Source: Stieleria maiorica (lineage in GTDB: Bacteria > Planctomycetota > Planctomycetia > Pirellulales > Pirellulaceae). Taken from it: a stretch of 64,000 nt of DNA. Position numbers and translations under genes: made by a program. The stretch lies in NCBI RefSeq assembly GCF_008035925.1, contig NZ_CP036264.1, forward strand, positions 2,662,443 to 2,726,442, in the 5' to 3' direction. The notes below the pieces were generated by a model. That model was not told the origin of the DNA. It saw only the letters and a list, made by a program, of their open reading frames with translations, and searched no databases. Positions 1 through 64,000 of the stretch are shown here, piece by piece (within the stretch, counting starts at the first letter, position 1; each line of letters opens with the position of its first letter).

Positions 1-1245
1 ACGATCGTCGTCCTGGAAAACTTCCACCGGTTTCTGCAGTCCGCGGAGATCATCCAGGCCATCGCTCACCAGGTCATCACCGGCAAACAAACCCGGACGA
101 TTCTGGTCGTCCTGGCGCCGATGGTGCAGCTTCCGGTGGAGCTCGAAAAGCTGTTTGTCGTGATCGACCACGAATTGCCGAGCCGCCAGCAACTGCGTGA
201 GATCGCCGCGGCAATCGCCACCGAGCCGGGTGAACAGCCCGAGGAGGCACAATTCGAACGTGTTCTCGATGCGGCGACCGGACTGACCCGGTTTGAAGCG
301 GAAAACGCGTTTGCGCTGTCGCTGGTGCGAGACAACCGCCTGACCGCCGAAACCCTCTGGCAGCAGAAGTCTCAAATGCTGACCAAGGCGGGGACGCTGC
401 AGCTGTATCGCGGCAACGCGGATTTCAGTACGCTCGGTGGCCTGGCGTCGCTGAAAGCGTTCACGCGGCGGTCCCTGTTGCGATCGAATCAGGTCAACAA
501 GCTGGTTCGTCCCCGCGGCGTGTTGCTGTTGTCGCCGCCGGGCTGCGGCAAGAGCGAGTTCTGCAAAGCACTGGGGAAAGAAGTCGGTCGGCCCGTGTTG
601 CAACTGGACGTGGGCAGCCTGATGGGCTCGCTCGTCGGCCAATCCGAGGAACGTACGCGGCAAGCACTGCAGATCGTTGATGCGATGGCACCATGCGTGC
701 TCATGCTTGACGAAGCGGAAAAGGCGTTCTCGGGCGTCGGTGGATCAGGCAGCAACGACAGCGGCGTCTCATCGCGGATGTTCGGCACATTCTTGAGTTG
801 GCTCAACGATCACAAGTCCGACGTGTTCGTGGTTTGCACCAGCAACGACGCGTCAAAGCTGCCGCCGGAATTCAGCCGTAGCGAACGCTTCGACGGTGTC
901 TTTTTCGTCGACCTGCCGGGCCGCGAACAGAAAGACACGATCTGGTCGCTGTATCTGGAGCTGTTCGCTCTGGCACCCGATCAGCGAAAGCCTGCCGACG
1001 ACAACTGGACCGGCGCGGAAATCAGGGCGTGCTGCCGACTGGCGGCATTGCTCGATGTCCCCGTGGTCCAGGCCGCAAGCAACGTCGTCCCCGTGGCGGT
1101 CACTTCGGCGAAATCGATCGACAGGCTCCGTAAGTGGGCGTCGGGGCGCTGTCTGGACGCCGATCAGTCCGGCATCTACCAGCATCGCCCCAAACGCCGT
1201 GCGTCCCGGCGCGGCGTCTCCCGCAGCGAACCGTCGGAAAACTGA
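1..1245 (+). CDS. Ycf46-like AAA+ ATPase (5' end outside window)
   Basis: The reading frame is open to the left edge, so the true start lies before the window. The visible N-terminal part (a run of hydrophobic strands, then LPVELEK and a DHELPSR segment) resembles the N-terminal domain of Ycf46-type AAA ATPases. The AAA+ core follows. Walker A is SPPGCGKS (about nt 532-555). Walker B is CVLMLDEAEKAF (about nt 690-730). A sensor-1-like TSND and an arginine-bearing SRSERFDG segment come after. The C-terminus is basic. It heads the ubiquitin-like gene cluster on the same strand, so an unfoldase or remodelling role for modified targets is plausible but inferred. The AAA+ call is firm; the Ycf46 affinity is from recall of the family pattern. 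Confidence 0.85.
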   Translation, partial: TIVVLENFHRFLQSAEIIQAIAHQVITGKQTRTILVVLAPMVQLPVELEKLFVVIDHELPSRQQLREIAAAIATEPGEQPEEAQFERVLDAATGLTRFEAENAFALSLVRDNRLTAETLWQQKSQMLTKAGTLQLYRGNADFSTLGGLASLKAFTRRSLLRSNQVNKLVRPRGVLLLSPPGCGKSEFCKALGKEVGRPVLQLDVGSLMGSLVGQSEERTRQALQIVDAMAPCVLMLDEAEKAFSGVGGSGSNDSGVSSRMFGTFLSWLNDHKSDVFVVCTSNDASKLPPEFSRSERFDGVFFVDLPGREQKDTIWSLYLELFALAPDQRKPADDNWTGAEIRACCRLAALLDVPVVQAASNVVPVAVTSAKSIDRLRKWASGRCLDADQSGIYQHRPKRRASRRGVSRSEPSEN

Positions 1246-1273
1246 CCCGGATTGCAACTCCTTGTTTTTGCCC

Positions 1274-1302
1274 AACAGCCCCCGTCACCGCGGTGGGCTG
1301 TT
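1274..1302 (+). terminator. Hairpin after AAA gene
   Basis: Inverted repeat AACAGCCC / GGGCTGTT with a GC-rich loop, followed by TTTTCG, sits 28 nt after the ATPase stop. It has the form of an intrinsic terminator or attenuator. Other hairpins follow the later genes of this cluster, so the genes may be expressed as separate units. Confidence 0.5.
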
Positions 1303-1336
1303 TTCGTATCTACCCACCACCGAAGGAAATCATCTC

Positions 1337-2278
1337 ATGCAACAAACACTCGAAGACGCCCCCGCGGCAACAAGCGACCACGGCGGCAAACTTCGCACGA
1401 CGATGGCCGCGATGCGGTTGTCGTTCACTTGGTTCGGGACGCGTAAATCGCTGTCGTCCGAGCAGAAGGCCTTGGCGGCGGACACGTTCCATGCCGAAGG
1501 CAAGTACATCAGCGCTGGAAAAAAGCTGATCGACACCGGCGACGCGAGCTTTCGCGCCGTCACCTCGGTTCGCACCCAAGCGACGGCGTACTTCAAGGGC
1601 GCGACGTTGCCGTTCCCGGAACCGGGGATCCGGCTGGTTCCCCAAGCCTCGGTCGACCAGATCGATAGCCGGATGCAGGGCTTCCGGGACGAGTTGGCGG
1701 AAGCCGTCGCAGCCCTGGACGCTCGTTTTGACGAGCTGAAGTACGAAGCCCGGGATCGTCTCGGCGATCTGTACTGCGAGAGCGATTACCCAGACACTCT
1801 GCGGGGCTTGTTCGAGATCGGCTGGGAATTCCCCAGCGTGGAACCGCCCGACTACCTGCGTCGGCTCAATCCCGAGCTGTACCAGCAGGAATGTGACCGC
1901 GTCAAAAGCCGGTTCGACGAAGCGGTGCAATTGGCCGAGGCGGCGTTCATCGACGAACTCAACAAAATGGTCGAGCACCTCGCCGAAAGGCTGACCGGCA
2001 ACAATGACGGCAAGCCCAAGGTGTTCCGTGACTCCGCGATCGAGAACTTTGCCGAGTTCTTTGACCGGTTCCAGCGGCTCAACATCCGTTCCAACGAAGA
2101 GCTGGATCAGGTGGTCGATCGGGCTCGCCGAGTCATAGACGGTGTCGCACCGCAAACCTTGCGTGACAGCGAGTCGTTGCGTCAGCGGATCACCGGGCAG
2201 TTGGCTGCGGTGCAGTCGTCGTTGGATGGTCTGATGGTCGACCGCCCCCGTCGCAACATTCTGCGGCGGACGAAGTGA
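1337..2278 (+). CDS. Helical protein of Ub-like cluster, DUF3150-like
   Basis: 313 residues. The ATG at 1337 is chosen because AAGGAA lies 8-10 nt upstream; the frame is open further upstream, but that part overlaps the ATPase gene and its hairpin. The protein is strongly charged and predicted mostly helical. It has no signal peptide or membrane segment. A central segment with PFPEPGIRLVP, then MQGFRDELAEAVAALDARF, resembles phage-type DUF3150 proteins, which often accompany MoxR/AAA ATPases. Its position directly after an AAA+ gene suggests a partner of that ATPase. I do not recognise a catalytic motif. Real gene: confident. Family: tentative. Confidence 0.7.
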   Translation: MQQTLEDAPAATSDHGGKLRTTMAAMRLSFTWFGTRKSLSSEQKALAADTFHAEGKYISAGKKLIDTGDASFRAVTSVRTQATAYFKGATLPFPEPGIRLVPQASVDQIDSRMQGFRDELAEAVAALDARFDELKYEARDRLGDLYCESDYPDTLRGLFEIGWEFPSVEPPDYLRRLNPELYQQECDRVKSRFDEAVQLAEAAFIDELNKMVEHLAERLTGNNDGKPKVFRDSAIENFAEFFDRFQRLNIRSNEELDQVVDRARRVIDGVAPQTLRDSESLRQRITGQLAAVQSSLDGLMVDRPRRNILRRTK

Positions 2279-2283
2279 TCGGC

Positions 2284-2550
2284 ATGGAACTGATCGTCAC
2301 CCCGGGCGGCAACTGCCGCTGCGTCTACAGCGAGGACCTGGACCTGTCCGTCATCGGCAAATTATCAATCCAGCGCGGCTCTCACGTGGAGCCCGACCAA
2401 AACGGCCAATGGATGGCTGATCTGTCTCCTGTTGGCGGCCCCAGTCTTGGACCGTTCGCCAACCGTAGCGAGGCCCTGCGAGCGGAAGTCGCTTGGCTAC
2501 ACCAGCACTGGCTACAGCCCGCCCCGGCCGAAGCCTTCAAGACTGATTGA
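2284..2550 (+). CDS. Small conserved protein of Ub-like cluster
   Basis: 88 residues from ATG 2284 (a GTG at 2275 overlapping the previous stop is an alternative start). The stretch HVEPDQNGQWMADLSPVGGPSLGPF followed by SEALRAEVAWL reads like a small alpha/beta domain of the kind that often appears beside planctomycete and plasmid gene cassettes. No enzymatic motif is visible. It starts within a few bases of the upstream stop and ends just before a strong terminator, so it is probably translationally coupled to the helical protein. Function unknown. Confidence 0.65.
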   Translation: MELIVTPGGNCRCVYSEDLDLSVIGKLSIQRGSHVEPDQNGQWMADLSPVGGPSLGPFANRSEALRAEVAWLHQHWLQPAPAEAFKTD

Positions 2551-2570
2551 ATCGTTTGAGTCCTGTTTTG

Positions 2571-2617
2571 AAGCCCTTTCAGGTCAGCGCTGTCCGCTGA
2601 CCTGCGAGGGCTTTTTT
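2571..2617 (+). terminator. Strong intrinsic terminator
   Basis: Nested stem: AAGCCCT pairs with AGGGCTT on the outside and AGGTCAGCG with CGCTGACCT on the inside, followed directly by TTTTTTCGTTTCTT. It closes the unit of the ATPase, helical protein and small protein. Confidence 0.8.
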
Positions 2618-2651
2618 CGTTTCTTCCCCCACCTTTTGGAGAACCCTTCCG

Positions 2652-2858
2652 ATGCTTCAAGCAGACCTTTATCGCAGTGTTTCTCGTGCGACGGGAGAAA
2701 CCGTCGCCACCATCAAGCGTCTCGGCTTTCTGATCGCCGATCCCGACATCTCGATCAGCGACCCGGAAGCCGAGGATCTCGGCCCCCACGTCATCGACTG
2801 GGACGCATTTCATGCCGCACAGGATGACATCAATGCGGAGCTGTCTTTCGAGTTCTAG
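2652..2858 (+). CDS. Small acidic hypothetical protein
   Basis: 68 residues, ATG preceded by a TTTTGGAGAA ribosome site 10-12 nt upstream. The N-terminus (LQADLYRSVSRATGETVATIKRLGF) is helical. It is followed by an acidic tail rich in Asp and Glu with DWDAFHAAQDDINAELSFEF at the end. No known domain is recognised. It is bracketed by two terminators, so it seems to be expressed as its own transcript between the ATPase part and the conjugation part of the cluster. A small regulator or adaptor is possible; that is a guess. Confidence 0.65.
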   Translation: MLQADLYRSVSRATGETVATIKRLGFLIADPDISISDPEAEDLGPHVIDWDAFHAAQDDINAELSFEF

Positions 2859-2909
2859 GTGCCGTGGTTCGGGTTGCCATCGATCGCAACCACGAATCAA
2901 CGCCACCCG

Positions 2910-2957
2910 CGATGACCGGCGGTGCGCCCAGCGTGCCGCCGGTCATCGTTTCTTTCG
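2910..2957 (+). terminator. Intrinsic terminator before Ubl operon
   Basis: Perfect 13-bp stem CGATGACCGGCGG (2910-2922) / CCGCCGGTCATCG (2936-2948), then GTTTCTTTC. It lies after the 68-residue gene and about 85 nt before the Ubl start, separating the conjugation operon from upstream transcription. Confidence 0.75.
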
Positions 2958-3041
2958 CCGTGGCCGCCGCCGGGTTCGCATGACGCGAGACCGATCGGCC
3001 GTCACGGCACATTCCAATTCCACCCAGCGGAAATCCAAGCC

Positions 3042-3263
3042 ATGAAAGTCCTACTGATCAACAACGACGGAGCCGGCTTCGCCGACTACATCGACGTGCA
3101 AGACAACACTTCCGTCCAAGACCTGTTCAACCAACGCATCGGGGCTGCCCGGGAGTCGAATTATCTGATTCGAGTGAATCGTCTGCCGGTGCCCCGCGAT
3201 CAAATTCTGCAGGAAGGCGACCGCATCTCGATCACACCGACCAAGATCGAGGGAGCGTCGTGA
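3042..3263 (+). CDS. Ubiquitin-like beta-grasp modifier (MoaD/ThiS-like)
   Basis: 73 residues. The pattern [10 protein letters not shown], then a strand, then [10 protein letters not shown] (helix), [11 protein letters not shown], and a final [13 protein letters not shown] strand is the beta-grasp ubiquitin/MoaD layout, including the DxI.xxGDxI motif of that fold. It directly precedes E2-like, JAMM and E1-like genes, which sets its role as the protein modifier of a conjugation system. Unusually, it ends in Glu-Gly-Ala-Ser (residues 70-73) rather than Gly-Gly. It would either be trimmed to expose Gly71 or be activated on a non-canonical end. The start is ATG 3042 with a weak GCGGAAA upstream. 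The stop overlaps the GTG of the next gene by 4 nt (GTGA). Confidence 0.85.
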
Positions 3264-4378
3264 TTCGGGAGTCAAACCCAGGGCACGCCACCGATGCGGA
3301 GCAAGCTGCTTGCAGGCGTGACCGTGGACTCGATCGCAAGCGTGCTCGAAAGCGGTACCAGATCGCACAGAAGGTTCTGGCGGCAGTTTGCAAAACCTCG
3401 CCACGGCGCCGACTGACGCCAGTCCCAACGGATTCCCTGCAGAGGATCCTGCGATTGCAGCGACTCGAACCGGTCGCCGTCTCACGCGGCTGGCTGCTCG
3501 CGGCAAATCGTCTGCATCGCGAACTCGCCAGGACGTTGAGGTCCCTTTGCGAGTCGATTGATCAATCACTGGTTTCGATGGCTGAAACCGTCGAGCCCGG
3601 CGTCCGCTGCGGAATGCTGGATCTCATCGGCGACTTGACCGCACTGGAAGCCGACTTCGAATCCGTCGAGCTGAACCTGAAGAACCGCACCGTCGGCGTA
3701 ACCACCGAACCGATCGAGCTGGAAGGCGTGCTGTTGGGACCGTTCAAGATCGAGTTGGAGATCCGCTACCTCGGTCAGTCCACTTCCTACCGCGTGATCG
3801 CGACAGATCCGCAGCCTGCGGTGAGCTGTGACTCAACCACACACCCCCACGTGCAGTCGGAAACGCTCTGCGAGGGCGATGGTCATCAACCGATCAAACA
3901 CGCTCTCGCCGACGGCCGTCTGTACGACTTCTTCCTGATCGTTCGTCAGATCCTGCAGACCTACAACCCCGACAGTGCCTACATCAGCCTCGGTGACTGG
4001 TTCGGCGTGGAATGCGGCGATTGTGGTGCGAACGTCGACGAAGACGACACATGCCGGTGTGATCGCTGCGGTCGCCGAACGTGCAGCGACTGTAGCTGCG
4101 GCTGTGAAGCGTGTGACGAGTCGTTCTGTCACGACTGCACATCGATTTGCGAGAGCTGCAGATCTTACTACTGCGACGGTTGCATGGAATCGTGCGACCG
4201 ATGCGGGGAATCTTTTTGCAAACACTGTTTAACGGAGAACCAATGCGATGATTGCCTTGACCAAGAAACGAACGAAGAGCGGTCGCAGGCGCCGACCAAG
4301 ACGCCGGCAGAAGCTGGGCAGGAGCCCAACCCTGCGGTTCAGCCCATACGCCTGGGCGAAACTAAAGTTCCTGCGTGA
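3260..4378 (+). CDS. E2-like ubiquitin-conjugating enzyme fused to RING-like zinc domain
   Basis: 372 residues, GTG start coupled to the Ubl stop. Residues 1-110 are basic and helical. Residues about 150-235 look like a UBC/E2 fold: strands [12 protein letters not shown] and YRVIATDP, then HPHV (195-198) followed by ETLCEGDG with Cys204, matching the HPN...CL catalytic block of E2 enzymes. Then comes [17 protein letters not shown]. Residues 252-332 contain about 20 cysteines in CxxC pairs with one or two His, a RING or treble-clef-like zinc module, as in E3 ligases. One polypeptide would therefore hold E2 and E3-like parts. The last 44 residues (131 nt) overlap the next gene in another frame. 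The E2 call rests on motif and context, not on an alignment. Confidence 0.75.
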
Positions 4379-4952
4379 TCTCGGCGGTACTGAAGTCGGC
4401 GGATTCGGGATCAGCAACGCACACGACCTGCTGCTCGTCGAAGATGTGGTGATGATCGATCAGCTCTGCACACCGGTTACGGTCGAGTTTGACGACGCGT
4501 CGGTGGCCGACTTTTTCGATGACCAGGTCGACGAGGGGCGTTCCCCGGAGCAATTTGCCCGGATCTGGATCCACACCCATCCGGGCAGCTGTCCGTCTCC
4601 CAGTGGGACCGACGAAGAGACATTTGAACGCTGCTTCGGCTCGGCGGACTGGGCGGTGATGTTCATTTTGGCCCGGCACGGAGCCACGTACGGGCGTCTG
4701 AAGTTCAACACCGGCCCGGGAGTCGAAACGCAAGTGCGGCGGAAGATCGACTACTCGGCCCCCTTTGCCGCGGCCGATCACGACCTGTGGTCGACCGAAT
4801 ACGCTCGTCGCGTGACCGTGTTGGATCCGTTTGCGATGCGGCACAGCATGTTTCCGGACAGCAACCTCCGTGACTTTCGCCCGGATTCGCCGGACACGGG
4901 AGCGTCCTGGGAAGCCAGTCCCTGGCATGCCAGCGAGTGGGTTGCGTCATGA
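4248..4952 (+). CDS. JAMM/JAB metallo-isopeptidase
   Basis: 234 residues. All zinc-site elements are present: Glu49 (GGTEVGGFG), His109-Thr-His111, and Ser119-x2-Asp122 in the exact JAMM spacing HxH-x7-S-x2-D. In such operons this enzyme matures the Ubl or removes it from targets. The start ATG 4248 has GGAG 10 nt upstream inside the previous gene. It gives a very basic 20-residue leader (RRRRPRRR), and the core domain begins near residue 30. The 131-nt overlap with the E2-like gene is unusually long. The stop overlaps the E1 start as ATGA. The annotated start could be wrong, but no better in-frame start is obvious. Confidence 0.9.
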
Positions 4953-5605
4953 CCGGGCCAGCAGATCGCTTCACGCGGCAAGCAGGGCTTGTACCCCGAG
5001 AACGTCTCGCAGGACACACGATCACAGTCATCGGCGTCGGCGCCATCGGTCGCCAAGTCGCATTGCAACTCGCCTCAATCGGCGTACCACGGTTGCAATT
5101 GATCGATTTTGATCACGTTGAGCCGACCAACGTCACCACACAAGGTTACCGACACGACCAGATCGGCCAACCGAAGGTGGAAGCGATGGCTTGCGATCTT
5201 CGCTTGGTGGATCCGTTGGTCGACGTGGCCATCGTGAAGGACCGATTCCGACCACGACAGAGACACGGCAAGATCGTCGTTTCGTGTGTCGATTCAATTG
5301 CGTCACGAGCCGCTATCTGGCGTTGCCTGAAATCTCGCTGCGACTTGTGGATCGATGGTCGGATGCGCGGCGAAGTCGTTCGCGTGCTCGCGTCGGATGA
5401 TCCGACACACGACGAGCACTACGAAACGACGCTATTCTCCGCGTCCGAAGCCCACTCGGGCAGTTGCACCACCGCCAGCACCGTCTACGCCGCCAATCTC
5501 GCGGCATCGCTGATGGTCCATCAGCTGACACGCTGGCTCAGGGGCATTCCGGTCGAACGCGACCTGACCGTCAACCTTCTCGCATCGGAAATGATGCCCA
5601 CCTAG
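4949..5605 (+). CDS. ThiF/E1-like activating enzyme
   Basis: 218 residues from ATG 4949 (ATGA overlap with the JAMM stop). This is a Rossmann adenylation domain: GVGAIG at 29-34, acidic DFDHVE at 53-58, N61 and Q65, Lys76 in GQPKVEA, Asp115 in SCVDS, and a candidate thioester cysteine Cys173 in [10 protein letters not shown] before an [10 protein letters not shown] helix. The N-terminal RFTRQ contributes the usual arginine. The size is that of a single ThiF domain without extra domains. It would adenylate the Ubl C-terminus and pass it to the E2-like protein. It is the last of four overlapping genes (Ubl, E2-RING, JAMM, E1). Confidence 0.9.
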
Positions 5606-5652
5606 CGATCAATCTTCGTCGCTGAACTATTTACTCAAACCATGGAGCCCCC

Positions 5653-6063
5653 ATGAGACTATCAATCAGTGTCTCGGATTCGCCCTGTCGGGACGGAATC
5701 ACGACGACCTGCTCGGCTGAATTCCAGCTGGACAATTTCGACGCCGATGCGGAGTCACGGCTTCACCGAGTTACCCGTCACTGCGTCGACGCCGTTTCCG
5801 GGTGGGCGATTTCGCCCTCCGAGACAGTAGCACACAGCTCGGGCCGACGTGAACGTCACGACACATCCAGTTCGGCTGACGGCAGCCAACGCTTAGCAAC
5901 GGCAAACCAAGTCGCCGCCATCCGGGCGATTGCGCGCCGTAAAGGTGTGAATCTCGATCATCTGCTTCAAGACCGCATCGGGGTTGCCGACGTTTCGGCC
6001 CTCTCGATTCGTCAAGCCTCAAGCCTGATCGGCGAGCTGAAAGAATCCCGGGACGCCGCCTAA
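5653..6063 (+). CDS. Small protein with C-terminal ATxxQ..IARRKG motif
   Basis: 136 residues, ATG with GGAGCCCCC upstream. The N-terminal 60 residues look like a beta domain with no match I can name. The C-terminal 48 residues (ATANQVAAIRAIARRKGVN, then LLQDRIGV and LSIRQASSLIGEL) form a motif I have seen at the end of diverse phage, plasmid and DNA-processing proteins, where it behaves like a small DNA-binding module. It lies 47 nt after the E1 gene on the same strand, so it may be part of the same operon. Specific function unknown. Confidence 0.7.
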   Translation: MRLSISVSDSPCRDGITTTCSAEFQLDNFDADAESRLHRVTRHCVDAVSGWAISPSETVAHSSGRRERHDTSSSADGSQRLATANQVAAIRAIARRKGVNLDHLLQDRIGVADVSALSIRQASSLIGELKESRDAA

Positions 6064-6108
6064 CGTCTTCGCACTGCGTCCCACTCCTTCGCCGAAAGGA
6101 AATCAACC

Positions 6109-6360
6109 ATGGAACCAGTCCATATAGTCGTTTTCACGCTGGCACTGGCATTGACTGTCACGGCCTTGCTTTTGCTCCAGTCGAAAACACAGATTCGAGG
6201 ATTGCGTCAGATCCTGAATCATCTACTCCACAACCAACCCCGAAACCACGAGGAGGGCGATGAGAACAAATCTCGCCATGATCTCGGTAATCACGCTCAT
6301 GCCCCTGCTGCTGAGCGGATGCAAGCGCGAACCACCGGTTCTGACCGACCGTCAGGTTGA
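6109..6360 (+). CDS. Small single-pass membrane protein
   Basis: 83 residues. ATG preceded by GCCGAAAGGAAATC. Residues 4-23 form one hydrophobic helix (VVFTLALALTVTALLLL), followed by a basic and polar tail. The last 100 nt overlap the following lipoprotein gene in another frame. Small overlapping membrane protein and lipoprotein pairs resemble phage spanin or secretion accessory cassettes, but no lysis gene is nearby, so I assign no role. Confidence 0.55.
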   Translation: MEPVHIVVFTLALALTVTALLLLQSKTQIRGLRQILNHLLHNQPRNHEEGDENKSRHDLGNHAHAPAAERMQARTTGSDRPSG

Positions 6361-6685
6361 CCAAGTCTTCGATGCCCAGCAAAGGGTACTTGATCAGCAA
6401 GAAATCCTCAGTCAGGGCCGAGACGATCTGGAGTCGGACCGCCGACTCTGGTCCGAACGCGAACGCAGCGACCCGATCGTCGCCAAGTCCATCGAAGCGA
6501 CGGGCATCCTGCTCGCATGCTGCCTGCCGCTTGTATTAATCCTGTTGCTGCTCACAAAAAGCAAACGCGACGAGGTCGCCGAAGCGAGAGCCGATCCGGT
6601 ACTTGTCGAGATGCTCGCGACGGATTCTAAGCGTCTTCCGCAGGATTCACCGCGTTCAGATCAAGCAAACCTACCGGACTGCTAG
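6260..6685 (+). CDS. Lipoprotein with extra membrane helix
   Basis: 141 residues. Strong GAGGAGG site immediately before ATG 6260. The lipobox LLLSGC is at residues 16-21. It is followed by a charged helical region (QVDQVFDAQQRVLDQQEILSQ) and a second hydrophobic helix near 80-98 (GILLACCLPLVLILLLL). The start lies inside the preceding small membrane gene, so the two are embedded. Two membrane anchors on a 141-residue protein suggest a hairpin or a span across the periplasm. A terminator follows at 6706. Function unknown. Confidence 0.6.
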   Translation: MRTNLAMISVITLMPLLLSGCKREPPVLTDRQVDQVFDAQQRVLDQQEILSQGRDDLESDRRLWSERERSDPIVAKSIEATGILLACCLPLVLILLLLTKSKRDEVAEARADPVLVEMLATDSKRLPQDSPRSDQANLPDC

Positions 6686-6705
6686 TACCGATTGCCGACT
6701 ATGCA

Positions 6706-6738
6706 AAACACCTCGTCGGTTTGTCCGGCGGGGTGTTT
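6706..6738 (+). terminator. Intrinsic terminator
   Basis: AAACACC...CGG / CCG...GGTGTTT stem around a TTTGT loop, directly after the lipoprotein gene. Confidence 0.6.
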
Positions 6739-6809
6739 GGAGGAGAATCGGATTCAATCAAGCGACTCACATTTTTTTAGCCCCCAGACGGTCGGAGCAA
6801 ATCGCTCGG

Positions 6810-7082
6810 ATGGCTAATTCAAGCATTGCAAGCTGTCAGAGCAGAAGTATGCCGTTTGTGCTTGAGTTCACCGAAGCGGATTTGGACCGACCGTTGACCG
6901 AACCGGAGAAGGTCGCGTCGACTATGAGGGAGATGTTTGACGGCAAGACGCCGGTACGAACGAAGGATTTTGCCGACCGATTGGGACGCAACTACGGGAC
7001 GGTGCACCTGCACCGCGCTGCGCGATTGGGGCTGCTCAAGTGCGTCCCACGCAAGGGCTGGCTGCCAACGGCAGCCAAGTAG
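6810..7082 (+). CDS. Small helix-turn-helix-like protein
   Basis: 90 residues from ATG 6810 (GGAG 13 nt upstream); ATG 6849 is an alternative giving 77 residues. The stretch VRTKDFADRLGRNYGTVHLHRAARLGLLKC reads as a winged-helix or HTH unit with a recognition helix. It could be a small regulator of this gene cluster. No membrane or signal sequence. Confidence 0.5.
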   Translation: MANSSIASCQSRSMPFVLEFTEADLDRPLTEPEKVASTMREMFDGKTPVRTKDFADRLGRNYGTVHLHRAARLGLLKCVPRKGWLPTAAK

Positions 7083-7107
7083 CGAACCGAAGAAACCTCA
7101 TGGAACT

Positions 7108-7266
7108 ATGGAACGCTCGGACGAATTGCGCGAAGCCATCAACGCCTGGGCATCGGTCGTCATCGACATCTATGACAAGCTGAAGAAACGCCGTCAGTCG
7201 AGACCTGCGACGTCAAAAATACGTTGCCAAACGCCCCCCGACACAGCTCAGCAAAACCACCGGTAG
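7108..7266 (+). CDS. Possible 52-residue peptide
   Basis: The short ORF begins MERSDELREAINAWASVVID, an amphipathic helix, and then becomes basic. A GAAGAAACC stretch upstream is only a weak ribosome site. It converges with and slightly overlaps the HEPN gene on the other strand. Weakly supported. Confidence 0.25.
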   Translation: MERSDELREAINAWASVVIDIYDKLKKRRQSRPATSKIRCQTPPDTAQQNHR

Positions 7267-7748
7267 ATACCCCTTAGAATCGGATAGACCTTCTGCATGC
7301 GTGCAAGCGAGACCGAGGGTGCATCAAAAGCCAGCGTAGTCCGGGCAATATTGACATGTGCGGCCGTACGCCGTTGTTGCTGTAGAGCATTCAGCTCGCT
7401 TCGCAAAATGCTCAAAGATGCATCGGAATCGAGGTGGCGATCGAGTTTTTCGCAATGAGTAAGCCCGATGAGCTTAGCCATCATTACCAGGAAGTTGTTG
7501 TCGTAATTGAATCCGTGATTTTTTTTCACCGCATCGTCGACCAGATTCTGGAATTTCCCTGGAGATACTTTTCCTTTCATTGCTCGAAACGCGATGAGAT
7601 CGAACGATTCCTCAAGCCACCCGGCGAGTTCGAGAACTGCCAGCTTTGAATAGTAAATCGGCACATCGCTACTGGCGCCGGTCAAGCTTTCCGTGTACAG
7701 CCTGTTCAGTCTTTTGAGGTCTTTCTCGATGTGGGCTTTGACGATCAT
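7248..7748 (-). CDS. HEPN-family protein (MAE_28990/MAE_18760-like), partner of DUF262
   Basis: 166 residues, mostly helical. It has the HEPN fold signature R-x4-H in QQQRRTAAHVN near residue 130 and conserved aromatic helices before it (LELAGWLEESFDLIAF). HEPN proteins of this type are RNases commonly encoded next to DUF262 proteins in defence islands. Here the gene starts 2 nt after the stop of a DUF262 gene, as expected for a coupled pair. The HEPN gene itself looks intact, but its promoter and most of its partner were lost to the IS66 insertion. It may now be silent or unregulated. Confidence 0.75.
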   Translation of the reverse strand: MIVKAHIEKDLKRLNRLYTESLTGASSDVPIYYSKLAVLELAGWLEESFDLIAFRAMKGKVSPGKFQNLVDDAVKKNHGFNYDNNFLVMMAKLIGLTHCEKLDRHLDSDASLSILRSELNALQQQRRTAAHVNIARTTLAFDAPSVSLARMQKVYPILRGIYRWFC

Positions 7749-7750
7749 CG

Positions 7751-8320
7751 TTATGCAAAAATCTCAACCGCACGATCCATACGAGCTATTAACTTAACTT
7801 TTGTGGTAATAGCATTTTTCAGATTCTCGGGGGTGAACTCTTCCGACGCCCTCAATTTTTTGAACCGGCTGACAAGCTGAGCCTTTGTAAATTCCTCGAC
7901 ATGATCAATGTTGCGGCCGACTCCAACGAACAGAGCTTCGATCGTTGCCTTGCTGAGCTTCGGCAACGCTGCCCCGGATGTGATGCGTCTAAATATTACG
8001 GAAACGGTGCGGTCGAATAGATTTCTCCGCTTGTCAATGTCGCTATCGGAGAACTTCTTTCGTGCGTGCTCCATATAAGAGTTGAGGTACTGCGATAAAT
8101 TCCCGTCGTAATCTTCGTATCGATCGGCAAACGTATAAAACCGCAAAGCAAATTCTTCGAAGGCATATCGATAGGACTTGTTTTCGTCTAAGCCAAAAAG
8201 ATCTCGAAACTGTTCGTTGTCCGTCGATGCTTTTAGCAGGTCGTTAAAGTCCCCCGAGTAAATGCAGTTTCGAATCTCCTGATTCGTGAGTCGGTTTGCA
8301 CCAGTGTTGAGGCGATGGAA
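7751..8320 (-). pseudogene. DUF262 (GmrS-like) gene, 5' part lost to IS66
   Basis: The minus-strand frame runs from the IS66 end to the stop at 7751. It contains FHRLNTGANRLTNQEIRN, close to the DUF262 hallmark F.RLNTGG..L...EIRN, then FALRFYTFADRYEDYDGN, also typical of this family. The N-terminal nucleotide-binding half that should precede the FHRLN block is missing because the sequence switches to IS66 at 8321. The missing half is not on the far side of the element either. A TTG at 8146 could drive a fragment, but this is a remnant. DUF262 proteins act in modification-dependent restriction and other anti-phage systems. Confidence 0.8.
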
Positions 8321-8393
8321 GTAAGCGTTCTATCTGCCCATGTTGACCGGCTGGTTAGCGTGAGGGGTTTCTTTCCACTTTCAGGAGAAACCC

Positions 8394-8759
8394 ATGCCGC
8401 AGTTCCCCAACCCTCAACTCGCACAGCAGTGGCGTGACCGCATCGAACGGTTCGCCCAATCCGGCCTGACCGTCACTGATTTCTGTGATCGCGAAGGCTA
8501 TTCGGTCGCCTCCTTCTATCAGTGGCGACGGAAGTTGCGATCCTGCGTTCCCGATCGTCCAACAGGCCCCCGCGATCGAGCGGCCTCGTTCGTCGCGGTT
8601 GAGCTTCTGCCCGCCGCGATGGAAGCGGCTCAACCGACCGGCCTGAAGATTGAATTGCCTGGCGGGGCTGTTGCTCGACTCGACCGGAACGCCACCGACG
8701 AGCAGCAACGCAGGCTGATCAAGAACATCGTCGAGGCACTCAGCGAGGTGGCATCGTGA
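8394..8759 (+). CDS. tnpA: IS66 TnpA-like accessory protein
   Basis: 121 residues. TVTDFCDREGYSVASFYQWRRKL is the HTH of IS66 OrfA proteins. AGGAG lies just upstream. It overlaps tnpB by 4 nt (GTGA). In this family TnpA, TnpB and TnpC are all needed for efficient transposition. Confidence 0.9.
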   Translation: MPQFPNPQLAQQWRDRIERFAQSGLTVTDFCDREGYSVASFYQWRRKLRSCVPDRPTGPRDRAASFVAVELLPAAMEAAQPTGLKIELPGGAVARLDRNATDEQQRRLIKNIVEALSEVAS

Positions 8760-9118
8760 TCGCACTTGCGCCCACTACGCGGATCTTTGTCTACACCGAG
8801 GCGACCGATATGAGGAAGAGCTTCAATGGCTTGTCCGGACTCGTCAAAGAACATTTTCAGGTCGACTTGTTCTCCGGTCATCTGTTCGTCTTTTTCAACC
8901 GTCGGCGCGACTATGTCAAGACTTTGATGTGGGACTGCGACGGCCTGGCTCTCTGGTCCAAGCGACTCGAAAGTGGAAGCTTCGAAAAGATTGTCTCCAA
9001 AGAGCATGGCAGCTTCGAGATCGACTCGGCCGGCCTGGTCATGATGCTCCGCGGTGTGCAGATCGAAGGATCACAACGGCGCAAACGCTACTCGATCGAC
9101 CGCCCTGAAGCGGCGTGA
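8756..9118 (+). CDS. tnpB: IS66 TnpB (Orf2) protein
   Basis: 120 residues starting at the coupled GTG 8756. TDMRKSFNGLSGLVKEHF, then FVFFNRRRDYVKTLMWDCDGLALWSKRLE is diagnostic of IS66 Orf2. Full length and intact. Confidence 0.95.
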   Translation: MIALAPTTRIFVYTEATDMRKSFNGLSGLVKEHFQVDLFSGHLFVFFNRRRDYVKTLMWDCDGLALWSKRLESGSFEKIVSKEHGSFEIDSAGLVMMLRGVQIEGSQRRKRYSIDRPEAA

Positions 9119-9150
9119 GTTAGCCGAGCAAATCTTTTTAAAAAGCATCA

Positions 9151-9183
9151 ACGCAAGGCCCAACAGAGCCTTGCGTTTTTTGT
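9151..9183 (+). terminator. Hairpin with T-tract between tnpB and tnpC
   Basis: Stem ACGCAAGGC / GCCTTGCGT with a T6 tail, 20 nt before the tnpC start. It would attenuate tnpC transcription and so could limit transposition. Confidence 0.6.
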
Positions 9184-10072
9184 TTTGATGGCGATAACAA
9201 CTGCATGGCTGCTTCGGAAAACAATGACGACCTGCAGAGCGCATTGAGGCTCAACGCTGAGTTGATCGAAACGGTTGAGCGACTGCAGAAAGCCAACGAA
9301 CAACTCCGCGAAGAACTGAACCTCTATCGCAGCAAGTTGTTCGGCAGATCTTCCGAGCGGCACGTCGAAGATGACTCGCAGTTGCATCTGTTCGACTTAG
9401 GTGTTCAGCAAGCCGAGAATGACGATGTCGAAGACGATGAAGCAATCCGGCCACGTCGGCGTCGTCGCAAGAAGAAGTCCGAGAAGCTACCGGATCATCT
9501 CAAACGCAAAGTCATCGAGGCGGACGTTCCGGCCGAACAGCGAAGCTGTCTGTGCTGTGGTGAAGAGATGCCGATTGTGGGCACCGACATCAGCAATCGA
9601 TTGGATTTCATCCCGGCAGAGTTTTTCGTCTGGGAGATCCATCGCCACAAACGAGCCTGCTGCAAGTGCAAAGAATCGATCGCTCAGGTGCCCGCCGGTG
9701 AGGAACCCTGCGGACTGACAACGCCGATCCCCGGCAGCGATTATGGCTTCGGTGTTTACACGCAACTGATCGTCAACAAGTTCGCCGATCATCTTCCGCT
9801 CTATCGCGGAGAAGACATCTTCGCCCGCGCCGGGATGCTGATCCCTCGCAACACACAGTTTGGGATGCTGGCGAACATCGCGGCATTGGCCGATGTGTTG
9901 GTGGAACTGATGAAGTCGCGAATCGTTTCAGGCGATGTGCTGGGTGTCGATGATACGTCGGTTCGCCTGCAGGACATCAGCTTGCCGGGCAAGATGCGGA
10001 CTGCACGATTCTGGCTGTATCGAGGCGGGGAGGATCATCCGTATAACGTGTTCGACTTCACGGAAAGCCGGG

Positions 10073-10082
10073 GACGCGACGG
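10073..10082. repeat. Target duplication of nested IS4 element (left)
   Basis: gacgcgacgg here and again at 11642-11651, immediately outside the inverted repeats of the nested element. Confidence 0.9.
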
Positions 10083-11641
10083 CTCGTTGTTATACACAAA
10101 TTTTTGATGATGTATTGATTCGCGAAATCGCTCAAACTGTTGCTCACAGGGAGTTCAGGTGCACGACAGGTAGCAACGGAGTGTTTGCGATGGTGAGCCA
10201 ATGGGTGATTGACGAATTAGAAACGGTGGATCTTGGCGACAAGAGACGAAATGAACGACTTGCCGAAGTGCTCTCCGCCATGGCTGGTTTGCCGAGCAAG
10301 AGCATTCCTGCTGCAGTCGGCGCAGGACACAACGAAACAACGGCAGCCTACCGACTTTTTGATAACGATGCGATCTGCTTTGAGGACATTTTAGCGCCCC
10401 ATATAGATGCCTGCTATAAGCGTCTTGCTGAGCAAGAAGTTGTCATCTTGGCTCACGATACGACGGAACTGGATTTGACGAAACCTAACACGCAAGTAGA
10501 AGGGGCCGGTCCGCTAGATGGCAGTTCACGCTACGGCGAGTTGCTTCACCCGCTGATGGCGTTCACTCCCACCGGCACGCCCTTAGGAACCGTTGCAGCG
10601 GAACTTTGGACTCGCGAGGAAGGTCCGTCAAAAGCCGATGATCGAAAGAAAGTGCCGATTGAAGAGAAGGAGTCTCTGCGATGGCTTGAAAACCACCGCG
10701 AAGCACAGTTAATCGCTAGCGAGCACCCCGAAACGCAAGTTGTCTGCGTGGCTGACAGCGAAGCGGACATCTTTGAAGTCATCGAGTGTAATTCCGATTC
10801 TCCAAAGAACTTTTGGTGGATTATTCGCAGTTGCTATGACCGTTCGATCGTTGATCAGCACGGTCGGCCATCAGGAAATCTGCATGAAAAACTCGCCGCG
10901 AGCAAAGTACGCTACACCAAAGCGATAACGATTCGTTCGCACCAACCCAAGTTAGCCTGTGACAAACGAGCACGCAATCAACCGCGAGAGGCACGCCAAT
11001 GCGAACTCGAGGTGCGTGCAACGACGCTGACACTGAAGAACCCCTATCGGCCCGATCGACACCTACGGCCCACGAAAGTCAACGCGATTTGGGCTCACGA
11101 GATCGATCCGCCTGAAGGGGATACGCCTATCAGTTGGCTGTTGCTGACCAATATGCCGATTTCGAACAAGGAAGAGATTGAGCTGGTGTTGTCTTACTAC
11201 TGCATTCGCTGGTTGATCGAAGTATTCTTCCGAACTCTCAAATCAGGCACTCGCATCGAAGCAAAGCGGTTTGAAAAGATCGAACGATTCGAGCGTTGTC
11301 TCGCTGTTTCGATGATCTTGGCGTGGCGAACGTTCTACAGCGTGCGGATCGGTCGCGAATGTCCAGACGTCAGCTGTGAAGCAGTATTCGTAGCCGACGA
11401 ATGGCAGCCGGTATACAAGATCGTCACCGGGGAAGATCCGCCAAAGAAACCACCGACGTTGAAGGAGATCGTCCGCATGATCGCTCGGCTTGGCGGCTAC
11501 ATCGACCGACCACGACATGACGAGCCTGGCACCGATACGGTCATGCGCGGCATGGAACGACTCTACGACATCAGTAGTTGTTGGCGAAGCTTTGGTCCAA
11601 ATGCAACCAGATCAGGGGAATGAATTGTGTATAACAACGAG
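10083..11641 (+). mobile_element. IS4-family (Tn5/IS50-like) element inside tnpC
   Basis: 1,559 bp with 17-bp terminal inverted repeats ctcgttgttatacacaa (10083-10099 and complement 11625-11641). A perfect 10-bp target duplication gacgcgacgg (10073-10082 and 11642-11651) defines the ends exactly. It carries one intact transposase. The perfect duplication argues for a recent insertion. Confidence 0.95.
10190..11623 (+). CDS. IS4-family transposase, Tn5-like
   Basis: 477 residues from ATG 10190 (the frame is open upstream only into tnpC sequence). The N-terminal WVIDELETVDLGDKRRNERL with KSIPAAVGAGHNETTAAYRLF is the Tn5-type DNA-binding domain. Catalytic residues: Asp in LAHDTTELDL, Asp in VADSEADIFE, and the YREK block Y-x2-R-x3-E-x6-K in YCIRWLIEVFFRTLKSG. 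The C-terminal dimerisation-type region (VRMIARLGGYIDRP) is also present. Intact and probably active. Confidence 0.95.
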   Translation: MVSQWVIDELETVDLGDKRRNERLAEVLSAMAGLPSKSIPAAVGAGHNETTAAYRLFDNDAICFEDILAPHIDACYKRLAEQEVVILAHDTTELDLTKPNTQVEGAGPLDGSSRYGELLHPLMAFTPTGTPLGTVAAELWTREEGPSKADDRKKVPIEEKESLRWLENHREAQLIASEHPETQVVCVADSEADIFEVIECNSDSPKNFWWIIRSCYDRSIVDQHGRPSGNLHEKLAASKVRYTKAITIRSHQPKLACDKRARNQPREARQCELEVRATTLTLKNPYRPDRHLRPTKVNAIWAHEIDPPEGDTPISWLLLTNMPISNKEEIELVLSYYCIRWLIEVFFRTLKSGTRIEAKRFEKIERFERCLAVSMILAWRTFYSVRIGRECPDVSCEAVFVADEWQPVYKIVTGEDPPKKPPTLKEIVRMIARLGGYIDRPRHDEPGTDTVMRGMERLYDISSCWRSFGPNATRSGE

Positions 11642-12398
11642 GACGCGACGGCCCGGCAAAATTCCTTCGTGATTTTCACGGCCACGCGGTGGTCGATGCT
11701 TATGGAGTCAACGACGGAGTCTATCTTGGAGCACAGGATCAGATCTTTGCCGCGTGCTGCAATGCGCACGCACGTCGAAAGTTCGTCGAAGCCAGACCGA
11801 ACGACCCGGTCGCCGCTGCGCGGGCACTGGCGTTTTACCGTGGCCTGTACAAGGTTGAAGATCGCGTGCGAGAAGCTTCGGCGGCCGACCGACTGGAACT
11901 GCGTCAGAACGAGTCGGTGCCGATCATGAACGACCTTCATGACTGGTTGCTGCAGATGAACGGTGATCGACGAGTGCTTCCGAAGAGCTCGATCGGCAAG
12001 GCGGTGCGTTATGCGTTGAATCAGTGGGATGAGTTGTCGGTGTTCCTTGGCGACGGCGCGATCCCGATTGACAACAATGCGACGGAAAACGAACTTCGCC
12101 GCTTGACGATCGGTCGAAAGAACTGGTTGTTCGTCGGATCAAACCGAGGAGGCCGAGTGGCGGCGACGATGTATAGTCTTGTGTCTTCGGCGGCACGGCA
12201 TCACTTGGATGTTTGGGCCTACGTGGACGATTGTCTTCGTCAGTTGGCAAGTGGCAGCACAGATTACGAACGCCTGCTTCCCGACGTGTGGCGCAAGGAA
12301 CACCCGGAGTCGATCCGTCCCTACCGCGACGCCGAGCAGAAGACGCGACGCCTGACCACACAGCAACGTCGAGTGCGTCGCCGTGAGGCGAGGGTGGC

Positions 12399-12692
12399 GT
12401 GATGACGAAACTGACCGAGCGAATTCAACTGACGCGTGAACATCGTGACTTGATCCTGAAGTACGGCTATGTATCGGGCCGCTTAGAGGCGTCACTACGA
12501 CGCTGGCCGAAAGAACAAGCGATTCGCCGAGTGGGAATGACTCGGGTAGAGCTGCAGTGGCTAATCGGCGACCTGAGCCACTCGTGCGTCAAAGGCAAAG
12601 CGGGTTCTGATGTTGAAGCGGTCGCTGACCTGTGCGACCACCTTGAGTACGCCCAGCAAACCGGCGACGGGGACCTGGACATGATGTGGTGA
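12399..12692 (+). CDS. Small protein at the 3' end of IS66 operon
   Basis: 97 residues, overlapping the tnpC stop (GTG 12399 or ATG 12402). The helical sequence with LILKYGYVSGRLEASLRRW and LCDHLEYAQQTGDGDLDM shows no catalytic motif. Tight coupling to tnpC and location within the terminal repeats mark it as a passenger or accessory gene of this IS66 group. Function unknown. Confidence 0.6.
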   Translation: MMTKLTERIQLTREHRDLILKYGYVSGRLEASLRRWPKEQAIRRVGMTRVELQWLIGDLSHSCVKGKAGSDVEAVADLCDHLEYAQQTGDGDLDMMW

Positions 12693-13104
12693 ACTGCATC
12701 AGGTCACTTCCGTTAGGGCGCACCCGAAATCAGACGTGATGGCGAGCAAGGCTATCGCCAGCTTCAGGGGTCTTCTGACCGTGGGTTACCAGCGATGAGA
12801 CCGCGAAAGCGTTTTGATCTCTCGTGGCCCGTGGTGGATCGATAGACGCCTGACTCCCTCGTGACATGCGATGCGTGATCCAGTGGGTTTTTCTTTTAGT
12901 AAAAGACCGAATCCCTTGACCGCACTTCGCGCCGCCCCTTGGGAGTCGAGCGGAAGTAGAGCTCAGAGACACCCCAGTGAGATCAAAACGCAGCATCAAC
13001 GGCAGCGCCGATGAACTGCGTGCTAGAGACATGGGAAGCGGCGGCCACCGAATTGACGGGGGACGATTGGCCGTCGGCAGCTTCCCCCGCCACCAAGGCC
13101 ACCC
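12693..13104. other. Non-coding right end of IS66 element
   Basis: About 410 nt between the last gene and the right terminal repeat. Reading frames here have skewed composition and no recognisable domains. I see no gene. Confidence 0.5.
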
Positions 13105-13124
13105 TGGGCAGATAGAACGCTTAC

Positions 13125-13842
13125 AATGTGGCCGCCCGGAGGCACCTCTGGATCGCGGTGGAGGTATCCGTTTGCTGCCTTCTTTCGGCACTGTTGGGCT
13201 TGCCACGGGGGAGATCGGGGTCGGCAGCGGTCCGGGGAGGCAGTTCGTCTCGGGAGTGATCGGAGACGTCTCGTTGGACAGTCGGACCGCAATACATTGA
13301 AACGGATGCGTCGCGCCGTTCACATGTCGCCCGACGTCGAACTTCGCCGGTGCCCGCACGGTCGCCAGCGTCGCTCCCCAGGCTTCAAACCGTTTCCGGC
13401 ACCTGACAGCACTGCCACGATTTGCAGCGGAGAGGGAAAAACAAAATCCACCGTTTGGCACCTCGGCGGGAAGAGCCGCGGGCGGATGCGGAAAAAACAG
13501 GTCCGGACGGCATTCGGTAATCGCCAAACAAGAGACGAATACTTCAGCTCAAAATGATGTGACGTCTCGCTGGTTCTCGCAATTGCAACCGGACAATGAT
13601 GACGGCGAATGCCAGGCTCGCGCTCGTCCGTTGACAAGCTGATCCGCTGGTTATCAACACACGCCTGCGAGACGACCGCTAGCCCATTATTGGCGGGTGA
13701 GAAAAACACGACGAGTTCTCGTTCAAGCGAGAGCTATCGGCAATCCGGTCACTCTCACCCCGTATGCCACCAACGGCACGAAGCTGCCGCACTTGGCGAG
13801 ATCACAGTAGCTCGCGACACCCATTCACGGACGGTGCGTTTC
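13125..13842. other. Degraded sequence right of IS66, no confident gene
   Basis: About 720 nt of GC-rich sequence with open but unconvincing frames in several phases, rich in Arg, Pro and Ser and with no domain. The lost N-terminal part of DUF262 would be expected here if the IS66 insertion were simple, and it is absent. Confidence 0.5.
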
Positions 13843-14337
13843 CTACTCGTCGTCCAGTCGTGGTGTCGGCAGGAGCAAAACGTTGTTTTGCTTCGTATTG
13901 TGGACGATGTAAAGAATCAGGGATTTCTCATGCAACCTCTTCAGTGCACGGTCGGCACTCCTCGGCTTCAATTCGAACTCCTCTAAGAACTCCTTTTTGA
14001 GGGGGACTTCTCGCCTTCCTGTTCGAATGGCGCGGTGCCAGAGCGCGATCACCACCGGCAGCACAAAATGATCAGGCTCACTTGCGCAGCCCTCGCAGCC
14101 AATCGCAAGCCAGTACCATAGCCAGGGAATGCCCAAGACCGAATCCCCGACGTCACCCGGACCGGGAAGCGGCGGTGGGCGATGCCAATGATTCATGTAG
14201 TATCCGAGATAGGCAGGATCTTTTTGGAGTTGGCACATTTTGTTGGCAAAGGGATTGGCCCCAAAGAGGAATCGAATCTCATCCTTGGGATCAATCGGAT
14301 CGGAGACTTCTGGGCGGGCAAGTTCTGCAATATTCAT
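13843..14337 (-). CDS. Hypothetical island protein with C-terminal HTH-like part
   Basis: 164 residues from ATG 14337 (ATG 14349 would add four residues; neither has a good ribosome site). The middle carries a Trp- and Pro-rich stretch (YYMNHWHRPPPLPGPG, IPWLWYWLAIGCEGC). The C-terminal KKEFLEEFELKPRSADRALKRLHEKSLI looks like a winged helix in which a recognition helix follows a short turn. This layout fits replication or partition accessory proteins of integrated plasmids, but I cannot name a family. Confidence 0.6.
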   Translation of the reverse strand: MNIAELARPEVSDPIDPKDEIRFLFGANPFANKMCQLQKDPAYLGYYMNHWHRPPPLPGPGDVGDSVLGIPWLWYWLAIGCEGCASEPDHFVLPVVIALWHRAIRTGRREVPLKKEFLEEFELKPRSADRALKRLHEKSLILYIVHNTKQNNVLLLPTPRLDDE

Positions 14338-14748
14338 GGAATCTCTCATCTAACGCGAAGGAACAACTGACTACTGGGTTGGATTCTATCGCCGCTAAGA
14401 AGAGCACCAAATTTGCACGTCCTGTGCAAAAACGTCTGCTCCAACTCTCAGTCGAGCAGTGTTTCCAGCGACATGCGGAGAAGGGAAACAACGCTGTGGA
14501 TTTGACGGGATCGATGGCGCCGAATCAAGGTCGAAAAACCCCTCACGGCACTGCCCAAGATCCCGCAGGGAAAACGCGGATCATGAGAGTGCGTTTCGAG
14601 CGTCGCTCGCCCTGCGCTCAGCGAAGTCGGCAAATCAAGTAGGGCACCAACGCGCGGACGGACTCGCAGTTATTTCGTGAATTTGGCGTTGCGAGGTCTA
14701 CTGGAATTGAACACATCCAACACTCAGTCGCACATGGGAGCAGCCATA

Positions 14749-15117
14749 ATGCACGCCAGCAACTCGTACGTCGTCAGCATGTCCCACGTCGAAGGCCAGT
14801 TCAACGGATACATCGGCGGAAAGGACTATCGCCTCGGCGATGGATCCGTCTGGAGGATCATCACGCCGATTTATGCCATACGGAAGAAGCTGTGCCCTCA
14901 AGCTACAGTAATTCGCTGGAGCCACCGACACTTCATGTTCGTGCGAGGCATGGAGCGCGACGTCGAAGTTGAAGCCGTTTGTCTTCCTCGCTGTATCCTT
15001 GAAACTCCGCTGAAACGCCCCGAAAAGCAAGAACTACAGGAGCAGTTCGCCATCCCTCATCTGACCCAACGGGCGTTGGCGGGGTGGAAGGTGTGCGTGG
15101 CACAACAGGATGGTTAG
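14749..15117 (+). CDS. Hypothetical protein
   Basis: 122 residues from ATG 14749, with GGGAGCAGCC supplying a ribosome site. A compact beta-rich N-terminal part (SYVVSMSHVEGQFNGYIGGKDYRLGDGSVWRI) is followed by basic and mixed sequence. No signal peptide and no recognised domain. The composition resembles neighbouring island genes. Confidence 0.45.
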   Translation: MHASNSYVVSMSHVEGQFNGYIGGKDYRLGDGSVWRIITPIYAIRKKLCPQATVIRWSHRHFMFVRGMERDVEVEAVCLPRCILETPLKRPEKQELQEQFAIPHLTQRALAGWKVCVAQQDG

Positions 15118-15924
15118 AAACTGCCGCTTGCTTCTTCCCATCGCTTACGTTTGGCTATCGGTCGCTCCGCAGATCTGCGGGGCTGGGCCGTAGCCTCCTC
15201 GGAAGCTCCGTCCTATTCTCAGCGGGCTTAGTCCCGCACCTTCCAGTTTTTGCAACGGGAATGGAAAATCAAAATGCAACATTTGTCAGCGCCATTGCCG
15301 CGGCCCGGAAAAATCTCCACGCAAGACGGGCGGCCAGCGACACAAACTTTTTCCCGCAATCGTGTTGGAGACGAAGGAACCTTGCTTCCGAATTTGATCG
15401 ATCACCGCGGTTTAACGCAGCATGCCTGCCCCGGCACAGGCATCGTCGCTGCTGCCCTTTCAACTAATTTGGCAAGGGGCTCAGCCCGCGCGGCAGCTAC
15501 CGCCTGTGCATGATGGGCGACGAATCTGAGCATTGCCGGAATCTGCCTGGCAATAGCGAATCGTATCGCAATTGGTACGATCTCATCGCAGATCCACACC
15601 GTGTAGAACGTCTCACCATGCTCGTCGGAGACCTCGACATGCAGGCATTCGCCCGAGTGGTTGTTAATCCGGCCAAATCTCAGGCACACGCGGTCCGAGG
15701 GATCGTCGCGAAAATAGGCGCGTGTTCAACCAGTTCACACACACAATTGCTGTGACGGCTCCCCGGCATCGCCGCGAGGAATTTCTCGGCGACACCAACG
15801 GCGTCATTAATCGCCGCAAGATGTTTTTGGGATTCTGCGTTTAAAGAATGCATGGGTGGGCCTGCCGGTTGAGACGAAGTGGTCGTGATGGGGTTGGGGG
15901 CGGTTCGGGCTGTCGGAAGACTGA
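15118..15924. other. Mostly non-coding island sequence
   Basis: Apart from one weak minus-strand frame (15402-15689) I see no gene in these 800 nt. Confidence 0.4.
15402..15689 (-). CDS. Doubtful hypothetical protein
   Basis: 95 residues from GTG. The N-terminal two thirds (RINNHSGECLHVEVSDEHGETFYTVWICDE) look protein-like, while the C-terminal part is Ala-rich low complexity. The frame is open 12 codons further upstream without an ATG, so it may be the remnant of a longer gene. Confidence 0.3.
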   Translation of the reverse strand: MCLRFGRINNHSGECLHVEVSDEHGETFYTVWICDEIVPIAIRFAIARQIPAMLRFVAHHAQAVAAARAEPLAKLVERAAATMPVPGQACCVKPR

Positions 15925-16782
15925 CTATTTGGTTTTGCGTGAGCGTGCGACGGCGCGCCTGCTTTTGCTTTGCCAGGCGAGCCGTTGATAGTTCTGCTGA
16001 ATGCCGACGAACCGTCGCACCGATCGGTCGACGAGTCTTTGGATGTGATCGGCGTCGGTTTTGCTTTCATGTCCGTTGAGGGCGAGCAATGCGCAGCGCA
16101 TCGCGTCCAAGTGGCTGATTGCCACAATCTCCGCCATCATGTCCAGGATGGGATCTTCGACGTGATCCGCCTTGATCCTGTCTTCTAAAACCTGGAGTTT
16201 GGCCGTCATCGCTTTGGAAAAAACAACGCTTTCACGTGAGATCCCACGCAAAACCGCCTGCTTGGCAAACCGAATCAGGTCCGCCATCGACTCAAGGATC
16301 TCGGGCGCTTGCTCGATCAACTCATCGAGTCGCCGTATGGCCTCGGGGTCTCCCGCGTCGGCCTGCCTGCACAGCTTGCCGAAGGCATGTTTTGCGGGAA
16401 GGACACGCAGGGCTTCGTCGATATGTTCCCGGTCAGGCTTGGTTGCGGCGTGCTGCGTTGCTTGGCCCGGTGAGTCTGGCTTCGACATCGGGGACGGTTC
16501 CTGAAAACGAGTAACGGCGAGTCGGAGAAACACGAAGAAGTGCTTTGCCAGCGATTCAAGCTGCAACATGGTTTGCTCGATCAGGCGGCACTCTTGGCGG
16601 ATCGCTGCTGTTTCATTTCGGAGCCCCCTGGCGAGCGTCTTTGTCAGCTGCGATTTCCTGTAAATGAAGCGAACGAACGGGTTCGTGTAGCTCCCCACGT
16701 GACGCTGCACGACCTTTCCCTGTCGGCGTGAGGTTTCCGTCACAAACGTGTTGACGCCGATTCGGCGGAGGTTGATGGACAT
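15925..16782 (-). CDS. Hypothetical island protein, helical
   Basis: 285 residues from ATG 16782. The first 45 residues (INLRRIGVNTFVTETSRRQGKVVQRHVGSY) resemble the opening beta hairpin seen in some transposase-like proteins. The rest is helical with a coiled-coil segment (LRNETAAIRQECRLIEQTMLQLESLAKHFFVFL) and a very basic C-terminus. No catalytic residues stand out. It follows the next gene by 19 nt on the same strand and is probably co-transcribed with it. The family is unknown to me. Confidence 0.65.
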   Translation of the reverse strand: MSINLRRIGVNTFVTETSRRQGKVVQRHVGSYTNPFVRFIYRKSQLTKTLARGLRNETAAIRQECRLIEQTMLQLESLAKHFFVFLRLAVTRFQEPSPMSKPDSPGQATQHAATKPDREHIDEALRVLPAKHAFGKLCRQADAGDPEAIRRLDELIEQAPEILESMADLIRFAKQAVLRGISRESVVFSKAMTAKLQVLEDRIKADHVEDPILDMMAEIVAISHLDAMRCALLALNGHESKTDADHIQRLVDRSVRRFVGIQQNYQRLAWQSKSRRAVARSRKTK

Positions 16783-16801
16783 TCGAGTTCCCCGTCGATG
16801 G

Positions 16802-17587
16802 CTAAGCTGCGATTCTGGAATGAAGGATCTTTCGGGCGGCTTCGGTCGGCTCGCTTCTCCAGTAGGCCTCCAGGGCGTCTGTGACGTGATCCTGGACGCA
16901 TTCGGCGTAGGGACGGCGTTTCGGCTCCCGGTCGAGCAATTGCTGGTAGACGGGCAAAAGCTTGCTGTCGTAGAACTCAGGGCCCGGTTCGCGTGACGCC
17001 ATCGTCAGCTCAAGCTGCTCACGCTGTCGGCCTTCCGGGGTCTCCAAGTCGTGCTCGGCTTCGCATCCGACGAAGGGCAGGTGCAAGAGCCAGTGTTCGG
17101 CGACCAGCGGCCCGCCGAAGTACGCGTGCCAGTACAACTCGCGACGGACGATGTCGTCACGGTGGCCAGCCGCATGAATGATCTTGCTGTCGATCGCCCG
17201 GACTGCGTGCAATCGATCGCCGACGTCGAAAAAGATGCTGCAGTAGTCGTGGGCGACCTGGACGGGGACACGGGATGCCTCGGCAGCAACGGTGATGTCG
17301 CGAAAGGCAAGCACACGCGATTCCAGGGTCAGGCGTTTTAGCCGATCGTTTTGGATCGCCAGCAGCGGCCTGATTGAGAATCGTCGAGTGCCGTCCAATG
17401 AGGTGATCCACTCGTCGCCGCTTGCGAGATAATCAACGAGATGCCAGCAGATCGCGTCAGGCCGCCGTGTGGTGCGCGTAACGGGCGCAGAGCTCACGGC
17501 GAGCCGCCAACGCCAGTCCGGATCGCGGAGGCCGTTAGTGGCCATGTAGATCGGGCGGGTGTGTTCCTTGGGATTGTGTTTGCTCAT
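16802..17587 (-). CDS. Hypothetical island protein
   Basis: 261 residues from ATG 17587; no strong ribosome site. Mixed alpha/beta sequence with several conserved-looking Trp, His and Cys residues (RELYWHAYFGGPLVAEHWLLHLPFVGCEAEHDLETPEG). The WHAYFGG..VAEHWL..P.GCEAEH region could hold a metal site, but this is only a suggestion. It is the first gene of a two-gene unit with the 285-residue protein. Confidence 0.65.
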   Translation of the reverse strand: MSKHNPKEHTRPIYMATNGLRDPDWRWRLAVSSAPVTRTTRRPDAICWHLVDYLASGDEWITSLDGTRRFSIRPLLAIQNDRLKRLTLESRVLAFRDITVAAEASRVPVQVAHDYCSIFFDVGDRLHAVRAIDSKIIHAAGHRDDIVRRELYWHAYFGGPLVAEHWLLHLPFVGCEAEHDLETPEGRQREQLELTMASREPGPEFYDSKLLPVYQQLLDREPKRRPYAECVQDHVTDALEAYWRSEPTEAARKILHSRIAA

Positions 17588-18191
17588 GGTTGTTGTGTTT
17601 GGCTACGGACCCTCTCGGAAGAAACGTCTACACCCGCATTACACAACATTTTCAGAAACGACAAAATCAGGTCAGGTCGATGAACTCATGGACGCATCGA
17701 TCTAGCGTATCCGGAGTCGAATACACAGTGATGCTGGCAGTCTGAAGAAACGTACTGTTCCGGCGGTGGTGGATGCAGAATGTATCCACGCTAAACAAAC
17801 TTTACCTGGATCCTCAACTCGGCGATTTCCGCTCAGATTGCGAGCACGGCAGAGCGCCAACAATCGAAAAGCTGCTTCGTTTGAGCTCAGACAATCGTTG
17901 GCCTGACTAGTCCAGACATGCAACCGAGTTGACCGTTTTTGCAATCAGAGTGCGGAAACAATAGTCAACATGTGTTGTTAGCAACGCTCTCAAACCGGAA
18001 TCCTCAACAATCTGTCTGCGTTGATGAACTGCCACATAGGCTGAACGGGAATCGACGTCATGAGCGCTGTTGATCAACAATCTATTGCTCATCCCTCGAC
18101 GTGGGCGCGTCCAATGCAAGGAAGATCGGATCTCTACATAAACTTTACGGCAAAACGATCAGAATCCCCACGACGAACGAGGGCTTTCCGC
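17588..18191. other. Intergenic region, no gene seen
   Basis: About 600 nt, more AT-rich than the surroundings, with no convincing ORF. It leads into the repeat cluster downstream of the primase-helicase gene. Confidence 0.5.
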
Positions 18192-18485
18192 AGGGTTCAG
18201 CAAGGTTCAAAATGGGGTTTAGCACACGACATTTCCCGTGTTTTGCCGAGCGAAACGTGAAAAGTACTAAACCTGCTGAACTTCTGGCTCAATCCGCAAG
18301 AACACCGATGCGCTGAGCCGCTGGTACTTGTGTACGGACGAGTTGGGTGGACAGCGCCTCCGCGCATCGGGGTTCACGCGTAGGACGCCAATAGTTCAGC
18401 AGGTTCAGCATTTCTGTGCGTTTTCCCCGTATAACGCCGATCCAAACTCTTGTTGAACCCCATGCTGAACCTTTGTGGAACTGCC
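18192..18485. repeat. Iteron-like and inverted repeats, candidate replication origin
   Basis: Several copies of a GTTCAGCA-type word occur in both orientations: GGGTTCAGCAAGGTTCA (18192 on), AACCTGCTGAACT (18270-18282), AGTTCAGCAGGTTCAGCA (18393-18410) and TTGAACCCCATGCTGAACC (18452-18470). The copies near 18270 and 18393 are a perfect 13-bp inverted pair. They enclose a second pair, ACCGATGCGC / GCGCATCGG, which makes a long imperfect hairpin. This lies directly at the 3' end of a primase-helicase gene, a common place for the origin of phage-like or satellite replicons. Confidence 0.5.
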
Positions 18486-18490
18486 CTCTC

Positions 18491-21400
18491 TCAGGCGGCA
18501 TCAGTCGAATCTGGTTTTGCGATCGTCAACGGTGCTGTCGGGTTGAGGTCGACAAGTTTGAATTGCTTGGCTCGTCCCTCAGTGACTTCAATCCGGTAAT
18601 CGGTTCTTGGACGTTTACTTAGCTTGACCAGTGCCCAGGCAAGCGTTCGTGATGACGGACGGTTTCCAGACATTCCGATCGCTTCGATCATCTCTCTCAG
18701 TGCGTCTGACGAGTTTCCGTTTGTCAGCTTGCCCACCGTGCTGAAGCTGTCGCGCGGTCGCTCGGCTTTTTCGAACTCACGGACAATCTGAGAGGCGGTC
18801 ATGCCGGATCCGTTGACGGTATCACGGTCAAGCGACCTGAAGGCCGCTATTACAGTGTCATAGACGTCGTTTACTGTGCTAGCCTGCTGCAGACTATCAC
18901 GAGTTGACAGTGGTGACGGCAAGTCGCAGAATTCGACAAATCCGCCGACGAATCGTGACCAGCCCTCGAAGCTGGCAAGTGTCATTTCCGACGGCGGCAA
19001 CGGTGCTCCCGCGGCGATGTACGCATGCAGGCACGCGAGAATTCGCATGTAAATATTGTGGTGTCGCTGCTGTGCTTCTGCGAGTAAGTTTTCAATTCTA
19101 AACGTTCGCGCTTTGTATGCGGAATCTGTAATATTCAATCGCACTGGAAGCGTTCGTCTCAAAGTATCCGGAGTGAATGTCGCGCTGTTGGTGGTCACAA
19201 TCATCATCGCTTGGTTGGTCGCCTTGTACGGTTCATTCCCGCCGAGAATCCGGTCGCACCAGATCTCGGCCGTCAGAAACATGTCCATTACGGCGCCACC
19301 AATTTCAGCGTCGGCGTTGTCAAGCAAGATCATCATTTCGCCGCGCATGAGCATCGATGTGATTGTCTTTCGCAGTTCTTCCTGGTTCGCTTGGTAGGCG
19401 AGGAACGAAGGTTGAAATCCGGTCGCGATGATGTGGCCTAAGGATGCCAGTAGAGATTTGCCGGCACCCTCAACGTTTGCTTCGTGGACGAAAAGCGGTG
19501 GCCGCCCCGTGAACAAATGTGGGACGATTTCGGTCACGACTTCAGCGAGAAAAGCGGCTTGATCCTGCTCATCGTTGAGCCACGGGAATTCCTCGATCAA
19601 TTTCCACAGTGGGTCCAACATTAGGAGCGGTTCACGATCCATTTGTGGCAGGGCTGGATATTTTTGGGACGATTTGACGAGAACCCTCAGCTCCGGATCG
19701 TAGCCGTCGCGAATGATACTGCCATCGGCCCGGAGAACCGGGGCCGACGACACGCGGTCCAGAACTCGAATCCCGAAGTGATGCGCTTTATGGCTGTGGC
19801 CATGCACGTGGGGCGCTGCCCATTTCGGAACGCCTGCCGGTCCGAAATCAAGGACCTCATTGATTTCGCTCGGCAACACCGTTTGCTTCAGCTCCATTAG
19901 CCGGAGTTCTCCCGAGCAATCCACGTAGCTTTCGACCAACCGTCCTTCTCGGACGAACAAGTCTTCACGCTTAGCGAGTTCGCGTAAGATCGTTCCAATG
20001 ATTTCCTTTGTTGCTACTTTGCTGTTTCGAATCTTCGGTCGCCCCTTGGAGTCTGAAAGCTGCCAGTCATTCGGGTTGTATTCCGCGGCCGCGGCGACAA
20101 GCTCACGAAGCTTCTCTTCGCCGAACTCGGCGATGTAATCGCGGACGTCCGGCCCTTTCGATTCGACTATGGGGAAAGACAAAACGGCTACCTTTACAGA
20201 TGCTGCCCCAGCATCAAGCAATGCTTGCCTATTTTCGGATACCTTGTTCGCTGCAGCTCTGTCGCGATCGGGAACGAGGATCACGTGACAGCCATTAAAC
20301 ATCGCGGGCAAACGCGATTTGAATAGGCCCGCGAAACACTTGGTCGACAGTCCTGCCGTGTTGACGTAGCCCGCCCCATGCATCGCTGCGGCATCTTTTA
20401 CGCCTTCTACGAGGTGCCACGCCTCCCCGGGCTGTGGTCGCCGCCCCGGGAGGAACAACCCGTGCTTGGCGTGCCACTTTATCTTCCCCTTCATCATCTC
20501 GGGGCTTCCCAGCGACATGCGGAAGTAGCCGTCCAGGTCTACGCCGTCCAACTCGACACCTACTGCGTCTGCGGGCTCAGGGTACCAGAGCGGAACCCTG
20601 ATTTCGTCTTCTCCGTGTCTGTCCTTGGCTACCGCTGCGCCGAACGCGACGAATGACTCCGGTGGCATCTTTTTCATCGCGGCGAATTTGACGATCAGCG
20701 AGTGAATGTCCGGAGTCTCTTTGGTCGCGTTCTTCGTGACTTTCTTTTTGCGGCGAGGCTTTTTCTTTCCCATTTTTTGGGTCGAACTCTTTGATTTTGC
20801 CGCCGGCTGGACGGGGCACAGCGGGGGATATGCCGTTTTCGGCGATTTTGGTGAGGCTGCGTCAACTAGACGGGCTTCCATTTCCACTGCGATTTGTTCG
20901 GCCTTTCTCTTCTTGCTTTTCAATTCCCGCTCGCACGCGACGAGGTTAAATTGAACGCGGTAGTTGGGCTCATCATCGAAATCGATTTCGAGATTGCTCC
21001 AATCGATCTTGTCCGAGAGCGGTGGCGGAGCGTCGATGACGTCGGACGCGAAGATGTCCTCGATCACTCCGTCGATGACTTCCGGATCGCTGTGGTCATC
21101 GCCGCGTAGCATTGCAATTGTCTCAACCACGTTGCAAGTCGACGTCTCACACTTGGCGCAATAGACGAGACCGCGGCGTTTAAACGATTGGCCCTTGCCC
21201 AGCCCGGAATCCTCACCTTTGCCGCCATAAAGGGCGTAGATGCTGCTTTCTGTGCCGCACCGATTGCAGGGCCAGTTTTTCTGTCCTTCGGCGGTAAATC
21301 CGCTGCGTCGGGCATCGCTGCCGGAGATTTTGGGATGAACTTCGACCGGCGACGCGTTGGATGTGAGCTTCTTTACCAGTGCGTCATAGTGACCGAAGGC

Positions 21401-21562
21401 GCGTTTGGCGATCCATTTGACCGCGACCTCGCGGCAACTCTCGCCGATGAGTAGGCCAGCTTCAGCGCGAGCCTTGCGTAGGGCCTGACTTCTCCTAAGG
21501 CGTTGGGATGTTGTGGGATTACTAGATTTTGCTTCGCCGTACGTATTGGTTATACTTGACAT
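18491..21562 (-). CDS. Primase-helicase of mobile element
   Basis: 1,023 residues from ATG 21562. A zinc ribbon uses Cys99/Cys102 and Cys135/Cys138, typical of DnaG/P4-type primases. Around residues 330-470 is a TOPRIM-like domain (VEGVKDAAAMHGAG, VILVPDRDRAAANK). The C-terminal half carries a superfamily-3 or DUF927-like ATPase with Walker A VEGAGKS, acidic Walker B MMILLDNADAE and a sensor motif VTTNSATF before TLRRTLPVRL. Single-protein primase-helicases of this sort replicate plasmids, phages and integrative elements. It sits next to a repeat cluster that could be its origin. Confidence 0.8.
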   Translation of the reverse strand: MSSITNTYGEAKSSNPTTSQRLRRSQALRKARAEAGLLIGESCREVAVKWIAKRAFGHYDALVKKLTSNASPVEVHPKISGSDARRSGFTAEGQKNWPCNRCGTESSIYALYGGKGEDSGLGKGQSFKRRGLVYCAKCETSTCNVVETIAMLRGDDHSDPEVIDGVIEDIFASDVIDAPPPLSDKIDWSNLEIDFDDEPNYRVQFNLVACERELKSKKRKAEQIAVEMEARLVDAASPKSPKTAYPPLCPVQPAAKSKSSTQKMGKKKPRRKKKVTKNATKETPDIHSLIVKFAAMKKMPPESFVAFGAAVAKDRHGEDEIRVPLWYPEPADAVGVELDGVDLDGYFRMSLGSPEMMKGKIKWHAKHGLFLPGRRPQPGEAWHLVEGVKDAAAMHGAGYVNTAGLSTKCFAGLFKSRLPAMFNGCHVILVPDRDRAAANKVSENRQALLDAGAASVKVAVLSFPIVESKGPDVRDYIAEFGEEKLRELVAAAAEYNPNDWQLSDSKGRPKIRNSKVATKEIIGTILRELAKREDLFVREGRLVESYVDCSGELRLMELKQTVLPSEINEVLDFGPAGVPKWAAPHVHGHSHKAHHFGIRVLDRVSSAPVLRADGSIIRDGYDPELRVLVKSSQKYPALPQMDREPLLMLDPLWKLIEEFPWLNDEQDQAAFLAEVVTEIVPHLFTGRPPLFVHEANVEGAGKSLLASLGHIIATGFQPSFLAYQANQEELRKTITSMLMRGEMMILLDNADAEIGGAVMDMFLTAEIWCDRILGGNEPYKATNQAMMIVTTNSATFTPDTLRRTLPVRLNITDSAYKARTFRIENLLAEAQQRHHNIYMRILACLHAYIAAGAPLPPSEMTLASFEGWSRFVGGFVEFCDLPSPLSTRDSLQQASTVNDVYDTVIAAFRSLDRDTVNGSGMTASQIVREFEKAERPRDSFSTVGKLTNGNSSDALREMIEAIGMSGNRPSSRTLAWALVKLSKRPRTDYRIEVTEGRAKQFKLVDLNPTAPLTIAKPDSTDAA

Positions 21563-21640
21563 GGTTTAAGTTTCTGCGCAAAGGAACTTTGAACTCCAGC
21601 GGAAGCGGTGTGCGCCGCTCCGGCGGAAATGAATCGAAAG

Positions 21641-21680
21641 CCGCGACAAGGACACTATTCTTTGTCGCGGTTTTTGTTTT
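21641..21680 (+). terminator. Orphan intrinsic terminator
   Basis: Perfect stem CCGCGACAA (21641-21649) / TTGTCGCGG (21662-21670) followed by TTTTTGTTTT. It reads on the plus strand, but no plus-strand gene precedes it: the primase-helicase starts at 21562 on the other strand. It may terminate a short antisense or leader RNA of fewer than about 100 nt over the primase promoter. Confidence 0.55.
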
Positions 21681-21838
21681 GGGGCGAGCGTTGAGTCATC
21701 CCGTCTCCGCGAACCCGCAACGCATGAACACTTCGATGTGGGGGCGCGCCCAACTGGCGAAACATCGGTCAGTCCCGTGTTGGGCACTGGCGGTTTCGAT
21801 TGACAGTTGTGTCAATCATCTGCTCTAGTCGCCATCGC

Positions 21839-22153
21839 TTAGATGCCGGCTTTTTTCAGTTCGGCATCGGCCGAGATCGAGTCTCGATCCTGGGGGGCCG
21901 AACTGCTATGCTGGCCTGGAACGCTTTTGGCGGCCGTTACCGCATCGAAGAACTCGCGTATCCACAGTGCTGACGTACGGCGACATCCAGCCGCGTAGAC
22001 TGTCCGGAGCTTGCAGCCAGCCAATCCGCGTGCAGCCCAACGATGCAGGCTCGCAACATGGGGACGTTCGCCGGTGATGCGTTCCACGACCGATACCGCT
22101 TTCGATAGCCGCAATAGCTGGGTAGCATCGCCACTTGATTCGAATGAATTCAC
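21839..22153 (-). CDS. DUF1580-family (excisionase-like) protein
   Basis: 104 residues, GTG 22153 with GAGGTG 5 nt upstream. VERITGERPHVASLHRWAARGLAGCKLRTVYAAGCRRTS fits DUF1580, a planctomycete family with a MerR/excisionase-like HTH in which the HRW motif and a following wing bind DNA. Such genes are very often found next to integrases on planctomycete islands, matching the att scar and integrase relic about 1.1-1.3 kb away. Confidence 0.8.
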   Translation of the reverse strand: MNSFESSGDATQLLRLSKAVSVVERITGERPHVASLHRWAARGLAGCKLRTVYAAGCRRTSALWIREFFDAVTAAKSVPGQHSSSAPQDRDSISADAELKKAGI

Positions 22154-22234
22154 AGGACACCTCGCAAAGGGATGGAGTATTAATTCGTGTGCAGCGAGGC
22201 TACAGGATGCTACGGACCAGCGAGAAATCGCTGG

Positions 22235-23059
22235 TCAGAGATTCTCCCGATTTAATTTCTCCAGCTTTTGTCGGTATCGTGTAACAGACCGTTTAGTAAT
22301 GTCGACTCCTCGCTTCTTCAGCTCTCTGAGTATCGCGGTGTCTATGAACTTTTTCTGCGCACCTAGATTTTCTGAGAGCACGCTTTGAGCCACTTCGGCG
22401 AAAAAATCGTCAGCAATGCGTTTACCCGTATGACGTGATCTTTTTAGTCCGCGGTCGCGTTCTTCTGCGGACGCGTATTGCTTTTCAATGCCAGTCGCAC
22501 GCTGCATCATGCGTTCATGCATTCGCCCCAGCCCAAATGAGTCATTGACAAGGCGGTGCAAATTCAGACGCAACAGCTTTCCTATTTGCTCATTCGATTG
22601 AGCTCCAGCTAGATTGAACTGAAGTTCGACCAAATCTAGAACCCGCTTCGAAGTCTCAAAAACTTCGAATGCGTCTTTCACCAGACCGCTGGAACCTGAT
22701 GATGGAATGAACCGCTTTCCATCGAGCAACAGGCAGTTTCGTTCTGAACTGAACTCGATGCGATCGTCAACAAAAACCCTGAGGATCTTGATCGCGTCTA
22801 GCAACGCGATATTGATTTCGGGAAAACCTGACACGCACTCATCTCCGCGCCCCTCCTCGTTGACGTTAGAAACGAGCTCTTGATTGACGTCTTCGGCTCG
22901 AATCGAGCCAACGTCGTCGTAGAGTTCTCCCTCACTGTCCGGTTCATATTTAGCCATCTCATTGCCGCTCCAAGAATCAATTGGCGAACGATTTTCGAGT
23001 GCATGCTTCTGGTGACCCTCCATATTCGTCATCGCCAATCTGAATGGGATGCCAGTCAT
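22235..23059 (-). CDS. Hypothetical protein upstream of DUF1580
   Basis: 274 residues from ATG 23059; ATG 22957 is a possible later start. The N-terminal 70 residues are acidic and disordered. The centre is helical (LVKDAFEVFETSKRVLDLVELQFNLA). The C-terminal 45 residues (AILRELKKRGVDITKRSVTRYRQKLEKLNREN) look like an HTH or DNA-binding tail. It is one gene upstream of DUF1580 on the same strand. A regulatory or replication accessory role for the element is plausible but inferred. Confidence 0.6.
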   Translation of the reverse strand: MTGIPFRLAMTNMEGHQKHALENRSPIDSWSGNEMAKYEPDSEGELYDDVGSIRAEDVNQELVSNVNEEGRGDECVSGFPEINIALLDAIKILRVFVDDRIEFSSERNCLLLDGKRFIPSSGSSGLVKDAFEVFETSKRVLDLVELQFNLAGAQSNEQIGKLLRLNLHRLVNDSFGLGRMHERMMQRATGIEKQYASAEERDRGLKRSRHTGKRIADDFFAEVAQSVLSENLGAQKKFIDTAILRELKKRGVDITKRSVTRYRQKLEKLNRENL

Positions 23060-23228
23060 CTGCAGACTACGGCGTTGGCCAATAACGCTCTGCCCAAATA
23101 CCGCTATTCCTCGCGTTTCAATGCAATTCTATGCGTCAACTTGCGTCAGTGCCAGAACACGGGTACCTTCGGGAAAACACGGTTTTAATCCCCGCGAAAA
23201 GCCGGTTTTCTCTATAGGAAAAGATGAG

Positions 23229-23273
<45 letters not shown>

Positions 23274-23401
23274 GTTGAAAAAGACTAGTTTTTCTTATAG
23301 CCGAAACCGCGATTTTGGGTTCCGCTTGATGGTCAAGCGTGCGGCGTTTCCACCGGAGCCAAAACGGTACATACCGTTTTGGCATTCAGGAGACCCATCG
23401 C

Positions 23402-23974
23402 ATGCCCAAGTTGACTACATCGCATCCCAAGTACCGCAAGCATCGAGCGAGCGGACAAGCCATCGTCACACTCGACGGACGTGACTTCTATCTCGGCCCC
23501 CACGGCAGCCGAGCCAGCAAGCTGGAGTTTGACCGGCTGATCTTGGAATACTTGGCGAACGACCGTTCGCTCCCGCGCGAAGAAGAGGCGTCCCTGACCG
23601 TCGCGCAGGTCCTGAACAAATACCGCAAGTTCGCCGAGCGGTACTACAAGAAGAATGGCACTCCGACGAGCGAGGCGTACGCGATCAAAACGATCATTCG
23701 CCCGATCCGGCAACTCTACGGGGCAATTCATCGTGCCTGCGACGTCGCATTCCCTCCAGACACGCCGCTTGAAGGCGACGCACTGAAGATCTGGCAATCA
23801 GAACATCGATGGTCGCCGAATCGATTGCGGCACACCCGCGGGACGGAGGTCCGAAAGCAATTTGGCTTGGAGGCGGCTCAGGTCATTCTCGGTCATTCCG
23901 TAGCGAATGTGACCGAAATCTACGCGGAGCGTGACGCCGAAAAGGCCCGTGACGTTGCCCGCAAAACGGGATAG
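23402..23974 (+). pseudogene. Tyrosine integrase with internal deletion
   Basis: 190 residues from ATG 23402 (AGGAG upstream), about half the size of related planctomycete integrases. The N-terminal part (HPKYRKHRASGQAIVTLDGRDFYLG and a core-binding-like helix set) and the C-terminal catalytic part (RHTRGTEV with HxxR, ILGHSVANVTEIYAE with the G-H and Tyr nucleophile) are present. The middle, including the first catalytic Arg, is missing. The two parts are still in one frame, so it is an in-frame deletion. It should be inactive as a recombinase. Confidence 0.8.
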
Positions 23975-24417
23975 ATTCCGGGTGGCGTTCTTTACACGCC
24001 GCGCGGCGTGTTTCCGCGGGCATCATCGGCCTATTCTGGTCCCCGTCAACAATGCCCCACGCCGCGGAAAACGCGGCAAATTCCCAGCAATGCCGGCCAT
24101 TCCCACCAAGCACCGAACGGGTCCTTCCGAGCGGGTGGGGGTGGCCATCGCGGGTTCCGCCTCGAACCGCTTTCGCCGGCATGCGCGAAAAAAATCATCG
24201 CCACCACCACCACCACCACCACCTTTTGGGTTTCGTAGTTGCGCGACCCTTCACGCGGCATCTGGCCGAACTCGGCTCTGCAGCATTCCGGAGCGCCACC
24301 ACGCGAACTCGCAGACATCCTGTGGCTGTTTGAGAAAATGTTTTGCGAATCGCTGTAACACTCCGTTTCACTTCACGCTTTGGAGAGCAAATCCGCTCCT
24401 CCTCTAGGTGAAACGAC
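23975..24417. repeat. Intergenic with (CAC)n tract at 24201-24223
   Basis: About 440 nt without a convincing gene. It holds a run of seven to eight CAC triplets. Frames through it encode poly-His or poly-Val and look artefactual. Confidence 0.5.
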
Positions 24418-25209
24418 ATGAAAACTGCAGCGCATGCCCTCTTCCTGACACTTTTGACCGTCTCCGTTGGATCAGCCCAAAACCCATGGGGAGACTGGAT
24501 TCCACAGCAATCTCGTTCCTTGCCAACCGGCATGAGCTACCAGCAACGCGCCGGTTCAACGACGACACATCGCAACGGTGCCACGAGCAAGACATGGGGC
24601 AACTCCGGACTGCGACAGGAAAGCCAACTCGATATTGGCTTCTCGGCCGGAAACGACAAAGACAACGCGATGAAATTTGGCCGGCAAAGAGACGAGAAAT
24701 GGTTCGCCGGCGTGAGAGGAGGCGTTCGCGCAGGTTACGCGGCTGATACCGGAATTTCCCAGGAAGGTCGGGTTGGGAATACGAAGGTGAGGACTTATTC
24801 CGAAGCGGAGGCGTTCGTCGGGGTGGAAGCAGGTGCGCAGGCAGGAGTCTCAAACAACGGAGTCGGAATCAATGGCAACGCTTTTGCGGGAGCCAGGGTT
24901 CGGGGCAGCGTTGGCACTGACGTCGGTCCTGTTGGTGTCGCAGCGACTGGAGAAGCATGGTCTGGAGTTGGCGTCGAAGCGGGCGTTGACGCAAAGTACA
25001 AGAACGGTCGCGTCAACTTCGACTATGGCGTCGGTGGCGCAGTCGGTGTCGGCGGGAAAGCCGGCGGCGAGGTCTCGGTCGACCTTCGAAAACCGGCAAA
25101 AGCTGTCAATCGCGTTAGGTCAACCGGACGGAAGGTCTCATCGACCAGCAAACGCGTGAAGAGCAAAGGAAAGGCAGCGAAAAACAACATCAAGAAGCTA
25201 TTCAAATAG
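24418..25209 (+). CDS. Secreted Gly/Ala-rich protein with basic tail
   Basis: 263 residues; AGGTG ribosome site 7 nt before ATG. Signal peptide MKTAAHALFLTLLTVSVGSA. The mature part has many repeats alternating Gly, Ala and Val with small polar residues (VGVEAGAQAGVSNNG, VGTDVGPVGVAATGEA, VGGAVGVGGKAGGEVS), suggesting a beta-solenoid or low-complexity fold. The final 35 residues are Lys/Arg/Ser-rich (STSKRVKSKGKAAKNNIKK). Similar Gly/Ala repeats precede toxin domains in some secreted polymorphic proteins, but no toxin domain follows. Function unknown. Confidence 0.75.
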   Translation: MKTAAHALFLTLLTVSVGSAQNPWGDWIPQQSRSLPTGMSYQQRAGSTTTHRNGATSKTWGNSGLRQESQLDIGFSAGNDKDNAMKFGRQRDEKWFAGVRGGVRAGYAADTGISQEGRVGNTKVRTYSEAEAFVGVEAGAQAGVSNNGVGINGNAFAGARVRGSVGTDVGPVGVAATGEAWSGVGVEAGVDAKYKNGRVNFDYGVGGAVGVGGKAGGEVSVDLRKPAKAVNRVRSTGRKVSSTSKRVKSKGKAAKNNIKKLFK

Positions 25210-25496
25210 CGTCTCTGAGCGAGCCACCATTGCCAGTATTCGGCATTGGCGTCGCGACATATCACTGCAGGATTACACGCACCCGCGTGCAATCCGCTGA
25301 AATCGTTTGGAAAACGACGCAACAGATTGTCTTCCCATCCGATAAACAATGGCGGCCGGCGAAAAAGTTCCGAAGCTTTTGAAATAAGCCAGCGACCTTG
25401 CGCATCGTATTCCTGTGCAGAATAACTCGGTGCAACGCTTTTCGGGTGGAACCCTCTGTATAACAAACCCGTGAAAGCTTGTTTTGACAACAAAGA
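25210..25496. other. Intergenic, no gene seen
   Basis: The minus-strand frame that runs through here continues antisense over the preceding gene and shows no domain, so I do not call it. Confidence 0.4.
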
Positions 25497-27038
25497 TTAA
25501 GCGCTCAATTCGAGGAGTTCGGTGTCGCGAAGTTTCAGAGCCGTCGTCATAAGTTTCTGCCCTTTTTGTGTTATTCGATAGTAGAACGTGCCTGAAACTT
25601 TTCGGATCAATCCGTGTGCGCGAAGCAACCGTAGCAACCGAGTGATACGCCCAGCCGCCCGCTTCCGCTCTTTGTCATTACGATTGACATGTGGAAAGAG
25701 CCTTGACCGTAGGTCTTTATTGCGGAACCCTTGCAAGAGGAACGTCCCTTCCTGCAGAACCGAGAACATGCGAACTTCGTCCGGTTCGATCGGGCGTAGC
25801 CCCCGATATGGTCGTCCCTGACGGAAAATCCGGCGACTTACTGGATCAAGTATCTTGTGCGCGGGAGATGATTCTCCTACGACAGCGAGTGCCTCAAGAT
25901 AGCGCTCATTCGCGGCGTGACATATTTCCACACGCCGTGCAACGTCGGCGACGCTCTTTCGCATCGGAAACCATGCAACAACAACTTCGCCGCCACGGGT
26001 CGCTTTTCTTCGAACGTTGAAGCGTCTCGGATTGTTAATCGTGGTTTCGATTCTCAGTACGCTGCCCGCCTTGTCGTACATTTTGATCGAGTTCTCATCG
26101 ACCCAGTGTTTTATCCTTACTCCTTCCACACGATGCTTCACATCGCTTGTCACTTCCCCGTTGAAATCACGATGAAAGCGACGGCCCATAAATCGCATCA
26201 CATCGCGACAGCCGAAGTGCTGAACTGCATGATTGACAAGAGCAGGGTAGATCGCATTAAGTGAAGCCTCATTCGCAAACATCACATCAGTCGCGTATTC
26301 ACTTTCGCGCATGGTCCAGTAATACGCGGGGAACTTCAGCTGACTTTTCAGTTTGAGCCAGGGATTGAACCGACGGGCCAACGCATTCAGGAACTGTACC
26401 CAGTTTCGCTTGTGAAGATCGTCAATCATCTGCTGGGCCTTGGCAAGGTCATCAATATGGGTAAAGCAATTGCCCTGTTTGTTGTAGCCGATGCCAGCCT
26501 TATCCAGTCGACCTGCAAGGTATTCACGCCCGTTCAAACAAACCTGGATAGTCATGGGAAGCCAAGTCTGAAGTCGGACGTGCATCAGGCCAAATTCCCG
26601 GTCGACGAAGTAGAAATAGAGGAACAAGCATTTCCTTCGGGCATGCGCCAATTCAAGACGTTTTCCTTTCGGATCTTTATGAAGCTCGTAGGTTTGGCAC
26701 GATTCCACACATGACAAAACGCAAACTAATCCTTGCTGAATGGAGTCTTGCTCCATGATGCTTCGCGCGCAGTCTTCTTTGGAAATGGATGAAGACGTTA
26801 AGTATCGGAACGGCCGGCCATGCGCTTCAGCGTATTCAGCGGCGTGTTCCTTGATTCTGTCTGAGATGCGTTGGACGAAACCGCCGAAATGTTTGTAGAG
26901 GACGCCATGTACGTTCAAATACTTATCCATCCCGTCCAAGTAACTCAACGCACGTATGGTCCCACGAAAAAGGATCCGGTCGAATCCCGACAAAACACCG
27001 ATGATGCGTTGATCGTGTCGTTCGATGAATCGTTCCAT
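25497..27038 (-). CDS. Uncharacterised multi-genome protein, probable mobile-element family
   Basis: 513 residues from ATG 27038, chosen for the strong TGGGAGGGTGAC upstream. Highly regular features: MERFIERHDQRIIGVLSGFDRILFRGT at the start, ECV-like CVLSCVE and RKCLFLYFYFVDREFGLMHVRLQTWLPMTIQVCLNGREYLA, a central VKHWVDENSIKMYDKAGSVLRIETTINNP, and a C-terminal winged helix (RITRLLRLLRAHGLIRK...YYRITQKG). I recall near-identical architectures scattered across many phyla, usually unannotated and multicopy, which suggests a mobile element or domesticated derivative. No DDE, HUH or serine/tyrosine recombinase motif is evident. Gene: certain. Role: open. Confidence 0.7.
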   Translation of the reverse strand: MERFIERHDQRIIGVLSGFDRILFRGTIRALSYLDGMDKYLNVHGVLYKHFGGFVQRISDRIKEHAAEYAEAHGRPFRYLTSSSISKEDCARSIMEQDSIQQGLVCVLSCVESCQTYELHKDPKGKRLELAHARRKCLFLYFYFVDREFGLMHVRLQTWLPMTIQVCLNGREYLAGRLDKAGIGYNKQGNCFTHIDDLAKAQQMIDDLHKRNWVQFLNALARRFNPWLKLKSQLKFPAYYWTMRESEYATDVMFANEASLNAIYPALVNHAVQHFGCRDVMRFMGRRFHRDFNGEVTSDVKHRVEGVRIKHWVDENSIKMYDKAGSVLRIETTINNPRRFNVRRKATRGGEVVVAWFPMRKSVADVARRVEICHAANERYLEALAVVGESSPAHKILDPVSRRIFRQGRPYRGLRPIEPDEVRMFSVLQEGTFLLQGFRNKDLRSRLFPHVNRNDKERKRAAGRITRLLRLLRAHGLIRKVSGTFYYRITQKGQKLMTTALKLRDTELLELSA

Positions 27039-27272
27039 GTCACCCTCCCAGCGTAAAACGCCAACCATGTAAATAGCAAGGATTGCGGAAGGTGCCGCAG
27101 ATTGCAACCATTTGGCCGCTCCTTGAACACCCGAGCAATGCCTGGGAAAATCCCCCGGCATTCTGAACGGTCATGGAGGCCGGATCGTTTGGTTGCGGCC
27201 GAAGGCTGCGACGTGCCAACATGCGTGAGACAACTTTGAGTTTTTCAGAGTTGAGGGCACGGAGCATTTTGC

Positions 27273-27671
27273 ATGACCGAGAACGCTGACAAAAAAGTTG
27301 AGAAAAATCCTGAGGTGACTGAGAAAGCGAGCCGTCGTCGCTTTACTGCCGAGTACAAACGCCGCATCGCGCTCGAGGCCGAACGGTGTACCGAGCCTGG
27401 TGAAATCGGAGCCCTGCTGCGACGCGAAGGGCTTTACTCGTCAGTGGTAGGACGCTGGCGTCGTCAACTTCGGGAAGAACCATTGTCATCATCGAAAAAA
27501 TCCAATCGAGCAGCATCACCCAAAAAGGCGTCAGCGGCAAAGGAACTCGCTGATCTGAGGCGTGAGAATGAACGCTTGAAAGAGAAACTCCGTCAGGCGG
27601 AGTTGATCATTGACGTCCAAAAAAAAGTCTCGGAGATGATGCAGACGCGATCACCCGAGAAGACAGACTGA
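27273..27671 (+). CDS. IS3-family OrfA
   Basis: 132 residues. RRRFTAEYKRRIALEAERC with IGALLRREGLYSSVVGRWRRQL is the HTH of IS3 OrfA, followed by a leucine-zipper-like coiled coil (ELADLRRENERLKEKLRQAELIIDVQKK). The reading frame shifts to OrfB at the A8 run near the end. Confidence 0.9.
   Translation: MTENADKKVEKNPEVTEKASRRRFTAEYKRRIALEAERCTEPGEIGALLRREGLYSSVVGRWRRQLREEPLSSSKKSNRAASPKKASAAKELADLRRENERLKEKLRQAELIIDVQKKVSEMMQTRSPEKTD
27619..27627 (+). promoter_or_regulatory. -1 programmed frameshift site (A8G)
   Basis: Eight A residues followed by G in the overlap. OrfA codons read CAA AAA AAA GTC. Slipping back one base gives CCA AAA AAA AGT and enters the open OrfB frame, producing the OrfAB transposase, as is standard for IS3 elements. 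Confidence 0.75.
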
Positions 27672-28696
27672 AAGCAGCCGAAGGGCTTAGCAAACGCGTC
27701 GGCGTCGCCGCCGCGTGTCGGGCACTGAACGTTTCCAGAGCGACGTTTTACCGTCGTCGTGATCCCGATCGGCCATCGAGCCCGAGGCCTGCACCTGCTC
27801 GAACGCTATCAGCGGATGAACGAAAGGCGGTGCTTGATCAACTCGTCAGTGAACGTTTCGCTGATCAGTCACCGCGGCAGGTCTATTCGAAGTTGCTTGA
27901 TGAAGGCGATTACCTGTGCAGCGTGCGAACGATGTATCGGATCCTCGCCGAGAACCAGAGTTCTCGCGAGCGGCGGAATCAACTGAAACACCCCAACTAC
28001 CAAAAGCCGGAACTGTTGGCGAGCGGACCCAATGAGGTTTGGTCTTGGGACATCACCAAGCTGAAGGGTCCCGAAACATGGACCTATTATTACCTTTACG
28101 TCATCCTGGACATCTACAGTCGCTGCGTCGTCGGCTGGATGCTGGCGCATCGTGAAGCCGCCGATCTGGCCACCCAGCTCATTGAAACGACGATTGAAAA
28201 ACAAGGCGTCCAATCCGACCAATTGATCCTTCACAGCGACCGTGAGCCTTCGATGACATCCCATTCCGTGGCCGAATTACTCACTTCGCTGGGCGTCACA
28301 AAGTCACACAGCCGCCCCCACGTTTCCAACGACAACCCGTTCTCGGAAAGCCAATTTAAAACGATGAAGTATCGTCCTGAATTTCCAAAGCGATTCGGGG
28401 GCTATGAAGATGCACTTGGCTTCTGTCGAGACTTTTTCAGCTGGTACAACGACGAGCATTACCACAGCGGCATCGGCCTACTCACACCATCATCGTTACA
28501 CTACGGACAAGCCGAAGAAATCCTTGCACAGCGACAGGAAACGCTTCGAGAGGCGTGGCAAAAGAATCCTGAGCGATTCGTGGGCGGCGTCCCAACTCCT
28601 GCGAGTCTTCCCAAGGCCGTCTGGATCAACGCTCCAAAACGGGAAAGAGAAAGAAAAATCGGAGCCCCTGAAGCGAATTGCCCCGGAGCTCCATAA
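27620..28696 (+). CDS. IS3-family OrfB transposase (expressed as OrfAB)
   Basis: Open in the -1 frame from the slip site; an internal GTG/ATG-like start near 27830 is less likely. VAAACRALNVSRATFYRRR (HTH21-like) leads into the rve integrase core: WSWDITKLKGP (first Asp), HSDREPSM (second Asp; the usual Gly after HSDR is Glu), and NDNPFSESQFKTMKYRPEFP (Glu). SWYNDEHYHSGIGLLTP is the conserved C-terminal block. It looks intact; the HSDRE variant is worth noting. Confidence 0.9.
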   Translation, partial: KKSLGDDADAITREDRLKAAEGLSKRVGVAAACRALNVSRATFYRRRDPDRPSSPRPAPARTLSADERKAVLDQLVSERFADQSPRQVYSKLLDEGDYLCSVRTMYRILAENQSSRERRNQLKHPNYQKPELLASGPNEVWSWDITKLKGPETWTYYYLYVILDIYSRCVVGWMLAHREAADLATQLIETTIEKQGVQSDQLILHSDREPSMTSHSVAELLTSLGVTKSHSRPHVSNDNPFSESQFKTMKYRPEFPKRFGGYEDALGFCRDFFSWYNDEHYHSGIGLLTPSSLHYGQAEEILAQRQETLREAWQKNPERFVGGVPTPASLPKAVWINAPKRERERKIGAPEANCPGAP

Positions 28697-28904
28697 GAGA
28701 CGTCATTGACGCACCCTCGATCCGGCTATCCCTTGGACGGTTGCGTCCCCGCAGAGCCATCTTCCGTTTCACCGGACGAATCGACGATACCACAAGAAAC
28801 ATCATTGAACACCCGAGCCATGCCTAAAAAAATCCCGGGGGTTCGGGGGCTGGCCCCCGCGTACGCTGGGCTGCCCTGCTAACAAGTATCCAAAAGTTGT
28901 CTCA

Positions 28905-29495
28905 ATGTCGTTGACACATTCCGCAGCGCACCATTTGCTTGATGAAGTTGATGGATTGCCTGCTGAAGAAGTGCGTGAGCGCGTCGAACTCGCTCGTTTC
29001 GTTCAGGAAGCTTTTGTTGACCCGCCAACCACCATCGATGGGACGCGACAGGCGAGCAAGAACCTGCCATTTGCTGCCACGTCAAAGATGCTATCGCGAC
29101 TAGTTGATCGCCAGCTCATTGAAATCGGCCCAGTGGTGTTGGTTGAAACTGCAAAGACGAAGGTCGTGCCGATCACCCTTGGATCGCTGCGCCCAAACGA
29201 TACGGGTTGGCAGAAAATGCAGATGCAGATCAGGTGCAAGGATGCAATGGATGGTCGGCTGGGATTTCGGCTGCAGGTCCCCAAGGAGCCGGAGCCAGGT
29301 GAGGACTTGCCCGCTGTACCCGAAACCATCGGCAGTGAGATCCATTTTCAAGTTGATGAAACCGCGATTGCCCCATGGTACTTTCACTGGCTCAACTCGG
29401 CAAACCGAGAGCAGTTCCGTAAACGCGTAGGAGGCGAGCAGTTTCTGTTATTCCATTTGCACGAGGCTCAGAGAGCAAATACCCGTCAACCGTAG
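28905..29495 (+). CDS. Hypothetical protein, possibly 5'-truncated by IS3
   Basis: 196 residues. The first codon is the first base after the IS3 end, and there is no ribosome site of its own, so the native start may be lost. AHHLLDEVDGLPAEEVRERVELARFVQEAF is helical; the rest is beta-rich with PWYFHWLNSANREQFRKRV near the end. No known domain. Confidence 0.5.
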   Translation: MSLTHSAAHHLLDEVDGLPAEEVRERVELARFVQEAFVDPPTTIDGTRQASKNLPFAATSKMLSRLVDRQLIEIGPVVLVETAKTKVVPITLGSLRPNDTGWQKMQMQIRCKDAMDGRLGFRLQVPKEPEPGEDLPAVPETIGSEIHFQVDETAIAPWYFHWLNSANREQFRKRVGGEQFLLFHLHEAQRANTRQP

Positions 29496-29655
29496 GCACC
29501 AACTGGCACTCATTGATCGTTGGGCCAAACGCGACAGAACCACGCGATGGACGCGGCGTCGTCGACAACGCGAGTTCCAATCGATGAACGCTCGCGGTGG
29601 CCCGGTCAGCGCTGGTGTTCGCTGGCACACACACACATTTCAGGAAGGCAAACAC

Positions 29656-30207
29656 ATGAAAACCCTCTTCATCACAATGGCGTTCACGCTACTGTGCCTG
29701 ACGACGATGATCGACGCTGGTGAAACTACTCTGAACAAAATCATCCATACGATCGCAGGAAAATGGAGGCCCGTTGAGTCTTGTCAGCATCTACTGGATT
29801 CAGAACTCGTCTCAAGGCATCAAACCGGGTTTGAGATTTCGATCGACAAAAGCCTTGGAGATTCTCATCGGAAGACATCGGGATCGGGCACCTACTACAA
29901 AGCCTGGGCAACTGCTCTTCATGATTCCGGTCATGAACTTATTGCGACGGGCCACCTAAGATTCGATGACGGTTCGGAAATTGATCACTTGATTTCAAGG
30001 AGCAAAGGTTCACTGTACCTGACATACGGGGTGGTGACCGGGGGAAGCACTCGTATTTTCCTTGGTCGGGGACCGAATGAAGAGTCGTTGGAAGCGATCG
30101 TGGTCGAGTGGACGCAACATTCCATCGGAACTCCGATTGATTTGGAGAGAGATTTTGCGACTGTCATGTATGAACGTGTCAATCTACCTGCTGCCCCGCA
30201 CCGATGA
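29656..30207 (+). CDS. Secreted hypothetical protein
   Basis: 183 residues from ATG 29656 with CAGGAAGGC 7 nt upstream. Signal peptide MKTLFITMAFTLLCLTTMIDA. The mature domain has alternating strands (HELIATGHLRFDDGSEIDHLISRSKGSLYLTYGVVTGGSTRIFLGR), suggesting a lipocalin-like or beta-barrel fold of about 160 residues of the kind that occurs in many planctomycete exported proteins. Function unknown. Confidence 0.65.
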   Translation: MKTLFITMAFTLLCLTTMIDAGETTLNKIIHTIAGKWRPVESCQHLLDSELVSRHQTGFEISIDKSLGDSHRKTSGSGTYYKAWATALHDSGHELIATGHLRFDDGSEIDHLISRSKGSLYLTYGVVTGGSTRIFLGRGPNEESLEAIVVEWTQHSIGTPIDLERDFATVMYERVNLPAAPHR

Positions 30208-30452
30208 AGAGCCATCGAACAATTGCGGAAACCGGAGCGGCGAATTCGGGCAAATCTGAATTCAACGTGTAACGTCACCGGCCGGTTAAGACGGTTGTCA
30301 AAGAGCACGATCGTGATCCGAGCTGAGTTTACGTCACTGGGGCATCCAACGGCGGAACGATGGCGATGCGACTGCTGGTCGAGCAACCGCAGCAATTCGT
30401 CGTCGGAGCGGCAACAACTCGATGTCTATCATTTGATTTCGCTCCGTGAAGC

Positions 30453-31382
30453 TTACCTGTCCCATCGGACTTTGTAGAGTCGTCGCCCTGGTAGCTGGAT
30501 GTCCTCTCGGTCGCCGAGGAATCGAATTCTGTCGCTCCACCAGTTTTCTGGCGTTCCCTGGTGATAAACGACCTCACCGGTCTGAGGATGTTCGCTGACC
30601 GATTTCACCTTGGGCCGGTCGGCAAGAATTGGGTGTGGTGTAAAGCGGGCGTCTCTGGCATCGAAACGGTAGACGTGCTCGTTCGTCGTCACGAAGAAGA
30701 TGGACGTTTCGCGTGATTGCGAGAGGTCGTGGCCGCCGGGCGTCGGGAGCTCGATTCGTCGATCAACACCGATGGTGGAACTCGTCGGTTCGTCTCCAAT
30801 ATCGAGCAACAGGAGTTCATCGGATCCCAGGGCCCACAATCGTTTCAACTCCTCGTCCCAAATCGCTCCATGGGCACCTCGAAGGGGAATTCTGGCGACC
30901 GGTTTTGCCGGGCTGCCGCTGGGCCGGGCCAGCTTGTAAACGAGAAGTTCGTCGCCGCCAAAGCTTGACGCCACCGCAACGCGATCCACCGGCAGTAGAC
31001 ATGCGCTGTGGGCATTCTTCGCCTCCGTGTAGAACTGGCAACGTTTGTCACTCCGGCGAATCAATGCGACACCGCCGCTGGACGATGTGATCAGAAGAGA
31101 CCCTCCAATCGGTTTGCACTCGTCGGTCGTCGCGAACGATCTTCTACCCGCCTCCGGAATCTCAGGAGAATCTTCTGCCTTCCACGACCAAACCGGCGCC
31201 GGAGCCTCGGATTGGTCTGGATCGATTTCAAGAATAAAGACCTCCGCCCCACCACAGCATATCAATCGGTCTTTCGCCAACACGGGACGACCGAGGGTCA
31301 AACAAGATGCGACGATCAGGAGACACAATGACCGCGACACGGCCACTGTAATGGGGGATTCGCTCGTTTCACTTGATACCAT
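30453..31382 (-). CDS. Exported DUF6528-like beta-propeller protein
   Basis: 309 residues from ATG 31382 (the frame is open a little further upstream). After a signal sequence (VSRSLCLLIVASCLTLGRPVLA) comes DRLICCGGAEVFILEID, then W-rich strands and repeats such as GAHGAIWDEELKRLWALGSDELLLLDI and GGHDLSQSRETSIFFVTTNEHVYRFDA. This matches my memory of DUF6528, a periplasmic propeller found near sulfatases and carbohydrate genes. It is divergent from the sulfatase at 31638. Substrate unknown. Confidence 0.7.
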   Translation of the reverse strand: MVSSETSESPITVAVSRSLCLLIVASCLTLGRPVLAKDRLICCGGAEVFILEIDPDQSEAPAPVWSWKAEDSPEIPEAGRRSFATTDECKPIGGSLLITSSSGGVALIRRSDKRCQFYTEAKNAHSACLLPVDRVAVASSFGGDELLVYKLARPSGSPAKPVARIPLRGAHGAIWDEELKRLWALGSDELLLLDIGDEPTSSTIGVDRRIELPTPGGHDLSQSRETSIFFVTTNEHVYRFDARDARFTPHPILADRPKVKSVSEHPQTGEVVYHQGTPENWWSDRIRFLGDREDIQLPGRRLYKVRWDR

Positions 31383-31637
31383 TGCGTTCGTTCCGTGAGG
31401 CAGAGTTTCAATTCGACACAAGAGAATATAGCCAATCCGTTCGTGTCATGCTTTGAGCCGCCGATCGAAGCAGGCCCGAACCCGTTACGGCCTGTTTCGG
31501 TTGCTTGAGCGTACTTTCACAAGCCGGGATTTCTACTGCTGGCTACCTGCGATCACGTCGGTCAAAGCCTGCTCGTCCGCATTTTTGACTACACTCTGGT
31601 ACTCCCCGCACCCTCGATCCCGCTGAGGCGATTTCAC

Positions 31638-33062
31638 ATGACTCGTGCTCAATCAATGCGCGTCCTATTCGGGCTGTTGGTCTTGTCCTGGCCATCCGTT
31701 GTCGTGCAGGCTGATAAGCCGAACGTGTTGCTGATTGCGATTGACGATTTGAACAACTGGGTTGGCTGCTTGGGCGGGCATCCGCAAGCCCGTTCGCCCA
31801 ACATCGATCGGCTTGCCGAGCATGGGACCTTGTTCAGCAATGCTCATTGCCAGGCACCGATCTGCAACCCGTCCCGGACAAGCATTATGTACGGGATGCG
31901 GCCATCGAGCAGCGGCGTTTATATGAATTCGCCCAAGCCTTGGACCGTGGACGCCCTGAAGTCCCGTGTCACGCTACCTCGCCATTTCGCGGCGAGCGGT
32001 TACAGAACCTACACCACGGGCAAGATCTACCACGGTTCTGGGTTGCCGCCTGGTGACTTTGACGAAATCGGGCCGCGACCTGGCCAGCGACAGAAAATCG
32101 ATCAACGTCTGATCCCTGAGACCCCCGACGGGGCAAAAGGCCTGTGGGATTTTGGCGGCCAGTCCTATAACGAAGAACTGTTCCAGGATTATGTCGATGC
32201 TTCGTGGGCGATCGATTTCATCGGCAAGCGATCCGAGCAACCATTTTTTCTTGCCGTTGGGTTCTATCGGCCCCATGTTCCATTCTATTCTCCGACCCGC
32301 GTCTTCAATGAGATCCCGGCAGACACGATCGAACTGCCAGAGGTGAAAGACGGTGACCGTGACGACCTGCCAAGCATTGCCGCGACTCTGACGAAGGCCC
32401 CCGCCGCGCCGGCTCACTCGTGGTTTGTCGAAAGCGGACGCTGGAATGAGGCCGTGCAATCGTACCTGGCCTGTATTCGTTGGACCGATGAACAGGTTGG
32501 TCGAGTCCTCGATGCTCTCGCAACGAGTTCGCACGCAAACAACACGATCGTCGTGCTGTACTCGGACCATGGCTTTTTTCTTGGTGAGAAGGAACGCTGG
32601 GCGAAGCAATCACTTTGGGAACAAGCGACTCGCGTTCCTTTCATTCTCAGTGTCCCGGGAATCGATCAGGGCAAACCGTGCAAGCGCCCCGTTGAATTGT
32701 TGTCGATCTATCCGACTCTGATCGAATTGTGTGGCTTGCCACCCCGAGAGGGACTGGAAGGAGTCAGCTTGACGCCGTTGCTGGAAAACCCATCTGCACC
32801 ATGGCCGAACGTGGCGTTGACGACCTTCGGCAAAGACAACCACGCCGTCCGCAGCCAAACCCATCGATATATCCGATATAACGACGGCAGCGAGGAACTC
32901 TACGACCTGCGAATCGATCCCAACGAGTGGAATAATCTTGCCGGTGAGGAATCGCTCGCGAGCCTGAAGGTTGAACTGGCAGAGTTCTTTCCCAATACCA
33001 ATGCGGAGCCAGCTAAGGCAACGGGTGGCAAACGCAAGAACGCCGACAAGAAATCAAGGTAG
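31638..33062 (+). CDS. Secreted sulfatase, iduronate-2-sulfatase type
   Basis: 474 residues with a signal peptide (to about residue 25). Metal-site DDLNNW follows near residue 36. The formylglycine motif is Cys76-Asn-Pro-Ser-Arg80 (ICNPSRTSIM). Later blocks YRTYTTGKIYH, PFFLAVGFYRPHVPF, VLYSDHGFFLGEKERW and the C-terminal DLRIDPNEWNNLA complete a full-length type I sulfatase. It would cleave sulfate esters from algal or host polysaccharides after oxidation by a formylglycine-generating enzyme encoded elsewhere. A degraded relative lies at 44141-44455. Confidence 0.9.
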   Translation: MTRAQSMRVLFGLLVLSWPSVVVQADKPNVLLIAIDDLNNWVGCLGGHPQARSPNIDRLAEHGTLFSNAHCQAPICNPSRTSIMYGMRPSSSGVYMNSPKPWTVDALKSRVTLPRHFAASGYRTYTTGKIYHGSGLPPGDFDEIGPRPGQRQKIDQRLIPETPDGAKGLWDFGGQSYNEELFQDYVDASWAIDFIGKRSEQPFFLAVGFYRPHVPFYSPTRVFNEIPADTIELPEVKDGDRDDLPSIAATLTKAPAAPAHSWFVESGRWNEAVQSYLACIRWTDEQVGRVLDALATSSHANNTIVVLYSDHGFFLGEKERWAKQSLWEQATRVPFILSVPGIDQGKPCKRPVELLSIYPTLIELCGLPPREGLEGVSLTPLLENPSAPWPNVALTTFGKDNHAVRSQTHRYIRYNDGSEELYDLRIDPNEWNNLAGEESLASLKVELAEFFPNTNAEPAKATGGKRKNADKKSR

Positions 33063-33188
33063 CCGAGAATACAGGGCTGAAAGAGACTTAGCAGTGAGTC
33101 TAAGGTCCGCGGTTTTCGATTGCCAAGCCGCTGTTCCGGTCGACAGAGCCGGAGCCGCTTGGGCGACCGGTCGATCCGCCTGTTTCGA

Positions 33189-33839
33189 TCACGTCGCCGT
33201 ACGGGACCGTCGCGAGAGTGAACAACCTGCAATGAATATGGTGAGCAAGCCCAAAAGGCAAGGCTCAGGAACGGCCACGACATCCAGAACGAGAGTGGGA
33301 GCAGGGGACGACTGCGAGATCGACGTATTGACTTCGTTAACCGCAGACTCGAGACGGAGGCCGATTGGGGCTGTTCCCGCCAACTGGTTTTGAAAGAATG
33401 CTGGATCAAGGTTCACCGACGTCAGCCCCAGTCCCTCCGTCATCGCATCGTAGGAGCCAATCGCCAGGACGGGGTTTGCAGCGTCCGCTAACTCGATCGT
33501 GCCATTCCCCGCGTACCCACCGATGGATACGGCTCCCGATCCAGCCAAGGGTATCGCGGTCACACGAAAATCCAACCGAGCGCTCGTCACGTGAACGTCG
33601 CCGGAAATCGACGAAAGATCGTACTCGATCACTGTCCGATCTTGGACGGTGCCGTCAAAACGCCGAATGGAAAGCGCAAACGATGGGTCGTCAAAGATCG
33701 TCTCAAAAACTCCGTTGCCGTCGCTGTCGATGATGTGGGCTTCGGCGATTGGCAGAAACGAGACCGGGGCAGCAATGGCGGGCCGACATACGATGATCAG
33801 CACCAACGACGCGACCGACTTGAAAATGAACTGCAACAT
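33189..33839 (-). CDS. PEP-CTERM surface protein
   Basis: 216 residues: signal peptide (LVLIIVCRPAIAA), a beta-rich domain with DRTVIEYDLSSISGDVHVTSARLDFRV typical of DNRLRE-like structural modules, and a C-terminal VPEP-hydrophobic-RRSR anchor that is the exosortase sorting signal. Probably a surface or exopolysaccharide-associated protein. It converges with the sulfatase. Confidence 0.85.
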   Translation of the reverse strand: MLQFIFKSVASLVLIIVCRPAIAAPVSFLPIAEAHIIDSDGNGVFETIFDDPSFALSIRRFDGTVQDRTVIEYDLSSISGDVHVTSARLDFRVTAIPLAGSGAVSIGGYAGNGTIELADAANPVLAIGSYDAMTEGLGLTSVNLDPAFFQNQLAGTAPIGLRLESAVNEVNTSISQSSPAPTLVLDVVAVPEPCLLGLLTIFIAGCSLSRRSRTAT

Positions 33840-34087
33840 CGCGACGCCTCAAAATGTAGATCTCAGAACGAGTCACACTAGACTAGACCGATGGATTGCG
33901 GGCGTCAAATTTCGACGGTCATGCAAATCAATTGACAGTCCACCATGACTCCGAACCGGAGCAGCGAAAACGGCCAACCGACGTTGCAGTCGTCGCAGGG
34001 CGGAATGTGAGATAAATTGGGTGGCAAGGCGATCGCTGGATCGGCGCCCCCCGGCATTGAGATCAAACTCGCGCGCGAGTCATTGCG

Positions 34088-34255
34088 ATGGCAAAAAAAC
34101 AGCCCAAACTTCCCGAGAAAATCTGCATCGTCTGCGGCCGCCCTTTCACCTGGCGAAAGAAGTGGGAGAAGGTTTGGGGCGAAGTCAAGTATTGTAGTGA
34201 TCGGTGCCGCAGGCACCGTGACGGGAAGACGAGCGACAAGGGCGGGGAATCATGA
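34088..34255 (+). CDS. DUF2256 zinc-finger-like protein
   Basis: 55 residues. [20 protein letters not shown] with YCSDRCR supplies the four cysteines of DUF2256, a small family frequently next to photolyase/cryptochrome genes. The ATG at 34088 overlaps nothing upstream. Its stop overlaps the next start as ATGA. No photolyase is present here. Confidence 0.85.
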
Positions 34256-34449
34256 AACGAATGGCCGCTATACCGGGGGTGATCGCCCTTCTCGCTGTCG
34301 CTGCATTCTGTGGATTCGGCTTCTTGGCGACATTTGAGCCGACCGACAACGTGTCGCAATTCTTGGCGTTTCGAATTGGTTATGCGGTGATCGCCTTGGG
34401 CAGCATGGTTGGAGTCGGGCTCTTGATCGTAGACGCTGTTCGCAAGTGA
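34252..34449 (+). CDS. Small two-helix membrane protein
   Basis: 65 residues. Two hydrophobic helices ([22 protein letters not shown] and [21 protein letters not shown]). It is translationally coupled to DUF2256 by an ATGA overlap. Function unknown. Confidence 0.7.
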
Positions 34450-34470
34450 CTGCAACAAAGGAGATCGCCA

Positions 34471-34494
34471 ATGGACCAGAAGATCGTCAAGTAG
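34471..34494 (+). pseudogene. Start of a truncated third gene in the DUF2256 unit
   Basis: AAAGGAGATCGCC is followed by ATG and seven sense codons, then TAG, and 10 nt later the MITE-like repeat begins. The excellent ribosome site with no gene behind it suggests that a gene was destroyed here. Confidence 0.4.
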
Positions 34495-34504
34495 CTCCAG
34501 CGCG

Positions 34505-34618
34505 AGGCTTTGTCCCTCAACCCGGTATGGGGCGTCTGTGGTATCGGAATTCGCCAAGGATTTCGACTTTTCCCGTGTGGACTGCTGCGCGTCGAAAGCC
34601 TTGGCGGCTTCCGCTACT
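34505..34618 (+). repeat. Truncated copy of a 132-bp MITE
   Basis: Aligns with the full copy at 44296-44427 from its left inverted repeat (aggctttgtccctcaacccg) through ggcggcttccgctac. The right terminal repeat is missing. Confidence 0.8.
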
Positions 34619-34707
34619 TCAGGCGGCTATCGCCCCGTGTCCGTTGACGTTCGCATGCCAGCCGCCTGCATTCTTGGGACGTTGCCGACCAACAAAGAGG
34701 CCTGACC

Positions 34708-36355
34708 CAATACTGTTCGGCACTCTGCTTGCTCCGCACCTTGAGCGGACAGAGTTTGAGTAATCGATGACGGTTCGGGTTGCAGTCGCAAGCAGTGGCT
34801 GGCAAGCGGAGCGATTATCGTTTTGGTGACCGCGCAGCATCAATCGCAGGCAACATCAATTGCGATGCTCCCGAATCGAGTTTTATTGGTTGGTTGCAGT
34901 CGCGTCGTAGTGCCGCTTGAGTTTCTCTAAATGAGCGATCAATTCCTCTTCGCTCGCCAGACCCATGAAGTAGTAGCTGATCATCTCAAACGTACGCTTG
35001 GTTGGCTTGCGCCCCGTCCAGATGTTGATCAGCAGGCAGGCGATCAATGCACAATAGCACTGAATCTCAATTCCATTCTGGCTGTGGAATATCAAGTGGC
35101 TACAGCCCATCAACTGCTTGAAGAATCGAAAAAAGATCTCGATGATCCAGCGTTGAGAATAGATCAATGCGATGATTTCGGCGGGAACATCCAGCATGTT
35201 CGTCACGATTCGTAAGATGCCATCGCTGCTCGGTCCCGTCGAAGTCCCGTGGTACTTTCCACGGCTGGTATGGGCGCTACAACGAACGCAGATCAACCGA
35301 ACAGGATGCCCTGGCCGTTCTCGGTTTCCGCCCTGGTGTCTGCCAAGATCTACAATCTCATCGCTTAAGACTCCTGCGGCGACGGCTTTTTCGGAAAGCA
35401 CTCGCTGCTCCAGGACATCGTAAACACTGTTGTCGCGAACGCGGCACACATAGCTGCTTTTGGCTTGGACGATCTTGTTGAACAGCGAGAACTTTGCATA
35501 ACCGCGATCCATGACATACAAACGATCTCGCTGGATCGTCTGCTCGAGCACCGATCGTTCGTCGTGCTGGCCACCTGCGTCGGGCGTCACGTCGATTCGC
35601 GTCGGGACGTACCGATCCACCTCGAAGTGCGTATGCAATCGCCACTTGACCAAGTGACTGTTGCTTTGCCCTTTGAAGATCGATGCATCGATCAAGCGAG
35701 GCAGGCAAGAGACCAATGAGCCATCGACAAGGGTGATCGTCTGGTTGATGCCGTGCAGGCTCTTTTGGCCATGTACCGACTGTGCGTGCTGGCCGAGCTC
35801 GGCAATGACTTCTTTGAGACGGTCGGCGTCGAACACGCGCGAAGCTTCGCTCAGTGAGCCAAGGGATGTTCGTCCGCAACCGAGTCGTTTCTTGACTTTC
35901 GCAAGTTCCGTGGCTTGAGGAATTGACCGCAACGCGGTAATCGCCGGATTAAATAGATATAGCAGTACCAGCATGCAGAGTTGGTCGTAGTGCAGGTCTC
36001 GATTGCCAGCTTTGTCGCGTTCGCATTGGTCGTCATGAAGTCGCTCCAGCAGAGGAGCGATCATATCGAGATACTTCAGACCTTGAATGTCTTTGCTCTT
36101 GAATTTTCGATCTGAGGCATCGGTGGTCGCCTCTTGCTGTGCCTGATCGACCGACAGATCATCTGGAGTACCAGGAGTGACAACTGGTTTCCCACGTTTT
36201 GGAACTATTTTGGGCTTGGTTTGCTTGGCGGGCATGACGAATCGTCAGCGACAATGACACTATGGCAGCCGTCCTCTGTGAGCGTGTCCATGGCGCAAAC
36301 CGCGTGCCAAAATATGCTAAAACTTCGTGCGCAAATCTTGTGCCGAACAGTATTG
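34708..36355 (-). mobile_element. IS4-family element with 9-bp target duplication
   Basis: Inverted repeats caatactgttcggcac (34708-34723) and complement (36340-36355). Direct repeat ggcctgacc on both sides (34699-34707 and 36356-36364). 1,648 bp with one transposase gene. A clean, recent insertion. Confidence 0.9.
34883..36235 (-). CDS. IS4-family transposase
   Basis: 450 residues from ATG 36235. Catalytic Asp in TLVDGSLVSCLP, Asp in LYVMDRGYAKF, and the YREK signature in YSQRWIIEIFFRFFKQLMG. The N-terminal 55 residues are charged and basic; the central region is LRSIPQATELAKVKKRLGCGRTSLGSLSEASRVFD. Intact. A different subgroup from the Tn5-like element at 10190. Confidence 0.95.
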   Translation of the reverse strand: MPAKQTKPKIVPKRGKPVVTPGTPDDLSVDQAQQEATTDASDRKFKSKDIQGLKYLDMIAPLLERLHDDQCERDKAGNRDLHYDQLCMLVLLYLFNPAITALRSIPQATELAKVKKRLGCGRTSLGSLSEASRVFDADRLKEVIAELGQHAQSVHGQKSLHGINQTITLVDGSLVSCLPRLIDASIFKGQSNSHLVKWRLHTHFEVDRYVPTRIDVTPDAGGQHDERSVLEQTIQRDRLYVMDRGYAKFSLFNKIVQAKSSYVCRVRDNSVYDVLEQRVLSEKAVAAGVLSDEIVDLGRHQGGNRERPGHPVRLICVRCSAHTSRGKYHGTSTGPSSDGILRIVTNMLDVPAEIIALIYSQRWIIEIFFRFFKQLMGCSHLIFHSQNGIEIQCYCALIACLLINIWTGRKPTKRTFEMISYYFMGLASEEELIAHLEKLKRHYDATATNQ

Positions 36356-36380
36356 GGCCTGACCCCTTTGATTAGCCAGC

Positions 36381-36486
36381 GTAGAACCGTTGTCTCAACT
36401 GTTCTCTGCTGACTGCGCAGCGGGCAGAGGGTGCCGGGGTCAGCCGCGTGCGGCTGAGGGGGAACAGTTGGGGACAACGGTTCTAC
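36381..36486. repeat. 106-bp palindromic element
   Basis: Arms gtagaaccgttgtc... (36381-36404) and complement (36462-36486) match over 24-25 nt with one mismatch and one indel. An inner hairpin cagccgcgtgcggctg sits in the loop. Outside it, cctgacccctttgat and atcaaaaggggcagg extend the symmetry. It looks like a MITE or a REP-type unit. Confidence 0.7.
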
Positions 36487-36562
36487 AATGGTGACGCATC
36501 AAAAGGGGCAGGTTTGAATGGAACGGGGTTAAGCCGAAAGGGATTCAGCAATCGCTCCTGTG

Positions 36563-36646
36563 CAGGCTTTAGCCGCCGGCTGTCGCTGCGATGCAGCGGC
36601 CGGGAATCGCCTCAAGGCTAGACACCAGCGTTTATGCCGTGCCATA
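36563..36646. repeat. Dispersed REP-like repeat, copy 1
   Basis: caggctttagccgcc...gtcgctgcg.tgcagcg...cgcctcaaggctagacaccagcg. Shared with 55591-55661 and 61995-62123. The paired words ggctttag and ctaaagcc (here with a mismatch) allow hairpins. Confidence 0.75.
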
Positions 36647-36747
36647 TGGTCTGGCCCATTGGGTTTTGCCGGGGCTTTGTCGCGCCGCGGTTGCGAAACG
36701 GTATCCTAGGAGATCTGAATGAGTTTTCCTTCACGAGAATCAAGAAC

Positions 36748-38097
36748 ATGATCTTAAGAATGATGTTGCTGATCGCCTGCCTGGGAGGCGTGTCGGTCAT
36801 TGCCGAGGATCGAATCCTGTTTAACTTCGACGACGCAGACGCTGCCGAGGGATGGCAAGCCGTCAACGATGGCGTGATGGGCGGTCGTTCCGATGGCCGC
36901 TTCGAAATCAACGACGACAGGAATTTCGAGTTCTTCGGCACGCTGTCGCTGGAAAACAACGGAGGCTTCGCATCGGTCAGATCGAGAGGTTCCAATCTTG
37001 GACTCAAAAATGGCGATTCCATTGTGATTCGAGTTCGCGGCGACGGTCGTGAATACAACCTCCGCCTTTATGTGCCACGTCGTGTCAGCCGGAATTCCTA
37101 CCAACAACCTTTCAAAACAAAAAGGGACGAATGGATCGAAGTCGTCTTGCCAATGGACAAGTTCGTGGCCACATGGCGAGGTCGAGTGTTTCCGAACGAG
37201 ACCTTTGTCCCCGATAACGTCACGGTCCTGGGAATTCAACTCAGCGACAAGCAGGCCGGACCGTTCAAGCTGGAGGTCGAATGGATCAAGGTACGGAAGG
37301 CCTCGACTGTCTCTGAGGCGATCAACGTGCGTCGTGACGTCGCTTATGTCGAAAACGGCCACGAGCGACAAAAACTGGATGTCTATGCGCCCCCCGAAGG
37401 CGATGACCATCCCATCGTGTTCTGGATTCACGGGGGCGGATGGCGAAAAGGAGACAAAGCTGGCGTCCAGAGCAAACCCAAGGCGTTCATCGAGAAGGGG
37501 TTTGTCTTCATCTCGGTCAACTACCGATTTGTGCCTGACGTAACGGTCAAGCAAATGACGAGTGACATCGCCAAGGCGATCAAGTGGGGCTACGATCATG
37601 CCGAAGACTACGGCGGTGATCGAGAATCGCTCTTCGTTGCCGGGCACTCCGCGGGTGCGCATTTGGCCGCTTTGGTTTGCACCGATGAACGTTATCTCGA
37701 GGCTGAAGGCCTGTCGCTCAGCAAAATCACCGGCTGCATCCCCGTCGACACCGCCGCCTATGATGTCGTAAGTCAGATCAAGAGCGCCGGCCCTCTGCGT
37801 GGCGGGCTCTACACGACTGTCTTCGGTAAAAGCGAAGCAAGCCAGAACGACCTGTCGCCGATCGCTCACGTGGCTGAGGGAAAAGGCATTCCGGCTTTCC
37901 TGATCCTGCACGTCGCCAGTCGCGCCGACTCGACGGCTCGCTCCCAGGCTTTCGCAGACGCCCTCAGGAAAGCTGTTGTTAATGCCAACAGTCTTGCCGC
38001 GGAAGGCAAGAACCATGGAACGATCAACAGGGAATTGGGATTGCCCGGTGATCCGCCCACGAAGGCGCTGTTTGAGTTTATCAATGGAGCGTTGTGA
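36748..38097 (+). CDS. CIA30-domain plus alpha/beta-hydrolase fusion
   Basis: 449 residues from ATG 36748. Signal peptide MILRMMLLIACLGGVSVIA. Residues about 20-190 are a CIA30-like beta sandwich (LFNFDDADAAEGWQAVNDGVMGGRSDG). Then comes a carboxylesterase/BD-FAE-type hydrolase with oxyanion HGGGW, nucleophile GHSAGAH, and a C-terminal KNHGTINRELG that gives the catalytic His. Probably an exported esterase on a polysaccharide or lipid substrate. The CIA30 domain may be a carbohydrate- or redox-related binding module; that is inference. Confidence 0.85.
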   Translation: MILRMMLLIACLGGVSVIAEDRILFNFDDADAAEGWQAVNDGVMGGRSDGRFEINDDRNFEFFGTLSLENNGGFASVRSRGSNLGLKNGDSIVIRVRGDGREYNLRLYVPRRVSRNSYQQPFKTKRDEWIEVVLPMDKFVATWRGRVFPNETFVPDNVTVLGIQLSDKQAGPFKLEVEWIKVRKASTVSEAINVRRDVAYVENGHERQKLDVYAPPEGDDHPIVFWIHGGGWRKGDKAGVQSKPKAFIEKGFVFISVNYRFVPDVTVKQMTSDIAKAIKWGYDHAEDYGGDRESLFVAGHSAGAHLAALVCTDERYLEAEGLSLSKITGCIPVDTAAYDVVSQIKSAGPLRGGLYTTVFGKSEASQNDLSPIAHVAEGKGIPAFLILHVASRADSTARSQAFADALRKAVVNANSLAAEGKNHGTINRELGLPGDPPTKALFEFINGAL

Positions 38098-38103
38098 GCG
38101 CCG

Positions 38104-38406
38104 ATGAACGACGCCAGAAAGCAACAGATTGTGCCGGGATTGTCCGTTAGTGCGTCCGGGCAAGCGACCGTCGATCCCTCACTCGCGGAGGTGCTGTTCG
38201 ACTTGGCGATCCGGCTCGAAGAATCGACGGATCTACCGGTCGATGTTGAGCATGTGTTGGCCGCCATCGTGCTTGCCGCTCGCGCGGGAGAGCTTACCCC
38301 GGAAACGCCGCTCTCGCCCGATGATCCGGCGCTCGTCGACAGCTTGGCGGTTCACGCGAAGACGATCTTCATGGACTACGGTGGCGAGGTCGGCAGAGAC
38401 GATTGA
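38104..38406 (+). CDS. Small hypothetical protein
   Basis: 100 residues, starting 6 nt after the preceding stop. PSLAEVLFDLAIRLEESTDLPVDVEHVLAAIVLAARAGEL is helical, and the rest is acidic. Likely in an operon with the fusion protein. No domain recognised. Confidence 0.65.
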   Translation: MNDARKQQIVPGLSVSASGQATVDPSLAEVLFDLAIRLEESTDLPVDVEHVLAAIVLAARAGELTPETPLSPDDPALVDSLAVHAKTIFMDYGGEVGRDD

Positions 38407-38516
38407 AGTCGAGACATTGAGAACCGAGAGCTTCCGTGGCCGCGATTGCTTGATCGTACTGAATTGAGCGGCAAGACATTCATGTGTTATGACGTTAAAC
38501 CGCTCGGCGACCATTT

Positions 38517-38729
38517 TACAGTCGAAGTGATGGTGAACCGAAATCATTCGTCTGTTCCACCGCAAGGTTCGTGATTTCGGGATTGATCAGCAATAGCAAC
38601 TCACCGGCCTGGACGTCCGCCTGGCCGGCGTCGACGACGCTCGCGTAGCGGAGCAGATTCTGGCATAATCGGGCGAAGGCGGGCTGACGATTGATTGCAT
38701 TTTTCGCCGTAAATCTTTCGTCGGCTTTA
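38517..38729 (-). pseudogene. Possible gene remnant
   Basis: A minus-strand frame without a start codon reads [18 protein letters not shown] followed by LLRYASVVDAGQADVQAGELLLLINPEI, which has protein-like composition. It lacks a start, and the plus strand here is the leader of the cytochrome gene. Could be chance. Confidence 0.3.
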
Positions 38730-38761
38730 CGAACACCTCAGGTACGCGGGACGGCAAACAC

Positions 38762-40699
38762 ATGAAAGCACAGAGCAAGATCCACAACCGTTTTCGTTTC
38801 GGTTTGACGATCTCGGCCCTGGGCATCGTATTGGCTTTGGCGCCGGCTTCGCCCTGTCGAGCAGAGCCTGAAGATGGTGTTGCGAACGAGGAAGCGCTTC
38901 GTACCGATGCCAGAAAGACTTTCCGAAAGAAGGTCGAGCCGTTCGTCAATCGATACTGCATCGACTGCCACGGTCCGCGTCCCGAAGCGGGACTCAATCT
39001 ACGGTCGGCACTTAACAGCCCTGAAAGCGCGACGTCATTCCTGCATTGGAAGAAGGCGGTTGCGAACGTCAAGGTCCACGACATGCCGCCCGAAGACGCG
39101 GGAGAGATTCCGACGGAGGAGGAGCGGCGTGAGTTCGCGCAGTGGATCGGCAAGCTGAAGTATCTGGCCGGGCGTGATCCCGGCCCCTTCGTGATCCGGC
39201 GTCTGAGCAAGGTGGAATACGGCAATACGCTGCGCGACCTGTATGGTGTGGCCCCGTCGATCGCAGGCAGCTTGCCAGAGGAAGTCGTCGGGGAGGGCTA
39301 TCTGAACTCCATCTCGCCTCTGCAATCGGAGCTGTTCCTCGGCATCGCCAACAAGTTGATCGAACAAGTCGTGGCACCGGAGGGGCAACGACCCAACGAA
39401 GTGCAAAGACGTCTGTTTGGCGAAACTCCTGCGGACGACAGCGATTTTCCCAGTGCGGCTCGAGAAGTTGCCCGCACGTTGGCTCGCGACGCCTACCGTC
39501 GTCCGCCCACCGAGGCGGAACTGGATGTATTGGTGGGGATCTTCGATCTCGGCCGCGAGCACCAGATGAATTACACGGCGTCGTTGGCGTTGATGTGGAA
39601 GGCGATCCTGGTCTCACCGCAATTTCTATTCATCACGCCTGCGGCAGGATTCGACTCGAAAGACGCCATCGTACCGCTGGACGATTATCAACTCGCCTCC
39701 CGCCTTTCTTATTTGCTGTGGTCGGCACCGCCTGACGCCCAGTTGTCTGCGCTGGCCGACAAGGGCCAGCTTCACAAACCCGAAGTATTGCGGGCCCAGG
39801 TGGCGCGGTTGCTAGATCACCAGCGATCGCGCGCTTTGTTTGACAGCTTCGGCGCCCAGTGGCTTGGCGTCAGTGGGCTAAAGAACCAGACGTTTGACCC
39901 AGACGTGTTTCCTGAGATGACTGCCGAACTGCGGACGGCGATGATGGATGAAGCACGCCTGTTTTTTGAGAGCATCGTGCGCGAGAACCAAAGCGTCTTT
40001 CGGTTCGTCGACAGCGACTACACCTTTCTTAATGAACCGCTCGCCAAGCTGTACGGCCTGGAGCAATCCGTTCAGGGGCCCGCAATGCGACAGGTCAAAC
40101 TGGAAGACCCCAATCGCGGTGGCATTCTCGGGATGCCGGCCACGTTGGCGTCGACATCGTTTCCAGGCCGCACCAGCCCCGTCAAGCGTGGTGTCTGGGT
40201 GCTCGAGCAGGTCCTGGGAGAACGCGTCCCGCCACCTCCACCGGATGTCCCCGAGTTGGAAGATCAACCGCAGAAGAACCTGGAAGGTCTGACGCTCCGC
40301 GAGCGGACCGAATTACACCAATCCGATCCGACTTGCGCCAACTGCCACAGGGTTCTCGACCCGATCGGTTTCGGGTTAGAGAACTTCGACGCGATTGGAC
40401 GCTGGCGCGAAAAGAATGACGCCGGTGTCGCGATCGATTCCGCGGGAGCACTTCCCGGTGACGCGCGTTTTTCGAACCCCGCAGAACTCAAACGCCTGTT
40501 GGCCGAGCGAAAATCAGACCTGGCTCGCAACCTGACTGAACGCTTGATGGCCTTCGCGTTGGGGCGGCAATTGGAAGGCTACGATGAAATCGTGATCGAC
40601 CAACTGATGGTCAAGATTGCCGAGGACGATTACCGAATGCGCACGGTGATCACCGAGGTGATCGCCAGTTATTTATTCACACACCGGAGAGTCCGATGA
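38762..40699 (+). CDS. Planctomycete cytochrome c-like protein (DUF1587/1592/1595/1588/1585)
   Basis: 645 residues. Signal peptide, then a haem-binding motif Cys66-Ile-Asp-Cys69-His70 (YCIDCHG). DUF1587 ([16 protein letters not shown]), DUF1595 and DUF1592 ([30 protein letters not shown]), DUF1588 ([34 protein letters not shown] and a second CANCH) and DUF1585 at the C-terminus are all readable. Proteins of this type are expanded in planctomycetes and are always followed by a DUF1552 partner, as here. Probably a periplasmic c-type cytochrome for polysaccharide or sulfated-substrate metabolism; the exact reaction is unknown. Confidence 0.95.
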
Positions 40700-42066
40700 C
40701 AATCATTGATCGTCGAACCTATTTGAAAGGCGCCGGAGCCGCTCTCGCGCTGCCTCTGTTGGATGCCATGGGGTGGGCAGAAGCCAGTGGGAATCAAGCA
40801 TCCAAACCACCGATACGTCTCGGGTTCATGTACATGCCCCATGGCGTGATCATGGACCAGTTTTGGCCCGCCGATGCGGAGAGCTTCCTCACATCGCCGC
40901 CACCAGCACTCGAGTCCCTGCGGCCGATACTTGACCAGTGTTTGATGATGAAAGGCGTTTCAGGGGTTTCCAACGGTCCTTTCAAAGGCGCCCCCCACGC
41001 ACTCGAACTATCAACATGGCTCACCGCAGCGCTGCCGAACCCAGACAAACGCGACGAAATCAGCATCTCGATTTCAGCCGACCAGATCGCCGCAAACTAC
41101 GTTGGAGCGTTCACACCGTTGCCTTCGTTGGAACTAGCCACGATGCCTCAGACGTGGAAGGAGAACCAGGCAGGACTGAACGAAGCCTACTATTCGCACT
41201 GTAGCTTTCGCTCGCCGACTCAAGCGGTCCCGGCCGAGATCAATCCGCACAACGTGCTCAATCGCTTGTTCAACAAGCAGGAATCGAAGGGGCACGCATC
41301 CACGCCGATGAGCCCGCTGGACCGTCAATTGTTGGATCGAGTGCTCGCCGGCGCACGAGATTTGCGGCGCACGCTGCCCCCGACGGACCAGCATAAATTG
41401 GACGAGTACTTGGATAGCGTCCGTTCGGTGGAACGGAGGATTGCCGCCATCGAAATGCGACAGAAGGAGGCGGCTTTGGAGAAGGCCGGCGTTCGCTCCA
41501 GTCGCCGCCACGACTCGGACTCACCGCCGATCGAGATCAAGATTCCCGAAGGTGACAAACGCAGTGAATACATGCAGGTGATGTGCGACCTGAAGGTGCT
41601 GGCCTTTCAGACCGATACAACCCGCGTCTGCTCCTACATCGGTTCCACCCCAAACGGAGTGTCGTACCCCGAACTCGGATTCACCGACAAGCATCATTCG
41701 ACGACTCACCACAACAACCAGCAGGAGAAGGTCCGCAAGGTGGCCGCCATTACGAAGTTCAATGTCGATCAGTTTGCTTACATGGTCAAAAAGATGGCCG
41801 GTTTGCGAGAGGGTGACGGCTCGCTGCTGGATCACAGCATCATGATGTGGGGTTCCGGTCTCGAAGACGGCGATCGGCATACCCGAGAGAACCTGCCGTT
41901 CATCATCGCTGGTAAGGGGGGAGGCTCCATCAAGACAGGGAGATTCCTACCCGACACTCAGGGCAACCAGGGCGACCTGCTTACGACGCTGCTTTCATGC
42001 GCCGGGGTTCCGATTGACCGCCCGGTCGGCATCGCGACCAAGCAGCTTGATGAAATCAAAGCGTAA
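40696..42066 (+). CDS. DUF1552 protein
   Basis: 456 residues. ATGA overlap with the cytochrome gene. Tat-like leader [54 protein letters not shown] and the late [21 protein letters not shown] with [28 protein letters not shown] are the DUF1552 signature. Export by the Tat route suggests folding with a cofactor before export, and the protein likely works with the cytochrome partner. Confidence 0.95.
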
Positions 42067-42201
42067 GCCAACGATCGAATCAGAATTTAACATCGACGTC
42101 TTGATCCGAGCGGCAAAGAATAGCGGCAATCCCGGTCGCTCAATCGCGAGTCTTGCCTAGGCTTCCGTGACATCGACTGGGATTTCCGGAATGCCATCGC
42201 T

Positions 42202-44022
42202 TCAGAACACCTGGCCGGGAGTTGTTGTGCGGATACTCCATAACGTTCCTCCCGCGGTGACGAACAGCGTTTTTCCGTCGGCGCCTCCGAAGGCACAATT
42301 GGTGGTTTCGTCACGGGGGATTGCCACGAATTCCAGCAATTCGCCCGCAGGAGAAAACACGTAAATCCCAGCGGTAGGCGGATCTGCGGTTTCGTATGGC
42401 AGATTCGGACGATTCAGTCCGGCGGCAACGTAAAGCCTGCCTGCGGTGTCGAGCTTGAGGCCATCCGGACCCCGCGTTGATCCCCAGTCATGAATCAGCC
42501 TCTGTGTCGCGGTGTCAACGCTGCCATCGGGGTTCAGGTTGAATCGCCACAGCTTGCGCGCCCCGCCACGACTGTTGTTATTGTTGTCTGCGACATACAG
42601 GAATCGACCGTCCGACGTGATTGCGATCCCGTTGGGGCGGTCAACTTCATGCGTGATGATGCGGGCAATCCCACCGTCAGGATCCACTCGGTAAACGCCT
42701 TCCACTTGGCGGCCGGAATCATCCCGCATCTCGATGGAGGAACGATCACCATAACGCGGGTCGGTAAAATAAATCCGTCCCTTTGCATCAATGGCCAGAT
42801 CGTTGGGGGTGTTGAATTTCGTGTTCCGGAATTGGTCCGCCAGCACTTGCAGCGAACCATCCTGACTCCGCCGCACCAGACGTCGCTGAGCCGACTGGCA
42901 GATCACCAGGTTGCCTTGTTGGTCAAATTGCAGTCCGTTGGATCCGGCGTTGCGAAACCACACGCTTTGCTCTCCCGCCGGTGTGCGCCGATTGATGTTT
43001 CCTTCCCCGCTTGTCAACAGTCCCAGTTTCGGATGCCACGCCGGCCCCTCACCGGCTCCTGTTTCCTGCAGCAGTTCCGGCTTTGATGCGAATATGGATG
43101 CTTGACCCGCGGGTTCACGAAGCCGGATCGTTGCGGTCACAGGGAGATGATCCGAGAGCATTTCCGTGCAGGGGTCACGCAGGATCGCGACCGATTCCAC
43201 CTGATCACGCAGCGATGGAGAGACAAAGATGTAATCCAACCGGCGATCCGTCCCATGATCCTGATCGCTTACAAGTGCGCCCGGAAAGGTCCCGACGAAA
43301 GGTAGGTGAGGAGATCTGCGCGAGGCGATCAGATCCGTGTATCCCTGTTCCAGAATTGCCTGAATGCCGCCGTAGTCGATTCTTCCATCATTCAGATTGC
43401 GGGCTCCGGGGCTTTTCTGATCGAGGCTCCTGAAGAACGGAACCAGTTGCTGATCTGAGTCATACTGTGACTGGTCGGCTGGGGAGAACCCGTTGAAATC
43501 GCCGGCCAAGACGACTTTCGGATTCTGTTCGGGGAGTGAGTCGACATCCTGCTTCAACAGTGCGGCTTCATCGATCCGCCGCTGGAAATTGGAAGGATGA
43601 AAGTGGATCACATAAAACCAGATGCCCTGAATGCGACATCGAAGCAGACCATGGTGGAATCCTTGGCGAATTCGTTTCACATCCTGGATCGGATATCGGG
43701 AAGTGATCCCGGTGGGGAACCCGTCTTCCTTCAGTAGTACGGAATACGGATGCCCCCATGATTCCGCATCTGCTCGCAGTCTTTCCTCGGTGTAGGTGTT
43801 CAACTCCTGCAATGAAACGACATCGGGCGATTGAGCCTTCATCCAGCGTTTCCAGTCGGCATATCGCGGTTCAGTCTTTTTGGTGAACCCATACCACACA
43901 TTGTGCGTGATGATCCGCAGCTTTTCCGGCTTCGATTCGTCAGCCGACCAGGCGGACGCGGGCACGCAGATGACAAGGGTCAGCAGGATTGAAAGCAGCA
44001 ATTGAACTCTTGTTCGGGCCAT
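42202..44022 (-). CDS. Endonuclease/exonuclease/phosphatase plus SMP-30 fusion
   Basis: 606 residues from ATG 44022 with a signal peptide. The N-terminal domain has the EEP metal and active-site blocks: ITHNVWYG, VVSLQELNTY, LAGDFNGF, DRRLDYIFVSP and SDHLPVTATI. The C-terminal domain (from about residue 315) is an SMP-30/gluconolactonase-like propeller with GEGPAWHPKLG, NTPNDLAIDAKGRIYFTDPRYG, NGIAITSDGRFLYVADNNN and GPDGLKLDTAGRLYVAA. A secreted two-enzyme fusion of this kind is unusual. The partners could act on phosphodiesters and lactones. Confidence 0.9.
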   Translation of the reverse strand: MARTRVQLLLSILLTLVICVPASAWSADESKPEKLRIITHNVWYGFTKKTEPRYADWKRWMKAQSPDVVSLQELNTYTEERLRADAESWGHPYSVLLKEDGFPTGITSRYPIQDVKRIRQGFHHGLLRCRIQGIWFYVIHFHPSNFQRRIDEAALLKQDVDSLPEQNPKVVLAGDFNGFSPADQSQYDSDQQLVPFFRSLDQKSPGARNLNDGRIDYGGIQAILEQGYTDLIASRRSPHLPFVGTFPGALVSDQDHGTDRRLDYIFVSPSLRDQVESVAILRDPCTEMLSDHLPVTATIRLREPAGQASIFASKPELLQETGAGEGPAWHPKLGLLTSGEGNINRRTPAGEQSVWFRNAGSNGLQFDQQGNLVICQSAQRRLVRRSQDGSLQVLADQFRNTKFNTPNDLAIDAKGRIYFTDPRYGDRSSIEMRDDSGRQVEGVYRVDPDGGIARIITHEVDRPNGIAITSDGRFLYVADNNNNSRGGARKLWRFNLNPDGSVDTATQRLIHDWGSTRGPDGLKLDTAGRLYVAAGLNRPNLPYETADPPTAGIYVFSPAGELLEFVAIPRDETTNCAFGGADGKTLFVTAGGTLWSIRTTTPGQVF

Positions 44023-44140
44023 TAATGTATTCCGGAAAATTCTTGTAGTCTTGCACTGACCGGGCTGTCAAAAAACGAACGTGCGTAAGACAGCGAATCG
44101 GTCCGGCCGTCGGGTGAACGAAGGCCCAAAGCCGACTTGG

Positions 44141-44455
44141 TTCGGGTCGGTTGCGTGAGCGTACTTTAACACGCCGAGACTTCCACCGCTGGCCATCTGG
44201 ATGCTCGTTCGGCCAACATCGATCGGCTTGCGGAGCAGGCTGCGTTGCTCAACAACGCTCCTTACCAGGCATCGATCTGCAATCTGTCTCGGACCAGGCT
44301 TTGTCCCTCAACCCGGCAAGGGTCGTCTGTGGTAGCGGAATTCGCCAAGAATTCCGGCTTTTCCCGTGTGGACTGCTGCGCGTCGAAAGCCTTGGCGGCT
44401 TCCGCTACGGGTTGAGGGACAAAGCCTAACATTGTGTCTGGGATGCGGCCCGCGG
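44141..44455 (+). pseudogene. Sulfatase relic interrupted by a MITE
   Basis: The first part, ggttgcgtgagcgtactttaac, matches the leader of the sulfatase at 31638 (ggttgcttgagcgtactttcac). After a jump that omits the signal-peptide region, gttcggccaacatcgatcggc...gcatcgatctgcaatctgtctcggacc corresponds to sulfatase residues about 52-81 (ARANIDRLAEQ, ICNLSRT). The MITE at 44296-44427 follows, and then aacattgtgtctgggatgcggcc continues the same homology (IMYGMRP). Confidence 0.75.
44296..44427. mobile_element. 132-bp MITE with perfect 20-bp inverted repeats
   Basis: Ends aggctttgtccctcaacccg and its exact complement. An internal palindromic stretch (ggaattcgccaagaattcc) is present. No coding capacity. 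The partial copy is at 34505-34618. It sits inside the sulfatase relic. Confidence 0.85.
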
Positions 44456-44786
44456 TTACAAGACCACTGAATTGCAAGTGCGTCGAACAGAGCCCCCCGT
44501 TGGACATTCCCATCATGTGATTTGTTCAGCCTTGTTTTTGGGCCGCAGCAATTGCCGCAACGTCGTTTGCGTAAGACCGCCGGTGACGAAGTATTCGAGT
44601 TATCGTCAACAGCGAAGTGATGCGAACACGCGCGGGCAAGTTTTCCCAGAGGCGTCAACGCGCCACTGGTAGAAGCGTTGCGCCCTTTGCTTTGAACTTC
44701 CAAGTCGGCATTGTTAGACTGACCTACGACGAATCATCCGGTGCATCGGTGCAATCGAGAGCAGAGCCGTCGACATCGAGAATGCA
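44456..44786. other. Intergenic, no gene seen
   Basis: 330 nt between the relic and the channel gene without a recognisable feature. Confidence 0.4.
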
Positions 44787-46472
44787 ATGAAATCGTTCAC
44801 GACGCTGTACCTGCATTTTATGCGGAACCGTGCCAGTCGCCGTAATTTGCGGGTGCTGACCCAGTTCGCACTCTTGATGTTCGGGATGATTGCCATCTAC
44901 AGCGTGATCTTTCATCACCTGATGGCGTGGGAGGGTCGACGTTTTAGTTGGATCACGGGCATCTATTGGACGTTGACGGTGATGTCCACGCTGGGGTTCG
45001 GCGACATCACGTTTCACACGGATCTGGGGCGGCTCTTTTCGATGGTCGTCTTGATGAGCGGGACGTTGTTCATGCTGATCCTGCTGCCCTTCACTTTCAT
45101 TCAATTCTTCTATGCACCGTGGATGCAAGCCCAGGAAGCCGCACGGGCACCGCGTCAATTGCCCGCCAATACCGAGGGTCACGTGATTGTGACGGATTAC
45201 GGCCCGGTCGAGGCAGCGTTGATCAAAAGGCTGACGCAGTTCAAATACCCGTATGTGATACTCGTGTCGGATGTCGCGGAAGCTTTGCGACTTCACGACC
45301 TGGACTTGAAAGTCGTCGTTGGTGAATTGGACGACCCTGAGACCTACCGGCTGTTGCGCACCGAAACGGCGGCACTTGTGGCCACCATCGGCACCGACGT
45401 CATCAATACCAATGTCGCCTTCACGGCACGCGAAGTCTCCGAAACGGTGCCGATCGTTGCCACCGCCGCCAACGTGGCTTCGGTCGACATTTTGGAACTT
45501 GCCGGGTGCACGCGGGTGCTGGAACTCGCTGAAATGATGGGCCGGTCGCTGGCCCGACGCGTGATCGGTCGTGACGCCAAAACACACGTCATCGGGCAGT
45601 TTGATGATCTGTTGATCGCCGAGGCCAGCGCGGCCAGAACGCCGTTGGTCGGTCGAACGCTTCGCGACATTCGTCTACGTGATCACGTCAATCTGAGCGT
45701 GTCGGGAGTCTGGGAACGGGGACGCTACCAAAACGCGGGTCCCGACACGCTCATTACCGAGAATACGATCTTGGTCATGGCGGGCACCCGTGAGCAACTC
45801 GATGAATACGACAGTCTGTTTTGTATCTATCACTTCAGCAATGTTCCGATCGTGATTATCGGGTTCGGCCGTGTCGGGTCAGCAACCGCTCGTGGCCTTG
45901 AGCAGCAGGGCATTGATTTTCGGGTGGTGGAAAAAGACGAGCGGCGCAAGCACGATGACCGAGTGATCGTAGGCGACGCGGCCGACCTGGAAATCCTGAA
46001 GCAAGCGGGGATCATGGAAACGTCTGCGGTGGTGATTACGACCCACGACGACGCGCTCAATGTTTACCTGACGTTGTATTGCCGACGGTTGCATGCGGAC
46101 GTTCAGATCATCAGTCGTGCGACGCACGAACGTAATATCCATACACTTCACCGTGCCGGTGCCGATTTCGTCATCTCCGAGTCGTCTATGGGAGCCAACG
46201 TGATCTTCAATCTACTCCGACGCAGCGACGTCTTGCTGTTAGCCGAAGGGTTGGACGTTTTCAAAGTGCACGTGCCCTCGTCACTTGCCGGCAAGACGCT
46301 GGTTGAAAACGCCGTGCGGCAACGAACCGGTTGTAGCGTGATCGCCATTCAGGGCGACGAGGGACTGCTCGTCAATCCGGATCCAGACACGAAACTCCCG
46401 GCGAACGCGGAAATGTTTGTGATCGGTACCGAGGAATCGCAACAACGCTTCTTGGATTTGCACCTGGATTGA
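44787..46472 (+). CDS. K+ channel with two RCK/TrkA domains
   Basis: 561 residues. Two membrane helices flank the pore, with selectivity filter T68-LGFGD73. Two RCK units follow: the first begins HVIVTDYGPVEAALIKRL (degenerate nucleotide site), and the second IVIIGFGRVGSATARGLEQQG is a normal Rossmann dinucleotide site with RTK-like acidic switch GDAADLEILKQAGI. Each is trailed by a TrkA-C-type subdomain (APLVGRTLRDIRL, VPSSLAGKTLVENAV). A ligand-gated K+ channel of the inner membrane. Confidence 0.95.
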   Translation: MKSFTTLYLHFMRNRASRRNLRVLTQFALLMFGMIAIYSVIFHHLMAWEGRRFSWITGIYWTLTVMSTLGFGDITFHTDLGRLFSMVVLMSGTLFMLILLPFTFIQFFYAPWMQAQEAARAPRQLPANTEGHVIVTDYGPVEAALIKRLTQFKYPYVILVSDVAEALRLHDLDLKVVVGELDDPETYRLLRTETAALVATIGTDVINTNVAFTAREVSETVPIVATAANVASVDILELAGCTRVLELAEMMGRSLARRVIGRDAKTHVIGQFDDLLIAEASAARTPLVGRTLRDIRLRDHVNLSVSGVWERGRYQNAGPDTLITENTILVMAGTREQLDEYDSLFCIYHFSNVPIVIIGFGRVGSATARGLEQQGIDFRVVEKDERRKHDDRVIVGDAADLEILKQAGIMETSAVVITTHDDALNVYLTLYCRRLHADVQIISRATHERNIHTLHRAGADFVISESSMGANVIFNLLRRSDVLLLAEGLDVFKVHVPSSLAGKTLVENAVRQRTGCSVIAIQGDEGLLVNPDPDTKLPANAEMFVIGTEESQQRFLDLHLD

Positions 46473-46518
46473 TCATGGATTCCCAGTTTCGTCCGGAAAA
46501 GGTTCTTCCGGGAACTTA

Positions 46519-46770
46519 GTGGCAGCTCTCGGATACTCGGAGAAGCTCAAAAAATTGGCGGTTGATGTGCAGACTATCTTCATAGACTGCGCTGGTCGAT
46601 ACCAGTTGCAGCAGTGTGACGGCGTCCCAAACGACCGCCTTGACTCGTTTCTCCGCGGCGTGGCACGCGACGCCCCGGAAATCGAAAATCTTGGTAGAAA
46701 GACCTCGTATTGCGGCAAAGATTTAGACGCAAGTTACGAACATCGATTGGGCTTCACATTCCTCCGTTGA
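46519..46770 (+). CDS. Doubtful small protein
   Basis: 83 residues from GTG without a ribosome site. Composition resembles neither neighbour, and no domain is visible. Might be non-coding. Confidence 0.25.
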   Translation: MAALGYSEKLKKLAVDVQTIFIDCAGRYQLQQCDGVPNDRLDSFLRGVARDAPEIENLGRKTSYCGKDLDASYEHRLGFTFLR

Positions 46771-46783
46771 TATCACCATCGAA

Positions 46784-47536
46784 ATGAGCATAGCATCGGC
46801 ATTCGGGCTGAAACGATCAACGCTTCTTCCGCTCACTGTGCTGGTGGGCCTGACTCTGGTCACCCAACTCGCTAGCTTGGCCGCTACCTTCGACGGCAAC
46901 TTCCTCGCCGTATTGGGGCCCAGTGCCATCGTCTTGTGTGCCGTCACGATTCCACTGGCGGCGTTAGGTCTGATGCTCGGGCAAACGATCGGTCTCGGCG
47001 CGCCTTTGGTCACCGATCTACTGTATCGAACGCCAGGATCGGGAAAGAAACTCCTTCAGGATGCCAAGCTAGCCATCCCTCTGGGACTGGCATTGGGGAT
47101 TTCGCTGCTCTTACTTCGATTCGTCGCTCAGCCGTATCTGCCACCAGAATTGCCGACACTTGGACACCGGGGAATCTGGGGTGGGCTGATGGTTTCAATC
47201 GGTGCTGCGGTCGGAGAGGAGGTCTGGATGCGTCTGGGGGTCTTGACGATTCTTGCCTGGACGGTGTTGCGGCTGCTCGCTCGACAGGACGTTTCTCCGG
47301 TCGTCGGATGGTCGGCCATTGTTGTCTCTGCTCTGGTATTTGCGGCCATGCACTTACCCCAGCTTGCCTCCTATGGCGCAGCCGATCGCATCGGAATTGC
47401 GGCGACGATGATGGGGAACACACTCGTCGGCGTTTTGTTCGGTTTCTTGTATTGGCGGCGTAGTCTGATCGCCGCAATGTTGGCTCACTTTGCCGTGGAC
47501 CTCGCACTGCATGTTCTTCCTGCATTGGGAACCTGA
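46784..47536 (+). CDS. CPBP-family intramembrane protease
   Basis: 250 residues with about seven hydrophobic helices. Catalytic block GEE145-146VWMR150 (EExxxR), the histidine in LVFAAMHLPQ, and the final HFAVDL make the ABI/CPBP (Rce1-like) active site. Membrane-embedded glutamic-type protease, with roles in prenyl-protein processing in eukaryotes and often in bacteriocin immunity in bacteria. Its function here is unknown. Confidence 0.9.
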   Translation: MSIASAFGLKRSTLLPLTVLVGLTLVTQLASLAATFDGNFLAVLGPSAIVLCAVTIPLAALGLMLGQTIGLGAPLVTDLLYRTPGSGKKLLQDAKLAIPLGLALGISLLLLRFVAQPYLPPELPTLGHRGIWGGLMVSIGAAVGEEVWMRLGVLTILAWTVLRLLARQDVSPVVGWSAIVVSALVFAAMHLPQLASYGAADRIGIAATMMGNTLVGVLFGFLYWRRSLIAAMLAHFAVDLALHVLPALGT

Positions 47537-47581
47537 ACCGGGGTGTATCACCCTTGCGCCCTTCCGGTCCATTGGCTTACC

Positions 47582-48064
47582 ATGATCGATGACGCGTTGA
47601 TTTATGTTCCGGTTTGGCTGGCCCTGGTCGGCTGGTTTGTCGGCAGCTTCGCGCGCAGCGGCGATTCTCATGTCGGCAACCGTGCGCGGCAGAGAGTCTA
47701 CTGTTTCGCTTGGCTTTTCGGCAGTGTGATGATCACGCTGCACATTCTGGCCAGCTATGGACTCGCATACGGCTGGAGCCATGCGGCAGCGATCGCGGCG
47801 ACGGCGAAGGAATCCGAGCGAGTCACTGGGATCCGAGCTGGATGGGGTGTGTACGTCAATCTCGCCTTCGCCGCAATCTGGATGGGTTATTCGACCGCGA
47901 TGGCGATCCGCGGACGGCGATGGCAGGGAATCGACCGGGCGGTCTTTTGGTTCACCGCGGCGATTGTTCTTTCCGCGACTGTCATTTTTGAAACCGGTCC
48001 CGTGCGTTGGCTGTCCGTTGCCGGATTCATCGGTCTGATGGGATCGCTTGCCGGCAAACGCTGA
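47582..48064 (+). CDS. Multi-pass membrane protein
   Basis: 160 residues from ATG 47582, 45 nt after the protease. About four hydrophobic helices (LIYVPVWLALVGWFVGSF, MITLHILASYGLAYGW, VYVNLAFAAIWMGYSTAMAI, AVFWFTAAIVLSATVIF). No domain recognised. Confidence 0.7.
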   Translation: MIDDALIYVPVWLALVGWFVGSFARSGDSHVGNRARQRVYCFAWLFGSVMITLHILASYGLAYGWSHAAAIAATAKESERVTGIRAGWGVYVNLAFAAIWMGYSTAMAIRGRRWQGIDRAVFWFTAAIVLSATVIFETGPVRWLSVAGFIGLMGSLAGKR

Positions 48065-48199
48065 CCGACAAGCAAGCGCAGGCCAGGAAAGGGGCGGAGA
48101 TGCAATATTGGAGTCGCAGACCGGCCGTCTCACTCGGCGGATTCGATCATCGACTCCAAGTGCGACGCAAGGATGTCCTCCGACGCCGGTAAGGGTTCG

Positions 48200-49201
48200 C
48201 TAGCTGAGTTCGAAGTCTACCGCGGCACCGACATCACCGAAAATGACGTTGTTCGGCATCCAGCGAAAATCGAGGTCCACGCGTGAATGCCGAAATCCTC
48301 GCCCCTTGGCCGGTTTTCCAAAACTGAACCGCTCGTCGGCAATGGACAGGAACGCGTCGCCGGCGAAGTCGTCCGGTTCGATGGCCCGCAAGTCCGTGAA
48401 CGTCGCCTTGTCGCCGCGTCGAATCTCAAACTTCTTCGGTGCACCCGTGATTCCGCCGCTGCAATAGGGCACACTGTGCTCAATGGTGTAACGTGCGGAT
48501 TCTTTGAACAGTTTGTCGACGATCTCGACCTCGACTTCCAACGCCAAGAGCCCGAAACGAGCGTTGGGGAAGGGAAGTTTTTTGAGAATCTTCTCGACAA
48601 ATTTCGCACTCGCACCGATACGTTTGGCGATTCGTTTTGCCACGCCTTTGGCCAGGCCAGTTGGCGCGGCCAGGCTGAACAGCGACTCGGCTTCACCGCT
48701 GATCACCTGAATAGAAAACGACTTGGTTTTCGGAATCGGGGGGATGACCTTGGGGATCTTCGTCGGCGGCAGCTTGCGTTTTTTCGGCTTCTTCGTGGGC
48801 TTGGGCAAGCGGTATTTCGTGACGATCACGGCGACGGCCCGGTCCCAAGCGTTGTCCTGGACGGCCGGGTCGACCGGCACGCTCTCGCCCCTGGGGATCA
48901 CTCGAAATGTCAGCGGATGCCCGGCGAGCCGCCCCCGAATGTAGTTCTGCACCTGATCCGCTCGCCGCTGTGACAATTGCAGGTTGTAGCCGTCGCTGCC
49001 GATCTGGCTGGCTGCTCCTTCGAGACGGATTTCCCAATAGCCGTCCGCCGGCTTCATCGCTACGGAACGAATCCGGTCGACCACCGCGGATTCCAGCCAG
49101 GCCTTGTGATTCGATTTCAGTTTGTCGTCATCAAAACCAAAGTCGGCCAAAAGGGCCGCCGGAGGGGACACGCTCCGTTCGTCAACGATACCATCGCTCA
49201 T
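48200..49201 (-). CDS. OmpA-like peptidoglycan-associated domain protein
   Basis: 333 residues with no signal peptide. The N-terminal 130 residues form an OmpA-C-like domain (LADFGFDDDKLKSNHKAWLESAV, QIGSDGYNLQLSQRRADQVQNYI). A Lys/Pro-rich linker follows (KPTKKPKKRKLPPTKIPKVIPP), then a 180-residue beta-rich domain of unknown type. Cytosolic OmpA-like proteins are typical accessories of contractile injection systems; none is visible here. Confidence 0.75.
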   Translation of the reverse strand: MSDGIVDERSVSPPAALLADFGFDDDKLKSNHKAWLESAVVDRIRSVAMKPADGYWEIRLEGAASQIGSDGYNLQLSQRRADQVQNYIRGRLAGHPLTFRVIPRGESVPVDPAVQDNAWDRAVAVIVTKYRLPKPTKKPKKRKLPPTKIPKVIPPIPKTKSFSIQVISGEAESLFSLAAPTGLAKGVAKRIAKRIGASAKFVEKILKKLPFPNARFGLLALEVEVEIVDKLFKESARYTIEHSVPYCSGGITGAPKKFEIRRGDKATFTDLRAIEPDDFAGDAFLSIADERFSFGKPAKGRGFRHSRVDLDFRWMPNNVIFGDVGAAVDFELS

Positions 49202-49593
49202 GGGATTCCCGTTCAGTTAACAAGAGGTTGCTGTTCGCCGTCGGCAGTTGCCAAACCGGTGGCGGTGCCGCTGAAGTCAACCACGGCACCCGCCAACCCA
49301 GGTACGCAGGGCGTTACAGAACGGGGAAGGAAATCGCCGGCGACTTCGTTTTTGGCCGAAACGGAAAGAAAAAAGACCCCCGTCCCGAATGGCAAGGGCA
49401 TAGTGAGCCGACGGCGCTAGCCGCGGGCCCTGATGCGCCTTTAACACGGCGGCAAGGCCCGAGGCTAGCGCCTACGGCTCAGCGTATGGACTTAAGGTAA
49501 GGCCCGAGGCTAGCGCCTACGGCTCAGCGTATGGACTTAAGCCCGTGCCATTCACCCCGTCCCCTTTAAGCCCTTTCTTGTGTGCCATTGCTT
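49202..49593. other. Repeat-bearing intergenic region
   Basis: No gene. It contains the 45-bp tandem repeat (49454-49540) and the related gctagccgcgggccctgat segment. Confidence 0.6.
49454..49540. repeat. 45-bp tandem duplication
   Basis: aaggcccgaggctagcgcc... up to ...tatggacttaag occurs twice, 45 nt apart (49454 and 49499). A related piece aaggcccgtaggctagcgcc lies at 52057-52076. Confidence 0.85.
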
Positions 49594-50073
49594 TCACTTT
49601 TGCGGCACCCTGATTTCGAGGCCGTAACGAGGTGCGGCGTCGAGCAGTTTTTTGATCTCGACCTCGCTGGGTGGCGGCGCGGTGTCGGCGTCATCGGCCA
49701 ACGGTGTTCCCACCTCGAAAAACATCTCCTCCATCCCGGCCGGCGCCAAGGTGATCAGCAGCCGTGCGGTCTTGTTTGATTCGTTCTTGAAGCAATGAAG
49801 ACTGCCGACGGGCATGTTCAGGAACGTGCCTTCGCCGGCCGTGAACCTCTGGTCGCCCAACTGGAACGTCATTTCGCCTTCCAGGACCAAGAACGACTCT
49901 TCTTCTCGGCTGTGGACATGCGGAGGCGGGCCGCTGCCGGGCGGAACGATCGCCTCAAACGTGGCGTACTTCCCGCCCGTTTCTTTCCCGGTGGCGAGGA
50001 ACCGGTACAGGTCGCCGACGATGCCGATCCTGCGCCCTTCGCCGGGCTTTCGTATGATTGCGGGGTGTTGCAT
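49594..50073 (-). CDS. Cupin-domain protein
   Basis: 159 residues from ATG 50073 (TTG 50082 adds three residues). Cupin motif 1: PPPHVHSREEESFLVLEGEMTF. Motif 2: NMPVGSLHCFKNES. Single-domain cupin with the metal-binding His/His/Glu set. Resembles small quercetinase/pectin-degradation cupins. Substrate unknown. Confidence 0.9.
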   Translation of the reverse strand: MQHPAIIRKPGEGRRIGIVGDLYRFLATGKETGGKYATFEAIVPPGSGPPPHVHSREEESFLVLEGEMTFQLGDQRFTAGEGTFLNMPVGSLHCFKNESNKTARLLITLAPAGMEEMFFEVGTPLADDADTAPPPSEVEIKKLLDAAPRYGLEIRVPQK

Positions 50074-50212
50074 GGTTTTCAAAGTTGGAGTTCGTTGTCA
50101 GTCAGGCGATCGATCTGATTGGTAGGATACGGTGTCCTGCCACGTCGATGGGAGTCAGTGGGGGAAAGGCAGAATGATGCGGGGCAGAATGATGCGGTGG
50201 TCGACGACGTGA

Positions 50213-51820
50213 TTACTTGTCGATCGGCGCCGGGACCTCGGAAACGAGCACGGAGGTGTTGGGAGCTTTGCCGGAATAGAACGCGACGTAGTGCTCGTTC
50301 CCGATCGCTGTTGCGTTTGCGTTTCCCGAGTCCCACATGACCGGACTGGCGAGGGTCACGATCTCCGACGCGGGCCAGTCTTGTGGATGTTCAAAGATGT
50401 GCTCCGGATCGACGACGCGGCGGCGGAGGAGGCCTCGGCCACGTTCATAGTAATAGTTGCTCAGCAATCCGGAATAGGGATCGAGGATCAGGCTGGGCGT
50501 GGATGCCGCGATATCACCGATGTTGGTTCGCTTGCGGGTCCAGGTCGCGCCGTAATCCGTGGACATCATCTGGAACTGGGTGGGGCCGGTTTCGGTCCGC
50601 GCGACGGCAAGGATCCGCCCCTCACCCAGGTAGACGGCGGCGGGTTCGGTCGGCCAATCCTGTTTTGTCAATTCGGATTCGATGGTGGTTTGTTTCCAAG
50701 TGACGCCATCGTCGCTGCTGGTCATCATGCCCCAAGAATGAACGGCTTGGTCATTGTATTTTCCCGCGAACCACAGCGCCATCAGTCCGACGCCGGGGAC
50801 GGAGAAAACGTCGGTGATCTGCATCGGTTGAACGTCCAGCTTCGGAGTGGATAGCAGCGTAAACGTCTGGCCGTCCGTGCTTCGGTACAGGTCGTGGTTC
50901 CAATCCTTTCCGATGCGGCGCACCCACAACAACATCGCGCCGCTGGAATCCAGACCTTTTCCGACCGTGACCTCTCCGTATCCGGGTGTGTCGGCGACCA
51001 CCGTTTCCTCGGTCCATGTTTCGCCGCCGTCGGTGGAGGTGCGTGCGTAGACGGCGCGGGCGTCTTCGGTGATCGAGTGTGCTGAGCCCCTGCTGTAGGT
51101 GCAGACGAGTTTTTCTCCGATGGCCTGGATCATCGGCCACGAGTTATAGCCGGCCACGTCCTGCACGAGGTGCGCTTTCGGAGGGTCGGTCATCAAGGGT
51201 GTCACTTTCACGACCGCCAAGCCAGTGGGCCGGGTGAACGTGTCGCCGGGAAGCCCCGGTTCACGCTGGATCCGCACCCACAAGGGAGCGTCGGGATCCA
51301 CTTGGTAGAACGTCTCCAGCACAATCGTCCGGGTGTGAAACGGTGCGGCGGGGAGCTTGGTTTGCACGGGTTTTCCCAGCGCGTACCGGTCCGTGAACGG
51401 AACGCCATCGACCAACTGAGACAAATGGACGCGATAGAGATCCTGGAACTCGGGGCTGGTCGTCTTGTCCGTCGTCGTGACCACGATCTCGACCCTCACC
51501 GCGACGCACTCGTTGGGCAGACCGTTGACGATTCCGGCGACGGACTGGCCGGTGGTGCCGCCGGACAAGGACCAGACGGGAATGTGTGTGGACCCACTGG
51601 ACATGGTCACTAGCGAAGGCTTTCCGGTGACGATCGACAGGTCGTTTGCCGTCAAGAAAATCGGCGTGCCCTCTTTGACGCTAGAACCCGTTTCTTGAAC
51701 CGTTTGGTTTGTTGCATCGGTTGGATTAACGAGTCCGTCGGCTGCGACGGCGGCGATCCCGGTGCATAGCAATGCGAAGAATAGAACGAAGGTGCGAGTT
51801 CTTGGCGTGAAGGTTGGCAT
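50213..51820 (-). CDS. Secreted sialidase/neuraminidase-like protein
   Basis: 535 residues from ATG 51820 with a signal peptide (FVLFFALLCTGIAAVAA). At least three Asp-box repeats (STDGGETWTE, SSDDGVTWKQ, STDYGATWTR) form a six-bladed propeller-type exo-alpha-sialidase. Arg and Glu candidates of the active site cannot be assigned by eye. Many planctomycete members act on other glycans. Confidence 0.85.
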   Translation of the reverse strand: MPTFTPRTRTFVLFFALLCTGIAAVAADGLVNPTDATNQTVQETGSSVKEGTPIFLTANDLSIVTGKPSLVTMSSGSTHIPVWSLSGGTTGQSVAGIVNGLPNECVAVRVEIVVTTTDKTTSPEFQDLYRVHLSQLVDGVPFTDRYALGKPVQTKLPAAPFHTRTIVLETFYQVDPDAPLWVRIQREPGLPGDTFTRPTGLAVVKVTPLMTDPPKAHLVQDVAGYNSWPMIQAIGEKLVCTYSRGSAHSITEDARAVYARTSTDGGETWTEETVVADTPGYGEVTVGKGLDSSGAMLLWVRRIGKDWNHDLYRSTDGQTFTLLSTPKLDVQPMQITDVFSVPGVGLMALWFAGKYNDQAVHSWGMMTSSDDGVTWKQTTIESELTKQDWPTEPAAVYLGEGRILAVARTETGPTQFQMMSTDYGATWTRKRTNIGDIAASTPSLILDPYSGLLSNYYYERGRGLLRRRVVDPEHIFEHPQDWPASEIVTLASPVMWDSGNANATAIGNEHYVAFYSGKAPNTSVLVSEVPAPIDK

Positions 51821-52276
51821 GGTGGGACACAAGTTCCGTTGGAGTCAGCGAGTCATGGGGCTGCCCAGTTTATCATGGCGACGCTCTTGTTGGCGGATCG
51901 TATCCCAGAGGGTGGCTTCGTTCTGATCACGGCAGCAGACGTTTTCGGCGGTTTGCGGCGGACCAAGATTTTGCGCCTATTTGATTCAATCGAATTGCTG
52001 ACTGGATTAGCCGTTTCGCGCGAGCGTACGGGCCCCACTCACAGAGATTGTGAACCAAGGCCCGTAGGCTAGCGCCATACGGCCGATCAAGCCATTGATA
52101 CTCTTGGGGAGCTTTGCGACTTGATCGTGCAAGGCTAGACCGCTGCGGCGGGTTTCTTAAGCAACGCTTCGATGTATCGGTGGTCCGTTTGAAAGTAATC
52201 TGCTCGCATTTCATTCTCCGATGGTTATGGAATAACGTTTCGCAGTAGAATCATAGAATCCAGGTGGATCCGAGAA
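51821..52276. other. Intergenic region with dispersed repeat
   Basis: No gene seen in about 455 nt. Holds the single repeat unit at 52057-52076 described with the 45-bp duplication. Confidence 0.5.
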
Positions 52277-52312
52277 AGGGCCACTTTATGGTGATTCAAC
52301 GGGACCACTTTG
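52277..52312 (+). promoter_or_regulatory. Candidate MocR autoregulatory sites
   Basis: agggccacttt (52277-52287) abuts the ATG, and gggaccacttt follows inside the coding start (52301-52311). Both resemble the half-sites between the DJ-1 and GNAT genes. Confidence 0.45.
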
Positions 52313-53802
52313 CAGAAGTCATGTCGCGGCGCAGAAACGAGCAGTTCGAGTTCGAGTCCATTCAGCTGATTCCTGATTCTGCGACGCCGGTCTACCAGCA
52401 ACTGGAGCATCATCTGCGGCAGGCCATCGCCGACCGAACCTTGCGTCCCGATGACCGTGTGCCCTCCAGCCGCAACCTTGCGACCGCGATCGGCGTCTCT
52501 CGCAATACGGTGCTGGCCGCGTATGATCAATTGATCTCCGAGGGGTATTTGGAGTCGGTTCGCGGCAGTGGAACACGCGTTGCCAAAATGCCGCCGCAAG
52601 CGTTTGAATTCGACGCCACCACGAGTCCAGTGGCACCGCAAATGAATCCCGTGGAATGTCTGTCGCCCTTGGGCCGGCAGTTCTGCGACGAATCCCGCTG
52701 GATGCCGACGATGACGGCGGCACCGAAAGCGTTCACTCCCCACTTACCAGCGATCGATGAGTTTCCGCTCGAAATCTGGAATCGCTTCCGCAACGAACAG
52801 GCCCGGTGGTCCAGACGCCATTTATGCGTTGGTGATCCGCAAGGCTATCAGCCGCTGCGAGAGTCGATTGCCCAGTACATGGCGGTCTCGCGAGGGCTGT
52901 CATGCCACGCGGACCAGGTCGTGATCACCTCCGGTTCGCAGCAGGCCGTGACCTTGATTTCGCAGTTACTGTTGGAGCGTGACGACGCGGTTTGGGTGGA
53001 AGAGCCCGGGAACGCGCCGGCCAACCGATTGCTGGAGATCGCGGGGGCACGCCTGATACCGTTGCCGCTGGACTCCCAGGGGATCGACTTGTCGCGAGTT
53101 CCCAAAAACACCGCACCGCCAAAGCTGATCTGTGTGACACCCGGTGGCCAATGGCCGATGGGCATGACCATGAGCCTGAATCGCAGGTTGGAACTGATCG
53201 CCGCGGCACAACGCCACAAAAGCTGGATTGTCGAAGACGACTACAACGGTGAATTTCGCTATGCCGGACGCCCCCATGCTTCGTTAAGCAGTCTCGATTC
53301 TTCGGGGCGTACGATTTACATGGGAACGTTCAGCAAGATGCTGTATCCGGCGATCCGGTTGGGATTCTTGATTGTGCCGGCTGACCTGGCGAAGACCTTT
53401 GCCTATGCGCGTTTTCTGCAGGACCGAGCGTCACCGCCGCTCGTTCAAATGGTGCTGCACCGCTTCATCGAATCCGGGAATTTTGTGAAACACATTCGCC
53501 GGATGCGTGCGCTGTACTGCGAACGACAGACGGTCCTTCTCGAGACGCTCGACAAACACCTCGCCGGGTACGTTGGTGTCGAGCAGCCAGAATCGGGGAT
53601 GCACCTGGTGGCACGCGGTGTCACGAAAGCGGCCGAAACCAAGCTCATCGCGGCAGCCAACCGAGCGAAAGTTGAATTTCACCCGGTCAGCATGTATTCG
53701 CGAAACGGGGACGCACCTGGCATGATTCTGGGCTTTGCCGCGTTCGACAAAGAATCGATCCGTCGAGCGGTCCGTCGCTGGGCGAAAGAGCTGCAAAAGT
53801 GA
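52288..53802 (+). CDS. MocR/PdxR-type transcription factor
   Basis: 504 residues from ATG 52288; the frame reaches GTG 52264. The N-terminal GntR winged helix (YQQLEHHLRQAIADRTLRPDDRVPSSRNLATAIGVSRNTVLAAYDQLISEGYLESVRGSGTRV) is fused to a class I aminotransferase fold: SGSQQAVTLISQLL, DDYNGEFRYAGRP, and the PLP-type Lys in TFSKMLYPAIRLGF. MocR regulators bind PLP and often control amino-acid or vitamin B6 genes. The DJ-1/PfpI gene directly downstream converges with it (17 nt apart). Confidence 0.95.
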   Translation: MVIQRDHFAEVMSRRRNEQFEFESIQLIPDSATPVYQQLEHHLRQAIADRTLRPDDRVPSSRNLATAIGVSRNTVLAAYDQLISEGYLESVRGSGTRVAKMPPQAFEFDATTSPVAPQMNPVECLSPLGRQFCDESRWMPTMTAAPKAFTPHLPAIDEFPLEIWNRFRNEQARWSRRHLCVGDPQGYQPLRESIAQYMAVSRGLSCHADQVVITSGSQQAVTLISQLLLERDDAVWVEEPGNAPANRLLEIAGARLIPLPLDSQGIDLSRVPKNTAPPKLICVTPGGQWPMGMTMSLNRRLELIAAAQRHKSWIVEDDYNGEFRYAGRPHASLSSLDSSGRTIYMGTFSKMLYPAIRLGFLIVPADLAKTFAYARFLQDRASPPLVQMVLHRFIESGNFVKHIRRMRALYCERQTVLLETLDKHLAGYVGVEQPESGMHLVARGVTKAAETKLIAAANRAKVEFHPVSMYSRNGDAPGMILGFAAFDKESIRRAVRRWAKELQK

Positions 53803-53819
53803 GCCCCTACAGTGTCGTC

Positions 53820-54566
53820 TCAGCGGTTGTAGTTCTTCAATCGGTCCAGATACAGATGCGATTCGACGAAGTTGCGATGTTGCCGGCTCGTCATCTCTTG
53901 CAGCAACTCTAACGCGGAGATGTAACTGGCGAGGTTGCCGTTGGACGAGATCATTTTGCCGTCTTTCACGAAACTCACGCGGCTGTCATCTTGGACCGCG
54001 AGCTTCGGATAGGTTTCTTGAAGCAGATTGCCTCCGCCGATGTAGGTGACGATCTTGCGGCCATCGGCGACGCCGGCTGCGCCAATCAAGTGGGCACCGG
54101 CGCAGTTGCTGATCGTGTAGTCCGACGTTTTTCCTTTTGATCTGACAAAGTCCACGATCTCGGCGGAAGCAATCACCGATTCCATTTCATAGGAGCTGGA
54201 CACCACCAGAACGTTCAATTCGGGGCAATCGTCAAACGAATAATCCGGTACGACTCGTAGCCCGCTTTCCATCGAAACCGGCTGGAGGGCTCGCGCGACC
54301 GTGACGACGTTGAAGAGTTTTTTTCCGTCTTTGTCCGGCTTGGAAAACACGTCGATCGGCGCGGTCACTTCCGTCATCAAGACGCTGTCAAATAGCAGGA
54401 CGCCGATCGTCGGCAGCGACGGGTCGAACGTCGACCGACTGACACTGTCTTTGACGTTGATGGTGCACGTTTCCGGTGCGGTGATTGTCGCCTGTTGGGC
54501 GTTGGCGACGTGGCTTGTGCAAAGGGTGGCGATCACTAAAACAAGATTTGCTAAGAGTTGTTTCAC
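53820..54566 (-). CDS. Exported DJ-1/PfpI-family protein
   Basis: 248 residues from GTG 54566 (AGGTGA 5-7 nt upstream). Signal peptide MKQLLANLVLVIATLCTSHVANA. The DJ-1/PfpI fold (IGVLLFDSVLMTEVTAPIDVF) has the nucleophile elbow Cys in SNCAGAHLIGAAGVADGRK. AraC-like DJ-1 relatives are usually cytoplasmic; an exported copy is less common. Confidence 0.85.
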   Translation of the reverse strand: MKQLLANLVLVIATLCTSHVANAQQATITAPETCTINVKDSVSRSTFDPSLPTIGVLLFDSVLMTEVTAPIDVFSKPDKDGKKLFNVVTVARALQPVSMESGLRVVPDYSFDDCPELNVLVVSSSYEMESVIASAEIVDFVRSKGKTSDYTISNCAGAHLIGAAGVADGRKIVTYIGGGNLLQETYPKLAVQDDSRVSFVKDGKMISSNGNLASYISALELLQEMTSRQHRNFVESHLYLDRLKNYNR

Positions 54567-54628
54567 AGTTTCACCTGTTCGACGAAGTTTTTGTGGGCGG
54601 GACACTCGACCGCAATTCTAGGATCAGG

Positions 54629-54677
54629 GTGGCCCTGCACCAGGGCCACAATTGCGAAGAGCGACAGGGCCACTTTT
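54629..54677. promoter_or_regulatory. Operator-like palindrome between DJ-1 and GNAT genes
   Basis: Perfect inverted repeat gtggccctg-cac-cagggccac (54629-54649) plus a third half-site agggccactttt (54666-54677), in the 160-nt divergent promoter region. The same agggccacttt precedes the MocR gene. Confidence 0.6.
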
Positions 54678-54727
54678 GGGGGCCAAGATGAATTTAATGA
54701 CGTTCAGTGAAAAGGAAGTAGGACGAG

Positions 54728-55171
54728 ATGAGAGTCGAGCAGGCGACCCAGAATGACTATTCAACGTTGATCGAAATCTGGGAGGCGTCCGTGAGAGCCA
54801 CGCATGACTTTCTGCAGGAAGGCGACATCGAAAGGCTCCGACCGATGATCTTGGACCAGTACTTTGACGCGGTCGACCTTCGATGCGCGAAGTCCGATGC
54901 AGGCGAGATCCGCGGGTTTTGCGGCGTGCATGAAGGGAACATCGAAATGCTGTTCGTTGCTCCGCAGGGAAGAGGCTCCGGGATCGGACGGCTGTTGACC
55001 GAGCACGCGATCGAGCAGCAGGGAGCAGCAAGGGTTGACGTTAACGAGCAAAACGAGCAAGCGGTCGGCTTTTACAAACGCATGGGGTTCCGCGTCACAG
55101 GTCGATCACCGCTTGACGGACAAGGCAAACCCTACCCGCTATTGCACATGACATTGAGCGAGTCTCCATGA
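54728..55171 (+). CDS. GNAT N-acetyltransferase
   Basis: 147 residues. Acetyl-CoA loop VAPQGRGSGIGRLLTEHA and C-terminal NEQAVGFYKRMGFRVTGR. The ATG at 54728 has AGGACGAG upstream. Divergent from the DJ-1 gene, and so a candidate member of the MocR regulon. Confidence 0.9.
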   Translation: MRVEQATQNDYSTLIEIWEASVRATHDFLQEGDIERLRPMILDQYFDAVDLRCAKSDAGEIRGFCGVHEGNIEMLFVAPQGRGSGIGRLLTEHAIEQQGAARVDVNEQNEQAVGFYKRMGFRVTGRSPLDGQGKPYPLLHMTLSESP

Positions 55172-55208
55172 TTCAGACTCGGGCGATCTGGATTCCTATG
55201 GCAAAACG

Positions 55209-55531
55209 ATGAGAGAGAAACGCCAGCGGGAAGCGTAAGCGAGCGACACCTGCTTGGATCGTGTTCTGTAGGAAGGAGGCAGAATGATTCGGGGCAAAAC
55301 AATGGGGGCAAAACGATGAGAGAGAAATGCCAGCGGGAAGCGTAGACGAGCGACACCTGCTTGGATCGTGTTCTGTAGGAAGGAGGCAGAATGATTCGGG
55401 GCAAAACAATGGGGGCAAAACGATGAGAGAGAAATGCCAGCGGGAAGCGTAAGCGAGCGACACCTGCTTGGATCGTGTTCTGTAGGGAGGAGGCAGAATG
55501 ATACGGGGCAGAATGATGGGGGCAATACGAT
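55209..55531. repeat. 107-bp tandem repeat, three copies
   Basis: Copies begin at 55209, 55316 and 55423, each starting atgagagagaaaygccagcg and containing aggaggcagaatgat. The period is 107 nt; the third copy diverges at its end. Because 107 is not a multiple of 3, the three copies read through in three frames and create false overlapping ORFs. Confidence 0.9.
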
Positions 55532-55590
55532 GGGAGGCAGAATGATGGAGCCGTTGGCGGATGAAGGTAGCGGGCACACGTGTTGGTGTT

Positions 55591-55661
55591 CAGGCTTTAG
55601 CCGCCCACGGTCGCTGCTTCGCAGCGAGTGGAGTCGCCTAAAGGCTAGACACCAACGTTCT
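55591..55661. repeat. Dispersed REP-like repeat, copy 2
   Basis: caggctttagccgcccacgg...gtcgcctaaaggctagacaccaacg. See copies at 36563 and 61995. Confidence 0.8.
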
Positions 55662-55669
55662 TCCCGCCA

Positions 55670-57256
55670 TCACTGGCCGCCGAAGGACACGCCGCGAATT
55701 CCGTCGCCGTCGGTGTAGTCGGACGGGGCGTCCAATCCACCGGTCAACAACAGCCCTTCGACTTGGGCGTTGGCTTGGGCCAGATTTCCTTCGGCGGCGA
55801 TCAAGCGGATCGCCGACTCGAAAAAGCTACGCCGAACGACCAGGACCTGCAGGAATTCGAGTTCACCGGCGCGATAGGCCTCTTCGCTCAAATCCAGGCT
55901 CTTCTGCGTCTGCGGGATGATCTCCTGTTCGTATTTTGTGACCGCTGCCAAGGCGGAATCGAAGGCCTGGGCGGTGCGTGCCAGTCGCGACTTGATGGAT
56001 TGCTCGATCCGTTTGACGTCTTCCAGGGCGCGGGTGTATTCCGCGTAGGCGGCCGAGATGTTGCCGGAGTTTTGGTTCCACACGGGGATCGGCGCGGAGA
56101 ATTCCAGATTGATCATTCCCGAGTCGGTCGCGTTGTCGTAACCGGCGCCGAATTGTCCGGTCAGGTTGGGGACCATCTGGACGCGTTGCCGTTTCAGCAA
56201 GGCGTACTTCTCACAAACCAACGCGTTGGCCGCCGACAACTCCGGACTTTCGGAAAGGATCTGGTCGTAGGCGGCCTGCCAATCGCGCGGGGTTTTCTCG
56301 GTCGCCGGCCCGTCGACCAGTCGCGCCGGCGCGGCTTCGGGCAACCCGGCGACGGCGGCCAAATCTTGCCACGCCCCTCGGTACTCGACTTCTGCTTGTT
56401 CGGCCGCCAGCATGATTTCGCTGAGCAGTGTTTGGGCCTGCAAGACCTCGATCAAGTTGCCTTCTTCGGCCTGCTGACGCTCCATCGCAACTTGAACCCC
56501 GCGTCGGGCGACGGTTTCGAAATTGCGTGTCGCGTCGGCGCGTCGCTGCGCCGCGACGGCTTCATAAAACCGGACGCGCACATCGGTCAGAACACGGTAG
56601 CGTTGAGTCTGCATTTCCCAACGCTGGGCCGACATCGTGTGTCCCAGCACTTCACGATTGAGTTCCAACTTGTTGCCACGAACAAACTCCTGTTCCAGGA
56701 ACACACCGTGTTGGTCGGTGTTTTCATCGGCGAGTTGCTGGCCGAAATATCCCAGCGTCGGGTTGGGCCGGGTGCCGACTTGATTGCGCAGCCCCGCGGC
56801 TTTGGTGGCTGTCGCGCCGGCTGCGACAATGGCGGGGTTGTTGGTGAGGGCGAGTTGCTCGAGCTGGTCCAGGGTGTAGACGTTTTCCGCGCTGGCTTGC
56901 GACACATCCGCCGCGACGAGATCGCTGAATGATTCTAGCCGCGCCTCGACCGTGTTCATCTCGACCGGCTGCAACGCGATTCGCTCCAGATGGTCCGCGA
57001 AACTCGAAGAGGATTGTTGCCCCTCATCCGCGTACGCAACGGTGTTGACGCGATCGAGTGACCCAACTGATGTCTTGGCTGCCTTTTGGCGGTGCACCGC
57101 CGGTCGCACCGTCAACGGTGTCTTCGTCGGTGCAGTGGTCTGGCCCGGCAACTCGGGCGTGACCCTGCGCTGGTCAACCTGTGCGCACCCGACAACGGAT
57201 AACAAGCAGCAAGCCGACAATGACATTTTGAATTGTCTGATGGCATCCGTGCACAC
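55670..57256 (-). CDS. TolC-family outer-membrane efflux lipoprotein
   Basis: 528 residues from GTG 57256, which has GGAGGGAG 9 nt upstream; ATG 57226 is an alternative. Leader with lipobox LLSVVGCAQ. Two OEP repeats of long helices with the conserved YTLDQLEQLALTNNPAIVAAGATATKAAG, NPTLGYFGQQL and KRQRVQMVPNLTGQFGAGYDN strands. It resembles the CzcC or CusC type. No RND or membrane-fusion gene is adjacent, so its pump partners are elsewhere. Confidence 0.85.
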   Translation of the reverse strand: MCTDAIRQFKMSLSACCLLSVVGCAQVDQRRVTPELPGQTTAPTKTPLTVRPAVHRQKAAKTSVGSLDRVNTVAYADEGQQSSSSFADHLERIALQPVEMNTVEARLESFSDLVAADVSQASAENVYTLDQLEQLALTNNPAIVAAGATATKAAGLRNQVGTRPNPTLGYFGQQLADENTDQHGVFLEQEFVRGNKLELNREVLGHTMSAQRWEMQTQRYRVLTDVRVRFYEAVAAQRRADATRNFETVARRGVQVAMERQQAEEGNLIEVLQAQTLLSEIMLAAEQAEVEYRGAWQDLAAVAGLPEAAPARLVDGPATEKTPRDWQAAYDQILSESPELSAANALVCEKYALLKRQRVQMVPNLTGQFGAGYDNATDSGMINLEFSAPIPVWNQNSGNISAAYAEYTRALEDVKRIEQSIKSRLARTAQAFDSALAAVTKYEQEIIPQTQKSLDLSEEAYRAGELEFLQVLVVRRSFFESAIRLIAAEGNLAQANAQVEGLLLTGGLDAPSDYTDGDGIRGVSFGGQ

Positions 57257-57561
57257 CGATAGACTCCCTCCACGAGAAATGATCTCACCGGCATCCTTGC
57301 CGATCTGATCCGAGGTACATCCGCAGCGGATGGACGACAAATGTAGTATCGGAACGATTGACATGATGTTGCCTCTGGTAGCAAACCTGAGTCGTCAAAT
57401 CGCCAGTGCACCGGACCAAAAACCACTGCAACCGGTATGGTTTAACACCGTGGTGCTCTCGGCCAGGGGGGCGGACCGCTTGCCCACGCGACTGGTCGCC
57501 TGGGCCGCTTGTGATAGACTTATCCGGGCTGACTGCACGGGTCCTGGGAGTGATGCGATCG

Positions 57562-58293
57562 ATGGACAGGTTTCTCTTGCTGCAAATCCGCAACGCCGAC
57601 GATCCGATGCGCACGCAGGAGATCGAGTGTTTTGCCAGGGCGTTGCAATGTGATCCGTCACAGATCGCTGTCCACGACTTGTTGGCCGGTCCGCCGACCG
57701 TCGCTCAGCTGGATGCCGTCGATGTGGTCCTGCTAGGCGGAAGCGGAGACTACTCGGTCGCCGCAGGCGGCGAATGGCTGCCACCGGCGCTGGCGGCGAT
57801 GTGGGAGTTGTATGAATTGGCCAAACCGACGTTTGCCTCCTGCTGGGGATTCCAAGCGATGGCCAAGGCACTCGGCGGCGAAGTGGTGACCGATGCGTCC
57901 CATGCGGAATTGGGATCCATCGAAGTCCGGCTGACCCAGGCAGGACGTGAGGATCCGCTGTTCGGGCCGCTGTTTGGGCCGCTCGGCAATCGGTTCCTCG
58001 CTCCAATGGGACACCAGGACTGCGTCGTGACCTTGCCCCCGCAAGCGATCTTGCTGGCATCGAGCGAAAAGGTGCAAAACCAAGCATTCCGCGTCAAGGA
58101 TCGGCCGATCTATGGGACCCAATTCCATCCCGAGCTGGACCGCCATGCGTTTATCCAGCGGGTGCATGCGTATCCCCAATACGTCGAATCCATCACCGGT
58201 GACCCGCTGGACGTGTTCGAGGCGAAAGTGCAAGACACACCGGCGACCGACCAATTGCTCCGCCGCTTCATGCAGTTGTTGCGCCACGCGTAG
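57562..58293 (+). CDS. Class I glutamine amidotransferase
   Basis: 243 residues from ATG 57562 (GGAG 11 nt upstream; ATG 57553 possible). VVLLGGSGDYS, nucleophile Cys in FASCWGFQAMAKALGG, and His-x-Glu in GTQFHPELD form the GATase triad. Stand-alone form similar to GuaA-domain-like proteins (YfeJ type). It may hydrolyse gamma-glutamyl compounds. Confidence 0.9.
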   Translation: MDRFLLLQIRNADDPMRTQEIECFARALQCDPSQIAVHDLLAGPPTVAQLDAVDVVLLGGSGDYSVAAGGEWLPPALAAMWELYELAKPTFASCWGFQAMAKALGGEVVTDASHAELGSIEVRLTQAGREDPLFGPLFGPLGNRFLAPMGHQDCVVTLPPQAILLASSEKVQNQAFRVKDRPIYGTQFHPELDRHAFIQRVHAYPQYVESITGDPLDVFEAKVQDTPATDQLLRRFMQLLRHA

Positions 58294-58564
58294 GGCATGC
58301 CGCTGCTCGCTACGCGCACTCCATCATTCTGCCCCGAATCATTCTGCCATCCCTTCCATCAATCCACCTCGTGCCATTGGGCGGAGGCTGATTTGGGGTA
58401 GGAAGATTGGCTCCTCCGAAACTGATCTGCGAATCATCATTTTCTTACCTCCGAAATCTTCTTACCTCCTCTCCGCGACGGCGAAACGAAAGGCGACACG
58501 TGCGTCAATCCCGCTGATGTCCGTCGTGCTTTTATACCTCGCTGACCTTCACGCACTGCGTGAT
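58294..58564. other. Intergenic with short repeat
   Basis: No gene. Contains cattctgccccgaatcattctgcc (about 58322-58346), the complement of the agaatgatnnggggcagaatgat word seen at 50170-50200 and in the 107-bp repeats. Confidence 0.5.
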
Positions 58565-61500
58565 CTACCGGCCGCGATGGCAGCTGCAGCCGACCGCTTC
58601 GGATGCGGTCGCCAACACACCCGCACCGGCGTTGTTCTCCCAAAAGAACTCTCCACGTGGCGCATTGTCACCGATACGGTTCATTCGATCGGCTTCGAAC
58701 AGGTGGCCGTTGGCCATCACAAATTGGATTTTCTCCGAATCACGAATCTGTTTGATCGGATCGGCGCCGCGACGGATCACGATCAGATCGGCCAGCTTGC
58801 CCACTTCGATTGATCCCAAGTCATCGTCCAGCCCCAGGTACTTAGCACCGTTGAGCGTGCCACAGGTCAGCGCCTGCATCGGCGTCATGCCTCCCTGGAC
58901 GAAACTCCACATCTCCCAGTGCGTGCACAGCCCCGGCAATTGACCATGGCCGCCGGCTTGCACCAGTCCGCCTTGTTCGACGACCTGCCGGGCAATCTCG
59001 GCGACCTTGATGTGGTTGTAATCTTCCAGCGGCGCTTTTTCACGGCGTCGTGCGCGTGGATTCAAGACATGTGGCGGAATGAAGGTCTTAAGCCGCGTGT
59101 GCAACCACAGATCATCGATCGCATACCAATAACGTTCACCCGACAGGCCCCCGTAGGCGACATTCAAGGTCGGCGTGTATCCGACTCCGGTGCCACGCCA
59201 CAGGTCCATGACGTCGTCGTAGGCCGTTTGCACCGGCAAGGTGTGTTCGATCCCGGTGTGCCCGTCGACGATCATGGTCATGTTGTGCATGAACGTCGAA
59301 CCGCCTTCGGGGACAACCAACATGTCCAGCTTCCGCGCCGCCGCGAGCACCTGCTGTCGTTGATCGCGTCGCGGCTGGTTGTAGCTTTTGACGCTGAACG
59401 CCCCGACCGCTTTCATGCGTTTGAGATGGAACTCCGCGTCGGCCAACGATTCGATTTCGGCTTTGTAGGACCCCGTGGCACCATAGAGGATTTTGCCGGT
59501 CGAAAAGGTCCGCGGGCCGACGATCACACCCGCCTTGGTCATCTCGCTGGCCGCGAAAATGCTGTGCGTGTCGTTGCTGGGGTCGTGGATCGTGGTGACG
59601 CCGAACGCCAGCCGGGCGTAGTCGATCCAGTTCTGTTGCGGCGTAATCCCTCTGGTCGCTTGGGCTCCGTGGGCATGCGTGTCGATCAACCCGGGCAGCA
59701 CCACTTGTCCATTCAGATTGGTCTTGATCGCGTCATCAGGGATTTCAACTTCGTCTCGCGGGCCGACGGCGACGATCCGATTCCCCCGGACCACGACGAC
59801 TCCATTTTCGATCACTCCGGCTTTGCCCATCGTGACGATCCGCCCGCCGACCAGCGCACGCGTTTCGCCGGGTTGGTCGTGTGGATGTTTGAAGCCGATG
59901 CTGATGGAATTAATCGCGGCGGAGGCTTCATTGGTGTCCGCGTCCGATTCCTCCTTGCTTCCGGCGATCTTGTCCATGGCGTCCGAAACATCGCACGTGG
60001 AAAGCTCCGCGCCGAGCGACCAATGCAACGCGGATCCGTCACCGGAAAAATGCACAAAATCGCCGGCTTCTTCACTGACCTTGGCGATCGGCAATCCTTT
60101 CCCGCCAGGGCCGACCTTGATCGCCGAGGGGGCGTGAACAAAGGGAGTCACATAGACATGGAACCGTTCGATCAATGCCAACGACTTTCCGTCGGGCGAG
60201 ACTTGCATTTCGGTCGCCCAGTCGCTGGTGTAGTGATCACGCGCGTTCAGGCCGGCCAGGTCGACCGAAAACAACGTGACGTTGTCCGATTCCTTGCCGC
60301 CACCACGCCGCGTCAAAAAGACTCGGTCGCCCGATGCGGCAAACTGCGGATCGCTGCCCGATTCGGTGATCCGTTCGGCGACGCCGTCACGCCAACCGAT
60401 TCGGTAAACGCCTTGTTCACGCGACCATAGCGGCGACCGCAAATGCCCACCGCCGCCACGTTCATAAACGATTTGCTTTCCGTCGGGCGAAAACGTCGGG
60501 TTCGTGTAGTGGCCGGGGGTGTCGGTCACGATCCAGTTTTCGTTGGCACTCGGATCGGTCGACGCGATTCGGATCGTCCCCAGCTCGCGATCATTCCAAG
60601 TGGTGTAAACGATGTAGTGCCCGTCGCGAGAAAACTGCGGACAAAACTCAAAGTGATGCGTTTGACTGGTCAAACGAATCGGTTTGCCATCGGGCAGTGA
60701 CTTGAGGTAGATGTATCCGAGTGCTTGATATGCCACCCGATCGCCGGTCGGTGAAACACAGACGTCGCGCAGCATCTTGACGTCGAATTCGTCTTGACCA
60801 ACGGGGATCTTGTGACGGACCGCAGGCTTGACGGTACGCGTGTCGCGGATTCGAAACGGGATGGTCTCCGCATCGCCGCTCTCCAGGTCGATTCGGCGGA
60901 TTTTCCCTTTCGCCCAAATCACGATCGATCGGCCATCAGGCGTGAAATCGAACGCACTGTAAACGCCGTGGATCGCCCACGCTTCTTGCATGTCGCGCTC
61001 CAAGTCGTCATAGACCAATCGAATCTCGCCCGATTGAAGGTCGAACAAGTGCAGTCCGGTCTTGACGCCGACGCGGCGGACAAAGGCCAACGTTTTTCCA
61101 TCCGGAGACGGCGTCGGTCGACAGGCTCCGCCGGGACCGCGGATCAGCGTCTCGGTCTCGCCTTCGACCAGATCCAATCGCTTGATCGCGTAAATGCCTT
61201 GGTGTGAATTCTTGTCGTATTCGAAGGTGTCGCCCGGTGTCACGTCTTGGCTGTAATACAAGTAACGTCCGTCCGGCGAGAAAACCTGTTCGTTGACATC
61301 TTTCTGGTCATTGGGCCGCTCGGTCAATTGCACGCCGGCGGTCGCCCCGGCGGCCATCGCATCGCGGTGGAACATCCAAAACTCACCGGCACCGAGCGAA
61401 CGTCGACTGGTGAAGTGTTTCCGCCCGACCAGGTACTGGCCGTCGGGTGACCAGACGGGGTTGCAGATCAAGCGGTACGTTTCGCTGGTCACCTGAGTCG

Positions 61501-61921
61501 GTGAGGACCCGTCGGCGTTGATGATCCAAAGGTTGTCGCCGGCTTTCTTGTTCTTGCCGGTTCGGTCGCTGGTCATCGCGATCTGGCCGCCATCGGGGCT
61601 GAAACGCGGCTGCATTTCCCAGGCGACCGTGCCGGTTAGGTTTTTGGGGTATTGCTTTCCCGTCGCCTCGGTGCCGTCGGCGCCGGTGATCGGCATCAGA
61701 TACAGGTCCCCGAGCAGATCAAACACGATCTGGCTGCCGTCGGGGCTGACATCCAAATTCATCCACGTGCCGGTGTCGGTGTCGATCTTCTGTTGCCGGT
61801 TCGGCGCAGGGTAATTCTCGACATCCCAATCGGCCGGCGAGTTGGGTTCGTCGGCGATGGCACAGGTTGTCGCGATGAAGGCGAAGAACGTAAACAGTAG
61901 GGTCTTGTAGCGCGAAGCCAT
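58565..61921 (-). CDS. Exported TolB-like propeller plus amidohydrolase
   Basis: 1,118 residues from ATG 61921 with signal peptide MASRYKTLLFTFFAFIATTCAIA. Residues about 40-700 hold WD40/TolB-like repeats with SPDG motifs (VSPDGSQIVFDL, FSPDGKQIVYER, VSPDGKSLALIE). The C-terminal 400 residues are an amidohydrolase: metal His in LPGLIDTHAHG, further conserved HDPSND, VSGHTGIEHT-like and QAGGHGQLPG, then YLGLDDDLGSIEVGKLADLIVI. A periplasmic hydrolase, probably of a peptide or amide. The frame upstream of 61921 covers the repeat and is not coding. Confidence 0.9.
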   Translation of the reverse strand: MASRYKTLLFTFFAFIATTCAIADEPNSPADWDVENYPAPNRQQKIDTDTGTWMNLDVSPDGSQIVFDLLGDLYLMPITGADGTEATGKQYPKNLTGTVAWEMQPRFSPDGGQIAMTSDRTGKNKKAGDNLWIINADGSSPTQVTSETYRLICNPVWSPDGQYLVGRKHFTSRRSLGAGEFWMFHRDAMAAGATAGVQLTERPNDQKDVNEQVFSPDGRYLYYSQDVTPGDTFEYDKNSHQGIYAIKRLDLVEGETETLIRGPGGACRPTPSPDGKTLAFVRRVGVKTGLHLFDLQSGEIRLVYDDLERDMQEAWAIHGVYSAFDFTPDGRSIVIWAKGKIRRIDLESGDAETIPFRIRDTRTVKPAVRHKIPVGQDEFDVKMLRDVCVSPTGDRVAYQALGYIYLKSLPDGKPIRLTSQTHHFEFCPQFSRDGHYIVYTTWNDRELGTIRIASTDPSANENWIVTDTPGHYTNPTFSPDGKQIVYERGGGGHLRSPLWSREQGVYRIGWRDGVAERITESGSDPQFAASGDRVFLTRRGGGKESDNVTLFSVDLAGLNARDHYTSDWATEMQVSPDGKSLALIERFHVYVTPFVHAPSAIKVGPGGKGLPIAKVSEEAGDFVHFSGDGSALHWSLGAELSTCDVSDAMDKIAGSKEESDADTNEASAAINSISIGFKHPHDQPGETRALVGGRIVTMGKAGVIENGVVVVRGNRIVAVGPRDEVEIPDDAIKTNLNGQVVLPGLIDTHAHGAQATRGITPQQNWIDYARLAFGVTTIHDPSNDTHSIFAASEMTKAGVIVGPRTFSTGKILYGATGSYKAEIESLADAEFHLKRMKAVGAFSVKSYNQPRRDQRQQVLAAARKLDMLVVPEGGSTFMHNMTMIVDGHTGIEHTLPVQTAYDDVMDLWRGTGVGYTPTLNVAYGGLSGERYWYAIDDLWLHTRLKTFIPPHVLNPRARRREKAPLEDYNHIKVAEIARQVVEQGGLVQAGGHGQLPGLCTHWEMWSFVQGGMTPMQALTCGTLNGAKYLGLDDDLGSIEVGKLADLIVIRRGADPIKQIRDSEKIQFVMANGHLFEADRMNRIGDNAPRGEFFWENNAGAGVLATASEAVGCSCHRGR

Positions 61922-61994
61922 GGCGAAGCGGGGATTCAATGATCGATGGTGGAGTGAACAAAGAGTGATTGACGCAGTCCGGTACCGGACCTGA

Positions 61995-62123
61995 TGGGCA
62001 CGGGCATTACTTAAAAGGGATGCAGCAACCGCTGGTGTCCAGGCTTTAGCCGCCCACTGTCGCTGCGAAGCAGCGACCGGGAATCGCCTAAAGGCTAGCC
62101 ACCAACGCTTATGCCCGTGCCAT
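61995..62123. repeat. Dispersed REP-like repeat, copy 3, largest
   Basis: Outer pair tgggcacgggcat (61995-62007) / atgcccgtgcca (62111-62122), inner caggctttagccgcc and cctaaaggctagccacc. Lies between the two convergent-side ends of the amidohydrolase and sulfatase genes. Confidence 0.8.
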
Positions 62124-62148
62124 TGGTACCTGCCTCCTTTCCGCGGCA

Positions 62149-63675
62149 CTAGGGTGTCCGCGGTGCCGGCAGATGCGGAACGAACTTTGCGTCGGTGCGG
62201 TGCAGCTCCTCGATCGCTTTTTCCCGCAGGGAGATCAGCAACGTTCGGTGCTCCGGCAGCAACGCGAGGTTGTTCAGTTCTTCCGGGTCCGCGTGCAGAT
62301 CGTAGACCTCTTCCATCTCGCCTGCGACCATTGTGCGGATGTACTTGTATCGGCCGTCGCGCAGCAGCACGTACCAGGGGATGCCGCCGACTTCATACAT
62401 TCCGGTTTCATCCGGCATTTGATCGGTGTCAGATCCGTATCGGCGTCCCGTGTGGGTCATCAGCATCGGTTGAATCCAGTCGTCGGTTTCTGGATCGGCC
62501 AACAGCCGACTGATGTCACGCCCGTCGGTCCGCCAGGGCAGGTCAACGTTCGCGGCTTTGCAAAAGTGACGGACGAGGTCGGGGGCGTTGATCGGGTGCG
62601 AGCAAACCTTTCCGGCGGGGATCTTTCCGGCGTGGGAAATGATCATGGGCGAAGCGATCGCGGCGTCGTAGGGCGCGACTTTGTTGTTCATGCCATGTTG
62701 CCCGAGTGCGAAACCTTGATCGGCGGCATAGACGATCAGCGTGTTTTCCAATTGACCGGTTTCACGCAGGGTTTGAATCAAACGACCGACGCCTTCGTCG
62801 ATCGCCATTTCGCATTCGTTGTATTGCTGGACCCAATCGTCGTATCCCTGCCCGGCGGTGTTGGTGTTGAAGTTGCTTTTCGCAACTTTTTTGCTGCGGC
62901 GATACGGTTTGCCGTCGGGACCTTCTTGCCATGCGTTCAGATTGGCCAGGTAGGCAGGCTTGTTGGGCCAGGGGCCGAAGATATCCTCGGGAACGGGAGC
63001 AGTGTTGCCGGCCAGTTTTCCTTCGTGTCGGTCGGCGGGCGTGGTCGGTCCGTGGATGGCTCCGTAGCACAACCACAAATACCAGGGCTTGGTTTCGTCG
63101 CGGTTCTGGCCCTTGATGTAGTCGATCGCCCAGTTGGTGTAATTGTCCGTCGAGTACCCGTCGACTTTACGATCGACTCCGTTGAAGGTCATGATTTGAT
63201 CGTAGAAGTAGTTGCCGGCGTTTTCCGGGTGCCCGGGACGATTCCACACGATCTGGTGGTCCCAGTCTCGACCGTTGCCGGTGTCGATGCCCGTGTGCCA
63301 CTTGCCGATCTGAGCGGTGTGGTAGCCACTGTTGCGAAGTTCGGCGGGCCAGAAACGACATTGTTGTGGATCGTAGACGCTGGCAGGGTACTGGCCCTCC
63401 ATCCGCATCGTTTGGATGCCGTGTTGCAGACGGCCTGTCAGGAAGCTGGCGCGGGAGGGCATGCACCAGGCGCCGAAATAGGTGCGTTCGAATCGGATGC
63501 CCTGTCTGGCCAACGCGTCGATGTTGGGCGTGTGCACCCATTCGGGCGATTCGGGGTAACACGACAGCGTTTTGTAGTTCTGGTCGTCGGAGAAAATGAA
63601 CAGGATGTTCGGCCGATCCTCGGCAGCGACGCTGGACGCGAGGAGTAAGACGAGCCAGAGAGCGTGTTTGTTCAT
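62149..63675 (-). CDS. Secreted sulfatase (type I)
   Basis: 508 residues from ATG 63675. Signal peptide to about residue 18. Metal block ILFIFSDDQNYKTLSCY, formylglycine motif Cys71-Met-Pro-Ser-Arg75 (GAWCMPSRASFLTGR), then GKWHTGID, YAADQGFALGQHGMNN and YDLHADPEELNNLA. Complete. Likely a carbohydrate sulfatase; substrate class not assignable. Confidence 0.95.
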   Translation of the reverse strand: MNKHALWLVLLLASSVAAEDRPNILFIFSDDQNYKTLSCYPESPEWVHTPNIDALARQGIRFERTYFGAWCMPSRASFLTGRLQHGIQTMRMEGQYPASVYDPQQCRFWPAELRNSGYHTAQIGKWHTGIDTGNGRDWDHQIVWNRPGHPENAGNYFYDQIMTFNGVDRKVDGYSTDNYTNWAIDYIKGQNRDETKPWYLWLCYGAIHGPTTPADRHEGKLAGNTAPVPEDIFGPWPNKPAYLANLNAWQEGPDGKPYRRSKKVAKSNFNTNTAGQGYDDWVQQYNECEMAIDEGVGRLIQTLRETGQLENTLIVYAADQGFALGQHGMNNKVAPYDAAIASPMIISHAGKIPAGKVCSHPINAPDLVRHFCKAANVDLPWRTDGRDISRLLADPETDDWIQPMLMTHTGRRYGSDTDQMPDETGMYEVGGIPWYVLLRDGRYKYIRTMVAGEMEEVYDLHADPEELNNLALLPEHRTLLISLREKAIEELHRTDAKFVPHLPAPRTP

Positions 63676-63896
63676 CGGTTGATCGTCACTCGGCTGTTTC
63701 CAACCGAGTCAGGTAACGGGGTGCGGCGGTCACGGCCGATTCGGTGAGCCCTCATTGAAGACGTTCCCCACGCGGACCGGAGATGCGACATTCTAGTCGG
63801 TTTCGGAAGCGAAAAGCGATTCGATGACCGCCACGCGGTCGATCGCTGGCAGGTTAAGATGGTAGCCACCGGAACATTCATCACCGAGGATCTTTC

Positions 63897-64000
63897 ATGC
63901 TACGATTTCGATTTGCAGCGATTTGCTTCGCAGCGGCGACGATTTGTCCGCACTCCACTGCTACGGCGGCCGATCGCGCCCCGTCAGAGCAGCCTCCGAA
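63897..64000 (+). CDS. Start of an exported protein (runs off right edge)
   Basis: ATG 63897 with GAGGA 6 nt upstream. The first 34 codons encode a signal peptide (FRFAAICFAAATICPHSTATAA) and a Pro/Ser-rich start of the mature chain. Divergent from the sulfatase. Identity cannot be told. Confidence 0.7.
   Translation, partial: MLRFRFAAICFAAATICPHSTATAADRAPSEQPP

Follow-up and report, generated by a model that had tools for sequence, protein, structure and literature searches.

The first kilobases of a 64,000-nt stretch of Stieleria maiorica DNA (the window) raise the question of whether this bacterium carries a ubiquitin-like (Ubl) conjugation pathway and, if so, which genetic entity the pathway serves. 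The genes belong to an operon that starts some 0.9 kb before the window, and positions 1-5605 contain its 3' portion. The full order is DUF1257-like, DUF2997, AAA+, DUF3150-like, two small genes, Ubl, E2-like/zinc protein, JAMM and E1 (Table 1). Judging by its genes, the set could add a ubiquitin-like tag to proteins and also take it off again. The initial annotation had described consecutive genes overlapping by 4 nt (Ubl/E2-like), 131 nt (E2-like/JAMM) and 4 nt (JAMM/E1), and all positions, adjacencies and overlaps were found as described. The residues it had singled out were also found: GVGAIG and Cys173 of the E1, HPHV and Cys204 of the E2-like protein, and the JAMM signature HxH-x7-S-x2-D. 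The AAA+ gene and two small genes that it placed ahead of the Ubl are there as well, with a further DUF3150-like gene between them. Because the window edge cuts the operon, the DUF1257-like and DUF2997 genes and the start of the AAA+ gene were absent from that description.

Table 1. Features of the cassette and its surroundings, in window coordinates.
Feature	Position	Strand	Basis or remark
AAA+ ATPase	1..1245	+	open at window edge, 5' end cut; full 496 aa, start L008:19755; Pfam AAA 9.2e-26; phrog_8638 2.1e-81; dN/dS 0.04-0.06
DUF3150-like protein	1337..2278	+	sub-threshold match, 17.5 bits (cut-off 24.9)
Small conserved protein p91	2275..2550	+	15/29 loci; no family match
Small conserved protein p68	2652..2858	+	20/29 loci; no family match
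Ubl, 73 aa, C-terminus KIEGAS	3042..3263	+	ThiS 22.4 bits (cut-off 22.5)
E2-like protein, 372 aa, C-terminal zinc array	3260..4378	+	hhalign to planctomycete UQ_con, E 9e-5
HPHV...Cys204 active-site motif, E2-like domain	3842..3871	+	HPH...C in 76/78 frames
Ten CxxC pairs, residues 252-332 of E2-like protein	4013..4255	+	presumed zinc-binding
E2-like/JAMM out-of-frame overlap, 131 nt	4248..4378	+	kept in 63/65 loci
JAMM/JAB metalloprotease, 234 aa	4248..4952	+	metal motif 4572-4613, invariant in 17 rows; Prok-JAB 18.8 bits (cut-off 25)
E1/ThiF-type adenylating enzyme, 218 aa	4949..5605	+	ThiF 6.7e-26; Cys173 codon 5465-5467
136-aa protein within repeated unit	5653..6063	+	dN/dS 0.28-0.38
83-aa protein, hydrophobic N-terminus (by eye)	6109..6360	+	
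141-aa lipoprotein-like protein (by eye)	6260..6685	+	relatives sit upstream of DUF1257 in other loci
Window portion of 7.7-7.9 kb repeated unit	1..6791	.	unit begins 1.1 kb upstream
attR-like 47-bp repeat, tRNA-Pro 3' part	23230..23276	+	partner attL-like repeat at window -2524

The Ubl terminus is G-A, not GG. The tail glycine is present in all 76 cellular matches with a tail motif (four further matches are without the motif), and alanine follows it in 71 cellular matches. In a comparison with PDB profiles, MoaD came up at no better than 0.32. In the E1, the three glycines of GxGxxG and Cys173 are invariant across 18 rows, the remaining letters of GVGAIG being variable, and JAMM residues E49 and H109-x-H111-x7-S119-x2-D122 are invariant in 17/17 rows. 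Pfam scores for the Ubl, JAMM and DUF3150-like proteins fall below cut-off, and the JAMM protein matched JAB and Cap3 models weakly. We considered a sulfur-carrier (ThiS/MoaD) pathway in place of protein conjugation, given that the best match of the Ubl is ThiS and those of the E1 are ThiF models. This reading is hardly credible to us: the E2-like and JAMM genes belong to one overlapping set with the Ubl and E1 genes, the E1 sequence has no CxxC pair and no rhodanese match in Pfam, no cofactor gene is recognised among the operon neighbours, and the cassette is also present on phage contigs.

HPH and Cys204 of the E2-like protein are invariant in 22 E2 rows. Among the 78 E2-like frames, those with HPH...C comprise 72 with HPHV, two with HPHI and two with HPHL; the two exceptions are the viral frame L142, which has HPN...C, and L121, which ends inside the motif. 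The E2-like protein of this window matched no Pfam model. No Pfam UBC family was found in any of 22 members at E-values up to 10, and we rejected membership of UQ_con (PF00179) by family cut-off, since neither the 22 members nor this genome gave a match. Profile alignment to planctomycete UBC domains, anchored on HPH...Cys204, gave an E-value of 9e-5, compared with 0.031 for the best of 31 controls; the match spans 44-45 columns round the active site, less than the whole fold. This result supports homology, in the region of Cys204, with genuine UBC domains, in keeping with the E2 half of the E2-RING protein named in the initial annotation. For the putative RING half, we found ten CxxC pairs with weak matches to zinc-finger chains.

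These pairs are spaced at 15, 8, 7, 8, 7, 8, 7, 8 and 9, an alternation of 8 and 7 with Cys at every repeated position. Across 56 rows the tail is a regular 15-residue repeat with 7 to 19 CxxC pairs; the copy with 19 comes from a phage. Its best PDB matches, both weak, were Midline-1 (0.0084) and TFIIH p44 (0.013). The repeat would suit a nucleic-acid or partner-binding module rather than an E3-like one, a reading otherwise compatible with our best explanation and a serious possibility, if somewhat short of even. Against it stand weak matches to RING and FYVE chains and the first six cysteines, C-x2-C-x11-C-x2-C-x4-C-x2-C, which presumably fit a cross-brace treble clef.

A neighbourhood survey, suggested by the initial annotation, revealed a non-random gene order in relatives. 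Ubl-E2-JAMM-E1 was the order in 22/22 relatives examined from other planctomycete genomes, and a second scan gave this order at 55 of the 61 loci that could be assessed. With the JAMM start set at the closest start codon ahead of the match to the JAMM model, the JAMM gene overlaps the E2-like gene out of frame in 63/65 loci, by a median of 113 nt. Of the 29 full loci, defined for all upstream-gene counts as those with at least 8.5 kb upstream, 15 have a DUF3150-like gene ahead of the Ubl. Comparison of the genomic copies and one relative gave dN/dS values below 0.4 for all ten genes tried (Ubl 0.00-0.06, AAA+ 0.04-0.06, E1 0.12-0.17, JAMM 0.12-0.16, E2 0.26-0.33), indicating purifying selection. 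The 7.7-7.9 kb unit occurs three times in the genome, this copy and two others. Because of these three copies, the low dN/dS and the order conserved elsewhere, the cassette is not a chance assembly. A ParB-like ORF, recognised by eye, adjoins copy B and has no Pfam match.

This copy lies within a 25.8 kb element flanked by 47-bp perfect repeats of tRNA-Pro(TGG), one of which adjoins an integrase gene (PF00589, 1.7e-10). The tRNA-derived attachment repeats and the adjoining integrase point to an integrative mobile element. A large serine recombinase was found near 9/22 cassette loci and a tyrosine integrase near 9/22, each against 0/20 control stretches, although the recombinase models were derived from cassette loci and the counts are therefore favoured there. 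Distribution is patchy and often multicopy, with cassettes in 14/392 genomes of the phylum and 4/14 of the genus. By record title, Planctomycetota account for 76 of the best 80 of 138 cellular relatives, and the others include one Chloroflexota and one Emcibacter MAG. The earlier label of a planctomycete subtype agrees with these mostly planctomycete relatives, but it is incomplete, as the cassette also occurs on viral contigs and on a tRNA-integrated element.

The full ordered cassette was present on 17 of the 20 viral contigs examined, and at least 8 viral cassette records contain a terminase. The AAA+ family phrog_8638 occurs in 8/18 viral records, seven of them at 5e-69 or better. Named neighbours include helicases, primase, SSB, exonucleases and RNA ligase, together with an epimerase and phosphatases; many neighbours are nameless in the annotation table. 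Two viral contigs encode a three-domain Ubl protein, and two others have two Ubl matches within one frame. A quick E1 tree placed several viral lineages outside the cellular group. Since related cassettes lie on contigs of bacterial viruses and this copy lies in a mobile element, mobile elements may use protein tagging for themselves.

In the literature considered, bacterial systems of Ubl type whose role has been tested act in host defence, and the available text of PMC10097602 and PMC12355090 describes related bacterial operons with that function. In the main rival reading, the cassette would likewise be an anti-phage system, comparable to Bil, Bub or Cap2/Cap3 of CBASS, that travels on integrative elements, with the phage copies serving superinfection exclusion or representing captured host genes. 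Its patchy, multicopy occurrence near recombinases would agree, as would the matches of the E1 to PADLOC E1-E2 models (best 8.5e-16), of the AAA+ protein to PADLOC IetA (2.2e-14) and NCBIfam IteA (50.4 bits, cut-off 510), and of the JAMM protein, weakly, to JAB. However, no defence-model match attains a curated cut-off where one exists, the PADLOC rows are superfamily-wide, and Pfam recognised no effector domain among the operon products; the complete viral cassettes and outlying viral E1 lineages also count against it. Because the cassette occurs on phage contigs, phage defence should not be the default reading, and we regard it as unlikely.

We think it probable that the cassette is a complete, working and mobile Ubl-conjugation system serving the mobile elements that carry it. 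The E1 would adenylate the glycine of the Ubl tail (...KIEG-A-S), possibly after JAMM has trimmed the residues beyond it, and would hold the Ubl in thioester linkage at Cys173. Transfer of the Ubl to Cys204 in the E2-like protein would follow, and the C-terminal zinc array of this protein would replace a separate E3 by docking the substrate or the charged E2. In addition to Ubl maturation, JAMM would carry out later Ubl removal. The AAA+ protein and its DUF3150-like partner would work with the cassette, probably by remodelling tagged complexes. Integrative elements and phages would be the beneficiaries, most likely through control of replication complexes or host proteins during element replication. 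A more specific version is tentative: phages and integrative elements would own a Ubl pathway, with E1, JAMM deconjugase, Ubl and a zinc-array ligase built into its E2, and would use it during genome replication to adjust replication complexes or host proteins. The family would be viral in the main, and the copies in planctomycetes would have branched off from it on mobile elements. That version, taken jointly, also includes a three-domain polyubiquitin in some phages and the AAA+ remodelling partner.

If the preferred reading of an element-serving system is correct, a full conjugation set on phages and tRNA-integrated elements would represent protein tagging by genetic parasites. It would also offer a small E1-E2-ligase-protease set for reconstitution, its E2 joined to a ligase-like zinc array in a single chain, and a further lineage for the question of how the eukaryotic ubiquitin machinery arose.

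The cassette fits none of the catalogued types tested. One candidate is the plasmid-associated PRTRC cassette, a Ubl/E2/JAB/E1 set that we take to be Iyer type 6d. The four activities are common to both, the ParB-like ORF adjoins copy B, and the E1 matches TIGR03736 (PRTRC_ThiF) weakly; yet its 29.4 bits compare with a cut-off of 144.75, and the ParB-like ORF is without a Pfam match. Type 6d (Iyer, Burroughs and Aravind 2006) likewise has separate Ubl, E1-like, E2-like and JAB genes, but in the available text of PMC1779556 the classical His is missing from its E2 and an additional N-terminal domain is present in its JAB. In our cassette the zinc array is fused to an E2-like domain with HPH...Cys, and the partners are AAA+, DUF3150-like, DUF1257 and DUF2997 proteins. 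With TIGR03736 under its cut-off and HPH...C so widely kept, PRTRC/type 6d membership is disfavoured and very improbable. Type 6e (poly-Ubl) is resembled by the viral three-domain and double Ubl matches, but the same text gives this type an E2-like domain without Cys and mostly a JAB-E1 fusion, in contrast to the separate genes and retained active-site residues here.

Canonical planctomycete UQ_con E2s share the phylum, and their active sites align with that of the cassette protein; they differ in their HPN motif and in having no CxxC within ~60 residues after it (nine proteins). They occur in 14/149 genomes (13 above cut-off), with no match in this genome. Planctomycete operons are a subject for which Burroughs 2011 is cited in the available text of PMC4197634. 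Identity with CBASS Cap3 was rejected (NF050170, 19.6 bits; cut-off 200). BilABCD and BubCD resemble the cassette in combining E1, E2, JAB and Ubl functions within a single operon; the E1 profile matched BubCD in the PDB (3.1e-10). Bil has an E2 with a CEHH motif and a two-domain Ubl, according to the available text of PMC11354881.

Phage E1 genes also adjoin JAMM-like or E2-like genes in crAss001 (gp76-gp79) and a Xanthomonas phage (XYR93120-93121), and by eye the Xanthomonas phage protein has HPHM...CLG followed by a Cys-rich tail. These E1s, with 26-33% identity among the rows listed, lie outside the 102-row group of the quick E1 tree (support 90, unstarred), and their annotation reads thiamine biosynthesis protein or hypothetical. 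Across the wider group, many phage E1 genes in GenBank bear the thiamine biosynthesis label, and the type is therefore hidden by annotation.

The initial annotation had described Ubl, E2-like, JAMM and E1 genes that follow one another with overlaps of 4, 131 and 4 nt, and we confirmed these genes and overlaps at their positions in the window. The operon is truncated by the window edge, and its remainder lies in the upstream neighborhood (L008). In a family scan, the AAA+ protein of the window operon matched the AAA family (9.2e-26) and the E1 protein matched ThiF (6.7e-26). The Ubl scored marginally below the ThiS cut-off, the JAMM protein and the upstream partner fell below the cut-offs for Prok-JAB and DUF3150, respectively, and the E2-like protein returned no family.

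Active-site residues of the E1, JAMM and E2-like proteins had also been reported as visible, and the alignments bear this out. E1 Cys173, which we take to be the counterpart of the catalytic Cys in UBA5 and ATG7, is invariant in 18 rows. Among the 114 E1-like frames gathered for a tree, 111 have a Cys at this place (91 recognized by pattern and 20 by eye); the remaining three comprise a ThiF-like protein of the window's genome and two frames that are weak or partial. All 17 rows of the JAMM alignment keep the metal motif, and HPH...C is present in 76 of 78 E2 frames, the exceptions being a viral frame with HPN...C (L142) and a frame that ends within the motif (L121). Alignment A1 holds 22 of 25 E2 places, with L038, L042 and L053 omitted because no start codon was found; A5 holds the window and 55 of the 78 E2 frames, picked among those bearing HPHV, and its invariance is thus partly selected. 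When an E2-core profile was compared with nine planctomycete UQ_con proteins, HPH...C aligned to HPN...C with an E value of 9e-5, against best values of 0.042 for eleven unrelated profiles and 0.031 for twenty column-shuffled UQ_con profiles. This alignment of 44-45 columns supports the predicted active site and the part after it, not yet the whole fold. A Pfam search with the E2 family (22 members, E up to 10) was uninformative. When the E2-like protein and its profile were searched against PDB sequences, only zinc-finger and helical matches came up, all of them weak. Ten CxxC pairs are present in the tail in 33 of 56 rows, and their number ranges from 7 to 19 in the others; its sequence resembles what would be a chain of binuclear treble clefs, and its PDB matches to RING and FYVE chains and to Midline-1 were weak.

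The Ubl tail motif is present in 76 cellular matches and absent from four more, and in 71 of the 76 its Gly is followed by Ala. Because 12 of these 76 stop right after the residue next to Gly, trimming would be a possible step and not a certain one. In 63 of 65 loci, an out-of-frame overlap of the E2 and JAMM genes remains even when the start nearest the JAMM match is used, and its retention argues for a putative coupling of their translation. Activation, transfer and removal of a Ubl would be the natural reading of this gene content, and we consider this chemistry as a whole highly probable.

Relatives of the E2-like protein were found in 14 of 392 planctomycete genomes and, within the genus, in 4 of 14 genomes; one genome (G238) carries five copies. 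The order Ubl, E2, JAMM, E1 was kept in all 22 places of other genomes for which surroundings were fetched, in agreement with the non-random neighborhood expected at the outset. A scan of named genomes with a Ubl profile gave 138 relatives. Among the best 80 of the 138, 61 loci have at least 3.6 kb downstream of Ubl, and the complete ordered set is present in 55 of them and incomplete in six (L069, L072, L106, L109, L122 and L135); L079, L087 and L089 yielded no complete E2 frame in the scan of the best 80 loci. Two loci, L064 and L085 (Chloroflexota and Emcibacter), are MAG contigs, for which the cassette is a candidate assignment only. Upstream sequence of 8.5 kb or more is available for 29 full loci, and among these p68 is present in 20, the DUF3150-like gene and p91 in 15, and AAA+, DUF1257 and DUF2997 in 14; the four-gene core is therefore more constant than its partners. 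A second cellular arrangement, with a GHKL-type ATPase upstream, was seen in L074, L102, L107, L116, L126, L137, L139 and L140. The ATPase examined (L139) has a weak HATPase_c_3 match, and in seven of these eight loci there is also a cluster, of which the member in L136 matches DUF2958.

The three copies in the window's genome (A, in the window, B and C) are approximately 92% identical across 7.7-7.9 kb. Comparison of copy A with copies B and C and with one relative, using our own Nei-Gojobori script, gave dN/dS < 0.4 for ten genes, with the lowest values for Ubl, AAA+ and the DUF3150-like gene. Copy A is flanked by perfect 47-bp repeats. A tyrosine integrase (PF00589, 1.7e-10) adjoins the left repeat, a shortened copy of the same integrase follows the right repeat, and another, related one (34% identity) comes after the intact tRNA-Pro. 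No tRNA was found in the five 20-kb stretches examined first, and the tRNA-Pro was located by pattern, 165 kb away. Copy B sits between the intact tRNA-Pro and the left repeat; copy C lies elsewhere, and two recombinase models found none in the 40 kb fetched around it. Of the 22 cassettes from thirteen other genomes, nine have a large serine recombinase nearby and nine a tyrosine integrase; neither was found in 20 control stretches taken from eight of these thirteen genomes. The recombinase models were derived from cassette loci, which makes the comparison somewhat biased. Position on integrated elements would fit a defense system carried by mobile elements, and the AAA+ and E1 proteins both match defense models, but this position also fits a cassette that serves the element.

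Features located in the window, its genome and viral records
Feature	Position	Observation
Window	G000:C1:2662443-2726442	on single 9.89 Mb contig
DUF1257-like gene	upstream of window, L008	18.0 bits; cut-off 22.2
DUF2997 gene	upstream of window, L008	1.9e-14
AAA+ gene, first 82 codons	upstream of window, L008	
47-bp repeats	window -2524 and 23230	3' part of intact tRNA-Pro(TGG) plus sequence after it
Intact tRNA-Pro(TGG)	G000:2494382-2494456	
Repeated insertions at one tRNA-Pro	G000:2494382-2685715	~165 kb between intact tRNA and left repeat
IS66-type transposon genes	window 8394-12402	within element; transposase in two parts, other transposase-like ORF between them (by eye)
1023-aa protein	window 18491-21562 (-)	same element; primase-helicase by eye; no Pfam match at 0.01
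Tandem array, ~72-bp repeats	window -25560 to -23280	long; upstream of copy B; beside it, 3.5 kb 99.5% identical to window 25452-28933
HNH endonuclease-like ORF (by eye)	L060:11261-11926 (-)	between JAMM and E1 of phage cassette
Viral region with two sets	L145:3020-15124	SbcCD-like and helicase-like genes adjoin (by eye)
crAss001 set	L216:2286-6696	
PhiXhv-15 set	L217:3238-6612	

Three scans recovered 20 distinct viral contigs with cassette matches. Ubl, E2, JAMM and E1 are in order on 17 of these, and the other three contigs end beside the genes, leaving only Ubl (L141), E2-JAMM-E1 (L208) or E1 (L215). Among these 17, L203 shows the AAA+-containing arrangement of cellular loci and could be a provirus or flanking host DNA. 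On L145 and L146 there is, in addition, a second match each for the E2-like protein and E1, together with a three-domain Ubl protein, and the JAMM of the second L145 set was recognized by eye. A terminase match occurs in at least eight viral records; phrog_2 matches also occur in 11 of the 14 control genomes, and terminase therefore marks phage DNA but is no proof of free viruses. The AAA+ protein of the window strongly matches phrog_8638, a phage family without known function (2.1e-81), which is present in 8 of 18 viral records, seven at 5e-69 or better. By coordinates, some 3 to 22 kb separate it from the cassette in six of these records, whereas the two are adjacent in L203, and in L206 a DUF3150-like match stands behind it. 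All 14 control genomes match phrog_8638, presumably via the AAA domain, and therefore only long, strong matches count. The 18 records in these counts exclude L141 and L215; one further scan took 12. Among the 25 families listed for 75 flanking viral proteins were helicases, primase, SSB, exonucleases and RNA ligases, together with epimerase and phosphatases. The PHROG scans covered 27/38, 36/59, 26/37 and 75/110 listed viral frames, with up to 25 families per table. G396 contributed 0/52 frames to the contig scans and five flanking frames (L144, same contig) to the flanking-protein scan, and 39,553 bases of G392 lie outside the fetched part, some of them covered by L060. At E 0.01, GenBank phages gave no match to the E2-like protein of the window or L060, and PLSDB plasmids gave none to that of the window and no E1 match at 1e-10.

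A quick E1 tree was built with 112 rows after L150 and the second L139 frame had been removed as weak; in it, the cellular rows form one 90-row group (SH-aLRT 93) that also includes three viral rows and L203, with several viral lineages outside. The direction of transfer between viral and cellular E1 is uncertain, given a single, very long branch at the root, the meeting of long branches and the quick method. Because the cassette is present on phage contigs with its AAA+ partner, and no effector was recognized among the operon's genes, we find defense the less probable explanation and think it likely that the cassette serves the element. Ubl chemistry and service to the element, taken jointly, are somewhat probable.

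In GenBank, 69 phage records have an E1 match (26-33% identity among the rows listed); Flavobacterium (29) and Bacteroides (26) phages account for most of them. In crAss001, gp79, gp78, gp77 and gp76 read by eye as Ubl, a protein of unknown type, JAMM (HSH...SGTD) and E1; genes there whose annotations read thiamine biosynthesis protein and metalloprotease resemble a distinct Ubl-type set. In Xanthomonas jumbo phage PhiXhv-15, the gene before an E1-like one (labeled thiamine biosynthesis protein) encodes a hypothetical protein of 892 aa in which HPHM...CLG and a Cys-rich tail can be made out by eye; only four phage records match the C-terminal part of this protein. Both sets are leads and not members of the cassette family. 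Among the paper titles listed in literature searches, none indicated a phage-borne E1/E2/JAB/Ubl set, and we do not claim its absence from print.

A PRTRC reading was dismissed, as PRTRC_ThiF scored far below its cut-off, and a sulfur-carrier reading was considered and then dismissed. The 2006 catalogue lists types 6a-6e of prokaryotic Ub-like operons; the type 6d E2 lacks the classical His and the type 6e E2-like domain lacks the Cys, and neither fits the present cassette (PMC1779556). Planctomycetes have operons related to the archaeal RING-type one, according to a review that cites Burroughs 2011 (PMC4197634), and the present family may be one of those catalogued in 2011. Since a PF00179 E2 scores over the cut-off in 13 of 149 genomes of the phylum and none was found in the window's genome, the present E2 family, as judged from its sequence, is different from the canonical PF00179 one.
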